DNA from: Terebella lapidaria
Lineage: Eukaryota; Annelida; Polychaeta; Terebellida; Terebellidae
Reading direction: 5' to 3'
Length of the DNA stretch: 64,000 bases
Assembly (NCBI GenBank): GCA_949152475.1
Contig: OX424564.1
Location: forward strand, 40,298,165-40,362,164
Positions 1 through 64,000 of this stretch are shown here, in pieces (position 1 is the first letter of the stretch; every line of letters starts with the position of its first letter). The notes under the pieces are model-generated. The model searched no databases. It had not been told where the DNA came from and saw only the letters and a program-made list of their open reading frames with translations. Both the position numbers and the translations under genes were made by a program.

Positions 1-1756
1 AGCATGGCGTTGCGTCCGTCGTCGTCGTCCACATTTTTATCTTTTTTGTTTACGGGCGAATTCTTCTGAAATTTTGCACAAAAAGACTTGAAAATAATTC
101 AAGAAGGAGGTATTTTTTAGTTTTTTGATTTTCGCATTTTTTTCAAAATGGCGGCCGTTTTCGACGAAAAATGCCTGATTTTGGACTTTGGTGGCCATTT
201 TCTCAAAATCTGTTCAGTAACTTTTTTTCTTTTTGATACATAACACTCCTGATATGTACTCCTATGATGTCTATAAATTTCGTTGCGCTTGAATCGCTCG
301 AAGTGGACCATTTTGGCCCAAACTCGGCCCAAATGGGACTTTCCCATGTTAAATTCTCCTATGCTTTATAATGGGACACATTATGCCTAATATCTCACTT
401 AATATTGATATTAGAGACTAGGAATCAATTGTGGACATATAGGAAATGATATACGCTGAATATTCTTGTGACCTTGAATTTGACCTCTGACCTCAATTTC
501 AAGGTCAGAGCACAAAATGGCTGATATCTCGCTTATTATCGACTCTACAGCTTAGGAATCAATTGTGGACATATGGGAAATGATATATGCTGAATATTCT
601 GATGACCTTGAATTTGACCTTTGACCCCATTTTCAAGGTCATAGGACAAAATGGCTAATATCTCGCTTGCTATCGACTTTACAGCTTAGGAATCAGTTAT
701 GAACATATAGGAAATGATATATACTGAATATTCTCGTGACCTTGAATTTGACCTTTGACCTCATTTTCAAGGTCACATAACAAAATGGCTAATATCTCGC
801 TTATTATCGACTTTACAGCTTAGGAATCAATTGTGAACATATAGGAAATGATATATGCTGAATATTCTCGTGACCTTGAATTTGACCTTTGACCTCATTT
901 TCAAGGTCACAGGACAAAATGGCCAATATCTTGCTTATTAGCGACTTTACGGCTTAGGAATCAATTGTGAACATATAGGAAATGATATATGCTGAAAATT
1001 CTCATGACCTTGAATTTGACCTTTGACCTCATTTTCAAGGTCACAGGACAAAATTGCCAATATCTTGCTTATTAGCTACTTTACAGCTTAGGAATCAGTT
1101 GTGAACATATAGGAAATGATATATGCTGAAAATTCTCATGACCTTGAATTTGACTTTTGACCTCATTTTCAAGGTCACATGACAAAATGGCTAATATCTC
1201 GCTTATTATCGACTTTACAGCTTAGGAATCAATTGTGAACATATAGGAAATGATATATGCTGAAAATTCTCATGACCCTGAACTTGACCTTTGACCTCAT
1301 TTTCAAGGTCACATGACAAAATGGCTAATATCTTGCTTATTATCGACTTTACAGCTTAGGAATCAATTGTGAACATATAGGAAATGATATATTCTGAATA
1401 TTTTAATGATATTGAATTTGACCTTTGACCGAAATTTCAAGGGCAGTCATTTTATTTTCAAAGTCAGATTACAAAATGGCTTATATCTCGCTTATTATCA
1501 AATTTACAGCTTAGGGGTCCATAGTAAACATATAGGAAATGATGTATGCTGAATAGTTTGGTGATCTAGAATTTAACCTTTGATCCCATTTTCACGGTTA
1601 GAGATATGGCGATTTCAGTGGTCACCTTGAATTTGACTTTCAACTTTCTCGGCTTAACTCTGTATATTTCTCCGGTAACCTTACTAGCCCATTGGGCTAA
1701 TTTTTTTCATGCTTCTCCCTGAAATGCCTCCAAGGCCTTTAGGCCTTGACGTCTAG
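1..1756 (+). mobile_element. Helitron-like (HINE/Pearl-like) non-autonomous element
   Basis: Three parts are visible. Positions 1-350 are an AT-rich block with GTCC-type tetranucleotides that recurs, often inverted, at 13.0-13.5, 24.4, 41.5, 45.1 and 46.6 kb. Positions 366-1610 are tandem ~134-bp units. The right end, 1734-1756, is a 7-bp-stem hairpin (AAGGCCT/AGGCCTT) followed by GACGTCTAG and then T. A hairpin a few bases before a terminal CTRR (here CTAG) inserted before T is the 3' signature of Helitrons. No Rep/helicase ORF is present, so the element is non-autonomous. The left end lies at or beyond the window edge. Superfamily is inferred from termini only. Confidence 0.6.
366..1610 (-). 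repeat. ~134-bp satellite array (family A)
   Basis: About nine diverged copies of a ~134-bp unit; the motif ACAAAATGGCTAATATC recurs near 646, 780, 914, 1047, 1181 and 1315. Each unit carries a cluster of AGGTCA-type half-sites. The same unit appears in opposite orientation at 12-15, 18, 24 and 47-49 kb. It has no coding capacity. Confidence 0.9.
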
Positions 1757-1782
1757 TATCCTGTGTCATGTGTTCTGTTAAG

Positions 1783-1944
1783 ATGAGCGGCAGTCAGAGA
1801 AGCAGTCAACAGAGATCAGTGCCACTAAGCTGCTGGATATCCTGCGCAGTGTTCCTCATAGCTGTGCCACTGAGTTACGTAAACTTTGCCCTCGGAGACG
1901 ACGTGTTGGTCGAGACTCAAGCACAGAGTCTAAGGAAGAATCAG
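1783..1944 (+). CDS. MTBP: MTBP exon (first in window)
   Basis: It lies between an AG acceptor (TTCTGTTAAG) and a GT donor (TCAG|GTGGGG). It reads about 53 codons in the frame starting GAG CGG CAG, giving a helix followed by a basic patch (KLCPRRRRVGR) and an acidic/serine tail. Both ends split a codon, and G|GT joins cleanly to the exon at 3027. Another frame is also open and starts with ATG at 1783, but it does not fit the splice phases. Confidence 0.7.
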
Positions 1945-4900
1945 GTGGGGAGATATGCACTTCAATCTTAACTTGAGGTCCGGAATCTCCTTGAAGGTGT
2001 TAGCTGGAAAGATTACTTCTGATGCCTGTCAAGTTTTGATCAGCTTCAGTTATCATTGTATCCACTGAATGAAGGTCGGTGGACACTAAAGATTTGTAAT
2101 CTTCGCGCCGCATCAGGGCCCGCCCCCCGCAGACACTTTCTTGTGATCGTCTACAGTTAAGGCAAATAGTTAAGGCAAGAAACATTTATTATTGAGCTTG
2201 ACAAGGTAGAGGTTTTTTCCAGTGGAGATTTCATGGCTGTAACTGAATAGGTTAACATTAGTTTTACTACCGGTAGTTAATTCTATTATTGACCAATATA
2301 AAAATAGTTAAAACAAGAACCATTTATTATTGGGCTCAACAAGGTTAAATTTCTGTCCAGTAGAGATTTCATGGCTGTAACCAAATAAGTTAACATTATT
2401 TTCACTAGTTACGTCTATTATTGACCATAGTAAAAATAGTTAAAACAAGAACCATTTATTATTGGGCTCAACAAGGTTAAATTTTTGTCCAGTAGTGATT
2501 TCATGGCTGTAACCAAATAAGTTAACATTATTTTCACTAGTTAAGTCTATTATTGACCATAGTAAAGAATAGTTCAAACAAGAAACATTTATTATTGGGC
2601 TCAACAAGGTGAAGGTTCTGTCCAGTAGTAATTTCATGGCTGTACCCATAATGTTGGGAGATTGAGCAAAGTTTCAAAATCCACTCCTGTGACAAGCTTC
2701 TCTGGAAAGTATTTGGTAAGAAATAATATGTTAATGAATATATTAATTGTTATGAGTTTTACTGCATGGAATAAAAATAGTCAAGGACTCAAGGTATGGA
2801 ACTTTCATTACTGACATCGATGAAACACACTGGCCTGGCAGAAAAGATATTTTGTCATAATTGCCTGAATCAACATAGGGCCCCAGGGGGATACATCCAC
2901 GCAGTCGTCGGCATCCGAATTATCTAGTTCCATTGTAGTGTTTATCATAGTGAACGCTGTCACTGCTTGTGACAGCCCATATAGTAGTATGAGAGCAGCT
3001 GTTATTGTTTTCTATTGACCTGTCAGGTGTGGAGAGTTTTGTGATATCCCACCTGGAGAGACTGATACTGGACTTCCAGAGTAACTCAGAAAACCGCTTC
3101 GGACGCTTCAAGTCCAATGACAGTTTAGCAGGCCTGTCACCACCCGTCAAAGGCAGAGGTAATGTTCTTGTCTCTCATGTATAATGTCCAACTGCTGTGT
3201 GATTTTGTATGCGTTTTATGTAATTTTGTGGTATGTGCTGATGTATTGCAGTGTTGACACTGAATGCTGCAGAATTCCTCAAGTGTTTTAAGTCGGATGG
3301 TTCTGGAGTCAGGGAAAACTTACCAGAGGTCAAGCTCAAGGTCAGTTATCTTCACCACAGTGATTTGTCAATGGTCACGTAATATTGTTTTCTTCAAAAG
3401 TCATACTCTCTATGTCTAGAGGTCAAATGGACGGAAGTTGACGAAACTGAGCAGTGAGGAGATAAGATCCACATCCTGGCCTGAGTGCGGCAGCTATCAC
3501 TACCACGATATGTAGTCAGTATACTATTTGTACATATCCATATATATATATTATTTTCATACCATTTGAGACTACCACAACACAGTTGGTGTACCACTTC
3601 CAGTAAGCTCCTAGAAGACTTAGTGATCCTTTACAGTAGGTTCCTATCACCCCATGCACTGATCCTTTACAGTAGGTTCCTATCACCCCATGCACTGATC
3701 CTTTACAGTAGGTTCCTATCACCCCATGCACTGATCCTTTACAGTAGGTTCCTATCACCCCATGCACTGATCCTTTACAGTAGGTTCCTATCACCCCATG
3801 CACTGATCCTTTACAGTAGGTTCCTATCACCCCATGCACTGATCCTTTACAGTAGGTTCCTATCACCCCACGCACAGTTATAATCATGCTGAGATGGAGG
3901 CGGTGGAAAATAAATCCCAGCAGCTACGTTCTCGACTGCACATGATCGAGACCTCAACCACGTGTAACTCTCGGCAAGTCAACACCCCCGCCACCATCCT
4001 CGTCAGCACGGAGCAAGGTCGAGGTCACAGCGACAGCTTGGAGGTCGAGGTCACAGAACCGGAGGTCCTGGATGAGGCGAGGTTAACCCGCAGCTCTGTC
4101 AAACGCAAGGCAGTGGAACACGCCAACAGAGACGGCAGCAAAAAGTCTGTGCCTTTCTCTGTAGTTCCAGATGTGTATTTGGGTTACCGGTCTGATAACC
4201 TATTGTCGTGGCATTGCGTCTGTCGATCTTCAAAGTTTACCATTAATTCTTCCTGAAAAATTGAGAAACGGGTCAGCGAAAAAAACATTTTGGTTCAAAA
4301 TCGAGTATTGACATTTTCATCCACTTTTCTTCATAATGGGAGCTGTGTGGATTAAACTCCTAGAATGCCGCATTCACATGATTCAGAAGGGAGATCACAC
4401 ATATACCGGTACATAGTGATTTCAGTGGTGACCTTGAGTTAGACCTTCAGTGACCCTGGAAGCTCAAAACAGCAATTTTGGTGAAAAAAAAAAAAGTTGT
4501 GGCTAACATTGTACGTTTATTATATACATCACCAATCTAAACTACTGAATGCTCCTTTTCGATCCTGCGGATCGTTTTGGATAAGAAATTGGCATGATTG
4601 AACTAGGCATGATCGTCTGCCCCATGACCGCGCTCCTTTTCCCTCCAAAACCGCCACGCACCTGCGCGCGTGCATGCACAGCGACTTCACTTTTCTGTCC
4701 ACCGCCATTTTTGCTTGGCAGCTTGGATTGTTTCTCCCGGTGTATTCGTGGAAGTTAGTCTGCAAACTAGTCATTTGCGATATGTTCTGACAGAATTTCA
4801 TCAGGGTTTCTATAGACATCGATTTGCGTCTGTTTTGGATAAGTATCGTGACAATCTTTTGTTACTGCATTTACGTCAGTGTCAGTTCGACCTATTATGG

Positions 4901-7900
4901 AAGACCTGAGGTGCAACCTGTGTCGTTCGTGGCTCCCGTCCGACTTTGTTAGGGCTACGGAGGGCTATCCCCAGAGCTCCCAGGCTTGCAGGGATGCCTT
5001 GCTGCTGGCAGGCTTCGTGGGAGCGATGCCAGACCGTCCGTTACCTATGGAGTCGGACCTTGTTCCCTTCAGGGTCCTTGGTTCCGGGACTCTCTGCTCT
5101 GCTGGGGCAAGGAGTTCCGGCTGGTTCATCGACCGCTGCTTTGAAACGGGAGTTTGCTCCACCTGTTGGCAAGAAGGTGAAGACTTGTTCTTCCAAGAAG
5201 AAGTCTTCGTCTTGCCAAGTCAAAGGCGGTCGAGGTACCTGAGGTCGCCCTCCCCTCACCCTCGGTGGGTTAGGGAGAGGCATCCGTCCCTGTTCTCCCT
5301 GCCTCTGGCAAGTCGGGTAAGAGGAAGCGTGCATCCTCAAAAGCTTTGGAGGTCGATCGCTCGTCTCATTTGACGGCGGACTCTCGTCGGCTGATGGCTA
5401 TACTTCGGACATAGACCACAGAGCTTTGCTCGATGTGTCTTTGGAGTCCTCAGTTTCGAGGCTCGAGGGGGCAGGGAACCCTAGGTTCCAGGATCGGACT
5501 CACGATCGTTCCTTCGATCGTGAGTCACAGCTCTTCGATCACACTCTCGATCGTACGCTCGATCAGGGTTTTGTTGAGGTCGTTCCCCACCAGGACCCAA
5601 GTCCTGTATCCTCTGGTATAAATTGTTTGAAGGGTGCTACAAGGGACCAGGCAGCCCCCCGTTCTTCTCAGGACGGACCCTCTGGGTCGTCTATGAGATG
5701 CTCGGTCGGGTCTTTTCAGATCCAACGATAGTGAGGGGCATGGTGACGACGATCGAGACCATTCCTCATCGGAGGACGAGGGTAACAATTGGGGCAAAGG
5801 TTCTAACTTTCGCTGGGCTCTGTAATCGATAGCAAGGCGTATGGACTTGCCTATCGAGGCTTCAGAATCATCTAAGAGGACCGGACAGTTTGCGTCAGCG
5901 CCAGTTCGTCGATCGGTCCGGCTCCCTGTGGCTCCAGCATTGAACAAGGTCATGACCAAGGGTTACAGGGAGGAAGGACATGTCTCGTTCAGAGGCTGTG
6001 TTCCCTACTCGTCGGGTTCGACTGGAGTCGATTGACACTTAGAGAGCGTTACAGACGCCTGGTGCCAGTAAGACGGCCGTCCCGGTCGACGACCCCAACC
6101 TCCACCTGCTTTCCCGGAAGCAGGATGTAGTCTTGTCTGCGTACGAGAAGAAGGCATGCCTTGCTCACTGGCAGACGATGGCACATCAAGTGATGGGCCA
6201 ACTCTCATTGGCGGACCACCTCATCACCTTGGTGTAGGAGTTCGTGGATCAGGCGGACTTGGAGGATGGGATTCGTACCAACATCTTGGCATCACTTGTC
6301 TGGAGCGCTCCAGGCTGGTGAGCGCGATAGTGCGCCCAGGTGCGCACATTTGGACCTCACCGCGCGCGATGCCGACCTTCGTACTCTCGATGTCATCCCT
6401 GGGAATGAGTCGGAGTTGCATGGGAGGCCTTTGTTCTCGGGTCACGTCTTTGGGGGACTCTCCCAGGCTGATGTCACGGTTTTCCGTGAGCATCTCTGGG
6501 ATGAGCTTCTCGCTAAGGTGCTAGTGGGCAAGGCGGGGCAGTCTGGCAAGAAGGCTAAGAGCCAGAAGCCAGCACAGCCTCAGGCACCTTCTACGTCGCA
6601 GGCACCCTTTCGGGTGGTTCAGCCTCCCCCTCCCCAGGGGAGGGCAAGCGGGGTAGTAAGACAGGTGGGCGCTTCAAGGGCAAGGGCAAGTCGGCTAAGA
6701 AGTGATTTGTTGCTGGGAAGCATAGGCTCTGTGGGATTTCTGGTTCTGGCAAACAAACAGGTCCCACATCCTGGTCCAGTCAGGGGCCGGCTATCGCAGT
6801 TCTCTGAGAACTGGCGTGAGGTCGTGGCTTCCGACAACAGTGTCTTGGCATGGGTGACGGAGGGTCTCACTTTTTGATGTGAGACTTCAAAACCACTGCT
6901 AAGACCAAATACGTGGTTCTTCCCTGTGCCCGGCAGTCTGGAAAAGTACTCTCTCTTGAAGCACGAAGTAGACCAGTTGCTAAAGAGGGCGATCGAGGTG
7001 GTAAAGGACGAGCGAGGATTCTATTCTCTTATCTTCCTGGTACCAAAGAAGACAGGCGGGTGGCGTCCCATGTTCGATCTGTCGAACCTCAACAATTTCC
7101 TGATCATACCCAGGTTTCGTATGGAGTCTGCGCTTTCCATTCAAAAGGTTCTGGTGAAGGGAAAATGGGCTGTGAGTATCAATGTCAAGGACACTTACTT
7201 ACACGTTCCAATTCATCACGCTTTCCGGTGCTATCTCAAGTTCGCGTTCAAGGGGGTAGTGTACCAGTTCAGGGTACTTCCTTTCGGGGTCGCCACAGCC
7301 CCGTATGTGTTCACTCGGATCGTACGGGCTATGATAGCCAGGTGTCAAATGGCAGGAATTCAATTCCACCATTACATCGACGATTGGTTAGTGGTGGCCG
7401 ACTCCCCGTCGCAGGTTCGTCCTCAGTTTGGCCACAAGTCTAGGGTGGATTCCAAACTGGGAAAAGTCTCAGCTCACTCGACGCAGTCCTTCGAATACGT
7501 AGGAGTCGAGTACAATTTGCTGAGAGGAGTAGCTCTTCCTCCCAGGAAGAGAGTACTGAAGATGAAGACGGTGATCGAGGAGGCCTTGGGCCTTCAATTC
7601 TTTACAGCGCGCCAGTTGCTATCGATCATAGGCCTGCTGGCGCCTATGGAGAAGCAAGTTCCGTTTCTCAGGCCCATTCAGTGGTGTCTGGCCCTGCAAT
7701 GGCGGATCCTTACTGATCGGTTGGACCAGATCGTGGTGTTGGATACCCCCGCCAGGGGGGCGATGAGATGGTGGCTCAATCCTGTCAACATCGACAGGGG
7801 AATGCCACTGTCAGAGTATTTGCCCGATCGGACGTTCTTCACGGATGCGTCCAATGTCGCTTGGGGAGCTCACATGGGCGAGCAGGAACTGTCGGGTACA

Positions 7901-10900
7901 TGGAATGTGCAAGAGCAAGGAATGCACATCAATGTCCTGGAGCTTCGAACGGTTAGGCGTGCGTTCGAGCATTGGGGTCCTCTCAGCCCCCGAGGGACGA
8001 GGTGGCTGGTGTTCGCGAACAACAGCACGGTCGTAGCGCACATAAACAAACAGGGAGGAACTCGTTCGAGGGACCTCTGTTTGGAGGCCAAGGCTCTGAT
8101 CAGGTTTGCCTTTCGGCATCTTCTGTTTATCAGAGCCTGCCATTTGCCGGGTCGCAGGAATGTTCTAGCGGACGCCCTCTCGCGACCAGACAAGGTGATT
8201 GGCAAAGAGTGGAGTCAGAATCCAGTAGATTTCCCACGCATTTGTCAGGTGTTCGGAATGCCGAACATAGACCTGTTCACGACTTCTTGGAATCACAAGC
8301 TCCCGGTCTTCTTCTCACCTCTTCCAGAGAGTGAGGTATTGGCTGTGGACGCGATATCCCAGTCGTGGGACGGGATGTATGATTATGCGTACCCGCCAAC
8401 CCGGTTTCTCACGGTAGTGCTTCACAAAGTGGCCAGATCTCATTGCCAGATTCTGTTGGTGGCTCCATGCTGGTTGACGCAAGCATGGTTCCCGCTGCTG
8501 TTGTCCCTGGTGATCAATATACCGAGGGTACTTCTGGTCTCCAATCGGCTGCTCAAGCAGCCGGGTCGGGACATACTTCACAATTCCGCCCACAGGAGGC
8601 AGGTTTTTCTAGAAGGGTGTCTCAACATCTCGCAAAGAAAAATCGAAAATCTTCATCTGCAACGTACGAGGCTAAGTGGAGAGTTTTCGTACGTTGGTGT
8701 GATGGAAGGCGCGTGGATCCGCTCTCTGCCCCTATAGGCACTGTGCTAGACTTTTTTGCTATCTGTTTGATAGGCTCAATCTGAAACCATCGACAACTGA
8801 GGGATATAGGTCCATGTTGGGACTTTTTTCGTGCGAGGGGGATTGATTTGTCTAATAATCAGACAATCTCAGACCTTTTAGCGTCCTTCAAGATGCAACA
8901 TCCTCGGGCTTTTGGCTGTTGTGTAATATTGTCTCACAAAAGCTAGATGGGAGCCCTTGCAAGGTGTTTCCTTGCAGCAGTTAACCTTGAAAACCTTCTT
9001 TCTGGTCTTATTAGCCAGTGGGAGGAGACAATTGGATATTGCTGCTATCAATTTCACTAGGGTGGTATATTCGAATGATGGATCAGTTTCCCTCTACCCA
9101 GTTCGTGATTTTATGCCTAAAACACGTGCTGCGGTGGAGGGTAGGAAGGCTTTCAGTCCTATTGTGCTGCCGTCTATCGTCAGTCATGTCGGATGAAATG
9201 AGCCGGATGCTTTGTTATGTCCTGTGTGAGTGCTCAGAATTTACATTGATCGCACGAAAATGATCAGGAAAGACAGGAAGCGATTGTTCATTTCCTATCA
9301 GCCTAACAGGGCTACGGATATATCGCCAGTTACTCTATCACGATGGGTGAAAATACCAGTGCGAACTGTCTATACGGAGTCAGGTGCTAAAGATCGTTGC
9401 ACCTACAAAAATCGTTATGCCAGGTCCGACACATCTCGATGTTTTTGGCATCCCGATCGAATATTCCATTAGAAAATATCGTAAGGGCTGGAATGTGGAC
9501 TAATTCCACGATATTCATCGGGTTTTACCTGTCCAACGCTGCCGAGCTCCAGACCCAAGCCGCTAGATTTAGGCTGGGGCCGCTGGTCATTGCTCAGAGT
9601 CTTGTATGACCAGCTGGACAGAAAAGTTAAGGGTTGTATGTGCACATGTATATATACACGCGCATGTTTTAGTCCTTGTTTATTTGCGCTCAAGTAAAGC
9701 GCCAATTTTCCACCGTTGGGGGAAGTTTCATGTGCACTTTTCCGTCTAGTGAACGCCGAATGCAGGTATGTATACTATATTATTTGTAAGCATTATATTC
9801 TGTTGGGTTAATTCGCTTGAACCTTGACTGATCGTCTGTTTCATGACTCTCTAGCACAAAATGCTCCACCGCCTCTCCTTCGATTCTAAGGAACATGTAG
9901 TAGTTTAGATTGGTGATGTATAAAATAAACTTCCCAAATGTATATATACTCACCTCTAAACTACTACAGTAAAGGCCTTCCCAACCTCCCCACCATTACT
10001 TGTGCTAGTGGCTTCCTTTTTTGAGAGACAGAATATTGAAGTTGCTGCCATGCGTGCGCGCAGGTGCGTGGCAGTTTTGGCGGGAAAAGGAGCGCGGTCA
10101 TGAGGCAGACGATCATGCCTAGTTCAATCACGCAAATATCCAAAACGATCTGCAGGATCGAAAAGGAGCATGTAGTAGTTTAGAGGTGTAACAATAAACG
10201 GCAAATTTACAATCAAAGCAGTTGCCTTCGAAACCAGTCAAGATTTTTTGAAAACTATATTTCATACTAAACATGCTAAACTAACTAAATGAAACATACT
10301 CGCATCAAATGTTTTGAAAATAACCAGTCCTCAGGGAAATTTTGCTCATTGGAACAGGCGGTTCTCATGTAAATACAGGAACTGTATCCATCACACACAG
10401 ATGTAAACAAAGCATAGAAGTGTGAGATAGACTAACAATTCCAGGTACATCATGGTATATCATTGATTAGTTTCTCATAACTTACACTATATATGCAGAT
10501 ACAATCTGCAAAATGCACATGATGTGGACTTTTAAGCGCAATTTGAGTATTTGTTTACATTCGGGTTTGATGGATACACTTCGTTTGTTTGTTTACAAAA
10601 CCGGTACAAAATGGGCACTAAAACGGATGAAAAGACAACTCGGACGGACTGTAATCGTCAAAATAATTGAGCACACCTTATGTTATATTGAATTAGATGT
10701 GTTTAGCAAAAAATTGGTTTTGATAAAAAAAACTATTACACACATTCGAAGGCAGGAGCTTTAAAATTTGGGAAATTTGTAACCTTTCTTATCCCTAGGG
10801 CAAATTTTCAATTACTAGTAAGATCACTTGATTCCCACCTGATTTTGTGAACAGATTGTATGCGGCAAGGAAAAACATGGCTGGCACCAGATCGCAGGAT

Positions 10901-11611
10901 AAGGTTGACACGAAGGGTGCGACCGGGGATGGAGTGGCTGCCGAGATGGGGAACGAGAAACGAGAGTCCAGGTCACAGAGACACAAAAAGGTTGGTTCGG
11001 GGGGATTCAGGCAGATCTGTATCCGTAGAATAGCTTACATACTGGTATTCTTGTGGTCATGAAAATTGTACTATGAAAATTGTACTGTTCAACAAGTGTT
11101 TTCACATACAGAAACTGGAAGAAGTAGTCAAGCAAACTTTGCGGAAAGAAAATATCAACAAAGACGATCCTCTGTACAAATCATGTGCCCTGAGACTTTA
11201 CAATGTCACTAAAAGTTTTGTCAAGGTTGGTATCTGTGCCTTGCATTAGTCAGTGTTTTTAGTAAGTCTTGTTGTAATGCAGATTTGTCGAGGTAGTTTT
11301 AAACGTTGCAATGAACTGTTTCTTCACCAGGATTTGACGAGCTATCAAAGTTTACGCCAAGAAATGGAAAGGATTGCACAGAGCAACGTAAAAATGGTAT
11401 GTCTTAATTTAGCCTCAAAAGTCACAGTTATGTGACCATCATAAAATTTCAAAATTTGATAACATCAATGTTGGATTTACTGATAGCTTTCCACATGCCA
11501 TTATCATATTTTTCTAAAGAGTTGTCCATAGATCAAGTGTCAATTGCTTTACTTCTGTTACAGGTAGTGGGTTTTGAGAAAGATCGGCAAGCAAGAGCAA
11601 AAGCAAAATAA
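1783..11611 (+). CDS. MTBP: MTBP-like gene (MDM2-binding protein), 3' exons
   Basis: Eight exons are readable: 1783-1944, 3027-3158, 3252-3340, 3894-4160, 10855-10990, 11112-11225, 11331-11396 and 11564-11611 (TAA). Splice phases agree except between 4160 (phase 0) and 10855 (which needs one extra base), so a small exon or another boundary is missing there. The C-terminal part (KRESRSQRHKK, then KLEEVVKQTLRKEN, then DLTSYQSLRQEMER) resembles the conserved C-terminus of animal MTBP as I recall it. MTBP was found as an MDM2 partner and works with TICRR/Treslin in nuclear replication-origin firing. The N-terminal exons lie left of the window. The 4160-10855 intron holds a whole DIRS element. Identification is by eye. 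Confidence 0.72.
1945..2189. other. MTBP intron, unique part
   Basis: Start of the 1945-3026 intron. I see no repeat or reading frame of note here. Confidence 0.5.
2190..2650 (-). repeat. ~130-bp satellite array (family B) in an MTBP intron
   Basis: Between three and four units of ~130 bp, marked by 'AAGAACCATTTATTATTGGG' and 'GTTAACATTATTTTCACTAG' and repeating near 2260, 2390 and 2520. It is the same family as 52.3-53.3 kb and 62.6-63.9 kb. Confidence 0.85.
2651..3026. other. MTBP intron, unique part
   Basis: Rest of the 1945-3026 intron up to the CCTGTCAG acceptor. No recognisable feature. Confidence 0.5.
3027..3158 (+). CDS. MTBP: MTBP exon
   Basis: 132 nt between CCTGTCAG and GTAATG. 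It encodes VESFVISHLERLILDFQ followed by a basic/serine segment ending SPPVKGR. Its phase matches both neighbours. Confidence 0.72.
3252..3340 (+). CDS. MTBP: MTBP exon
   Basis: 89 nt between GTATTGCAG and GTCAGT. It encodes VLTLNAAEFLKCFKSDG and onwards; a short helix followed by a 'K.F..DG' motif fits the MTBP family as I recall it. It ends in phase 0. Confidence 0.72.
3625..3876. repeat. 36-bp minisatellite, 7 copies, with acceptor-like sites
   Basis: Seven near-identical 36-bp units begin at 3625, 3661, 3697, 3733, 3769, 3805 and 3841. Each contains CCTTTACAG, a pyrimidine-AG string resembling a 3' splice site. The array ends 17 bp before the MTBP exon at 3894. As 36 is a multiple of 3, open frames appear on both strands as an artefact. 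Confidence 0.95.
3894..4160 (+). CDS. MTBP: MTBP exon after the 36-bp minisatellite
   Basis: Open frame of 89 codons starting at ATG 3894, directly after a weak acceptor (CATGCTGAG), and ending at CTCT|GTAGTT. It is hydrophilic, rich in Ser/Arg/Glu, with SSVKRKAVEHANRDGSKK as a likely nuclear-localisation patch; this suits the disordered region of MTBP before its C-terminal domain. The 36-bp minisatellite ends 17 bp upstream. Donor choice is uncertain: CCAGAT|GTGTAT a few bases later also keeps phase 0, and Helitron-like DNA starts right after. Confidence 0.6.
4170..4515. mobile_element. Helitron-like terminal fragment in an MTBP intron
   Basis: Begins with the GGTTACCGGTCTGATAACC half-palindrome seen at the ends of other copies (13.34, 41.81, 45.12 kb), followed by the GGCATTGCGTCTGTC block. 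It also contains the shared GATTTCAGTGGTGACCTTGA block (4420) and an A-rich stretch. The DIRS element starts directly after it. Confidence 0.55.
4523..4676 (+). repeat. DIRS left inverted terminal repeat
   Basis: Inverted match to 10049-10190 over about 145 bp with a few mismatches, including CCACGCACCTGCGCGCG and GATCGTTTTGGAT. Tip: CATCACCAATCTAAACTACT. Confidence 0.9.
4900..6700 (+). pseudogene. DIRS gag-like region, broken
   Basis: Coding-like sequence shifts frame repeatedly. A frame from ATG 4900 starts MEDLRCNLCRSW, a Cys-rich start. Later pieces lie in other frames: a Ser/Arg/Asp-rich part (5410-5620), then one with HLWDELLAKVLVGKAGQSGK and a Lys/Gln/Pro-rich tail (6480-6700). Stops and frameshifts separate them, so no intact Gag-like protein can be made. 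Assigned by position upstream of the DIRS RT and by the charged tail. Confidence 0.6.
6926..8737 (+). pseudogene. DIRS reverse transcriptase-RNase H, open frame but catalytically mutated
   Basis: An uninterrupted 603-codon frame without a convincing ATG at its start. RT comes first: LVPKKTGGWRPMFDLSNLN, a motif A region reading SINVKDTYLHVPIH, LPFGVATAPYVF and YIDDW (near 7375). RNase H follows (FTDASNVAWGAHM, HLPGRRNVLADALSRP). Then comes the DIRS-specific region after RNase H (NIDLFTTSWNHKLPVFFSP...VDAISQSWDG). In motif A the catalytic Asp is Asn (SIN instead of SID), and in RNase H the usual '.DN.T' reads FANNST, also losing an Asp. Both fit G-to-A changes, so the enzyme is probably dead although the frame is open. 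Confidence 0.88.
8590..9610 (+). pseudogene. DIRS tyrosine recombinase, fragmented
   Basis: Pieces in different frames. The SAM-like N-terminal part is near 8600-8780 (SSATYEAKWRVFVRWC). A middle part is at 8957-9196 (LLASGRRQLDIAAIN, with the first catalytic Arg context SGRR). The C-terminal part is near 9400-9560 (NIPLENIVRAGMW...FIGFYLSNAAEL, retaining the Tyr of the nucleophile motif). Stops and frameshifts separate the blocks. Confidence 0.75.
9885..9975. repeat. DIRS internal complementary region (ICR)
   Basis: 9899-9922 is the perfect reverse complement of the left tip 4523-4546, and 9951-9967 of the right tip 10172-10188. They are separated by 28 bp, as expected if this region templates the joined ends of the circular intermediate. 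Confidence 0.85.
10049..10190 (-). repeat. DIRS right inverted terminal repeat
   Basis: Inverted copy of 4523-4676. Tip reads GTAGTAGTTTAGAGGTG. Confidence 0.9.
10191..10854. other. MTBP intron remainder
   Basis: AT-rich, no recognised repeat. An 83-codon open frame (10513-10764) has no family signature. A missing small MTBP exon could lie here. Confidence 0.4.
10855..10990 (+). CDS. MTBP: MTBP exon after the DIRS insertion
   Basis: 136 nt between TGTGAACAG and GTTGGT. It encodes a Lys/Arg/Asp-rich linker ending GNEKRESRSQRHKK. ESRSQ-x-H is the recognisable start of the conserved MTBP C-terminus. It starts in a phase that requires one base from the previous exon. Confidence 0.78.
11112..11225 (+). 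CDS. MTBP: MTBP exon (C-terminal domain)
   Basis: 38 codons between CACATACAG and GTTGGT, phase 0 at both ends. Encodes KLEEVVKQTLRKENINKDD and then a helix ending NVTKSFVK. Pattern and length match the MTBP C-terminal domain. Confidence 0.8.
11331..11396 (+). CDS. MTBP: MTBP exon (C-terminal domain)
   Basis: 22 codons between CTTCACCAG and GTATGT. Encodes DLTSYQSLRQEMERIAQSNV plus KM, parallel to the 'DLKTSRGLFEEMK' helix of vertebrate MTBP as I recall it. Phase 0. Confidence 0.8.
11564..11611 (+). CDS. MTBP: MTBP terminal exon with stop codon
   Basis: After TGTTACAG the frame reads VVGFEKDRQARAKAK and ends in TAA at 11609-11611. The basic C-terminal tail resembles the family's short Lys-rich end. 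An AATAAA follows 108 bp later. Confidence 0.75.
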   Translation, partial: VVGFEKDRQARAKAK

Positions 11612-11718
11612 GTTTCAATTTCACTTGCCACCAATTCTCCCGAACAAGTCCGGTGAAAGTTTCCACGAAAGTTGTAACAACTAGTGAATCAGTGCATGTG
11701 TTTGTGCAATATTTCAAG

Positions 11719-11724
11719 AAATAA
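11719..11724 (+). promoter_or_regulatory. Polyadenylation signal AATAAA of MTBP
   Basis: AATAAA about 110 bp after the MTBP stop, followed by T/GT-rich sequence (ATACTGTATATAACAAGC). It gives a short 3' UTR. Confidence 0.6.
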
Positions 11725-11744
11725 AGATATACTGTATATAACAA

Positions 11745-12036
11745 GCTTTGTACCATTTCACTTCACAACAGCTCGGAGTGTTTGACTGTGCATGTCAATA
11801 TATGAATTCAGTGCATTGTGACTTTTGCTCCCCGAGGCCATTAATGAACTCTGCCACCATTACTAGAGGGGTTTTGCATTCTACACCATAAGAGCACTAC
11901 ATGTACTTGGCTTTGATTAGCACTCAAATGGTCGACTGACCACTCCCTATGGGGACGTAGGTAGAACTCCAATGACAAACCAGTAGTACTCATCATGTTC
12001 AAACTTCATATCAGAATTTCTCACACTAACAAAATT
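11745..12036. other. Unique intergenic sequence downstream of MTBP
   Basis: No gene or repeat signature seen between the MTBP 3' end and the next Helitron-like element. Confidence 0.5.
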
Positions 12037-13416
12037 AGCCCAAGGGCTGAGAAAGGTTACCGGACAATATATATTTAGATATTAGCCTTTTGTCCTGTGA
12101 CCTTGAAAATAAGGAAATTGGTCAATTCATTGATTCCTAAACTGTAAAGTCGATAGTAAGTGAGGCATTGACCATTTTGTGATCTGACCTAGAAAATTAG
12201 GTCAAAACTCAAGTTCAAAGTCATGAGAATATTCAGCATATATCATTTCCTCAATGTTCGCAATTGATTCCTAAGTTGTGAAGTCAATGATACATGAGAT
12301 ATTAGCCATTTTATTACGTGACCTTGAAAATGAGGTCAAACGTCGAATTCAAGGTCACCAAAATATTCAGCATATATTTTCTATATGTTCACAATTGATT
12401 CCTAAGGTGTAAAGTCGATAATAAGTGAGACATTAGCTATTTTGTGCACTGACCTTGAAAATAAGGTCAAGGTCAAATTCAAGATCACCAAAATATTCAG
12501 CGTATATCATTTCCTATATGTCCACAATTGGCTCCCGAGCTATAAAGTCAATAGAGAAGCAAGATATTAGCCATTTGACCTTGAAAATTAGGTCAAAGGT
12601 CGAATTCAAGGCCATGGTAATATTTAGCATATATCATTTCCAATGTTCTCAATTGATTCCTGAGCTGTAATGTCAATAATAAGCGAGATATTAGTCATTT
12701 TGTCCTGTGACCTTGAAATTTAGGTCAAAAATCAAATTCAAGGTCACGAGAATAATCTGTATATATGATTTCCTATATGTTCATAATTGATTCCTAAGCT
12801 TTAAAATCGATAATAAGCGATATACTAGCCATTTTGTCCTATGACCTTGAAAATTAGGTCAAAGGTCAAATTCAAGGTCACAACAATATTCAGAATATAT
12901 CATTTCCTAATGTCCACAATTGATTCCTAATCTCAATATTAAGTGAGATATTAGGCATAATGTGTCCCATTATAAAGCATGGGAGAATTTAACATGGGAA
13001 AGTCCCATTTGGGCCGACTTTGGGCCAAAATGCCTCACTTCTGGGATTCAAGCAAAACGAAATTTATAGACATCATAGGAGTACATATGAGGAGTGTTAT
13101 GTATCAAAAAGAAAAAAAGTTACTGAACAGATTTTGAGAAAATGGCCGCCAAAGTCCAAAATCAGGCATTTTTCGTCGAAAACGGCCGCCATTTTGAAAA
13201 AAATGTGAAAATCGAAAAACTAAAAAATACCTCCTTGAATTATTTTTAAGAATTTTTGTGCAAAATTTCAGAAAAATTCGCCTGTAAACAAAAAAGATCA
13301 AAATGTGGACGACAACGGACGCAACGCCATGCCAATAGGTTATCGGACCATAGGGTCGGTAACCTAAAAAGTGGACGGACGGTTATCGGACCATAGGTCC
13401 GGCAACCTAAAAATGC
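12037..13416 (-). mobile_element. Helitron-like element with family A satellite
   Basis: Starts with TAGCCCAAGGGCT and AGGTTACCGGACA (the inverse of 1670-1710). It continues through about seven ~134-bp units, then the GGGAAAGTCCC / AAATGGCCGCC block, and ends with two hairpin termini: GGTTATCGGACC pairing with a GGTCCGGYAACC-type arm at 13337-13363 and at 13382-13410. It is the mirror of the element at 1-1756. Confidence 0.6.
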
Positions 13417-13511
13417 GAAAATAAAAAAAAAATTCCTCCTTTTCAAAATATGTTTAGACATTTTTATGCAAAATTTCAGAAAGATTCACCCGTAAACTTT
13501 AAAGATAAAAA
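13417..13511 (-). mobile_element. Extra copy of the Helitron-like AT-rich terminal block
   Basis: GCAAAATTTCAGAAAGATTC and ACCCGTAAACTTTAAAGATA repeat the block seen at 13250 and 41690, abutting the next element. Confidence 0.55.
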
Positions 13512-14850
13512 TTAGCCCAAGGGCTAAGATAGGTTACCGGACAAAATATATTAAAGCTATTTTGTTCCGTGGCCTTGAAAATAAGGTCACTGGTCAAATT
13601 CAAAGTCACGAGAGTATTCCACATACCAGTATATGTTTTCCTACGAGCTCACAATTGATTACTTAGCTGTAAATTCAATAATAAGCGAGATATTAGCCAT
13701 TTTGTGCTCTGACCTTGAAAATCAGAACAAAGGTCAAATTCAAGGTCATGACAATATTCAGAATATAGAATTTCCTAAAGGTTCATATTTGATTCCTAAG
13801 CTGTAAAGTCGATACTAAGCGAGATATTAGCCATTTTGTGCTCTGACCTTGAAAATCAGAACAAAGGTCAAATTCAAGGTCATGACAATATTCAGAATAT
13901 AGAATTTCCTAAAGGTTCATATTTGATTCCTAAGCTGTAAAGTCGATACTAAGCGAGATATTAGCCATTTTGTGCTCTTGACCTTGAAAATGATGTCAAA
14001 GATCAAATTCAAGGTCACGACAATATTCAGCATATATCATTTCCTATATGTCAACAACTGATTCTCATGTTGTAAAGTCGACAATAAACGAAATATTAGC
14101 CATTTTGTGCTCTGACCTTGAAAATAAGGTCGAAGGTCAAATTCAAGGTCACAAGAATATTCGGCATATGTCATTCCCTATATGTGCACAATTGATTCCT
14201 AACCTGTAAAGTCGATAATAAGTGAGATACTAGCCATTATGTGCCTGACTTTGAAAATGAGGTCGAAGGTCAATTAAGGTCGTCAAAATATTCAGCATTC
14301 ATCATTTCCTATACGTCCACAATTTAGTCCCAAGCTGTAAAGTGGATGAGCGAGATATTAGCCATTTTGTCTTTTGACCTTGAAAATGAGGTCAAAAGTC
14401 AAATTCAAGGTCATCAGAATATTCGGACTATATCATTTCCTATAATGTTCACAATTGATTCCTGAGCTGTAAAGTCGATAATCAGCAAGCTATTAGCCAT
14501 TTTGTGCTCTGACCTTGAAAATTAGGTTAAAGGTCAAATTCAAAGTCACGAGAATATTCAGCATATATCACTTCCTATATGTCCACAATTGATTCCTAAG
14601 CTGTAAAGTCGATATTAAGTGAGATATTAGCCATTTTTGTGCTTTGACCTCGGAAATTAGGTCAAAGGTCAAATTCAAGGTCATCAAAATATTCGGACTA
14701 TATCATTTCCTATATGTACACAATTGATTCCTAAGCTGTAAAGTTGATAATAAGCGACATATTAGCCATTTTGTGCTCTGACCTTGAAAATGAGGTCAAA
14801 GGTCGAATTCAAGGTCATCAAAATATTCGGACTATATCATTCCCTATATT
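13512..14850 (-). repeat. ~134-bp satellite array (family A), interrupted on the right
   Basis: Begins with TTAGCCCAAGGGCTAAGA and runs through about ten units with the AGGTCAAAGGTCAAATTC core. It includes a near-exact repeat of one whole unit (13690-13825 and 13825-13960). Broken at 14850 by a TIR element; the array resumes at 17983. Confidence 0.85.
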
Positions 14851-15304
14851 AGTCCTTAGGCCATTTTCCAGGAGACCTCTAAAATAGGTTTTCGTCGCCA
14901 AATCGGGCATATTAGGTTTCTTGGTGTCATTCTGCAGGTTTTCATGTCAGGAAAAATATCAGACCGGGTAACCTTCTCAAAAAGTGTCCAAACAATGGAA
15001 AAAATGACTTTTTCCAAGATGGCCGTCGCGTCCGATCAAAAAGTTTGTTTTTGTTTTTTCTCTGCTTCTAGACAAGCTAGAAGTGTGATCTTGGTGTCTT
15101 TTCTTAGGGTTTGAAGATTGAGGAATCCAATGAAATACATTTCAAGAATATTTATGCGTAATTTCAATTGAAAAACTACACTTTGACTGGTATTTGAACG
15201 TCAGAAATAGCGATTTGCGGAGGAAGTCTGTTTTAAATGTAGTTGCGCTATTCATTACCAGGTATTACCATTTCAAACAAAACAATTCCATGAATAAATC
15301 ATCA
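14851..15304 (+). repeat. Left TIR of the 3.1-kb element
   Basis: Inverted match to 17538-17982, diverged by small indels and substitutions. Confidence 0.85.
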
Positions 15305-15859
15305 GCATATCAGTTTATGCACATCCAAATTATATGAAGAAAAGTGGAACAATGGCCATAAATATCACATGCTATCTACTTGCTGAACATTTTGTTTCTA
15401 AGGTTGTCTTTTTTTTCTACTTCATATTTAATACTGTATATGTGAAACAAATAAATTTGTCAATTGTTGTACAACATATAACACATGTGGTTGAGTTCAA
15501 TCATAGTCAATTTCCTCTCTAGATGTATCTGTGATTCGTCGAGAGACCTTGAAATCAAGCCGAGAGTTAATCTTTGAGTCGGCCCCGCCGAATCCGTGTT
15601 CGGGTATACAGATCGGGTATACAGAATTGATTGGAAGACAAGTTGGATAAGCTGATAACGTCTGAGATAGCTCAGAACCCAAGCTATCAACTGAACAACC
15701 AGAAGAAGAGGAAGAGGTCGATGAGGAAAGCGTAATAAAACCCGAATGATTGGCGATCCTTACTCTGCGCAGGCGAGGAGTGACTGCAGACCAAACCCGT
15801 TACCACCCGAGACGGCCTGCAGCCAGGGAACCGACGTCACCCGAAACAACTCAAAGCCA

Positions 15860-16540
15860 GAGTGCCAAAGTCATTCGAGACAAATTGCAGCCGGAGTACC
15901 AAAGTCTCCCGAAACACCACTACAGCTGGAGAACAAGAGTCTGCCGAGTGAGCATTCCAGCTGGAGAATCAGAATCAGACGAGTGAGCATTCCAGCTGGA
16001 GAACCAGAGTCAGCCAAACGACCTCTACAGCCAGAGAACCTGAGTCTGCCAAGTGACCATTCCAGATGGAGAACCAGAGTCAGCCGAGTGACCCCTGCTC
16101 CCGGAGAACCAGAGTCAGCCAAGCAACCCCTGCATCTGAAGAACTATAGTCAGCCGAGCAACCATTCCAGCCGGAGAACCAGAGTCAGCCGACCGGCCAT
16201 TCCAGCCGGAGAACCAGAGTAAGCTGAATGACCTCTGCAGCCAGAGAACCAGAGTCAGCTGAGTAACAATTCCAGCCGGAGAACCAGAGTCAGCCGACCG
16301 GCCATTCCAGCCGGAGAACCAGAGTAAGCTGAATGACCTCTGCAGCCAGAGAACCAGAGTCAGCCGAGCGTCCATTCTAGCCAGAGAACTAGAGTCAGAT
16401 GAACGACCCCTGCAGTCAGAATACCAGAGTCAGCCGAGTGACCATTCCAGAAGGACAACCAGAGTCAGCCAAGCGGCCATTCCAGCCGGAGAACCAGAGT
16501 CAACCGAGCGACCCCTGCAGTCTGAGACGAGGCAAAGAGC
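15860..16540. repeat. ~35-bp minisatellite with 105-bp higher-order unit
   Basis: About 19 degenerate units around CCAGAGTCAGCCGAG and CATTCCAGCCGGAGAA. At 16150-16370 a block of about three units repeats as a 105-bp higher-order unit. The open frame over it (158 codons, 15746-16222) is repeat-derived and its Pro/Glu/Ser-rich product matches no family I know. Confidence 0.85.
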
Positions 16541-17349
16541 CAAACTCATAGGCATCCGGTCAGCTAAGCAAGGCTGGGGAGCGAACTTCAACCCAACAAA
16601 CATATGCTACTACTATATCAACCCGTGAACCGTTACAATATATGTATTTGATGTTCATAAAACTAGAAGCCTTAACTAATTTTATGCCATGCAGTCATAC
16701 TTTCAACTACTGAATTATTCACCTACTTAAATTATTTCTTACCAGATAATTTAGCTTATCCCATTCCCAACAATACAAGTGATTTCTTTATCTACATTTA
16801 TTGACAATGAATATGATTCAACTGTTGTAATAAGTTAGTGATATTAACTAATTAATATTATTACTACAGATAGAAAATATATACTGGACAAAAGACTTAC
16901 TACGTTTAGTCATATAATAAAGTGTTCTCATCTTCACTATTTTTATTGTGGGCAATAATAGACTTAACTGATGAAAGTCAAGTTAATGTATTCGATAATA
17001 GTATATATTTTGAACAAATCCATCAGATCTATACTTGTACACACATTCAGTGTGATATGTTTCCTAATTGCAACCAAAAAGAATGATTGACCTCGAGCTG
17101 GATATCAACTTTGTTTTAACAAGTCTTTTTCATTAACTATAAATATAATTATTTAATATTTCTGTGTCTGGTCACTGCTCAATATGCCTCTTCAATATCC
17201 TAGTGATACCTGTAAAAGTACCACCCCTGGAGCCTTCACAAGCCATGTTTGTCGAAACAGCTAATTTTGTCATAAAATGTGTCGCCAATCGGCCATCTTG
17301 GTCGCCATGGCAACCAAAATCGATAGGTTTTGGGATGTTGCTATCAACA

Positions 17350-17380
17350 GAAACCCATAAGAGGATCTCTTATGGGTTTC
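17350..17380. repeat. Perfect 14-bp-stem hairpin
   Basis: GAAACCCATAAGAG, spacer GAT, CTCTTATGGGTTTC. Inside the TIR element, function unknown. Confidence 0.9.
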
Positions 17381-17537
17381 CGCTATAAGGCATATCCATA
17401 TGGAATATTGTCAGAAACAGTTCAGATTTGCACCTTGTGGAACATTCACAAGTAAGTCTGTATGGCGCTTGTAGCGGCGCGACGATCGCAAATCCATAGT
17501 ATCTGCTTAACTTTATTCAGTGGATAAAATAAACTCT

Positions 17538-17982
17538 TGATGATGTATTCATGGGATTGTTTTGTCCAAAATGGTAATACGTGGTAATGAATAGCGCAAC
17601 TACATTTGAAAACAGATTTCCTTCACAAATAGTTATTTCTGACGTTCAAATACCAGTCGAAGTGCATTTTTGCAATTGAAATAATGCATAATTGTCATTG
17701 GAATGTGTTTGATTGGATTCCTCAACCCTCAAAACCCAAGAAAGGACACTAAGATTACACTTCTAGCACGTCTAGAAGCAGAGAAAAATCAAAAACCAAC
17801 TTTTTGATCGGACTCGGCGACCATCTTGGAAAAAGTCATTTTTTCCATTGTTTGGACACTTTTAGAGAAGGTTACCCGGTCTAATATTTTTCCTGATATA
17901 AAAACCTACAGAATGACACCAAGAAACCTAATATGCCCGATTTGGCGACGAAATTTTTTTTTTTCAGAATGGCCCACAGACT
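17538..17982 (-). repeat. Right TIR of the 3.1-kb element
   Basis: Inverted copy of 14851-15304. Duplicated again at 20225-20669 by the 2,687-bp tandem duplication. Confidence 0.85.
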
Positions 17983-18210
17983 ATATGTGCACAATTGATT
18001 CCTAAGCTGTAAAGTCGACAATAAGCGAGATATTAGCCATTTTGTGGTCTGACCTTGAAAATCAGATCAAAGGTCAAATTCAAGGTCATGACAATATTCA
18101 GAATATAACATTTCCTATAGGTTCACAATTGATTCCTAAGCTGTAAAGTCGATAATAAGCGAGATATTAGCCATTTTGTGCTCTTGACCTTGAAAATGAG
18201 GTCAGAGGTG
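17983..18210 (-). repeat. Family A satellite fragment
   Basis: Resumption of the array broken at 14850 (ACAATTGATTCCTAAGCTG units), ending where the LINE tail begins. Copied again at 20670-20897. Confidence 0.85.
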
Positions 18211-18585
18211 ATTGATTGATTGAATTTATTCAGGAACTATACACATTCATACAAATGTACAGGATAATTTTTTACAATGTTAAAATAATGAGATGTATAG
18301 CCCTGAGCTGTGGGGATAGAGTCTGTTAGACTGTAGACCTCAGTGGTAGGAAGTCATATTTACACGATAGGAGAGATGAAAAAAATGAATAAACGAGGCA
18401 CCCCACAGCTCTTCACATAAAAAATTGTTTGTTATATGTTGCCATATATACATGCGAATATTTGTAATTTTGACAAAAATAAACATTTATACAAGGTTGT
18501 TAAGTGCTGTGAGTTGTCTGCCGCTATCTGTCCCCACTGCGCCGACACGCCCCCGCGCCCATGCTGAGTCCGAGTCTGCACGTCC

Positions 18586-19107
18586 CTAGCCGCGATAGCC
18601 CCGCAATGTCTCCCGCTTGAAGCGTGAGGACAACGTTTTCTTACCAACTAATGTCTGGTGAATATTCATGTAGAGAGACAGGGGAATTTTATTCCATATA
18701 ATTGGGCCATTGTGCCTAATAGACCGACAGACAGCTTCGTTTTTATTATTTGTGGACTTCAATTTGAGTGCTGCACTATGCCGGGTATTATGCTCATGCA
18801 CACCAATCGATGGTACGAAAAGTTTTTGTAATAAATTCGGCACTTTCTCAGTCAAGGCACATAATACATATTTAGCAACGTATAGTTCGTAAATGTCAGT
18901 TAGTTCCATGAAATTTAGTGCTTTGAAGAGCGGTTCAGTGTGTGTGTTATATGGAACGTTGGATATCAATCGCACAAGTTTTTTTTGAAGTATGGTTAGT
19001 TTTTTTAGGTGTACTGCATGAGTACCTCCCCATATAGTTATACCATATGTTAGGTGGGGATATGCTAATGTATAGTATAAAGAAATCAAGTTCGACTTCG
19101 GTAGCAT
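18586..19107 (-). pseudogene. LINE RT C-terminal region, duplicate
   Basis: Identical to 21273-21794. Confidence 0.85.
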
Positions 19108-19163
19108 TTGTTTGGCTCTATTTATTGCAATGTAAGATTTTAGTAACCGTTTATTTACTACCT

Positions 19164-20188
19164 TTATATGCTTATCCCACTTTTAAGTTTGTAATCTATT
19201 TGAACTCCCAAAAATTTTGTGCACTTGCATTTTTCAAGGACATGACTGGCTAATTTCAATTCTAGATTATCGTCATTGTTATTACTGGTTGTGAATAGCA
19301 TGTAGTTTGTTTTTGTGACATTTAGTGAAATCTTGTTTGATTTAAACCAGTCCGTCAAGTTGCCTAATTCTTCGTTCATTATGGTATATAAATGAGTCAA
19401 ATTTTTGTGTGAGCAATACAGCGTGGTATCGTCTGCAAATAAAATGGAATTAGAGTGGCCTAATACATTGGGCAAGTCATTAGTATATATTATAAACAGA
19501 AGTGGTCCTAAGACTGATCCCTGTGGTACCCCGCATGTTATTTCCCTTGTTCCCGAATTTACCCCGTTATAAGACACAAATTGCTTTCTATTGGATAAAT
19601 AGTCATTGAACCGTTCTAGCGCTGTCCCGCGTACACCATAAAATTCCAGTTTGCGTAATAATATAGCATGATCTATAGTATCAAATGCCTTCGAGAGGTC
19701 TAAAAAAATGGCCAAAGTGGGGTCTTTTTCTTCTAGATTTTTAGTAACATCATCAATGAACTTGGTTATTGCATCAAATGTGCTGCGTTTTGAACGGAAG
19801 CCATACTGGTTTTCATATAGTATGCTAATTTTTTCCATGAATTTTGACAGTCTCTTATGCATTATTTTTTCCATTATTTTAGATACAACAGGCAATAGTG
19901 AGATTGGCCTATAATTCGTCAGGTCTGATTTGCTTTTCGACTTATGGATTGGAATGACTTTTGCTAATTTGAGAGCTGTTGGGACTTTCCCAGTTTGGAA
20001 GGATTTGTTAATTATTATGCTTAATGGCTCAGCTACAGAAGTCTGCAGTTCCTTCAATAATTTTGAACTTATTTTATCGTGACCGAAACTATTTTTTGGC
20101 TTGATATTTTTGAGGACATTACTGATTTCGATGGGATCTGTGGGTTCTATGAACATGGATTTCGGATTTGGTTTTTGATTCAAGTGAA
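19164..20188 (-). pseudogene. LINE reverse transcriptase, truncated duplicate
   Basis: Same 339 codons as the C-terminal part of 21851-23137; the upstream part is removed by the duplication junction at 20188/20189. Confidence 0.92.
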
Positions 20189-22875
20189 TCTGCTTAACTT
20201 TATTCAGTGGATAAAATAAACTCTTGATGATGTATTCATGGGATTGTTTTGTCCAAAATGGTAATACGTGGTAATGAATAGCGCAACTACATTTGAAAAC
20301 AGATTTCCTTCACAAATAGTTATTTCTGACGTTCAAATACCAGTCGAAGTGCATTTTTGCAATTGAAATAATGCATAATTGTCATTGGAATGTGTTTGAT
20401 TGGATTCCTCAACCCTCAAAACCCAAGAAAGGACACTAAGATTACACTTCTAGCACGTCTAGAAGCAGAGAAAAATCAAAAACCAACTTTTTGATCGGAC
20501 TCGGCGACCATCTTGGAAAAAGTCATTTTTTCCATTGTTTGGACACTTTTAGAGAAGGTTACCCGGTCTAATATTTTTCCTGATATAAAAACCTACAGAA
20601 TGACACCAAGAAACCTAATATGCCCGATTTGGCGACGAAATTTTTTTTTTTCAGAATGGCCCACAGACTATATGTGCACAATTGATTCCTAAGCTGTAAA
20701 GTCGACAATAAGCGAGATATTAGCCATTTTGTGGTCTGACCTTGAAAATCAGATCAAAGGTCAAATTCAAGGTCATGACAATATTCAGAATATAACATTT
20801 CCTATAGGTTCACAATTGATTCCTAAGCTGTAAAGTCGATAATAAGCGAGATATTAGCCATTTTGTGCTCTTGACCTTGAAAATGAGGTCAGAGGTGATT
20901 GATTGATTGAATTTATTCAGGAACTATACACATTCATACAAATGTACAGGATAATTTTTTACAATGTTAAAATAATGAGATGTATAGCCCTGAGCTGTGG
21001 GGATAGAGTCTGTTAGACTGTAGACCTCAGTGGTAGGAAGTCATATTTACACGATAGGAGAGATGAAAAAAATGAATAAACGAGGCACCCCACAGCTCTT
21101 CACATAAAAAATTGTTTGTTATATGTTGCCATATATACATGCGAATATTTGTAATTTTGACAAAAATAAACATTTATACAAGGTTGTTAAGTGCTGTGAG
21201 TTGTCTGCCGCTATCTGTCCCCACTGCGCCGACACGCCCCCGCGCCCATGCTGAGTCCGAGTCTGCACGTCCCTAGCCGCGATAGCCCCGCAATGTCTCC
21301 CGCTTGAAGCGTGAGGACAACGTTTTCTTACCAACTAATGTCTGGTGAATATTCATGTAGAGAGACAGGGGAATTTTATTCCATATAATTGGGCCATTGT
21401 GCCTAATAGACCGACAGACAGCTTCGTTTTTATTATTTGTGGACTTCAATTTGAGTGCTGCACTATGCCGGGTATTATGCTCATGCACACCAATCGATGG
21501 TACGAAAAGTTTTTGTAATAAATTCGGCACTTTCTCAGTCAAGGCACATAATACATATTTAGCAACGTATAGTTCGTAAATGTCAGTTAGTTCCATGAAA
21601 TTTAGTGCTTTGAAGAGCGGTTCAGTGTGTGTGTTATATGGAACGTTGGATATCAATCGCACAAGTTTTTTTTGAAGTATGGTTAGTTTTTTTAGGTGTA
21701 CTGCATGAGTACCTCCCCATATAGTTATACCATATGTTAGGTGGGGATATGCTAATGTATAGTATAAAGAAATCAAGTTCGACTTCGGTAGCATTTGTTT
21801 GGCTCTATTTATTGCAATGTAAGATTTTAGTAACCGTTTATTTACTACCTTTATATGCTTATCCCACTTTTAAGTTTGTAATCTATTTGAACTCCCAAAA
21901 ATTTTGTGCACTTGCATTTTTCAAGGACATGACTGGCTAATTTCAATTCTAGATTATCGTCATTGTTATTACTGGTTGTGAATAGCATGTAGTTTGTTTT
22001 TGTGACATTTAGTGAAATCTTGTTTGATTTAAACCAGTCCGTCAAGTTGCCTAATTCTTCGTTCATTATGGTATATAAATGAGTCAAATTTTTGTGTGAG
22101 CAATACAGCGTGGTATCGTCTGCAAATAAAATGGAATTAGAGTGGCCTAATACATTGGGCAAGTCATTAGTATATATTATAAACAGAAGTGGTCCTAAGA
22201 CTGATCCCTGTGGTACCCCGCATGTTATTTCCCTTGTTCCCGAATTTACCCCGTTATAAGACACAAATTGCTTTCTATTGGATAAATAGTCATTGAACCG
22301 TTCTAGCGCTGTCCCGCGTACACCATAAAATTCCAGTTTGCGTAATAATATAGCATGATCTATAGTATCAAATGCCTTCGAGAGGTCTAAAAAAATGGCC
22401 AAAGTGGGGTCTTTTTCTTCTAGATTTTTAGTAACATCATCAATGAACTTGGTTATTGCATCAAATGTGCTGCGTTTTGAACGGAAGCCATACTGGTTTT
22501 CATATAGTATGCTAATTTTTTCCATGAATTTTGACAGTCTCTTATGCATTATTTTTTCCATTATTTTAGATACAACAGGCAATAGTGAGATTGGCCTATA
22601 ATTCGTCAGGTCTGATTTGCTTTTCGACTTATGGATTGGAATGACTTTTGCTAATTTGAGAGCTGTTGGGACTTTCCCAGTTTGGAAGGATTTGTTAATT
22701 ATTATGCTTAATGGCTCAGCTACAGAAGTCTGCAGTTCCTTCAATAATTTTGAACTTATTTTATCGTGACCGAAACTATTTTTTGGCTTGATATTTTTGA
22801 GGACATTACTGATTTCGATGGGATCTGTGGGTTCTATGAACATGGATTTCGGATTTGGTTTTTGATTCAAGTGAA
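20189..22875. repeat. Tandem duplication, copy 2 (2,687 bp)
   Basis: Directly abuts copy 1. The LINE continues beyond 22875 only in this copy, so this is the ancestral right-hand context. Confidence 0.97.
21273..21794 (-). pseudogene. LINE RT C-terminal region
   Basis: 173 codons: SLYYTLAYPHLTYGITIWGG, typical of the region after RT in Jockey/CR1-type LINEs, then a tail with RHNGPIIWNKIP. Out of frame with the RT above. Confidence 0.85.
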
Positions 22876-23137
22876 GGTAATGGTCGGAACTGTGAGCTGG
22901 ACGCGGAATATTGCTGGCTAGTTGTGGTCCTATATTGGTAAAGAAAGAACAGAAAGATTCAGATATTAGCTTATTATCGTTCGTTTCAGTGTTATTGATC
23001 ATGAATGTCTGGTTTACATTATTTATGCCTTTCATTTTGCCAATGCTCCTATTAATGATTTCCCAAGTTTTTCTTACATTGTCTTTGTGTTCCTTCAATA
23101 AATTACCATAATATTGTTTTTTAGTTATTCGCTTCAA
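21851..23137 (-). pseudogene. LINE reverse transcriptase, frame-broken at its C-terminus
   Basis: 428-codon frame with LTNYRPISLLPVVSKIMEK, motif A LAIFLDLSKAFDTIDHAIL, motif B GVPQGSVLGPLLFIIYTNDLP and motif C ILFADDTTLY. Catalytic FADD is intact. The frame ends near 21851 by frameshift; the continuation lies in another frame at 21273-21794. Confidence 0.92.
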
Positions 23138-23198
23138 CTTGTTATGTAAATTTCGATATTTTATATAATCTTTATAATCAGTATCTGTTTTGGATTTT

Positions 23199-23876
23199 TT
23201 AATGCACTTGGCATAGTGTGTGGGATGATTTCATGAGTCCCTTTGTCATCCATGGCTCACGCAGTATGTTTCTTGCAGGAATTGTGACATTTCTTACAGG
23301 GGCATGTTTATCTAGTGCGAGGTTCAATTGTGAAACGAAATAGTCAATTGCTTTATCTGGGGACATAAGGTGTAGGTCTTGCCATTTTATATTATCGAGT
23401 GTCTCTTTTATGTGGTTGATACTCTGGTTTGTTAATTTTCTGCTCGCAAATGTTAGCGGTTTATTACATGTTGTTACTTTATTTGGGCATCTTATGGAAA
23501 AGAAAACAGGCAAATGGTCAGAAATGTCATCAAAAAGAATCGCAGATTGCGTAAACAATTTCGAGTTGATTTTGACATATATATTATCAATAAGCGTGGC
23601 AGTCTGGCATGTAATCGGCGTGGGCTTAGTTATGGTGGGAATTAATTGGTTGGAGTACATTATGTCAAACAAGTCAGATGTATACTTGTGTGACTGTAAT
23701 TTTAGAAGATCGAAGTTCTGATCCGTGCCAATAATAACGTTATTGTTATTCCTCAAGTTTAGGAGGATTTCTTCATATCTGTCCACTGAGAGTTTCGGGT
23801 TACTGTTTGGTACTCTATAAACTTCGCCAATAACAGTCTGTGTATTATTAGATTTGACTTCAACAAACACTGACTC
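23199..23876 (-). pseudogene. LINE endonuclease domain, 5'-truncated
   Basis: About 220 codons: a partial exonuclease-endonuclease-phosphatase fold with GEVYRVPNSN, VIIGTDQNFDLLKL, TATLIDNIYV and DDISDHLPVFFSI (the terminal SDH motif). The N-terminal catalytic part is missing. A frame break separates it from the RT. Confidence 0.85.
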
Positions 23877-24900
23877 AGCATATATCATTTCCTATATGTC
23901 CACAATTGATTTCTAAGCTGTAAAATCGATAAGTGAGATATTAGCCATTTTGTTCTGTGACCTTGAAAATGAGGTCAAAGGTCAAATTCAAGGTCATGAC
24001 AATAATCGGCATATATCATTCCCTATATGTTCATAATTGATTCCTAAGCTGTAAAGTCGATAACAAGCGAGATATTAGCCATTTTGTCCTGTGACCTTGA
24101 AAATGAGGTCAAAGGTCAAATTCAAGGTCATCAGAATATTCAGCATATATCATTTCCTATATGTCCACAATTGATTCCTAAGCTGTAAAGTTGATAATAA
24201 GCGAGATATAAGCCATTTTGTGCTCTGATCTTGAAAATGAGGTCAGAGGTCAAATTCAAGGTCACGAGAATATTCAGCATATATCATTTCCTATATGTCC
24301 ACAATTGATTCCTAGTCTCTGATCTCAATATTAGGTGAGATATTAGGCATAATGTGTCCCATTATAAAGCATAGGAGAATTTAACATGGGAAAGTCCCAT
24401 TTGGGCCGAGTTTGGGCCCAAAATGGCCCACTTCGAGCGATTCAAGGGCAACGAAATTTATACATGTCACAGGGGTACATATGTGGAGTGTTATGCATCA
24501 ATAAGGAAAAAAGTTACTGAACAGATTTTGAGAAAACGATCGTCAAAATCCAAAATTGGCCATTTTTTGACGAAAACGGCCGTTCTGACCTTGAAACCGA
24601 GGTCAGGGGTCAAATTCAAGGTCACGAGAATATTCAGCATAGGCCTATATCATTTCCTATATGTCCACAATTGATTCCTAGTCTCTAATATCAATATTAA
24701 GTGAGATATTAGGCTTAATGTGTCCCATATAAAGCATAGGAGAGTTTAACATGGGAAAGTCCCATTTGGGTCGAGTTTGGGCCAAAATGGCCCACTTCGA
24801 GCGATTCAAGCGCAACGAAACTTATACACATCACATGAGTACAAATGAGGATTGTTATGTATCAACAAGGGCCACTGGCCTCAAAGGAAGAGCTTTGAAA
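23877..24900 (-). mobile_element. Helitron-like DNA, right part of the interrupted array
   Basis: About four family A units (23877-24330), then the terminal block (GGGAAAGTCCCATTTGGGCC, 24386), cut at 24590. A second, shorter satellite plus terminal block follows (24590-24860). The junction inside the AAAACGGCCG motif suggests recombination between two copies. Confidence 0.65.
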
Positions 24901-24949
24901 ATGTTTGCACAGAACTATTTAAAAACCCTTGAATACTGTATTTGATTTG

Positions 24950-25140
24950 GCCATGTCTTAATTATTTTTACTGTGGCTAACTATATATCTAACCAGTAAA
25001 ACTAATGTTAACCTATTTGGTTACAGCTATGAATTCCCCACTGGGCAGAATATATACCTTGTTGAGCCCAATAATAAATGATTCTTGTCATAACTATTTT
25101 ATTGTGGCCAATAAGACTTAATTAGTATTATTTGGACTAA
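24950..25140. repeat. Family B satellite fragment
   Basis: Contains TTGTTGAGCCCAATAATAAA and AACTATTTTATTGTGGCCAA, matching the 52 and 63 kb arrays; about 1.4 units. Confidence 0.75.
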
Positions 25141-27186
25141 TGTGTAAGATTTTCAAGGTTCTGAATATTTTTTTTTCTTATTTAGGAGGCAAAAAATTTT
25201 TCGAGATAGTTCTAAATCCCTTTTCATGGATTTTTTTTCAGTGTTTTGATTTATACTGCAGAGACATTTCATCAACTTGCATGTCTAATGTCTGCATTTC
25301 CATCCATCACTTGCTCTGCAGTTCGCTAATTCTCGATTGCGGCCTGATTGCTTGGTGGCCTCATCGCCTGTACCCCTCAAAATCAGCACTGACAATTCTC
25401 GTCGGCAATATAAAACTATCATAAACATGATAACTGAGATAGTATCCATTCGTTTCTGCTTATTTCAGTTTTTTCCCCCGACAAAGTGTATTAATTCGGC
25501 AAATCTGCCAAGTTTTGTTGCTTCCGACAGGTTCCTACTCAAATCTCGGGAAATCTCGCTTCACTTCAGTAGGCATTTCTTCTTAGATTTCCCCATGAAC
25601 AAGCTTTGTATGGTGATATTTTCCTGAAGTATTACCAGTGAAGTAGGAAAGAATCATAGAAAAGACCATTTATTTGGGTCGTAACAAGTATTTCCACAAA
25701 TACCGCACCCAGTAACTTCGACGCTCTCGTGGCAGATTTTGAAGCCACAAGCAAATTTTTGCCCAGTGCGTCGCTAATACACCAGTTTACAGTTTGCTAA
25801 ATAAGGTAAAGTTCGGGTAAACAAACCACATGTGCATCAGCACGACAGCAGCTGGTTTTATTGGTCAGAATAAACCAGTGTGAATACAAGAATAAAAATC
25901 TCATAGGCCTATATCACAAGCCGACCCCTTGAACACCTTAGATTCCTGACAGGTCGGGATTCTCCTCATTTATATCAATTTATAGAACCGAATGACAAGT
26001 TAACAACTGCAGGACCATCAGAGGCTATGGTGTCCGATGGCTGCCATTTCAATTCTCGCTACCTCGCGGAGAATGAGCAATGCATCACACCGAAATAACG
26101 ATGCAGTTTAGCAAATGTGATGCTAAATAAAATATTTTGTGCCGCACATAAACATCGAGATACTAAACTTATCTACAAGTCATTGATTTGGCGACTTAAT
26201 TGGTATTATTGAGAGACTATTTGTATCATTATAATCTGTATCAGTCTGATATTTGAAGTGATATATTGGCAGAAAGTTTTGAATTCTTCCATACCCTTCT
26301 GATCGAACGAAGAAAACATAACAGTTATATATCTGCACTTGCATGCCCAAACAGACTCCCCTTTTTAATTGATTTCGTTGCGAGTTTCTGGTGGGGATAT
26401 TCTGAGTGTTTACATTACCACCATTCTCGGTGCTTTGTATCCCTTGATGCAATGCGATTGCAGCTTACTCATATATATCCGAGGTAATCGAGCGTGAAAT
26501 GGGTTAAGTCAGAGGTAACTCTGATTAGGGCACAAAAGAAAAGGAAAGCGGCTGCTTGTATTATCATATGCTTGATTTATCCATCTGATCAATCATAATT
26601 TGTTTTGTAACCTATTTTTCTGAGACCACAGGCATATAGATGTAATTGATTTGGGGAAAAAAACAGTTTATCTGCCAATATCACTTTTAAAGGAAATTGT
26701 CGAATTTTAAATGTCAAAAATATCTGAACAATTCGAGATGTGTTAAATATGCTCCAGTACTACTGGGGGCATAGGGAGATAGGCCACATATTGTGTATGA
26801 ACAGAATACATATCTCTCGTTATGTATTGCTGGTATGAACTAACACCCTGTCACCTGTCACCCAGCGATGGGGTGGCTATTTTCGTCTATAGCTCTGTAG
26901 GGACATTTAGTACATTAGGCAATGGCAACACGAAAAACTGCAACAGTGATCATACATGTATCCATGTTGGTGCTGAAGTCTATGACACCAATGTGGCAAT
27001 GTAACTTCAATAAAGAAAAAAACGCATCATGGTGAAACCAAAAGGCCTAGCAACGTAATTCTGTCCACATCATCACATATTTCAATTATTATTCCCCAAT
27101 ATCATGTGATCTATATTTATTATTCTGAACTCATCAACCACAATACAACATATTAAAGGGCCCGTATTAAATTATGGTTATATCCC
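25141..27186. other. Anonymous sequence, no gene recognised
   Basis: AT-rich DNA with open frames of 60-96 codons lacking family signatures, splice logic or repeats that I can name. Confidence 0.5.
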
Positions 27187-27532
27187 GCCAATGGTCGCCT
27201 CGGACATGGAGTCATCTAGATACAGGCGGAATCTCTATCTGGCACTACGGTCCATGGTGCCTGTGATGCCCCGGATCGTGGTCCGGACCCGGGTGGCCTC
27301 GCTGAACCAGTACACTCAGGCTGCAACTTCGGGGAAGAGCCAGTCTTCCGGAACAGCTCCAGAGACAGTGCCGCCCCCTAGCTCGAAAGGCATGCCCTCG
27401 GCTGTGGTCCGTCCTTCTCGACCGAGTGTGACACTGCCTCCACCAGTGTCAGCAATGCGCATGGCAACTCAGAAGCCACCGCGTCTGGGAGCACAGCATC
27501 CAGTGCCAAACCCAAGGTCCTTGCTGTTGCTC

Positions 27533-27610
27533 CGTTGGCTGAAGTTGCTCCTATATGACTGCCACCTCTTACGTTGGCTGAAGTTGCTCCTATATGACTG
27601 CCACCTCTTA
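27533..27610. repeat. 39-bp tandem duplication
   Basis: Two identical 39-bp units (27533-27571 and 27572-27610) beginning CGTTGGCTGAAGTTGCTCC. As 39 is divisible by 3, the frame is kept. Confidence 0.95.
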
Positions 27611-27789
27611 CCAGGTCGGTGTTTGTTTCCTCGCTGTTCTCAGAAGGTGGGTCCGTGGGGTGGCAAAGCACAGCCGCGCTGGACCTGGAGCCTCTGAATC
27701 CAGTTGAGGAGATAGTCAGGCAGTATGGCTCGGACACTGCTCGGGTATACGAGACTTTCAGTGAGTCCGTAGGTCAGGCGGTGCGGTGG

Positions 27790-28578
27790 CAGGGGCGGAT
27801 TAAACGACAGAGGGGCCTGGGGCTAGAAAATATAAACAGGCCTAAAAGCCATCCGGTCTGGGGGTACGGGGGGCGCCGTAAGCCCCCCGAGAAATTTTTT
27901 TTTTCTTTTGTGAGTTGAGCAGTTTGGCGTATATCTGGGGAAGAAATTATGCGATATTTGGACATTCAAATTGGATTAGATTTTTGAAGGTTTTTCCGCT
28001 AAAGAGTGAAAGGACTGGAAAATAATTTGGCCTAGATCTGTTATTGTATATCCGGTAGATTTCAAATTTTGTAAATTTATCGAGGATTCCAAATAATGAT
28101 TGAAGTTGATCCCCTAAAAATCTGTGATATTTTCAGAATTAAAACTCTAACATATTGTGGTATATGCAGTTGTTCATTATAAACAATGAAATACAAATTT
28201 ATGATGTAATCAATTTTTATTTTATATCATACTTATTAAGTACTTTTCGGCCTTTTTTGTGTGCAAATCTATTGATGGCAAGAGTAGGCCTATCATGGAG
28301 TAGGCGACCTTCTGTAGGCCTAAGCCCACCTGTGTGAAAATGAGACACAATAGCACCCGCAGAAAAATATAAGTTTTTAAAAACCCACGGTTTCAATCTG
28401 CGGCCTACAATAGGCCTATGAGTGAGAAAAAGGGACGAATAGGCACTCGCGAATATAGGACCCAATTAAAAAAAAAACTGTAGTTGAAAATAGGCCCCCT
28501 AGTTGGAATTATTATTTTTTGCTGGGCCTGTGGGCCTGGGGCTGCAGCCCCAATAGCCCCTACGTTAATCTGGCCCTG
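27790..28578. mobile_element. hAT-type MITE (789 bp)
   Basis: Left end CAGGGGCGGATTAAAC; right end, reversed, CAGGGCCAGATTAACG. Flanked by 8-bp repeats TGCGGTGG (27782-27789) and GGCGGTGG (28579-28586) with one mismatch. Ends of the CAGGG type with 8-bp target duplication are the hAT signature. It encodes no transposase. The interrupted host frame continues correctly across the site. Confidence 0.85.
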
Positions 28579-29639
28579 GGCGGTGGACCATCGACGAGAT
28601 GGCTAGGAGTGGGTACCGCTTGGTGCAGGGCTGGCCAACCAGCCGGTCCCCCGGGCCCTTCAGGACCTAGGGGTGGCAGGAATTAGAGCTCTGACGTGCG
28701 TGAGACGGGAGTACCCCTCAGATCAGCCCCTGGCACAGCTTGGAGAGCTACTGGACTGTCGCTGAAGCATATGAGCAGCAGGCGTTTCATGAAGGAATGG
28801 CTGTTGCTAGAGAGGCAGTGGAGTCACGGCCGACTTCCATCCCCGACGATGTGCAGGAAGAACTGCAGCGGTTGTGTGCTGAGAACGAGGATCTCAGGCA
28901 TTGTCTCCACAATGCCTAGCTGGCTCAGGCTCAAGGGCATGAGAATGTTGATGATTCCGCTCATCCACCCTCAACCAGATCGTTCCGCACTGCTTTGATG
29001 CACCCCTGGAGCTTGTGATCTAGCCCATTTTGGTCCGGAAATGGAGCAAGCGTGTCAGGGAACACCGCGTGGTCGATAAGGTGGTGGCGCCAGTCGGCAA
29101 GGGCAACCGGCGACACTTCTTAGAGGTATCTCACTTTCCATTACTGGTTTGTCGTTCTACAAAATTTCTAAAATTAAAAGGTTAACTGAATTCCGAACAC
29201 TCGGCACACCTTCCTTTTCAGTGGATGACCTTCACAGGTCATCATCCATTGGGGAATTCCTCCCTCAAAATTTTGGTTTGCTTATAATGGGCTCAGTCAA
29301 ATTTCTGGAGCATTACAGTGTAGTCCATAAGTTTTGGGGTTAGTCCCTATTTTTCCAAAAAAAGACCCTTAAGGTCTGATCGTTCTGCATCGCGAGTTTG
29401 GGTTCCGCTCACCTTGCTTCCTTCTGGTTCCGCCATGTGATACTTTGATTGTGCTTGCAGGTTTTGGGCCAAGGTGGAACATGTTTGGGACCAATGTTGT
29501 AAGAAGGTGGTAGTAATTTTGCCCAAAGATCACGACATTCTTTTAGCCGTTTTAGTACACCATAGTTTGCCTGCTTCATGCTCGACTGCACTGTTTCATT
29601 GGTCATGACTTCACAACCTGGTTCTCATGTGCTGGCTGC

Positions 29640-30815
29640 TATAACTAGCCAGCCCGTTTTGGGTCGTTGAGTTGTCTCAGAGCTGAGATGAAGGCCTAAG
29701 CCTTCTTGTCCCTCTCGTTCTAGCTAGAGGGTCCTAAGACCACAGGACAATCCCCGATGGGGGCCTAGGAGGAAGGCTACTTTGATCGGGTGTTCACGCA
29801 CCTGGATTAGTGGTCTCTTGCCCTGGGATGGTGCGTAAGACTCTGGCAGACTTTCGGGCTATCTGGGTTCTATCCCCTTGGTGGACTGCCGGCAATGTCG
29901 GCTAGCAACACGCCCACGTGCTCGTCATCTGAGATGCAGCTCCCATGGCTCTTGAGCTCGACACACTGGGCTACATGACTATGACGATGTATTTCTGAAT
30001 TGTGTATTGGTCCGGATTCCGTCTGGCTGACTATCGTACCTGGTTATAGTTATATAATTACGGCACCTGCTGTGACAGTGCGGAGCGCTTGTGTCCTAGG
30101 TAGAGATATCCAAGGGTGCATGCCATAAATCTGTGGCAAACTGTTTGATACGTTGGAGTTCTCCCTACACTATCGCAATTTTTCTAGAGTTAGTCCACGT
30201 GTTGAATGGCCACTCCATTTGGTACAATTGGAATTATCCATTTCACTCAGCAGCCCACATGAACGAAAGCATAACACATTCTCTAGAGAAAATTCAAATT
30301 ATAATCAGAATAATATCATGAAGTATTATTTCGACTTTGATAATTTTTTACTTTTTGGAATAAATGTCTAGTTTTTTGGCAAGAGAATGCATGAAAATCT
30401 ACAAAATAGCTATCTTCCACGTAGGGCTAGGGATGATGAAACAACAAAAAGAATTCGCGTCGGTTTTTTTGTTACTTCGCCTCATTATTCGGTCCCTCGG
30501 TTTTGAAATACTAAAATGACCTCAATCGGGCACCATACTATGACAGTCCCGCGCACGTACATTGTTTACATGATACTCATGATACTCATGATACTAGCCT
30601 CATGAATATTGGAACCGTACACTGGTGTATTGGCGGGACTTGCTCACGTGATAATTTGCATATAATTATATCCACGTGTAGTTCATAAACATGTGGGTGT
30701 GTCCGTCAAGACAGCTTACCGATTGGACAATTCAGTGACTATCTGGCTGGCGGGCCGACTGCCGTGACTGCTTATCGGGGCCACACGAGAATTGAATTTG
30801 CCTACTGGAATATGG
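29640..30815. other. Anonymous sequence, no gene recognised
   Basis: No convincing coding or repeat structure; a short (CATGATACT)n run lies at 30568-30596. Confidence 0.5.
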
Positions 30816-30820
30816 AATAC
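30816..30820. repeat. Target-site duplication AATAC, left
   Basis: Matches AATAC at 41097-41101. Ambiguous by one base because the LTR ends in A. Confidence 0.7.
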
Positions 30821-32132
30821 TGTGGGGTTTTTAATTCAGCTGGCTGTTACTAACTCCAAAGCCACCCAGCAGGTGGCACCTCTGAGCTGGGATGTTAGAA
30901 ATACCAACTAGGTGGCAGCATAAGCATGCTGCAAGATCCATAAGGTTTTCATAACTGACCACTGGGTGGCAGCACTATCTTTCAGAATCAGTGCAGTTGC
31001 ACCATCATGTACAGATATTTTAGACCTAACTTGTATTTAGGCTTACTTATATGGTTTTGAGATTATTAGGCGACTAAGGAATATTAGTTAATCATGTTAA
31101 TCAGTGGTGATGGTTATATAGAAATGTCTATATATAGCAATTTGTAGACAATTGTGTTGCTTAGGAAGTTAATAATTAGCCCAGTACTAGTACCATATAT
31201 ATGTGTAGGCTGTTCTCAGCACACAGATAGACTACATATAACCAATATAGTATTTGAGATAGTAATAGCTTAGGAGAAAAAGCAGTCATCACACACCAGT
31301 ATAATATTTGTAAGACAGTTAAAGCCTACCAACCAAGCTGGATAAAATTTATGTAAGTGGGTCAGACTCAGGGGTCATCTAGTACCTGATGATAGGGTTT
31401 ATATGGGTACATTTATTTGAAGGTCACTAAGTACAGTTTCCATGTTTGCTTTATGGCTAGCCATCAGGAATTCTATGTTAGGGTAATTGGGTACATATAG
31501 GTTAACAGGTACATAACTCCTTGTTAGGGTCATTGGGTACATGTAGGTTAACAGGTACTCATATGTCATTGGGTGCATAGAATGGGGTCATGGGAGGCGA
31601 ACCATGGGGGTTACTTAGTACAATCCAGACACTGAGGTCATCAGGTACATATATATCCAGCCTGTTTTAAAGGTTATCAAGTGCAAGTATTGTGAAACCC
31701 CGTAGAGGTTATCAAGTGCTAGGGCTCAGGAAAAGTATTTAAGCTCGAGGAGAGCAAGAATTGGACCTTATTGATTCTAGGGTGATTCTAGGCGTGATTT
31801 TACAGCTTGATTTTACGGTGATTCTTATAGCGATTTTTATAGACAAAGATACATGTATTCAATTGTGTGCATACATGATATTCATAATTTGTGAACATTT
31901 TGTGGACTTTACAAAATACAACATTCGATGAACTGTAACTTGTGTTTTCTTCATCTGCGTTACGAATAGTTTGATGCATCCTGTTTAAAATGCATCTGGT
32001 GTCAGAAAAATAACAGTGAGAACTTAACAACTAGTCCCACACAACAAGACGATAATCACAACAAGAACTCGGAACGAAGCGTTCCTGGGTTCAAAACAAC
32101 TGGTGTCAGAAGTGGCGTCTGAGATCGTAACA
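30821..32132 (+). repeat. 5' LTR
   Basis: 1,312 bp. It differs from the 3' LTR by scattered substitutions and by extra blocks, the largest about 80 bp near 31815-31900. A TATTTAAG element near 31735 may be the promoter TATA. Internal GGTCATTGGGTACA-type short repeats occur at 31340-31640. Confidence 0.93.
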
Positions 32133-32134
32133 AC

Positions 32135-32152
32135 TGGTGTCCAGAAGCGGGA
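32135..32152 (+). promoter_or_regulatory. Primer-binding site
   Basis: TGGTGTCCAGAAGCGGGA lies two bases after the LTR and complements a tRNA 3' end (…CCA). The similar TGGTGTCAGAAGTGG also occurs inside the LTR at 32101. Confidence 0.7.
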
Positions 32153-32447
32153 TACAGACTTATACATGCCCGGATTAAACTCCTGTCATCGCGTTAACTG
32201 TCGCAGACATCGTTCGCTTCAGTGCTGTCGTCGCTGGTGTCATCACGTTCTTCGATCGTCTTCCTGCTGACCTCAATAGGATAGCTGTCAGAAACACCAT
32301 TGGGTATACATGGTGTACCACAGAATGGATAAAGGGTTTGTGACGACACATCTGAACTGTGCTGCATTGTGAGTGAAGAACATTGACACTGGCCTTATCA
32401 CATACAGCTACATATTCTCACAGAGACAATAATTGTGCATAGAAACC

Positions 32448-34222
32448 ATGGATAAGAGAATCACAAGGCAGAGCGTGAGAAGTCGTAGTGCTTCACCGAG
32501 AGCACAACCAGAATCAGAATCTGGTCGACACGGCGCAAGCTCCAAGTCGAGGAGTCGCAGTCTTTCTCCAGAACCGGCACCAGGCCCATCCCAGGTACTC
32601 AAAGAGAACATTGGCGCTGTGGTACAAATGGACCTTGATGTAGCGGAAAGTCTCCAAAAAGCAGTAGCAACCTTGAGAGAAACCGAGCGCAGGGCAGTTG
32701 TTGCTGAATCTGCCCTTGAGGCAGAAAAGCGTCGTTCTGCACTCCGAATGAGGGAGGTAATGGAAGAAAGAAATCGGGCTGTGCAACAAGCAAATGCGCA
32801 GGCGGATCTGGCAAGGCGAACGGCCAGCGAAGCATCAGCCTCTGTCGACAACATTGCAGCCGAATCGGTCAGTGTCAGGGAGACCATGTCACAACAGGAA
32901 GACCAGTGGCGCACACGGCTAGAACAGGCTGACAGTGAATGGCACGAGAGGGTAAAAAAGGTGGAGGATGTCTGGCGAAGACAAGTCCTCGAAACAGAGG
33001 CAACATTGTCTGCTAGGTACCATGACATGGAGAAATCCTGGAGCCAGTCCCTAGCAGAACAACAAAACCAGGCCCAGATAGAGCTCGACCGAATGAGGGC
33101 TCGCTGGAAACATCGACTTGAAGAAGCAGAAAGACAAGCATCTGCTAAGCTGTCAAAACTTCAAGAAAGCCAGACATCACTGTCAACTACAGGAGCTCGG
33201 GGACAAGCCGGGTACCCTGCTCGCGAGGAGCAGCCACTCCCCAAATTGGGGGAACCTTCAAAACAGCACAGTGTCTTCTCCCCAGCCAGAACCCAGGTGG
33301 AGTTTGGCCCGATGTCCTCACCAGAGTACAGCTACAAACCTGGACCAACAATGAGCAGTGGAGACAGTCCATGTCGCCAGCAAGCTGCAGGAAGCGCCAG
33401 GCATGTCCCACTGCCAAAACAAGTCATGTTTGATGGCAGTAACAGTTGGGAGAGTTTTGTAACCTCATTCGAGTCCTTAGCAAGTGCCTGTGGATGGGAC
33501 CCAACAGAAAAGCTATTCCGACTGACAAACAGCCTCCGTGGTGAAGCAGCGGAGTATGCTTTTGGTCAGATTCCGCCAGAATCTACATCTGACTATGAAA
33601 GGCTGAAGGAAGCCCTGGAGGCAAGGTTCCAGGAACGACGTGCCCCCACTTCATACCTGGCTCAGCTTGAGCCAGGCGTTTGAACGCACGCGAGGATATA
33701 TCACAATATGTCGCAAGCCTCCGTCGGCTCGTCATCAAGGCGTACCCCACTGCTGATGACAAGACCAGAGAGACAATTGTGTTGCGACACTTCCTCAGGG
33801 GTCTCCCAGACCAAAGCACGGCAATTGCAGTAGGCATGAGCCACCCCAAAACGGTTGAAGAAGCAAGAGCCGCCCTAGAGACATATAGCAGCTTGAGGGA
33901 TGACGCACCCAAGCCACCAAAAGCTCGTAATGTCAAAGCAACCTCACAAGATGGCTCCAGTGAGCAGCCGGATAAATTTGACAAGCTTTTGCAGATGGTT
34001 GAAAAATTGCTGGGCAGAGCAGCACAGCAAAATAGGCCTGCTTCAAGCAGGTATGAGTCCAAGCAAAGTGGATACAACAGGGCTGGACAGTCACAACACA
34101 AGCTGGATAAAAGCACTGTGGAGTGCTTCAAATGTCACGAGATGGGACACTTCGCGAGAGAGTGCAGGTCTTTGCCGTCTGGTGACAGGAACCAACAGAA
34201 AGCTAAGGAGTCGGAAAACTAG
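32448..34222 (+). pseudogene. Gypsy gag with long coiled-coil N-terminus, frameshifted
   Basis: Start at ATG 32448 in a good context (AAACCATGG). Residues 1-60 are Ser/Arg-rich. Residues ~65-250 form a charged heptad-rich coiled coil (ESLQKAVATLRETERRAV and onward). Then comes a Gag capsid-type region (FDGSNSWESFVTSFESLASA). This frame stops at 33683. The capsid continues in another frame (from about 33680), through FLRGLPDQSTAIAVGMSHP to a CCHC knuckle (CFKCHEMGHFAREC, near 34125) and a stop at 34222. One frameshift near 33670 separates the halves. Gag packages element RNA in cytoplasmic particles. The coiled coil is longer than usual for Gypsy Gag. Confidence 0.85.
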
Positions 34223-36687
34223 GTGGGACCAGTCCGACCGGCCCGCCACTGGTCCCAATTAGTAAACCACCCGGCGAGAACATTGTGTGCAAAGTCAGAA
34301 ATCACAGTAATTCTGAAGAGATATCTGCTTTCCTCCCCTGTGCAATTGGGAATATGCAAGTTAACTTTCTGATTGATACTGGAGCTGCAGTGACTGTGTT
34401 ATCTGACATTGTGTATAATAGGATACCTCCTAATGTGAGACCCCCATTGAAGAAAGCTCAACTTTCGGTGAAACTCGAAGGAGCAGACCAGCAACCCATA
34501 AATGTGCACGGGATAGCAAGGATTACATTTTGTGTTAATGGCCGAACATTCGAATGGGATATGTTTGTTGCGGCTATTTCAGAAGAAGGACTTCTGGGAA
34601 TGGACTTCTTGTATGAAAATGATTTTGTACTTGCTGCTGAGGGTGGTCTGCAACTCGAGGGACATTGTGTTGACATTGTTTTGGAGGGAACACCCCCAAA
34701 ACTGCAGAAAATCACCCTCAAGGAGGATACATGGATACCAGCTATGTCTGAGTGTGTTGTGTCTTGTGTCAGACAAAAACCTTTGCCTGAGGCTACAGTT
34801 AGGTGCTGTGTGGCAGAGCCCCTGTCTGGGCAAGCTGCCGGTGAGGATATACATGTAGCAAGGACCCTTGTTAGTGTAGGTCAGAATTGTGAAGTTCCCC
34901 TGCGTCTGATGAACACCGCTTCAGAAAACAAGCTGTTGTACAAGGGAACTGTTTTGGCGCAATTGCATGAAGTCAGTGATGTCATGGAAATTGACAGTAC
35001 CAGTAACAGAGGAGCGGGAAAGCTACGCAACATGCAACCCTCAAGGAAAGATCAAAAAGTGCCTGATCTGGATACCTGGCCCCAAAGTGTTCGTGACTTG
35101 TATGATAAAACAAAGGAGAGTTTATCTGAGGACCAGGCAGTGAGCCTTGCACAGTTGTTCCAGAGACATTTGGGTGTATTTGCTACTTCACCCATCGATC
35201 TTGGGCGAACATCGCTTGTTACTCATCACATTGACACTGGTGATGCCAAACCCATCAAGCAAGCATCACGGCGTCCACCACTCGCATTCAAGGATGAAGA
35301 GGATAAGATCCTTGCGGACCAGCTCAAGGCTGGTGTGATTCGGGAGTCTTCGTCGCCGTGGGCCTCACCACTGGTCTATGTGAAAAAGAAGGATGGGTCA
35401 ACTCGCCCCTGTGTGGATTACAGACGCCTCAATGAAGTGACACGGAAAGACGCATACCCACTCCCACGTATCGATGATTGCCTCGACTGTTTGTCCTCAG
35501 CACGGATATTTTCTACTCTGGACCTGCAGTCTGGATACTGGCAAATCGAGGTGAATGAAAGTGACAAGTGCAAAACAGCTTTCATAACGAGGCGCGGACT
35601 ATATGAATACAACACATTGCCATTTGGATTGTGCTCTGCGCCTGCGACATTTGAACGCTGTATGGAGCTAGTCTTCCGTGGCCTTCAGTGGCAAACTCTG
35701 CTTTTGTACCTCGATGATGTGGTCCTGATAAGTGCTACAATAGAGGAACATTTTGAAAGATTGGATGAAGTTTTCAGCCGCTTAGTAAATGCTGGACTGA
35801 AACTCAAAGCGAGCAAGTGTGAACTTTTGCAGGAAGAAGTTCATTTCCTCGGACATATTGTAAGTCATCATGGTGTGCGTCCAGATGACAAGAAGGTACA
35901 GTGTATCAGTGAATGGCGGGAGCCTAGTGACTTGAGGGAGTTACGTTCTTTTCTGGGAGCAGTCAGCTCCTACAGGAGACACATCAAATCATTCTCAGCA
36001 ATTGCCGCACCACTACACAGACTCACCATGGCCGGGATGAAATTTGTGTGGACGGCAGAGTGTCAGGCTGCATTTCAAAAGCTAAAGGACATTCTATGCA
36101 GTAGTGAAGTGATGGCATTCCCTCAGGATAATGGATTATATATTCTTGACACTGATGCTAGTGACACAGCGATAGGAGCTGTGCTCTCTCAAATGCAGTG
36201 GAGTGAAAAGCTTCAGAAGGAAATTGAGCGACCGATTTGTTATGCTAGTCGCAGCATGACTAAGACACAGCGTCGATACTGTGTCACAAGAAGAGAACTT
36301 TTGGCAGTTGTGTTCTTCTCGGAACATTTCAAGCATTATCTGTTGGGAAGGTCATTTGTGGTGCGCACTGATCATTGTGCACTGCGGTGGCTGATGACCT
36401 TCCGAGAGCCGACTAATCAGATGGCAAGATGGCTAGAACTCTTGTCACAATTTGACTTCAAAATCCTGCACAGAGCAGGTGCTTCTCATCAGAATGCAGA
36501 TGGGATGAGCAGGATACCGTGTGACCCCGATGAGTGTTTGTGCTATGATGGCCAAACGATATTGGAAAATCTACCGTGTGGTGGATGTGAGAGTTGTGAA
36601 AAGAAGCACAAGGAATGGTCCAGCTTCTTTGAAACTGAGGATGTTGTACCACTTATCAGCAAGAAAGTAGAGCCAGTTCGAAGAGTT

Positions 36688-37077
36688 GCTGCTGTCGGGA
36701 CGAGTGACAATCAGGATCGAGAGGATGCCGATGTGTCCAGGGTACGACAGATGGATAGCAACAGTGCTGCTGTCGGGACGAGTGACAATCAGGATCGAGA
36801 GGATGCCGATGTGTCCAGGGTACGACAGATGGATAGCACCAGTGCTGCTGTCGGGACGAGTGACAATCAGGATCACAAAGATGCCTATGTGTCCAGGGTA
36901 CGACAGATGGATAGCAACAGTGCTGCTGTCGGGACGAGTGACAATCAGGATCGAGAGGATGCCGATGTGTCCAGGGTACGACAGATGGATAGCACCAGTG
37001 CTGCTGTCGGGACGAGTGACAATCAGGATCACAAAGATCCCTATGTGTCCAGGGTACGACAGATGGATAGCAACAGT
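36688..37077 (+). repeat. 78-bp in-frame tandem repeat, 5 copies, within pol
   Basis: Five 78-bp units encode 26 residues each (AAVGTSDNQD..DA.VSRVRQ and so on). Units vary as RED or HKD and as SNS or STS, giving pattern A-B-C-B-C, which suggests that a two-unit block was itself duplicated. The site is the linker between RNase H and integrase. Confidence 0.95.
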
Positions 37078-37723
37078 GAAATGACAGTAGCCCCTGTCTC
37101 AAGTGTGACAATGTGTGTCATCTTGGGTACTGTGTTATGTGCAATGGGACAAGGGCTGGATTACTGTATTTCAAAGGTGAACTTGGCCGCCTACAGCTGT
37201 GTGAAGTGCTTACAACATGTGTACAGCTCAGTCTGCCACAAGTGGTGGTCAGAGCTGAGCTGGGGGTCACGCCCCAAAGGAGTGACAAGGACTGTGCGGA
37301 TAGGCGTTGTGACGCAGAGGAAGTGCAGCGCCCAAGGAATAGGCGATGTCACAGTTAGCGATCACCGAGCAGGTGCTGATGGCAGTTTGGAGAGATTGCA
37401 TGGATCATCCAAACACAGTACAGCCGACCTGAAGGAGAAACAACTCGGGGACCCAGATGTGTCAGAAGTCATCAAATGGATAGCAGCAGCACAGAAGCCC
37501 CCAAAGAACGAGGTTGTCCGGAAATGTGCAGCAACACGTGAATTGTGGTTACTATGGGACCAACTTGTGCTGAAAAATGGTGTTCTGTACAAGTGGCATC
37601 ACCCCAGTAATGGTGACAAACCACACTTGCAATTTGTGGTACCAGCATGTTTACGGGACGAAGTCTTGTCTGCTATGCATGATTCTATGAGCGGGGCTCA
37701 TTTGGGAATGAAAAGGACTTTGT

Positions 37724-37765
37724 TTGATCCCGCTGCACCGGGGACAGTGAAAAAAAAAAAAAAAA
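37724..37765 (+). mobile_element. 42-bp poly(A)-tailed retroposed scrap in integrase
   Basis: 26 bp of foreign sequence (GATCCCGCTGCACCGGGG…) followed by 16 A, flanked by GACTTTGT at 37716-37723 and 37766-37773. The 8-bp direct repeat plus poly(A) is the mark of LINE-mediated retroposition. Beyond it the integrase zinc-binding reading continues in another frame for a short distance. Confidence 0.7.
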
Positions 37766-39012
37766 GACTTTGTCAAGGCTGGAAAAGTCAATGTATTGGT
37801 TCCAATTGAAGGAGAGTAAGGGAAAGTTTGTGCATACCACGAGTGACTGGAAAATCGTTCCACCCTCAAGATTTGTATGGGAATAGATCTAGACCATTGT
37901 CTAGCGACAGGTGAATGACACTGACACTGGATATGAATGACACTTCACTTGTCTTAGGGCCAAGGCCCTAAACTACATTAGGGAAAATTGTCTCATGGAA
38001 TTTATGAAATGAATGGATTCATGTGAAAATGTGGAAAATGAGCACCAACCTTTCTACTGGATATTCCATAAGCTATTGGAAGGGATGTGAATACATGGAT
38101 ATACTGACAACACATTCTTTCAATTTCTGGATCTAAAAATGATGCCAGATTCAGACTGGTGATGCATCATGGGAATTCACGACAGCGAGTCCGGAGCCTA
38201 GACCACACAGGATTTTAGGACGTGCCACTAGACCCCAGACATGTAAACAAAAACAAAGACGTCTGGAGAAAACCACTACAGCCGTACAGTGGCTACTGTG
38301 GCATGTGGCGGTGGTTTTACGACCCACATGATCGCGGTCAGCCCCCAGGCCAAAGAGAGCCCGCCGGCCGACTGGCAGACTTGGAGTATTGATTTCCCAG
38401 GAAATGTGGAGAGCCTGGAATGACTGTCGTTAAAGTATGGATTACACTGATAATAGGATATGGTTGTCCATAGAGTTCACGGCACTGTACTGGGGAGCAA
38501 TTCAGGAGCCCCAGGCCAAAAACATGAGCGACTTTATTGTCAACATCAGCTGATCGATGGACAATATCAAATGGATATTTGTGGAATTATTTCTTGTGTC
38601 CTGGATTTTAATACCGGCATTCATCATGCCAATATGGACATTGCTGTGAATTGCTTGACAGTGGTGGAATTAACACCCTGAAGGAAATATGATAGGATAC
38701 AACATTTTGAAGAGAAAAAATTGTTGTTGAAAATGTTTCTTTCACAAGTGACAATAAATAAATGTCAGTGACCGGTGGGTCACGTGAATATTTTGGATTC
38801 CATTTGAGGGAGCATTTTGTTTATGTGTCTGTGGTCCAGCTTAGCGGTGGACAGTGGCAGTGGACTGCTGCTGTCAATCACAGGACTGGGACTGCTGATT
38901 GGCCATGGTGACCAGACTTGGGAACATGGATCACCCATTCTGGATCCTGATAGGCTTTGGCAGGTCAGAGCAAGACTTTCAAGTGTCCCCCAGAGTTATC
39001 ATTCTGAGCTGA

Positions 39013-39155
39013 TGACTCCGAATGCTGTGCAGCAAGTATCGTCGGTCAGGACTCCGATCCGGCGCTCTGCAACAAGTCTCGTCGCTGAGGACTCCGAACG
39101 CCGCACAGCAAGTCTCGCCGCTCAGGACTCCGAAAGCCGTGCAGCAAGTCTCGGG
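39013..39155 (+). repeat. ~36-bp tandem repeat, about 4 copies
   Basis: Units begin GACTCCGA and contain GCAGCAAGTCTCG, with one longer unit (about 40 bp). Confidence 0.85.
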
Positions 39156-39385
39156 TGTTTTGTGTTGCCTGTGCCTCAAGGAGTATATAATGCTATGGAT
39201 ACATCAGAAACCCTCCAGGATATGTGTGGATACATAGTGCCAAAACCGAGGAATATAGTGCTATGGATACATGTGGATACATAGTGCCAAAACCAAAGGA
39301 TATAGTGTTATTGCGTGAGGTTGCTTCCCCTCAAAAGCACTAGTGTTGTGAAAGGAGTGGTCTGCTCGATCAGCAAACCACTGAG

Positions 39386-39637
39386 TTGGAGGCAAAAATG
39401 CGACGCCTCCAAGCGGAAACATCACAGGAGGTGAAGGTGTCTGTGTCATCAAAGGTCGCGGAGGTGGGAAACCATCTCCAAGGATACAACTACGAGATGT
39501 TCTGTGTCTTGATGCAACAGGTCAGGGAACTGCGCCAGGAGGTCGCGGCACTACGTCAGGCCATTTCAAGCCCAGGCGATCCAGCAAAGGATGTCCTAAA
39601 GAAACTGGCGGCAGCAATTCTGGACTCTAAGCATTAA
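39386..39637 (+). CDS. Small coiled-coil protein in the Gypsy 3' region
   Basis: 83 codons from ATG 39386 to TAA; the frame stays open upstream (LLDQQTTELEAK), so the true start or a splice site may lie earlier. It is predicted to be mostly helix with heptads (VRELRQEVAALRQAI). It resembles no standard Gypsy protein but echoes the coiled-coil N-terminus of this element's Gag. Expression is unproven. Confidence 0.45.
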   Translation: MEAKMRRLQAETSQEVKVSVSSKVAEVGNHLQGYNYEMFCVLMQQVRELRQEVAALRQAISSPGDPAKDVLKKLAAAILDSKH

Positions 39638-39904
39638 ATGGACATTAAGCATTAAATGGACACTAAGCATTAATTGAAGAAAATGCATGTGAAGACTATT
39701 ATATAGTAATCAAGGATATTATTGGCGATACTTTATCTGTTTGAATATGCATACACATTTGTGTAACTATGAAATATGGAGAGTATCATGGTATTAGTTT
39801 TTGTATTTTTTAGAGGGACTAATTTTTTTCCGTATATTATTATCAGATTTATGATATGTAGGGAGCATACATATATCAGGAGATATATTGCTAGCTGGGG
39901 GTAG

Positions 39905-41097
39905 TGTGGGGTTTTTAATTCAGCTGGCTGTTACTAACTCCAAAGCCACCCAGCAGGTGGCACCTCTGAGCTGGGATGTTAGAAATACCAACTAGGTGGC
40001 AGCATAAGCATGCTGCTAGATCCATAAGGTTTTCATAACTGACCACTGGGTGGCAGCACTATCTTTCAGAGTGAGTGCAGTTGCACCATCATGTACAGAT
40101 ATTTCAGACCTAACTTGTATTTAGGCTTACTTATATGGTTTTGAGATTATTAGGCGACTAAGGAATGTTAGTTAATCATGTTAATCAGTGGTGATGGTTA
40201 TATAGAAATGTCTATATATAGCAATTTGTAGACAATTGTGTTGCTTAGGAAGTTTATAATTAGCCCAGTAGTACCATATATATGTGTAGGCTGTTCTCAG
40301 CACACAGGTAGACTACATATAACCAATATAGTATTTTAGATAGTAATAGCTTAGGAGAAAAAGCAGTCATCACACACCAGTATAATATTTGTAAGACAGT
40401 TAAAAGCCTACCAACCAAGCTGGATAAAATTTATGTAAGTGGGTCAGACTCAGGGGTCATCTAGTACCTGATGATAGGGTTTATATGGGTACATTTATTT
40501 GAAGGTCACTAAGTACAGTTTCCATGTTTGCTTTATGGCTAGCCATCAGGAATTCTATGTTAGGGTCATTGGGTACATATAGGTTAACAGGTACTCATAT
40601 GTCATTGGATGCATAGAATGGGGTCATGGGGGGCGAACCATGGGGGTTACTTAGTACAATCCAGACACTGAGGTCATCAGGTACATATATATCCAGCCTG
40701 TTTTAAAGGTTATCAAGTGCAAGTATTGCGAAACCCCGTAGAGGTTATCAAGTGCTAGGGCTCAGGAAAAGTATTTAAGCTCGAGGAGAGCAAGAATTGG
40801 ACCTTGTTGATTCTAGGTTGATTCTAGGGTGATTCTAGGCGTGATTTTACAGCTTGATTTTACGGTTGTGGACTTTACAAAATACAACATTCGATGAACT
40901 GCAACTTGTGTTTCCTCATCTGCGTTACGAATGGTTTGATGCATCCTGTTTAAAATGCATCTGGTGTCAGAAAAATAACAGTGAGAACTTAACAACTAGT
41001 CCCACACAACAAGACGATAATCACAACAAGAACTCGGAACAAAGCGTTCCTGGGTTCAAAACAACTGGTGTCAGAAGTGGCGTCTGAGATCGTAACA
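39905..41097 (+). repeat. 3' LTR
   Basis: 1,193 bp; same ends as the 5' LTR, with deletions relative to it near 40565-40590 and 40863. The divergence indicates that the insertion is not recent, or that one LTR was edited by recombination. Confidence 0.93.
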
Positions 41098-41490
41098 ATA
41101 CCACCACTAACACATAATTATTATGTTGCCGTTTCAACTTGTTTTTCATTTTTGCAATAGCATACTGTATCTATATATTGTGCGGAACGTATATCCAAAA
41201 CTTTGAGTGCATATGATTGCAAGAAAGCACTGTTTCAGTGAAGATTGAAACGGGATAGGTGATGCTTATGAAACGGTGACATACAAAAAAAAAATCGGTC
41301 GGAACACACTTCTCCTGGGATTATTATCGATAATAACTTATTACATTAACCATGATTGAGTATACGGGCGTCATTTTCCTCCAAACGGGCCCCGGGCCCT
41401 CCCAATTAGCCACAGTTGAATGGCCTGTTGTGGTTCCAAGTGGCACTTTCAAGAATGTAAACAAAGGGAAAATTTCAAAAATCCAAAAAA
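41098..41490. other. Flank of the Gypsy element, unique
   Basis: Begins with the right target duplication (…AATAC to 41101). Nothing else recognised. Confidence 0.5.
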
Positions 41491-41499
41491 AACCAACAT

Positions 41500-41845
41500 C
41501 ATAGAGGAAGAGCTCTGCTCTTCCTAAAAAGAAAAAAAGTTACTGAACAGATTTTGAGAAAATGGCTGCCAAAGTCCAAAATCACATTTTTCGTCGAAAA
41601 CGGCCGCCATTTTGAAAAAAAATTAGAAAATCAGAAAACTAAAAAAAACCTTTTCTGCAAATATTTTTAGGTATTTTTGTGCAAAATTTCAGAAAGATTC
41701 AACCGTAAACTTTAAAGATAAAAATGTGAACGGATGACGGACGGACGGACGGACGGACGGACGGACGGACGGACGACGGACGGACGGACGACGGACGCAA
41801 CGTGACGGCAATAGGTTATCGGACCATAGGTCCGGTAACCTAAAA
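41500..41845 (+). mobile_element. Helitron-like terminal block with ACGG microsatellite and hairpin
   Basis: The AT-rich block (GTTACTGAACAGATTTTGAG, AACGGCCGCCATTTTG) is followed by an ACGG tract (41731-41800) and a hairpin: GGTTATCGGACC (41814-41825), ATA, GGTCCGGTAACC (41829-41840). A tetranucleotide array beside a terminal hairpin recalls bivalve Pearl elements. Confidence 0.65.
41731..41800 (+). repeat. (ACGG)n microsatellite
   Basis: About 16 ACGG units with a few ACG interruptions, inside the element's terminal block. Shorter versions occur at 45163 and 46849. Confidence 0.95.
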
Positions 41846-41849
41846 ATGG

Positions 41850-42705
41850 AATGCTGAAGGTACTATTGGTTAGCCAATATATGCATCAAAACAGGTATGT
41901 CGATCAGAATATATACTTTTTTTTGGACTGGTGTGTACTTTTTTTTTGAGAATTTCAGTACTTTTTTCCCAAAATGTTGGCTGGCAGCACTGGAAAGATC
42001 AAAACAACCATTTTTGTGTCAAAAAACGTCCAAAATTGCTCCTTGTCTGTTTTTTTTTTGTTCTCTAATAATATCTTATCTCAAAACATGCAAATTGGGA
42101 TACTTATTCTTACATCAATCAAGGAGCACCTTAAAGATCTCAGTTGACCATGTTTACCTGATTGCTCGAAAGCAAGGTGTCCAGTGAGCAATGCTCGTTT
42201 TTTTTCGTATGTAGTTTTCTTTTACATAATTACGGTGCACGGGAGTAAATATCTACATGAGTGTCGATATTTCACTCTAACATTGCTCCTAATTTTCAAG
42301 GCAAGATGTCGTGTGAATCTAAAATAAGAATTCATTGTTACCACTGGAAATCTGCACTCTATTAAACAGAACAGGCCAGTACACCTGGTCAGAACCAGAA
42401 TTTTTTGTTTTCTAAAATGTAACCAATCATAATTAACTTTGTAATTCAAGCGCTTTTATTGTTCAAAGAACTCAGTAACAAGGGTGTTTAATGTGCATGA
42501 GAAAAGTTGCTGCATCATAAATAACCTAAATCTAACATTGAAAGCGATATCATTGTGTGATATGACAGAAAAGTGAGAACTAAATTCTTTTTATTAAGGT
42601 GCTCTTGGTATGTGCGCTCCTCATATTTCAGTACATCTTTGTGTGACATGCACAAAGTTGTTTTCAAAGATGTAATATATGCGGTTCTAAGATTTTGATG
42701 TACTC
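41850..42705. other. Downstream flank of the zinc-finger locus
   Basis: AT-rich. A minus-strand AATAAA-type signal (TTTATT on +, near 42590) could end the zinc-finger transcript about 115 bp after its stop. No coding feature. Confidence 0.4.
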
Positions 42706-44506
42706 CTAGCATATATCAGTCTCTTGAATGTGTTCTGGCATGGTAATGTACTGGTGAGGTTTGGCCAAGTGTTTCTTCAAGTGTCCACTCTGGGTGAAAC
42801 ATTCTCCGCACTCCTGGCACTGGTATGGTTTCTCTCCTGTGTGAGTTAGCATGTGGCGCTTTAAGTGGCTATTTGTGTTGAAGCACTTGCCACAAGCTGA
42901 GCAACAAAACGGCTTCTCACCGGTGTGGGTTCGCTTGTGCGCTTTGAATTGGGTCGTGTGCAGGTATGTCTTTCCGCAGACATCACAGGTATGCTTAGGT
43001 TCACCACTGTGCAACCTCTCATGCTGCCTCAGGTATGCTTTAAGAGCAAAGGCCACGCCACAAACGGGACAGGTAAATGGTTTCTCCCCGGTGTGCGTTT
43101 GTTGGTGCATCTTGAGTTCAAACTTCACGTTGTATCGTTTACCGCAAATGTCGCATCCAAACTCGCGTTCTCCATCATGTCTTTTGATGTGAGTCAGCAG
43201 CGTAATTTTCTGCGCGAACGCTTTGCCACAGTGTGGACAGACGTGAGGTCTTTCTCCATTGTGTGTTCGATAGTGGATGTCGCAAGCAGATTTCGTTTGG
43301 AATGCCTTACTGCAGACGGAACACACAAAGTTCCTCTCACCTGTGTGTATGAGCATGTGCGCCTTCAGTATGGTCATCTTTGAAAAACTTTTGCCGCATG
43401 TCGGACAACTGTGGTTCTTTTCTCTCTCGGATTTCGTGTGTTTGTTGATGTGTGATCGGAAGTGTTTGCGGTCGGTGAAGACTTCACCACAACTTTCACA
43501 GCAGTAGGACTTTTCTTTACCACGAGCAGATTCTCTTCTTGGAGATTTTGGAGATTCGTCTTTGATGAGCTGCATATCTGCTTTAGTTCGTCTCTTTCTT
43601 TTTCTGGGATTGTCATCTCTCTAGTGAATTTGTGAGTGTCGGATAAGGGTCGACAGGAATGGGAAGGTTTTGTCACACGTTTGACATATGTGCTCTTTCG
43701 TTGTCCCGTCAGAATTATTCACCTCTCCATTCTTGACTATGCTTCCTTCAGACACCAAGGATTTCTCAAGCGTTTCGTCTTTGATGGTCATTTGAAGAGC
43801 TTCATCAAGCTCATCACATGCAGCTTCTTTGTTCATCGCAGCTTTTGGATCCAATCCATTTGCATCCAACGCTGTTTCTTTGGATTCAACCCTCTCATTG
43901 ATCTTGGCATTGCTCGTGTCAATGTCAGGCAGTAAGGCTGTCTGAGATGCTTCATCTTTAATGGTCCCCGAGGAACTTCATCAGCAACAGTTTCTTCCAT
44001 TATCACAGTTGTTGTATCCAATCTACTTGCCTCCCATGTTGTTGCACCTTCGTCAATGTTACTTTCATTTCCCAACGGTGGGTTCTCATTTCCAAAACTG
44101 TTTAGATCAGTCTGAAGCCCGTCAAAAATCACACGCGAACCATCATTACTGATTCAAAAGTTACATTCTCTCCGATTTCTTGTACTGTGGCCAGTTCAGA
44201 TGTATTCAAGTCGTCAGAGATATATGAGCCTGGCAAAACAAACTTGTAAGTAGTCCCTTGCCCCTCAATGTCAGCGTCTACGGACAAGTTCTCGTGATGC
44301 AAAGAAGACGAAGCTGTGTTGTGATCTTCAGCTGCTTCTGAGGTATTATGCAAAGTTTGAGAGAAATTTGATGAAATATGCTCGAGCAGTTTTGAAGGAT
44401 TTCCATGGTTCCCATCGAATTGAGCACAGTCCTCGTCCAACCTCATCACAGAATCTACTTCACACCTCCAGATGTTGGAAAGTTCACGCTTAAACACGCT
44501 GCCCAT
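42706..44506 (-). pseudogene. C2H2 zinc-finger gene (10 fingers) with two frameshifts and a stop
   Basis: On the minus strand, ATG 44506 opens an acidic N-terminal region (125 codons). The frame then breaks near 44145, continues in a second frame (…VIFDGLQTDLNSF), breaks again near 43970, and continues in a third frame to a first finger (CQTCDKTF…HSQIH, 43625-43690). A TAG at 43621-43623 lies in that frame. The frame then resumes with a basic patch (NPRKRKRRTK) and nine tandem fingers with TGEKP-type linkers (43503-42760), ending at 42706. All nine fingers keep Cys2His2. It would be a nuclear DNA-binding regulator. The lesions mean a pseudogene, assembly errors, or very short unrecognised introns; no exact orthologue recognised. 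Confidence 0.8.
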
Positions 44507-44519
44507 TGATGAACCTTAA

Positions 44520-45108
44520 AATATCGGTTCAACATTAATGTACAGATATATCAACACTATTTATTCACTATCTATTCATTATATTTTGTTGAAATGTACT
44601 ATTTGTTGCCACAAAAAAACCTCTAAAATGAACACTTTTGCTAATCTTACTTTAACATTCAAAGAGGAATAGTATGTTATAAAAAAAATTCAAATAATTT
44701 TAAATGACATCAATCCTTAACTTTTGGGTAAAAATTGACCCCAAATCAGATTCCATGCGGGGACGTTATGATGTCACATGGGTCAGGTGACCCAAAACTG
44801 GCATTTTTTGGAGAGTGGGGGAAAAAAAACACAAAACCGTTCAGGCATTCATGTTGAAATGCCTTAAAATAGTAAAAAGATTTGCAACATGTAGCACGGT
44901 CAAACGGATAGCTATCCTCTGGAGACGGACTCAGTGGCGAAACAGATATAAATGTATAGATAATCCAAACTGTACAATATCGGCAGTTTGGGTTATCACC
45001 TTATCAGTGACGTCATATTACTGTTTACACCACAATAATCTGAAGGGCTTTGGCTCAATTTCCAAAAAGTTAAGCATTAATGTCATTCGAATTTCTTAAT
45101 CATCTCCT
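44520..45108. other. Upstream flank of the zinc-finger locus
   Basis: AT-rich; no promoter motif that I can defend. A minus-strand acceptor-like TATTTTAAG just before ATG 44506 means an upstream non-coding exon is possible. Confidence 0.4.
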
Positions 45109-45109
45109 C

Positions 45110-46912
45110 TTTTTAGGTTACCGGACCTTTGGTCCGATAAACTATTGGCATGGCGTTGCGTCCGTCGTCCGTCCGTCCGTCCGTCCGGCATTAACATTTT
45201 TATCTTTAAAGTTAACGATCGAATCTTTTTGAAATTTTGCGCAAAAATGCCCAAAAATATTTTGAGAAGGAGGTATTTTTTTGTTTTTCGCTTTTTTTTC
45301 AAAATGGCGGCCGTTTTTGTCGAAAATGGCTCAATTTTGGACTTTGACGGCCATTTTCTTAAAAACTGTCTGATCAGTTCTGAGTTTTTGGTTTCAAAAG
45401 ATTCCCCTCATATACCTCTGTGATATGTATAAGTTTGGTTGCCCTAAATTCGCCGGTCTCCGTGTGGCGGCCATTTTGAATTTTTGGCGGGTCAGCGAAA
45501 AAAAAATTTTTCGCCCCAAATCGCATTACTATCCATTTTGGGCCATTTCTAGGCAAAAAAAAATTTTCACCATTTGAAACAAATTTTGGACTTGGAAAAT
45601 TTTCGGCACTTTTTTCCTTCATAATGGGAACTGTCCGGTATGTACTCATAGAACGCTTGAAGATAGAGCTTAGAAATTGTCACTTTCAAATGGGAAGTCA
45701 TATATGTCGACTTGTGTGGTGACCTTGAATTTGACCTTGGATGACCTTGAAAGGTCAAAACAGCCATTTTTGGGTCGAAAAATGCTCAAATTCGCATCTG
45801 GTCTGTATTTTCTCAAAAACTCTCTGATCAGTTTTGAGATTTTTGTTTAAAAAGATTCCTCTTATATACCTCTGTGACGTGTATAAGTTTTGTTGCCCTT
45901 GAATCGCCGATCTCCGTGTGGCGGCCATTTGGAATTTTTGACGAGTCGGGGAAAAAAAAATGTTTCGTCCCAAATCGCATTACTATCCATTTCGGGCCAT
46001 TTCTAGGCCAAAAAAAATTTTCACCCTTTGAAAAAAGTTTTGGATTTGGAAAATTTTCGGCACTTTTTTCCTCCATAATGGGAGCTGTCCGGACTGTACT
46101 CATAGAACGCTTGAAGATAGAGCTTAGAAATTGGCACTTTCAAATGGGAAGTCATGTATGGCGACTTGTGTGGTGACCTTGAATTTGACCTTCGATGACC
46201 TTGAAAGGTCAAAACAGCCATTCTGGGGTCAAAAATGCCCAGATTTGCCTCTATAGATGAAATGCTTGCAGATAGAGCTCATGTTTGCATTATGAACATA
46301 TAGGAAGACATATATGGCACAACTAATGATGACCTTGAACTTGACGTCAGATGACCTTGAGTGCCAAATGTCTGACTTGGAATGTGTAAATTGACCTGAG
46401 CGGCCTAAACGATTCCACCCAGATATATCTTAGTATTATGAACATATATAGATGTAATGGTGACATCGAAGTTCACACGGATGACCTTGATTGGTAAATC
46501 TCAAGGTCATATGTTTACACTGCGAACCCTGATTGGTAAATCTCAAGGTCTGTTACCTGCCAATGCTGCCATGGCTAAACCAAAATTGTCCGGTAAAATT
46601 TTTTTTCGCCGACCCGCCAAAAATTCAAAATGGCCGCCACACGGAAACCGGTGAATTCAGGGCAACCAAACTTATACATATCACAGAGGTATATGAGGGG
46701 AATCTTTTGAAACCAAAAACTCAAAACTGATCAGACAGTTTTTAAGAAAATGGCCGTCAAAGTCCAAAATTGAGCGTTTTTCGACCAAAAAAGGCCGCCA
46801 TTTTGAAAAAAATGCGAAAATCAAAAAACAAAAAAATACCTCCTTCTCGGACGGACAGACGGACGGACGGCTAGACGGACGCAACGCAACGGCAATAGGT
46901 TATCGGACCATA
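45110..46912. mobile_element. Head-to-head Helitron-like elements with hairpin ends
   Basis: Left end: TAGGTTACCGGACC/TTT/GGTCCGATAAAC (45115-45142), then GTCC tetranucleotides. Right end: the mirrored ACGG tract and GGTTATCGGACC (46850-46907). Inside are two ~451-bp direct repeats (CTCCGTGTGGCGGCC at about 45459 and 45911), then an inverted partial copy (46590-46850). Confidence 0.65.
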
Positions 46913-48835
46913 GGCCAAGGGCCGACGATAGGTTACCGGACAATGTTTAATATTTTAGATGTTAGCCAGGTCACTGGTTAAATTCAAGGTGAAGAGAATA
47001 TTCAGCATCTATAATATTAAGCATATATCATGTCCACAGTTGATTGCTAAGCTGTAAATTCAATAATCAGAGAGATATTAGCAATTTTGTGTTGTGGCCT
47101 TGAAAATGAAGGCAAAGGTCAAATTCAAGGTCATCAAAATATTCAGTGTATATCATGTTCTATATGTCCACAAGGAGCAAGATAAGAGCCAGTTCGTCCT
47201 TGGACCTTGGAAATGAGGTCGGAGGTCAAATTCAAGGTCACGAGAATATTCAGCATATATCATTTCCTATATGTCCACAATTGATTCCTAAGCTGCAAAA
47301 TCGATAATGAGGAGATATTAACCATTTCGTCCTGTGACCTTGAAAATGAGGTCAAAGGTCAAATTCAAGGTCATGACAATAGTTTGCATATTTCATTTCC
47401 TATATGTTCATACCTGATTCCTAAGCTGTGAAGCCGATAACAAGCAAGATATTAGCCATTTTGTCCTATAACCTTGAAAATGGGGTCAAAGGTCAAATTT
47501 AAGGTCATCAGAATATTCAGCATATATCATTTCCTATATGTCCACAATTGATTTCTAAGCTGTAGAGTCGATAATAAGCGAGATATAAGCCATTTTGTCC
47601 TATAACCTTGAAAATGGGGTCAAAGGTCAAATTCAAGGTCATCAAAATATTCAGCATATATCATTTCCTATATGTTCACTATGGATTCCTAGGCTGTAAA
47701 GCCCAAAATGAGCAAGCTATTAGCCATTTTGTCATGTGACATTGCAAATTAGGTCAAAGGAATGTTTCATTTCCTATATGCTCACAATTGATTCCTGACC
47801 TGTAAAGTCGATAATAAGCGAGATATTAGCCATTTTGTTCTTTGACCTTTAAAATGAGGTCAAAGGTCAAATCCAAGGTCAGCACTTTATTCGGACTATA
47901 TCATTCCCTATATGTCCACAATTGCTTCCTAAGCTGTATATTCGATAATGAGCGAGATATTAGCCATTTTGTGCTCTGACCTTGAGAATGAGGTCAAAGG
48001 TAATATTCAAGGTCATTGAAATATTCGGCATACATCATTTCCTGTATGTTCACAATTTATTCCTAAGTTGCAAAGTAAATAATAAACGAGATATTAGCCA
48101 TTTTGTGCTCTGACCTTGAAAATGAGGTCAAAGGTAAAATTCAAGGTCATCAAAATATTCAGCATATATCATTTTTTATATGTTCACTATGGATTCCTAG
48201 GCTGTAAAGTCGAAAATGAGCAAGCTATCAGCCATTTTGTCATGTGACCTTGCAAATTAGGTCAAAGGAATGTATAATTTCCTATATGTTCACAATTGAT
48301 TCCTGAGCTATAAAGTCGATAATGAGCGAGATATTAGCCATTTTGTTCTTTGACCTTGAAATGAGGTCAAAGGTCAAATCCAAGGTCAGCACAATATTCG
48401 GACTATATCATTTCCTATATGTCCACAATTGATTCCTAAGCCGTAAATTCGATAATGAGCGAGATATCAGCTATTTTGTTGTCTGACCTTGAAAATGAGG
48501 TCAAAGGTAAAATTCAAGGTCATTGAAATATTCGGCATACATCATTTCCTATATGTTCACAATTTCTTGTATGTTCCTATATGTTCACAAGTTTTAAAGT
48601 AAATAATTAACGAGATATTAGCCATTTTGTGCTCTGATCTTGAAAATGAGGTTAGGTCAAATTCATGGTAATCGAAATATTTGGATATATCATTTCCTAT
48701 ATGTTCGTAATTGTTGCCTAAGCTGTAAGGTCGAAAATAAGCGAGATATTAGCCATTTTGTGCTCTGACCTTGAAAATGAGGTCAAAGGTCAAATTTAAG
48801 GTCATGAAAATATTCAGCATAAATCATTGTATTCC
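46913..48835 (-). repeat. ~134-bp satellite array (family A), about 13 units
   Basis: Starts at CCAAGGGCCGACGATAGG with AGGTTACCGGACA, as at 12037 and 13512, and runs to about 48835. Nearly every unit carries the TGACCTTGA / AGGTCAAAGGTCA cluster. Confidence 0.9.
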
Positions 48836-48896
48836 CCGAACAGAGTTCGGCGGATACCCTGGATTTGCGATCGTCGTCCCCATTCGCAGAGATTTT

Positions 48897-49232
48897 CTTG
48901 TGAACGCGCTACAGGCCGCAATTCTCACCCGATCACCATTATTTTTTGCAGGCACATATATAATGGTAAGATCCCGACACCAATCGATTTTGGTTGCCAT
49001 GGCAACTGAATTGGTCGTTTGGGGACACATTTTGCATTGTAAACAGCCTGTTTGAGACACATGGCTTGTGAACGCGCTACAGGCCGCAATTCTCACCCGA
49101 TCACCATTATTTTTTGCAGGCACATATATAATGGTAAGATCCCGACACTAATCGATTTTGGTTGCCATGGCAACTGAATTGGTCGTTTGGGGACACATTT
49201 TGCATTGTAAACAGCCTGTTTGAGACACATGG
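48897..49232. repeat. 168-bp tandem duplication with palindromic X-box-like sites
   Basis: Two near-identical 168-bp units (48897-49064 and 49065-49232) plus a short third start. Each contains the palindrome GTTGCCATGGCAAC (48993-49006 and 49161-49174), a match to the RFX X-box consensus. Confidence 0.9.
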
Positions 49233-49401
49233 GTTGTGAACGCTCTACAGATGGCAGTTTTCGACGAATCTTAATAATATTTGGAAGTGTTGTTGGAAAG
49301 GGCTGTCACACTAAACCAATCGGTTTTCAGGATGATCATATAAATATTAATATGTTAAAGTCATAGTAGCAAGGTACCATTATATGGTTTTTTTCCTGTT
49401 C

Positions 49402-49510
49402 CACCCCCTGTTCGCGGCACAGCGGTAAGTAAATTTTTGACGTTATCGGTTCTAAATTCTTGACGTGATGCGCAATATTCTTGACGTTATGTGCGAAATT
49501 CTTGACGATA
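49402..49510 (+). repeat. Left TIR of the 2.1-kb transposon
   Basis: Contains four spaced TTGACG motifs; near-perfect inverse of 51373-51483. Confidence 0.9.
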
Positions 49511-51372
49511 TACTTTTGTGTAGCCACAGAAAGGACAATTGAGTACGTTTAATAATGAAATAAACCTGATATGGAACAATTAATATCGTGATAGTTATGC
49601 GCACAGTACACAGATACTGTATATATCTTGATATGTAGTCCAACTGTGGATTCAAGCACCATTGTAAGTAATATACAATGGGCGTTCGATGGTTACCTCT
49701 AAATATTGTTCTCCAGCTCTTGAAAAGGCGCAAAAACCGGTCAATAAGTATATGTAATGACTATTTGATTCATCAGTAGTTTGTACAATGATGTTACATA
49801 CGGAAAAAGTGGTTATTAATAGGGAAACCTACGCATCCCCAATTTTGCACGGTGTTAAATTATTGACGTTATGATTACACAAGTTAATCATTCTTGACGT
49901 TATATGTCAATATCACAGAGAAGTTGACGATATTGGTTTTTATTGATTTAAAGAAAAAACATGTTTATAAAAGAAAGAAAAATGTAATAATAGTATTAAA
50001 TGTATTATTGATAAGTATTTAATATATGTTGACGTTTAACCTGTTATAAGGCGTCATTGTGCTACATAACAACCGTGTGCTCATTCCATGGCCTGGAAAT
50101 CTATTATGTACGCAACAGAAATGTTTTTCCCAGCGTGGAGAAAGTCCTTTAGGGTATATGTGATTGACCGATGGTCGTTGACATCACCCTATATGTATTT
50201 CTTTTTGTTTTCCGACTTCTCTGACGACTCTTTTAGATTCAACATAGGCCTACATTGGTGTAGAATTCTCGACATTGCAATAAAAGCCGAGACATTCCGG
50301 TGATCTCATCCAATATACTGCTAATATTAATGTCTTGAATTTGGTGACAATTTAAGTGCTGTTTTAAATTAGTTTGCGGCTGATATGCGACAATTTCTTT
50401 ATGCATTCTCCTGCCAGTTATTTATTTCTGACCTCTCCAAGTATAATCAATTTGCGTTATATAACTACGTCAACAAAGTTACCACTAGAAATGTGTTGTA
50501 TTGCAGCGATGGACAGTGACAAATTGGTTTTGAGCATGAATTTAGTAGGATGTTTTTTTTAAAAAAACAGACTTGCCGACGGCTATGAAAGCTCAGGGCC
50601 AAAAACCAGTACTGGCGGTCAGGCAAAGATATGGCACGTCTAAGTAGACTTTGGGGAAGATAATTTGATTGAGAGTGTTCACAATTTGCCGTGTCATTTA
50701 CTTTGATGCGACTGATCGTATGACGATCTACATGAACTGTATAGATATTGGTGTGGCGCTTTCGTTTGGGAATAAACTGTGTAACCACGTTTTATTTTTT
50801 ATATGACATCTTAAAATGTGTCAGGATGTTTATTTCTTGCATTTTGTAATACGTCATAAGTATTTCCAATTTTGTTTTTACATATTTAGCATCGTATTTT
50901 ATCTGCAAGAGCAAACCACTCTTTTATTCAATTTTACTACTTAATTAAATTGCAATCATGCGTCAAAAATAACGACAAAAATTTCTAACATGGCTTTCGA
51001 TAACGTCAAGCATGACGAACTAACGTCAATAATACCGAACTTATCATTGTTGGTGGAAAACGACTGACAGGTATGTTTAATTTAACATCTGGGCTTTGAA
51101 CCTTTCAATGCTTAATCATAAATGAGCTGCCAATATGCTAAAGCTCATTTCCAGTACATAGCGGATTCATTGCATGGAAATAAAATGCATTTAGTACATT
51201 CGGATAAGTGCAAGGCACGATCTTCAACTTTTTTTAAATCTCAGAGCGTGATTGGGATGCCATAATGCTTCGTCTAAGTCATAAATCGAATACATAGTCA
51301 CCCTGTTACTAATTACCTGAACACAATTAAATAATTTAAGCTGAGATCGCGGTAGAACAAAACATAAACAAA

Positions 51373-51483
51373 GATATCGTCAAGAATTTCGCACATAACG
51401 TCAAGAATATTGCGCATCACGTCAAGAATTTAGAACCGATAACGTCAAAAATTTACTTACCGCTGTGCCGCGAACAGGGGGTG
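51373..51483 (-). repeat. Right TIR of the 2.1-kb transposon
   Basis: Inverse of 49402-49510. Confidence 0.9.
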
Positions 51484-51489
51484 CTGTTC

Positions 51490-52200
51490 ATATAAAGACA
51501 TTGTGGACATTTGGTGATAAAAAAGGTGTTCACGTTATTTGGTAACTAATAACAGCGACATGTAATGGAGTATATTGCCTATATTCAGCCTTCGCCTTCT
51601 CCAGCCGATGAAAGAAATGGCTTCGGCAAGTTCCGTAATCGTGACGTCAGTTGAGGCAGAATGTGCTTTGATGGCTCGCCGAAAACGTAAAATACGTAAT
51701 TTGGTGGCCAGCTCAATGACGGAAACTCACTTCAAAATACATGCGATTCAACAGAAAACACGCAAAAACCAGCAAATACTGGACATCTTGCAGTTCAACA
51801 AACCTCCGTTCTGGGTGAATAAATAGTACTGATTCTAAATATCAAGACAAGAAATGACGCATTTCTGCCATGTCACCCCTTCACTTGAATTGTCATACAT
51901 ACATCAGGGGAATGAATATGCGACATGCAGTTTATCTTGCTGGCTACATGTACTTTCAGGTCTGCCTCAACTGACGTCACCAACCACGTGACCCACACTA
52001 AACTCAGGATCAAAATCTTCGGCAATTTACGGAAGGAGTGCCTATTTGGTTTGATATCTCGAAACCCATTGATTGTATTTGTAAAATTCGTTCGAATTTA
52101 TTGAAAACTATTCATAATAGACTAAATGAAAAGCACTTTTATCGGCATGCTACTAGGTCTTTAACAGTCTAACTTATAACAGAAATGTGAACTATTTATT
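51490..52200. other. Unique sequence with a distant 20-bp inverted repeat
   Basis: GTGACGTCAGTTGAGGCAGA near 51641 and its exact reverse complement near 51960; both arms contain a CRE-like TGACGTCA. An 83-codon frame (51575-51826) has no recognised homology. Confidence 0.5.
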
Positions 52201-52299
52201 TTGATGTGTATGATCATTCCAATAGCCTGTACTATGGAAGGTAATGGCACTGGTTTCTTGTTCAGAATGGAGAACTGATGTTTTCGATGAAAACAGGAC

Positions 52300-53290
52300 A
52301 ATATTACTGAATAAGTTAATGTTAATTTTACTAGTTGTCTAATACTGACCACAATAAAAAATAGTTAAGATGAGAAACTTTTATTAATAAGCTCAACAAG
52401 GTGGAGGTTTTGTCCAGTACAGATTTCATGGGTATAACCGAATAAGTTAACATGATTTTTACTAGTTAAGTCTATTATTGACCACAATAAAAATAGTTAA
52501 GACAAGAAATATTTATTATTGACCCAACCAGGTAAAGGTTTTGTCCAGTAGAGATTTTATGGCTGTAACCAAATAAGTTAACTTTATTTTTGCTAGTTAA
52601 ATCTACTATCGACCACAATAAAAATAGTTAAGATGAGAAACATTTATTATTGGACTCAACAAGGCAAAGGTTTTGTCCAGTAGAGATTTATGGCTGTAAC
52701 CAAATAAGTTAACATTATTTTTGCTAGTTAAAAGTCTATTATTGACCACAATAAAAAAATAGTCAAGATGAAACATTTATTATTGAGCTCAACAATGTAA
52801 AGGTTTTGTCCAGTACAGATTTCATGGGTATAACCGAATAAGTTAACATTATTTTTACTAGTTGAGTCTATTATTGACCACAATAAAAATAGCTAAAACA
52901 AGAAATATTTATTATTGGGCTCAACAAGGTAAAGGTTCTGTCCAGTAGAGATTTTATGGCTGTAACCAATAAATAAACATTATTTTTGCTGGTTAAGTCT
53001 ACTATTGACCTCAATAAAAATAGTAGATGAGAAACATCTATTATTGAGCTCAACAGGGTACAGGTTTTGTCCAGTAGCGATTTCTGGGTGTAACCAAATA
53101 AGTTATCATTATTTTTACTCATTAAAAATTATTTACCACAATAAAAACAGTTAGACAGGAAATGTTTATTTTAGGCCTAATAAGGTAAAGGTACTGTCCA
53201 GTAGAGATAAAAATAGCTGTGACCAAATAAGTTAACATTCTTTTTTTGCTAGTAAAGTCTGTTATTGACCACAACAAAAATAATAAAGAC
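52300..53290 (-). repeat. ~130-bp satellite array (family B), about 7 units
   Basis: Repeating CATTTATTATTGRRCTCAAC, GGTTTTGTCCAGTAGAGATT and GTTAACATTATTTTTACTAG at ~130-bp spacing. Confidence 0.9.
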
Positions 53291-53299
53291 GAGGAACTT

Positions 53300-53960
53300 T
53301 TAATATTGAGCTTGAGTTTGGCACATATGATGAAAACATTGATCTGGCTCCAATTTTGTCATCTTGAAATGCAGTTTTGGTCAACTTTTACTTTGAAATT
53401 TCAACTTGAAACTATGTTTGGGACATATTATGAGTTAAAATATAACTTATGGGAAAAAATTAGATCGGGCTCCAATTTTGTCATCTTGAAATGCAGTTTT
53501 GTTCGACTTTCACTTTGAATTCCAACTTGAAACCATGTTTGGTACATATTATAATTTGTAATATAACTTGTGCGAAAAGTTCGGTCTGGCTCCAATTTCG
53601 TCATCTTGAAATGCAGTTTTGGTCAACTTTTACTTTGATTTTCAACTTGAAACCATGTTTGGCACATATCATGAGCTAAAATATAAGTTATGGTGAAAAG
53701 TTCGATCTGGCTCTAATTTTGTCATCTTGAAATGCAGTTTTGGTCAACTTTTACATTGAATTTCAACTTAAAACCAAGTTCGGCACATATTATGAGTTAA
53801 AATATAACTCATGCCGAAAAGTTCGATCTGGCTCCAATTTTGTCATTTTTAAATGCAGTTTTGGTCAACTTTTACTTGGAATTTCAACTTTGAACCAAGT
53901 TTGTCAAATATTCTGAGTTGAAATATAATTAAGTGAAAAGATTGACCTGGCTGTAATTTC
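53300..53960 (+). repeat. ~121-bp satellite array (family C), about 5 units
   Basis: Repeats of TTGTCATCTTGAAATGCAGT near 53357, 53479, 53600 and 53720 with TTCGATCTGGCTCCAATTTT. Not coding. Confidence 0.9.
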
Positions 53961-54199
53961 ATTATTTATAAAACATGTCGAAATGGAAATTCATATGCAG
54001 TGATTTCAGTGGTGATCTTGGATTCGACCTTCAAGAAAATTGAAAGATCAATGCAGCAATTTGGTGGAAAAAAAGCAGTTGTGGTTTTCTCTGGTAATCT
54101 TTTTTAGCCCTTGCTGTACAGTAATATATTTGGGGCAACAGGGATGATAGGGCTACAGGGGATACACCAAAGTGGTCGCAGGCGACCGGAAGCGTCTAG

Positions 54200-54415
54200 A
54201 GTCCACAATTGATTCCTTAGCTGTAACGTCGCTAATAATCGAGATATTAGCCATTTTGTGCTGTGACCTTGAAAATTAGGTCGAAGGTCAAATTCAAGGT
54301 CACGAGAATGATTGAAATATATAATTTTCTATATGCGCACAATTGATTCCTAATGTCTAATCTCAATATTGAGTGAGATATTAGGAGAAATTTTTCATCC
54401 ATTATAAAGCATAAT
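54200..54415 (-). repeat. Family A satellite fragment
   Basis: One and a half units (GTCCACAATTGATTCCTTAG … AGGTCGAAGGTCAAATTC) directly after the CTAG end of the Helitron-like element, suggesting it inserted into an older family A element. Confidence 0.8.
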
Positions 54416-55090
54416 TCTATTGTAATGTAATATTTATTACCGTGAAAATTAATTGCTCACAATCCTGGCTTGTTATTCACCTCTGTTCATGTCACAAATT
54501 TGAACTCTATGAAGATATTTGATATGAACTTATGAAGATACAAAACATTCTGGATTAGGCCATTTATAATTTTGTACACCGACATGTACAAACACACAAA
54601 ACATGTTACAGGTATTTGCATCCATAAACATGATGATCTGAAACCATGAAATGAATTTGATGTCGTATGTACAATGGAGTTATGCAATGAACTAGACTCT
54701 GATTTTTCTAACTCGATTACACTTTTTTTTGTCAATATTTTTACGATGCTAGAAGTATCTTATCATAACTTGGCATACTTCATCTGGAACAATAGTAAAT
54801 CGACAATTTACTATTATAATTATTTATAAATTTAGCTCTGTCATTGAATTTTGGGATCTGCACACAATTTTGTACATTTGCTCGTTTTTGTCGCAGTGCA
54901 ATCTTTCCAAAATCAACATGTTTGTGTAGAATATATCCCAAATGTGTCTTCTGGTCCAAAATAACAACTATACCTCGAGTCCTAATGGATATAAACAGGA
55001 CAAAATCCTTGAACATGCTCACATTCTCGAGATCCCGTTTTGGATCAAAATATAACATTGGGGTAGACTGCCAACATCTTAAGTTAACAT
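54416..55090. other. Anonymous sequence between repeats and SINE
   Basis: No recognisable gene; opposed open frames of about 100 codons (54780-55161) lack family features, and their end overlaps the SINE. Confidence 0.45.
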
Positions 55091-55094
55091 TCAT

Positions 55095-55368
55095 TAGGCG
55101 CTCCTTTATAGAGCGTAGTTCTAAGCAAGGGCGCTGTACACTTTACCCCAGTCTAGAATGACTACACAGCTGCCACAATCCGGCGCTAACCTATAGCATC
55201 CTACTGAATGACCGGTACCCATTTAATCCTGGGTAGAGATAGACAATTAGTGGTGCACACCTTGCCTAAGGATGTTAGCGAAATAACCCAGTGGTCCAGC
55301 CTGAGTCTCGAACCCATGACCTTTGCGTTACGAGACCAGCGCCTTATCCACTGAGCTACCCACTCCAC
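55095..55368 (-). mobile_element. tRNA-derived SINE
   Basis: On the minus strand a tRNA-like head has box A TAGCTCAGTGGATAAGG (55342-55358) and box B GGTTCGAGACTC (55303-55314). The anticodon-loop position reads CGT (Thr-like). A central domain with TTAAATGGGTACCGGT and an end GCTCTATAAAGGAGC follow, typical of widespread metazoan SINEs. It lacks a foldable acceptor stem, so it is not a functional tRNA gene. Confidence 0.82.
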
Positions 55369-55369
55369 G

Positions 55370-55679
55370 CAACTTTGGTGATAGAAGTGTGAAACTTGCG
55401 ATTTGTTTCCTAGATCAAGTATGCCAACTTATAGAATGAAACCATTTAGCATTGCAAAAATATCTTCAAAAACCGATCTAAACAAGTTAGAAAACTAAGA
55501 GATCAACATGCGTATTCCACAGTTACTCAGAGCTTATCACTCGTCTATAATCTTGCAGTCTTTTATCATCTTCTTTCAGAACACATCACAGATATCCAAA
55601 ACACATCAATGACATTACACAAAGGAGAAATTTTAATTCAACTGATGACATCATGAAGGACTTAAGAGTAGTTCACGCT
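55370..55679. other. CTNNBL1 3' flank
   Basis: Likely 3' UTR and downstream sequence of the minus-strand gene. No clear AATAAA that I can assign. Confidence 0.4.
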
Positions 55680-55768
55680 CTAGAATTTATCAACAAGACT
55701 TAAGATTCTTTGCTGTTCTTCTTGTTTCGCATCTGGATTCTCTGCATCCCCAATATTACCAGCATACT
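55680..55768 (-). CDS. CTNNBL1: CTNNBL1 terminal exon
   Basis: Acceptor GTTTTCAG; codes EYAGNIGDA … QQRILSLVDKF then TAG (55680-55682). Matches the conserved C-terminus. Confidence 0.95.
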
Positions 55769-58700
55769 CTGAAAACATCAATTGAACTGGGGTCAGAATT
55801 CTGCTCTTTAGTTGTCAAGGACTTGCCTGTTGTTGTATAAAATTGCTGCCTTGACATGTGGGTTCTGTCATTGAGCTGATACGGGACCAACCTCTCATAA
55901 TGCTCTTTATGGCCTTGGTGGAGCCTCCTCGCATGTTCAGGATTTGGGTCACTCGCTGCTTGATCTGTCAGAGAACCATTTATCCAATTGTCAAAACCTA
56001 GGCAAGATTGAGGTAAGCTTGAATATTTATCGTGACAACTAAATTGTCAAACTATTGTGCATTCACAAACAACTATTAATCTTATAATCACCTACTGGTA
56101 CCTAATATTGAACACAGTGTCTGTGATACGTACAGTGGACGGTGAACACAGTGTCTGTGGTACGTACAGTGGACGGTGAACACAGTGTCTGTGGTACGTA
56201 CAGTGGACGGTGAACACAGTGTCTGTGGTACGTACAGTGGACGGTGAACACAGTGTCTGTGGTACGTACAGTGGACGGTGAACACAGTGTCTGTGGTACG
56301 TACAGTGGACGGTGAACACAGTGTCTGTGATACGTACAGTGGACGGTGAACACAGTGTCTGTGGTACGTACAGTGGACAGTGAACACAGTGTCTGTGGTA
56401 CGTACAGTGGACGGTGAACACAGTGTCTGTGGTACGTACAGTGGACGGTGAACACAGTGTCTGTGATACGTACAGTGGACGGTGAACACAGTGTCTGTGG
56501 TACGTACAGTGGACGGTGAACACAGTGTCTGTGATACGTACAGTGGACGGTGAACACAGTGTCTGTGATACGTACAGTGGACCGGTGAACACAGTGTCTG
56601 TGATACGTACAGTGGACGGTGAACACAGTGTCTGTGGTACGTACAGTGGACGGTGAACACAGTGTCTGTGATACGTACAGTGGACGGTGAACACAGTGTC
56701 TGATACGTACAGTGGACGGTGAACACAGTGTCTGTGATACGTGGACGGTGAACACAGTGTCTGTGGTACATACAGTGGACGGTGAACACAGTGTCTGTGG
56801 TACGTACAGTGGACGGTGAACACAGTGTCTGTGGTACGTACAGTGGACGGTGAACACAGTGTCTGTGGTACGTACAGTGGACGGTGAACACAGTGTCTGT
56901 GGTACGTACAGTGGACGGTGAACACAGTGTCTGTGGTACGTACAGTGGACGGTGAACACAGTGTCTGTGATACTTACAGTGGACGGTGAACACAGTGTCT
57001 GTGATACGTACAGTGGACGGTGAACACAGTGTCTGTGGTACGTACAGTGGACGGTGAACACAGTGTCTGTGATACGTACAGTGGACGGTGAACAGTGTCT
57101 GTGATACGTACAGTGGACGGTGAACACAGTGTCTGTGGTACGTACCGTGGACGGTGAACACAGTGTCTGTGATACGTGGACGGTGAACACAGTGTCTGTG
57201 GTACGTACAGTGGACGGTGAACACAGTGTCTGTGGTACGTACAGTGGACGGTGAACACAGTGTCTGTGATACGTACAGTGGACGGTGAACACAGTGTCTG
57301 TGGTACGTACAGTGGACGGTGAACACAGTGACTGTGATACGTACAGTGGACGGTGAACACAGTGTCTGTGGTACGTACAGTGGACGGTGAACACAGTGTC
57401 TGTGGTACGTACAGTGGACGGTGAACACAGTGTCTGTGGTACGTACAGTGGACGGTGAACACAGTGTCTGTGATACGTACAGTGGACGGTGAACACAGTG
57501 TCTGTGATACGTACAGTGGACGGTGAACACAGTGTCTGTGGTACGTACAGTGGACGGTGAACACAGTGTCTGTGGTACGTACCGTGGACGGTGAACACAG
57601 TGTCTGTGGTACGTACATTGGACGGTGAACACAGTGTCTGTGGTACGTACAGTGGACGGTGAACACAGTGACTGTGGTACGTACAGTGGACGGTGAACAC
57701 AGTGTCTGTGGTATGTACAGTGGACGGTGAACACAGTGTCTGTGGTACGTACAGTGGACGGTGAACACAGTGTCTGTGGTACGTACAGTGGACGGTGAAC
57801 ACAGTGTCTGTGGTACGTACAGTGGACGGTGAACACAGTGTCTGTGGTACGTACAGTGGACGGTGAACACAGTGTCTGTGATACGTACAGTGGACGGTGA
57901 ACACAGTGTCTGTGATACGTACAGTGGACGGTGAACACAGTGTCTGATACGTACAGTGGACGGTGAACACAGTGTCTGTGGTACGTACAGTGGACGGTGA
58001 ACACAGTGTCTGTGATACCTACAGTGGACGGTGGACACAGTGTCTGTGATACGTACAGTGGACGGTGAACACAGTGTCTGTGGTACGTACAGTGGACGGT
58101 GAACACAGTGTCTGTGGTACGTACAGTGGACGGTGAACACAGTGTCTGTGATACGTACAGTGGACGGTGAACACAGTGTCTGTGATACGTACAGTGGACG
58201 GTGAACACAGTGTCTGTGGTACGTACAGTGGACGGTGAACACAGTGTCTGTGGTACGTACAGTGGACGGTGAACACAGTGTCTGTGGTACGTACAGTGGA
58301 CGGTGAACACAGTGTCTGTGGTACGTACAGTGGACGGTGAACACAGTGTCTGTGGTACGTACAGTGGACGGTGAACACAGTGTCTGTGATACGTACAGTG
58401 GACGGTGAACACAGTGTCTGTGGTACGTACAGTGGACGGTGAACACAGTGACTGTGATACGTACAGTGGACGGTGAACACAGTGTCTGTGGTACGTACAG
58501 TGGACGGTGAACACAGTGTCTGTGGTACGTACAGTGGACGGTGTCTGTGGTACGTACAGTGGACGGTGAACACAGTGTCTGTGGTACGTACAGTGGACGG
58601 TGAACACAGTGTCTGTGATACGTACAGTGGACGGTGAACACAGTGTCTGTGGTACGTACAGTGGACGGTGAACACAGTGTCTGTGATACGTACAGTGGAC

Positions 58701-60716
58701 AGTGAACACAGTGTCTGTGATACGTACAGTGGACGGTGAACACAGTGTCTGTGGTACGTACAGTGGACGGTGAACACAGTGTTTGTGATACGTACCGTGG
58801 ACGGTGAACACAGTGTCTGTGGTACGTACAGTGGACGGTGAACACAGTGTCTGTGATACGTACAGTGGACGGTGAACACAGTGTCTGTGATACGTACAGT
58901 GGACGGTGAACACAGTGTCTGTGATACGTACAGTGGACGGTGAACACAGTGTCTGTGGTACGTACAGTGGACGGTGAACACAGTGTCTGTGGTACGTACA
59001 GTGGACGGTGAACACAGTGTCTGTGATACGTGGACGGTGAACACAGTGTCTGTGATACGTACAGTGGAGGGGCCGGAGACGCTGATCTCCATCATAACGT
59101 AGTCAATAAGCTGGAGTGTGAAGAGGCCGGCATCAAGTCGCTGCAGATAGAACTCATCCTCCGTCTCCTCATCCAGCTCTCCCCCGTATTTGTACAGGTC
59201 CTGTTTATCATAATCATTTGTGGTAAACTGCCATCCTGCTAAATATTAAACTTCTCACTTTCCTGATACCGAATTGAATGTAATCATGTATTACGATTGA
59301 TCATGTAATGAACAGTTACTGACATTTTTTTCTTTTTGGATTCGTTCATCTGCATGTCGAACTCTGTCCAAATACTGGAAGTGTAGCTCCATCAACCGGT
59401 CCACCTGACCAAATTTCACATAGACGCAGTGAAGAACAGTTTGATATATATCGGCATCAAAACGTGTACAAAGTCATCAAGAAGATATATACATATAGAT
59501 CTAAACTGTATCTAATCTGACTGACCTTTTCGTGGTCATTTTCAGCGAATTTCTGGATGAGTCTCTGTCGCTGGGTGGCTGTTGTGTTTCTCACCATTGA
59601 CGCAATTATTGAGATTATGTGCTCTTGATTGTCGGAAAGACCAAAACAGTATACAACATAAGCATGGATGCATCGTTTTCAACCAGTCATTGATAAACAT
59701 ATCAGCGATTTGTTAATAGTCATGTGACTTACCATCTAACTCCTTCTTGGAGGGTCCAACTTTCTTGTGTGCTTTGGGGGTTTTCATAAACAGAGGGAAG
59801 ATGTTCCTCAAGCCGAGGATGTCCACAAACTTCTGACAATTATCCGCACCATCGGGTCCAGACATGGCGTGGTTCAGAACTTTGACAGCACTGGAGCGGG
59901 ATAGCTTCTTCTCTCTGTAAGTTGTGCCTCAATCTTTTCATTTCTCTTCACCAAATACATTTTTCAAAATGCTAAATGCTAAACAATGTTTGTCAACATG
60001 TCAACAAATATTTATACTTTTTGATAATCATACTGGTGTGTAAGCCATACCTCAGTAACAAATTCATGAGCTGCAGGCCTTCACCTTTCAAAAACCTCTC
60101 CTTGTTTGTGGTAAGCATTAGAGCTGAACATGTACAATCAAATAAGTTTTCCATGTACTCAATCTCCTCACTGTTTGAGGGGTCATGTCGCTTGTATGTC
60201 TGCAAACCAAATACAAGATTCAAAACTATCAAGTACAAGACTGGATATATTGTACTAAAATACTTATATACAACACCTACCCAAACTATTTTTATACACA
60301 TCTGTTCAAAGAAAAAGCTTTGAATTTGTAATTTTGTCTTGTGTGAAGAACTGACTGCAAGCTGTTGTAGCAGAATGTCAATACCATCCATCTCTCCTAG
60401 CAGCTTCCGATTATCTGAAATAAGCAAACATGAGACTTCTCCCTGTTATAGTGAAGATGGCCTTGAGAACTGTCAGATACCAGTTAAATAATACTATGGT
60501 ACCTGGCAATTGAAAAGATCAATTCTATTCATTAAAGCCACCAATTTATTCCTGATTAGTTATGTGCACATGTAGGTGTTTGACAAATTGATGTATTACA
60601 TGTATGTCAATACAATGTATATGTTTACTGGTGATCAACTTACCATTATGATTTTGAATCAATATTGAGAGTATTTCACTGGCATACAGTTTGTTCGCAT
60701 CGAAAGGCATCTTGGC
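55680..60716 (-). CDS. CTNNBL1: CTNNBL1 (beta-catenin-like protein 1), C-terminal exons
   Basis: Nine minus-strand exons with consistent phases: 60644-60716, 60356-60414, 60051-60199, 59733-59914, 59526-59623, 59324-59404, 59063-59200, 55892-55964 and 55680-55768 (stop TAG). Joined, they follow vertebrate CTNNBL1 closely as I recall it: KMPFDANKLY, LLGEMDGIDILLQQL, ERFLKGEGLQLMNL, NCQKFVDILGLRNIFPLFMK, VDRLMELHFQYL, FYLQRLDAGLFTLQ, QRVTQILNMRGGS, and a C-terminus ending RILSLVDKF. It is an armadillo-like helical-repeat nuclear protein that associates with the Prp19/CDC5L spliceosome complex. N-terminal exons lie beyond the window. The intron between the last two large exons holds a 3-kb minisatellite built on its own donor site. 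Confidence 0.95.
55892..55964 (-). CDS. CTNNBL1: CTNNBL1 exon after the minisatellite intron
   Basis: 73 nt; acceptor CTCTGACAG, donor G|GTTGGT. Encodes IKQRVTQILNMRGGSTKAI and onward. Confidence 0.94.
56108..59067 (-). repeat. 34-bp minisatellite (~87 units) repeating a 5' splice site
   Basis: About 2.96 kb of 34-bp units with few changes. On the minus strand each unit contains CCACTGTACGT, identical to the exon end plus donor at 59063. Main variation is G or A in TGTG(G/A)TACG on the + strand; some units are short (e.g. 56700, 56740, 57090, 58540). GTACGTAC is an 8-bp palindrome in each unit. As 34 is not divisible by 3 and no minus frame has a stop in the unit, all three frames appear open. 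Confidence 0.98.
59063..59200 (-). CDS. CTNNBL1: CTNNBL1 exon ending at the minisatellite
   Basis: 138 nt, 46 codons (DLYKYGGELDEETEDEFYLQ … MMEISVSGPST). Acceptor AACAG. The donor CCACT|GTACGT is also the first unit of the 34-bp array, so donor choice rests on homology: the next exon (IKQRVTQ…) joins here in phase 0 as in other animals. Without splicing the frame stays open to about 58019. Confidence 0.92.
59324..59404 (-). CDS. CTNNBL1: CTNNBL1 exon (VDRLMELHFQYLDRV…)
   Basis: 81 nt, 27 codons, phase 0 at both ends; donor GTCAGT. Confidence 0.94.
59526..59623 (-). CDS. CTNNBL1: CTNNBL1 exon (HIISIIASMVRNTTATQRQR…)
   Basis: 98 nt; acceptor AATCAAG (weak), donor GTCAGT. Ends LIQKFAENDHEK as in the family. 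Confidence 0.92.
59733..59914 (-). CDS. CTNNBL1: CTNNBL1 exon (EKKLSRSSAVKVLNHAMSG…)
   Basis: 182 nt; acceptor ACTTACAG, donor GTAAGT. Includes NCQKFVDILGLRNIFPLFM and a Lys-rich linker. Confidence 0.95.
60051..60199 (-). CDS. CTNNBL1: CTNNBL1 exon (TYKRHDPSNSEEIEYMENLF…)
   Basis: 149 nt; acceptor TTTGCAG, donor GTATGG. Contains the highly conserved ERFLKGEGLQLMNL. Confidence 0.95.
60356..60414 (-). CDS. CTNNBL1: CTNNBL1 exon (NRKLLGEMDGIDILLQQLA)
   Basis: 59 nt; acceptor ATTTCAG, donor GTCAGT. Phase 2-in, 0-out. Confidence 0.94.
60644..60716 (-). CDS. CTNNBL1: CTNNBL1 exon (AKMPFDANKLYASEI…)
   Basis: 73 nt; acceptor TTTGCAG, donor G|GTAAGT. 24 codons plus one base. Its last 35 nt and the donor are also present at 61510-61590 as an 81-bp identical copy. 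Confidence 0.93.
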
Positions 60717-61087
60717 CTGCAAATAAATTTTGTAGTATCAAACAGCAGCAACAATAATAAAATTTGTGTCAGTTAATTCTGCTACCAGGGTACAACCTGA
60801 TATAACTGGGTCACTACATCATGTGTATCATTCCCACAAACTGGACATAGAAAGTGCCACCACCCCTTGCATTATGAACAAAATCATTTCGCTTTTCAAA
60901 CTCATCTGATTTGGGTCTAAAAATGACCTAAAACTAGATTTCAAGGTCTAAATATGCCTTACAGGCATTTCCGTGTAAAGACTGATTTATAACAAGCTGA
61001 CTCATCAAAACATTTTATATCTAAGACCTAAGACCTCAGTGTTTCATTTTGAATTAGTAATAGAGAAAATCTTGAGTCCTTTTGAAA
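60717..61087. other. CTNNBL1 intron, unique part
   Basis: No further CTNNBL1 exon recognised here. A short GGTCTAAAAATGACC-type stretch looks repeat-derived. Confidence 0.5.
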
Positions 61088-61419
61088 CTAGACGCTTCCG
61101 GTCGCCTACGACCACTTGGGTGTATCCCCCGTAGCCCTATCATCTCTGTTGCCCCAAATATATCACTGTTCAGTGTGAAAAGCAAGAGCAAGGGCTAAAA
61201 AATATTCCCAGAGAAATGTTGATCTCAAGTCACAACTTTTTTCTTTTCTCCACCAAAATTGCTGCACTGATCTTCCGAGGTTATCGAATTCAAAATCACC
61301 ACTGAAATCTCTTTACATGTATATGAATTTCACTTTCGACATGTTTGATAAAATAATGAAAATACAGATAGATCAATCTTTTCACCTATTTATATTTCAA
61401 CTCAGAATATTTTACAAAC

Positions 61420-62560
61420 TTGGTTCCAAGTTGAAATTCAAAGTAAAAGTTGACCAAAACTGCATTTCAAGATGACAAAATTGGAGCCAGATCAAACTTA
61501 TTTCGACTAACATGTATGTCAATACAATGTATATGTTTACTGGTGATCAACTTACCATTATGATTTTGAATCAATATTGAGAGTATTTCAAGTTGAAAGA
61601 CAAGTTGAAATTCAAAGTAAAAGTTGACCAAAACTGCATTTCAAGATGACGAAATTGGAGCCAGATCGAACTTTACACGACTAATAAAACATGGTTCCAA
61701 GTTGAAATTCAAAGTAAGAGTTGACCAAAACTGCATTTCAAGATGACAAAATTGGAGCCAGATCGAACTTTTCGTCATAAGTTATATTTTAACTCATAAT
61801 ACCTGCCCAACTTGGTTTCAAGTTTAAATTCAAACTAAAAGTTGACCAAAACTGCATTTCAAGATGACGAAATTGGAGCCAGATCAAACTTTTCGCCATG
61901 AGTTATATTTCAACTCGTAATATGTGCCAAACTTGGTACTAAGTTGAAATTCAATGTAAAAGTTGACCAAAACTGCATTTCAAAATGACGAAATTGGAGC
62001 CAGATCGAACTTTTCGTCATAAGTTATATTTTAACTCATAATATGTCCCAAACTTGGTTACAAGTTGAAATTCAAGCTAAAAGTTTACCAAAACTGCATT
62101 TCAAGATGAAGAAATTGGAGCCAGATCGAACTTTTCATCATAAGTTATATTTTAACTCATAATATGTGCCAAACTTGGTTTCAAGTTGAAATTCAAACTA
62201 AAAGTTGACCAAAAGTGCATTTCAAGATGACGAAATTGGAGCCAGATCAAACTTTTCACCATAAGTTATATTTCGACTAATAATATGTGCCAAACATGCT
62301 TTCAATTTGAAATTCAAAGTAAAAGTTGACCAAAACTGCATTTCAAGATAACGAAGTTGGAGCCAGATCGAACTTTTCACCATAAGTTATATTTCGACTC
62401 ATAATATGTGCCAAACAGGCTTTCAAGTTGAAATTCAAAGTAAAAGTTGACAAAACTGCATTTCAAGATGACGAAATTGGAGCCAGATCTAATAATTTGT
62501 GCCAAACATGGTCTCAAGTCGAAATTCAAAGTAAAAGTTGATCAATGTTTTTCATAAAAA
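61420..62560 (-). repeat. ~121-bp satellite array (family C), about 9 units
   Basis: Repeats of ACTGCATTTCAAGATGACRA and AATTGGAGCCAGATCRAACT; inverted relative to 53300-53960. Interrupted by the 81-bp CTNNBL1 copy. Confidence 0.9.
61510..61590 (-). repeat. 81-bp copied CTNNBL1 exon/intron junction
   Basis: Identical to 60598-60678 (offset 912): the last 35 nt of exon 60644-60716, its GTAAGT donor and 46 nt of intron, embedded between family C units. Confidence 0.97.
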
Positions 62561-62729
62561 GCTTTTGTGATCAATAATATACTTAACTAGCAAGAAATAA
62601 TGTTAACTTATTTAGTCACAGCCATAGAATCTCTACTGGACAAAGCCTTCACCTTGTTGAGCCCAATAATAAATATTTCTTGTCTTAATTATTTCCATTG
62701 TGGTCAATAATAGACTTAACATGTAAAAA

Positions 62730-64000
62730 CTAGACGCTTCCGGTCGCCTACGACCGCTTGGGTGTATCCCCCGTAGCCCTATCATCTCTGTTGCCCCAAA
62801 TATATCACTGTCAAGTGTGAAAAACTAGAGCCAGGGCTAAAAAAGATTACCAGAGAAATGTTAAATCACAAGTCACAACTGTTTTCTTTTCCCCACCAAA
62901 ATTGCTGCACTGATTTTCCGAGGTTATTGAAGGTGGAATTCAAAATCACCACTGAAATCTCTTTATATGAATTTCCATTCGACATGTTTGATAAAATAAC
63001 GAAAATACAGATAGATCAATCTTTTCACCTATTTATATTTCAACTCTGAATATTTTACAAACTTGTTAACTTATTTGATCACAGCCATAAAATCTCTACT
63101 GGACAAAGCCTTCACCTTGTTGAGCCCAATAATAAATATTTCTTGTCTTAACTATTTTCATTGTGGTCAATAATAGACTTAACATGTAAAAATAAAGTTA
63201 ACTTATTCGGTTACACCCAGAAATTTCTACCGGACAAAATCTTAACCTTGTTGAACTCAATAATAATTGTTTCTCATCTTAATTATTTTTATTGAGGTCA
63301 ATAATAGACTTAACTAGCAAAAAAAATGTTAACTTATTTGGTTACAGATATAAAATGTCTACTGGACAGAATCTTTACCTTGTTGAGCCCAATAATAAAT
63401 ATTTCTTGTCTTAACTATTTTTATTGTGGTCAATAATAGACTAAACTAGTAAAAATAATGTTAACTTACTCAGTACACCCATGAAATCTGTACTGGACAT
63501 ACTTTCACCTTGTTGAGCTTAATAATAAATATTTCTCATCTTAACTATTTTTATTGTGGTCAATAATAAACTTAACTCTATTTTTTATTGTGGTCAATAA
63601 TAGACCTAACTAGTAAAAATAATGTTAACTTATTCGGTTACACCAATGAAATTTGTACTGGACAAAACATTTACCTTGTTGAGGTTAATAATAAATATTT
63701 CTTGTCTTAACTATTTTTATTGTGGTCAATAATAGACTTAACTATTAAAAATAATGTTGACTTATACAGTTACACCCATGAAATCTGTACTGGACAAAAC
63801 CTTTACCTTGTTGAGCTTAATAATAAACGTTTCTCGTCTTAACTATTTTTATTGTGGACAATAATAGACTTAACTAGTAAAACTAATGTTAACTTATTCA
63901 GTAATATTGTCCTGTTTTCACTGAAAACTTCAGTTCTCCATTCTGAACAAGAAACCAGTGTCATTACCTTCCACTGTACAGGCTATTGGAATGATCGTAC
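62730..64000 (-). mobile_element. Second inverted Helitron-like element with family B satellite
   Basis: CTAG end at 62730-62733 with the same hairpin as 61088. It then runs through a short family C-side block and family B units to the CATTCCAATAGCC end near 63990 (mirror of 52210). Confidence 0.65.
63060..63900 (+). repeat. ~130-bp satellite array (family B), about 6 units
   Basis: Repeats of TTGTTGAGCCCAATAATAAA and TATTTTTATTGTGGTCAATA at ~130-bp spacing; reverse complement of 52300-53290. A single unit also lies at 62570-62720. Confidence 0.9.

Follow-up and report, generated by a model that had tools for sequence, protein, structure and literature searches.

CTNNBL1 Gene Organization

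The right end of the window, which is the whole stretch of 64,000 nucleotides analysed here, carries on its minus strand the C-terminal part of a CTNNBL1 gene, consisting of nine exons that run from 60716 down to 55680 and can be joined without interruption of the reading frame, 8/8 introns starting with GT and ending with AG. The first CTNNBL1 exon inside the window, AKMPFDANK...IQNHN (60644..60716), is followed on the same strand by DNRKLLGE...LLQQLA (60356..60414), TYKRHDPS...MNLLLR (60051..60199), REKKLSRSS...KELD (59733..59914), EHIISIIAS...HEK (59526..59623), and VDRLMELHF...KEKN (59324..59404), all of them placed by the joined open frame. The exon DLYKYGG...EISVSGPST (59063..59200) ends with 9 nt that belong to the first unit of a minisatellite array; the next exon, which starts with IKQRVTQILNMRGGSTKAIKSIMR (55892..55964), was recognized by homology and by the joined frame, and the last coding exon, EYAGNIGD...LVDKF (55680..55768), closes the joined open frame with the stop codon. 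A further CTNNBL1 exon was recognized about 19 kb upstream, in a neighbouring 10-kb stretch.

A 280-aa query joined from the window exons, with one junction Asn omitted, matched human CTNNBL1 at E = 6.6e-112. Among the best 120 of 457 and the best 120 of 1774 matches, the closest relatives are the bivalve proteins of Sinanodonta, Potamilus, and Mytilus galloprovincialis (~72% identity), brachiopod and nemertean CTNNBL1 proteins show 69–71% identity, and no CTNNBL1 protein or transcript of the species itself is present. This relatedness points to a lophotrochozoan, probably molluscan, host.

The native 5′ splice site after DLYKYGG...EISVSGPST is ACT|GTACGT (59057..59065, minus strand), with the first intron base at 59062, a position supported by the colinear CTNNBL1 sequences of other animals, human included. 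In particular, the exon-intron junction is assigned to this position because the spacing from LQ to IKQRV of the next exon is 16 residues, the same as in 152 of the 173 CTNNBL1 relatives that could be parsed out of 238 fetched, a set also used for the residue counts at the exon end. The intron that starts here and bears the array (55965-59062) is 3098 nt long, while the seven other CTNNBL1 introns inside the window measure 229, 156, 136, 109, 121, 123, and 123 nt. After subtraction of 87 units, 169 nt are left, a length within the 109–229 nt range of these seven neighbours; the part located 3′ of the array is 144 nt long and ends with TGACAG (55965..56108, minus strand).

Structure and Variation of the Array

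The array of 34-nt units extends over 56109..59071 on the minus strand and has the consensus CCGTCCACTGTACGTA(C/T)CACAGACACTGTGTTCA. The preliminary description of this DNA had reported an array of about 3 kb made of 34-bp units, and its existence is confirmed both by TRF and by direct parsing. TRF delimits it at 56109-59068, with a period of 34, 87.9 copies, 95% matches, and a score of 5365, the highest among the 48 TRF rows of the window; direct parsing with a script resolves 88 whole units on the minus strand, from 59071 to 56109 (2963 nt). Units of 34 nt are 80 out of 88, the others being 29 nt (three units), 32 nt (three), 25 nt (one), and 35 nt (one) in length, and the array terminates on a whole unit when counted from its exonic start.

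The exon-end/donor string was formerly said to recur in every unit. This is true of most of them, GTANGT being kept in 84/88 units and CTGTACGTA in 77/88, but GTANGT is absent from 4/88, three of which have lost it through a 5-nt deletion. In the 80 full-length units substitutions off the consensus are rare, with the exception of one C/T site after the donor at which, over all 88 units, C is found in 52 and T in 36; the order of the two variants along the array is no different from random (41 runs vs. 43.6 expected). The array is inferred to be young or well homogenised because substitutions are rare outside the C/T site and the variants are randomly ordered. One parse distinguishes 18 unit types, and long block copies are absent, the longest run of matching units being 7 at offsets from 1 to 59.

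A scan for three evenly spaced GTAAGT, GTGAGT, AGGTAAGT, or GTACGT motifs on either strand of 84 kb (the window and two neighbouring 10-kb stretches) found only this array; among the controls, one of three reversed motifs gave matches, at 3730-3838, inside a TRF 36-bp array. In the whole genome (761.6 Mb), a search in which only the best candidates were scored and common words were skipped listed 36 matches to the unit, all of them at the CTNNBL1 locus and none elsewhere.

Overlap of the Unit with the Exon End

As previously proposed, the unit spans the end of the CTNNBL1 exon and its donor: the sequence CCGTCCACT|GTACGTAYCACAGACACTGTGTTCA is composed of 9 exonic and 25 intronic nt. The exonic part of the unit, CCGTCCACT, is identical at 8/9 positions to the end of the exon, CCCTCCACT, and the resemblance ends farther into the exon. 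Of the earlier statement on the exon end shared with the unit, the identity stands, TCCACT being the mismatch-free string common to the two, but the true start of the array lies 9 nt inside the exon. A match of 8/9 would arise by chance with a probability of 3.3e-5 at the given phase, and of at most 1.1e-3 when all 34 phases are allowed for. On the minus strand of the window, ~61000 positions lie outside the array, and at 4 of them the exon 9-mer is matched equally well.

The residues encoded at the exon end are P-S-T, where Mytilus galloprovincialis and Sinanodonta have GPSS and Crassostrea virginica has GAST. Among the 173 relatives, the last two residues of the exon are SQ in 38, SS in 26, PS in 18, PQ in 18, and ST in 9, other pairs being less frequent. 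The exon end looks native because P-S-T resembles the kinds of residues found in the relatives, and on this comparison the array appears to have been copied from the exon and not the reverse. Overwriting of the exon end by the array is not favoured, as the relatives carry similar residues, though synonymous positions cannot decide on this point. A coding role of the array was also considered: translation in the exon frame would continue into the array without a stop as far as 58019, yet the array is taken as intronic because the exons that follow it are undamaged, preserve the reading frame, and show colinearity with the relatives.

Donor Strength, Constraint, and Exposure

The array donor pairs weakly with U1. 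Pairing of ACT|GTACGT with the 5′ end of U1 amounts to −3.2 kcal/mol and that of the commoner unit type to −2.6 kcal/mol, in comparison to −9.1, −6.3, −9.1, −6.5, −2.9, and −6.6 kcal/mol for six other CTNNBL1 donors; the seventh, GCA|GTCAGT, was left out of the scoring. The donor bases show no trace of selective maintenance, since substitutions are, per site, more frequent in the donor 9-mer than in the remainder of the unit (8/720 vs. 8/1920, p = 0.05, the polymorphic C/T site being excluded), an excess that runs opposite to constraint. When each donor of the array is used in silico, 73 of the 84 positions lead to a frameshift or a stop, while the native donor and 10 distal ones keep the frame open.

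In RNA folding, the probability of being unpaired averages 0.32 over 16 array donors and 0.43 over the whole array stretch. In the controls, the donor value is 0.43 when the palindrome GTACGTAC is broken and 0.33 (sd 0.12) when the remaining unit sequence is shuffled; a canonical donor placed in shuffled units reaches 0.40 (sd 0.14). The palindrome may pair a little in these models; masking of the donors by it was rejected, the array donors being within the range of six other CTNNBL1 donor sites (0.18–0.51), one of which lies in the duplicated copy (61555) in place of the real donor.

The cellular abundance of U1 is of the order of a million copies. Against such an amount, the titration of U1 suggested in the preliminary description is implausible, since it would depend on ~84 weak sites in the nascent RNA of a single gene.

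Comparison with Known Systems

Mirage minisatellites are described in amphioxus for Adh3 and the globins BflGb6 and BflGb9 (PMC3087553), and troponin C is named in PMC3902484; according to PMC3087553, their units measure 10–72 bp in Adh3 and ~150–160 bp in the globins. The CTNNBL1 array shares with them the tandem, minisatellite-like repetition (88 units of ~34 nt), a unit that crosses the exon-intron boundary, and the presence of splice signals in the units (GTANGT in 84/88). It has the structure that defines a mirage, and this term, already adopted at the outset, agrees with the usage of PMC3087553 and PMC3902484. The differences concern the host, which by protein relatedness is not amphioxus, and the copy number: BflGb6 has 6 units in one haplotype and 3 in the other according to PMC3087553, far fewer than the 88 of CTNNBL1, so the array can be called unusually long, as had been claimed, in a comparison that is based on the globin cases. 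The phenomenon, as presented for amphioxus in these sources, would thereby extend to a lophotrochozoan genome, with a copy number far above the globin examples.

Other systems resemble the array in part. The lancelet PGBD5 has tandem duplications at splice sites, but these are imperfect and few, a 3 × 108-bp triplication being named in PMC3902484. The TSSK1-like gene of abalone, a mollusc, carries in intron 3 a minisatellite with a 27-bp unit whose copy number varies between individuals (PMC6905558); its position relative to the exon is not given in the description consulted, and its consensus contains CAGTACG (PMC6905558). Human genes in segmental duplications contain internal tandem repeats of ~30 bp that alter exon/intron structure, some of them at exon-intron boundaries; in contrast to the CTNNBL1 array, these have ~4 units on average, half are in coding sequence, and new introns may result from the expansions located at such boundaries, as reported in PMC2812944. 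USSE are likewise repeated 5′ splice sites that are not used for splicing and are located in splicing-factor genes; however, they are tandem U12-type sites of the U11-48K and U11/U12-65K genes with a function shown (PMC5473595), whereas the CTNNBL1 array has 84 weak sites of the major type, and the donor constraint to be expected of a USSE-like element is not seen within it (8/720 vs. 8/1920). Among the papers listed on introns or splice sites with repeats, outside most subscription journals, no mollusc mirage was found; a paper on Conus deals, in its available part, with short simple repeats (PMC3862624).

Origin of the Array and Splice-Site Choice

The explanation held to be probable is that a mirage-type minisatellite grew across the donor, that the proximal donor is used, and that the remainder is neutral. 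A segment of 34 nt, comprising 9 nt at the end of the exon and 25 nt at the start of the intron, would have been tandemly duplicated once, through slippage or unequal exchange, and its growth to 88 units would have stretched an intron of presumably ~169 nt to 3098 nt. In an intron of this length the exon would be recognized as a unit, and the donor closest across the exon, which would also be transcribed first, would win; the distal donors, weak and devoid of visible constraint, would mostly yield frameshifted or stopped mRNA when used. Use of the exon-proximal donor with a neutral remaining array is the most likely outcome of this analysis because in large introns the splice sites nearest across the exon are preferred, as stated in PMC9225289. 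Several points count against this explanation: birth across the junction depends on a short match, 9 exonic nt with one mismatch; the unit may have copies elsewhere in the genome, beyond the matches listed; the proximity rule of PMC9225289 may apply to other organisms; and the ten distal donors that keep the frame open could be partially used without being removed by stops.

A different origin would be that of an ordinary intronic minisatellite, arisen in the intron or imported into it, that just happens to border on the donor, with a resemblance to the exon due to coincidence or to later conversion. The shortness of this match, exact only over TCCACT and 8/9 over 9 nt, is in line with such an origin, as is the richness of the region in arrays, TRF giving 48 overlapping rows for the 64 kb of the window and 13 and 20 rows for the two neighbouring 10-kb stretches; a mollusc intronic minisatellite of similar unit length is moreover reported in intron 3 of the abalone kinase gene, with its 27-bp unit (PMC6905558). 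It is nonetheless unlikely, given that the exon match has a chance probability of 3.3e-5 to 1.1e-3 and that the array closes on a whole unit counted from the exonic start; the restriction of the unit sequence to the CTNNBL1 locus among the matches listed weighs weakly in the same direction. An assembly artefact, in which a few real units were expanded by mis-assembly, is conceivable for an array known from one assembled sequence, but it would hardly leave 18 distinct unit types, scattered short deletions, two mixed variants, and no block copies longer than 7 matching units at offsets 1–59, and is extremely improbable.

The array could also be a functional multi-donor element, whose many weak U1 sites raise local U1 occupancy, secure the upstream exon, or feed back on CTNNBL1. 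Conservation of GTANGT in 84/88 units, the weakness of the native donor, and the precedent of USSE, tandem 5′ splice sites with a regulatory role in splicing-factor genes (PMC5473595), are compatible with this idea, which is very unlikely in view of donor bases without constraint inside the array, two main unit variants randomly ordered as in a neutral array, and RNA folding in which the array donors are no more exposed than other donors; furthermore, PMC4538830 and PMC4585563 treat CTNNBL1 as belonging to the Prp19/CDC5L complex, and not as a U1 protein. A specific form of it, a splicing element tuned by copy number in which 84 weak donors raise U1 occupancy and secure the weak-donor exon so that CTNNBL1 output follows array length, is equally improbable; if it were true, array length and hence CTNNBL1 output would vary between individuals. 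The altered splicing efficiency first envisaged for this locus is not supported, in view of the weak U1 pairing, of the unconstrained donor bases, and of the mirages in amphioxus genes, which are reported to leave splicing undisturbed (PMC3087553, PMC3902484).

Growth across the donor followed by neutrality is thus preferred, and the CTNNBL1 array looks like a repeat of a known class that has grown to unusual length and is probably without function; priority is not claimed. It offers a natural experiment in which ~84 near-identical donors would compete behind one exon, and transcript data could measure here how position alone decides the choice of the 5′ splice site. It also suggests a route by which a short intron can be lengthened ~18-fold from its own boundary.

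Other Duplications and Repeats in the Region

A second CTNNBL1 exon-end/donor is present in two copies: an 81-nt segment comprising exon end, GTAAGT donor, and intron (61510..61590, minus strand) is identical to 60598-60678. The copy sits 912 nt upstream of the original, beside a 121-nt satellite array. Boundary-spanning duplications may be frequent here, because this second junction is also duplicated, over 81 nt and with no mismatch. In the large CTNNBL1 intron, two direct-repeat pairs at 61085-61422 and 62727-63065, ~1642 nt apart and 94% and 98% identical, suggest a larger tandem duplication.

Paired satellite arrays with units of 131 nt and 121 nt are located at 52310-53959 and 61687-63902, in opposite orientation and flanking the 3′ end of CTNNBL1; they are perhaps parts of one mobile element. 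A satellite of ~134 nt with the motifs TGACCTTGAA and AGGTCAAAGGTCA occurs at 383-1583, 12129-14849, 23875-24314, and 47175-48564, in both orientations, and is also found in the two neighbouring 10-kb stretches. Two copies of a LINE-like reverse transcriptase (18586-20309 and 21273-23230), 2687 nt apart and with the same 198-aa ORF, have 1647/1724 bases equal without gaps, as in a direct duplication. Finally, a 78-nt repeat is present in 5 copies at 36687-37078, within an open gypsy-like pol reading frame.
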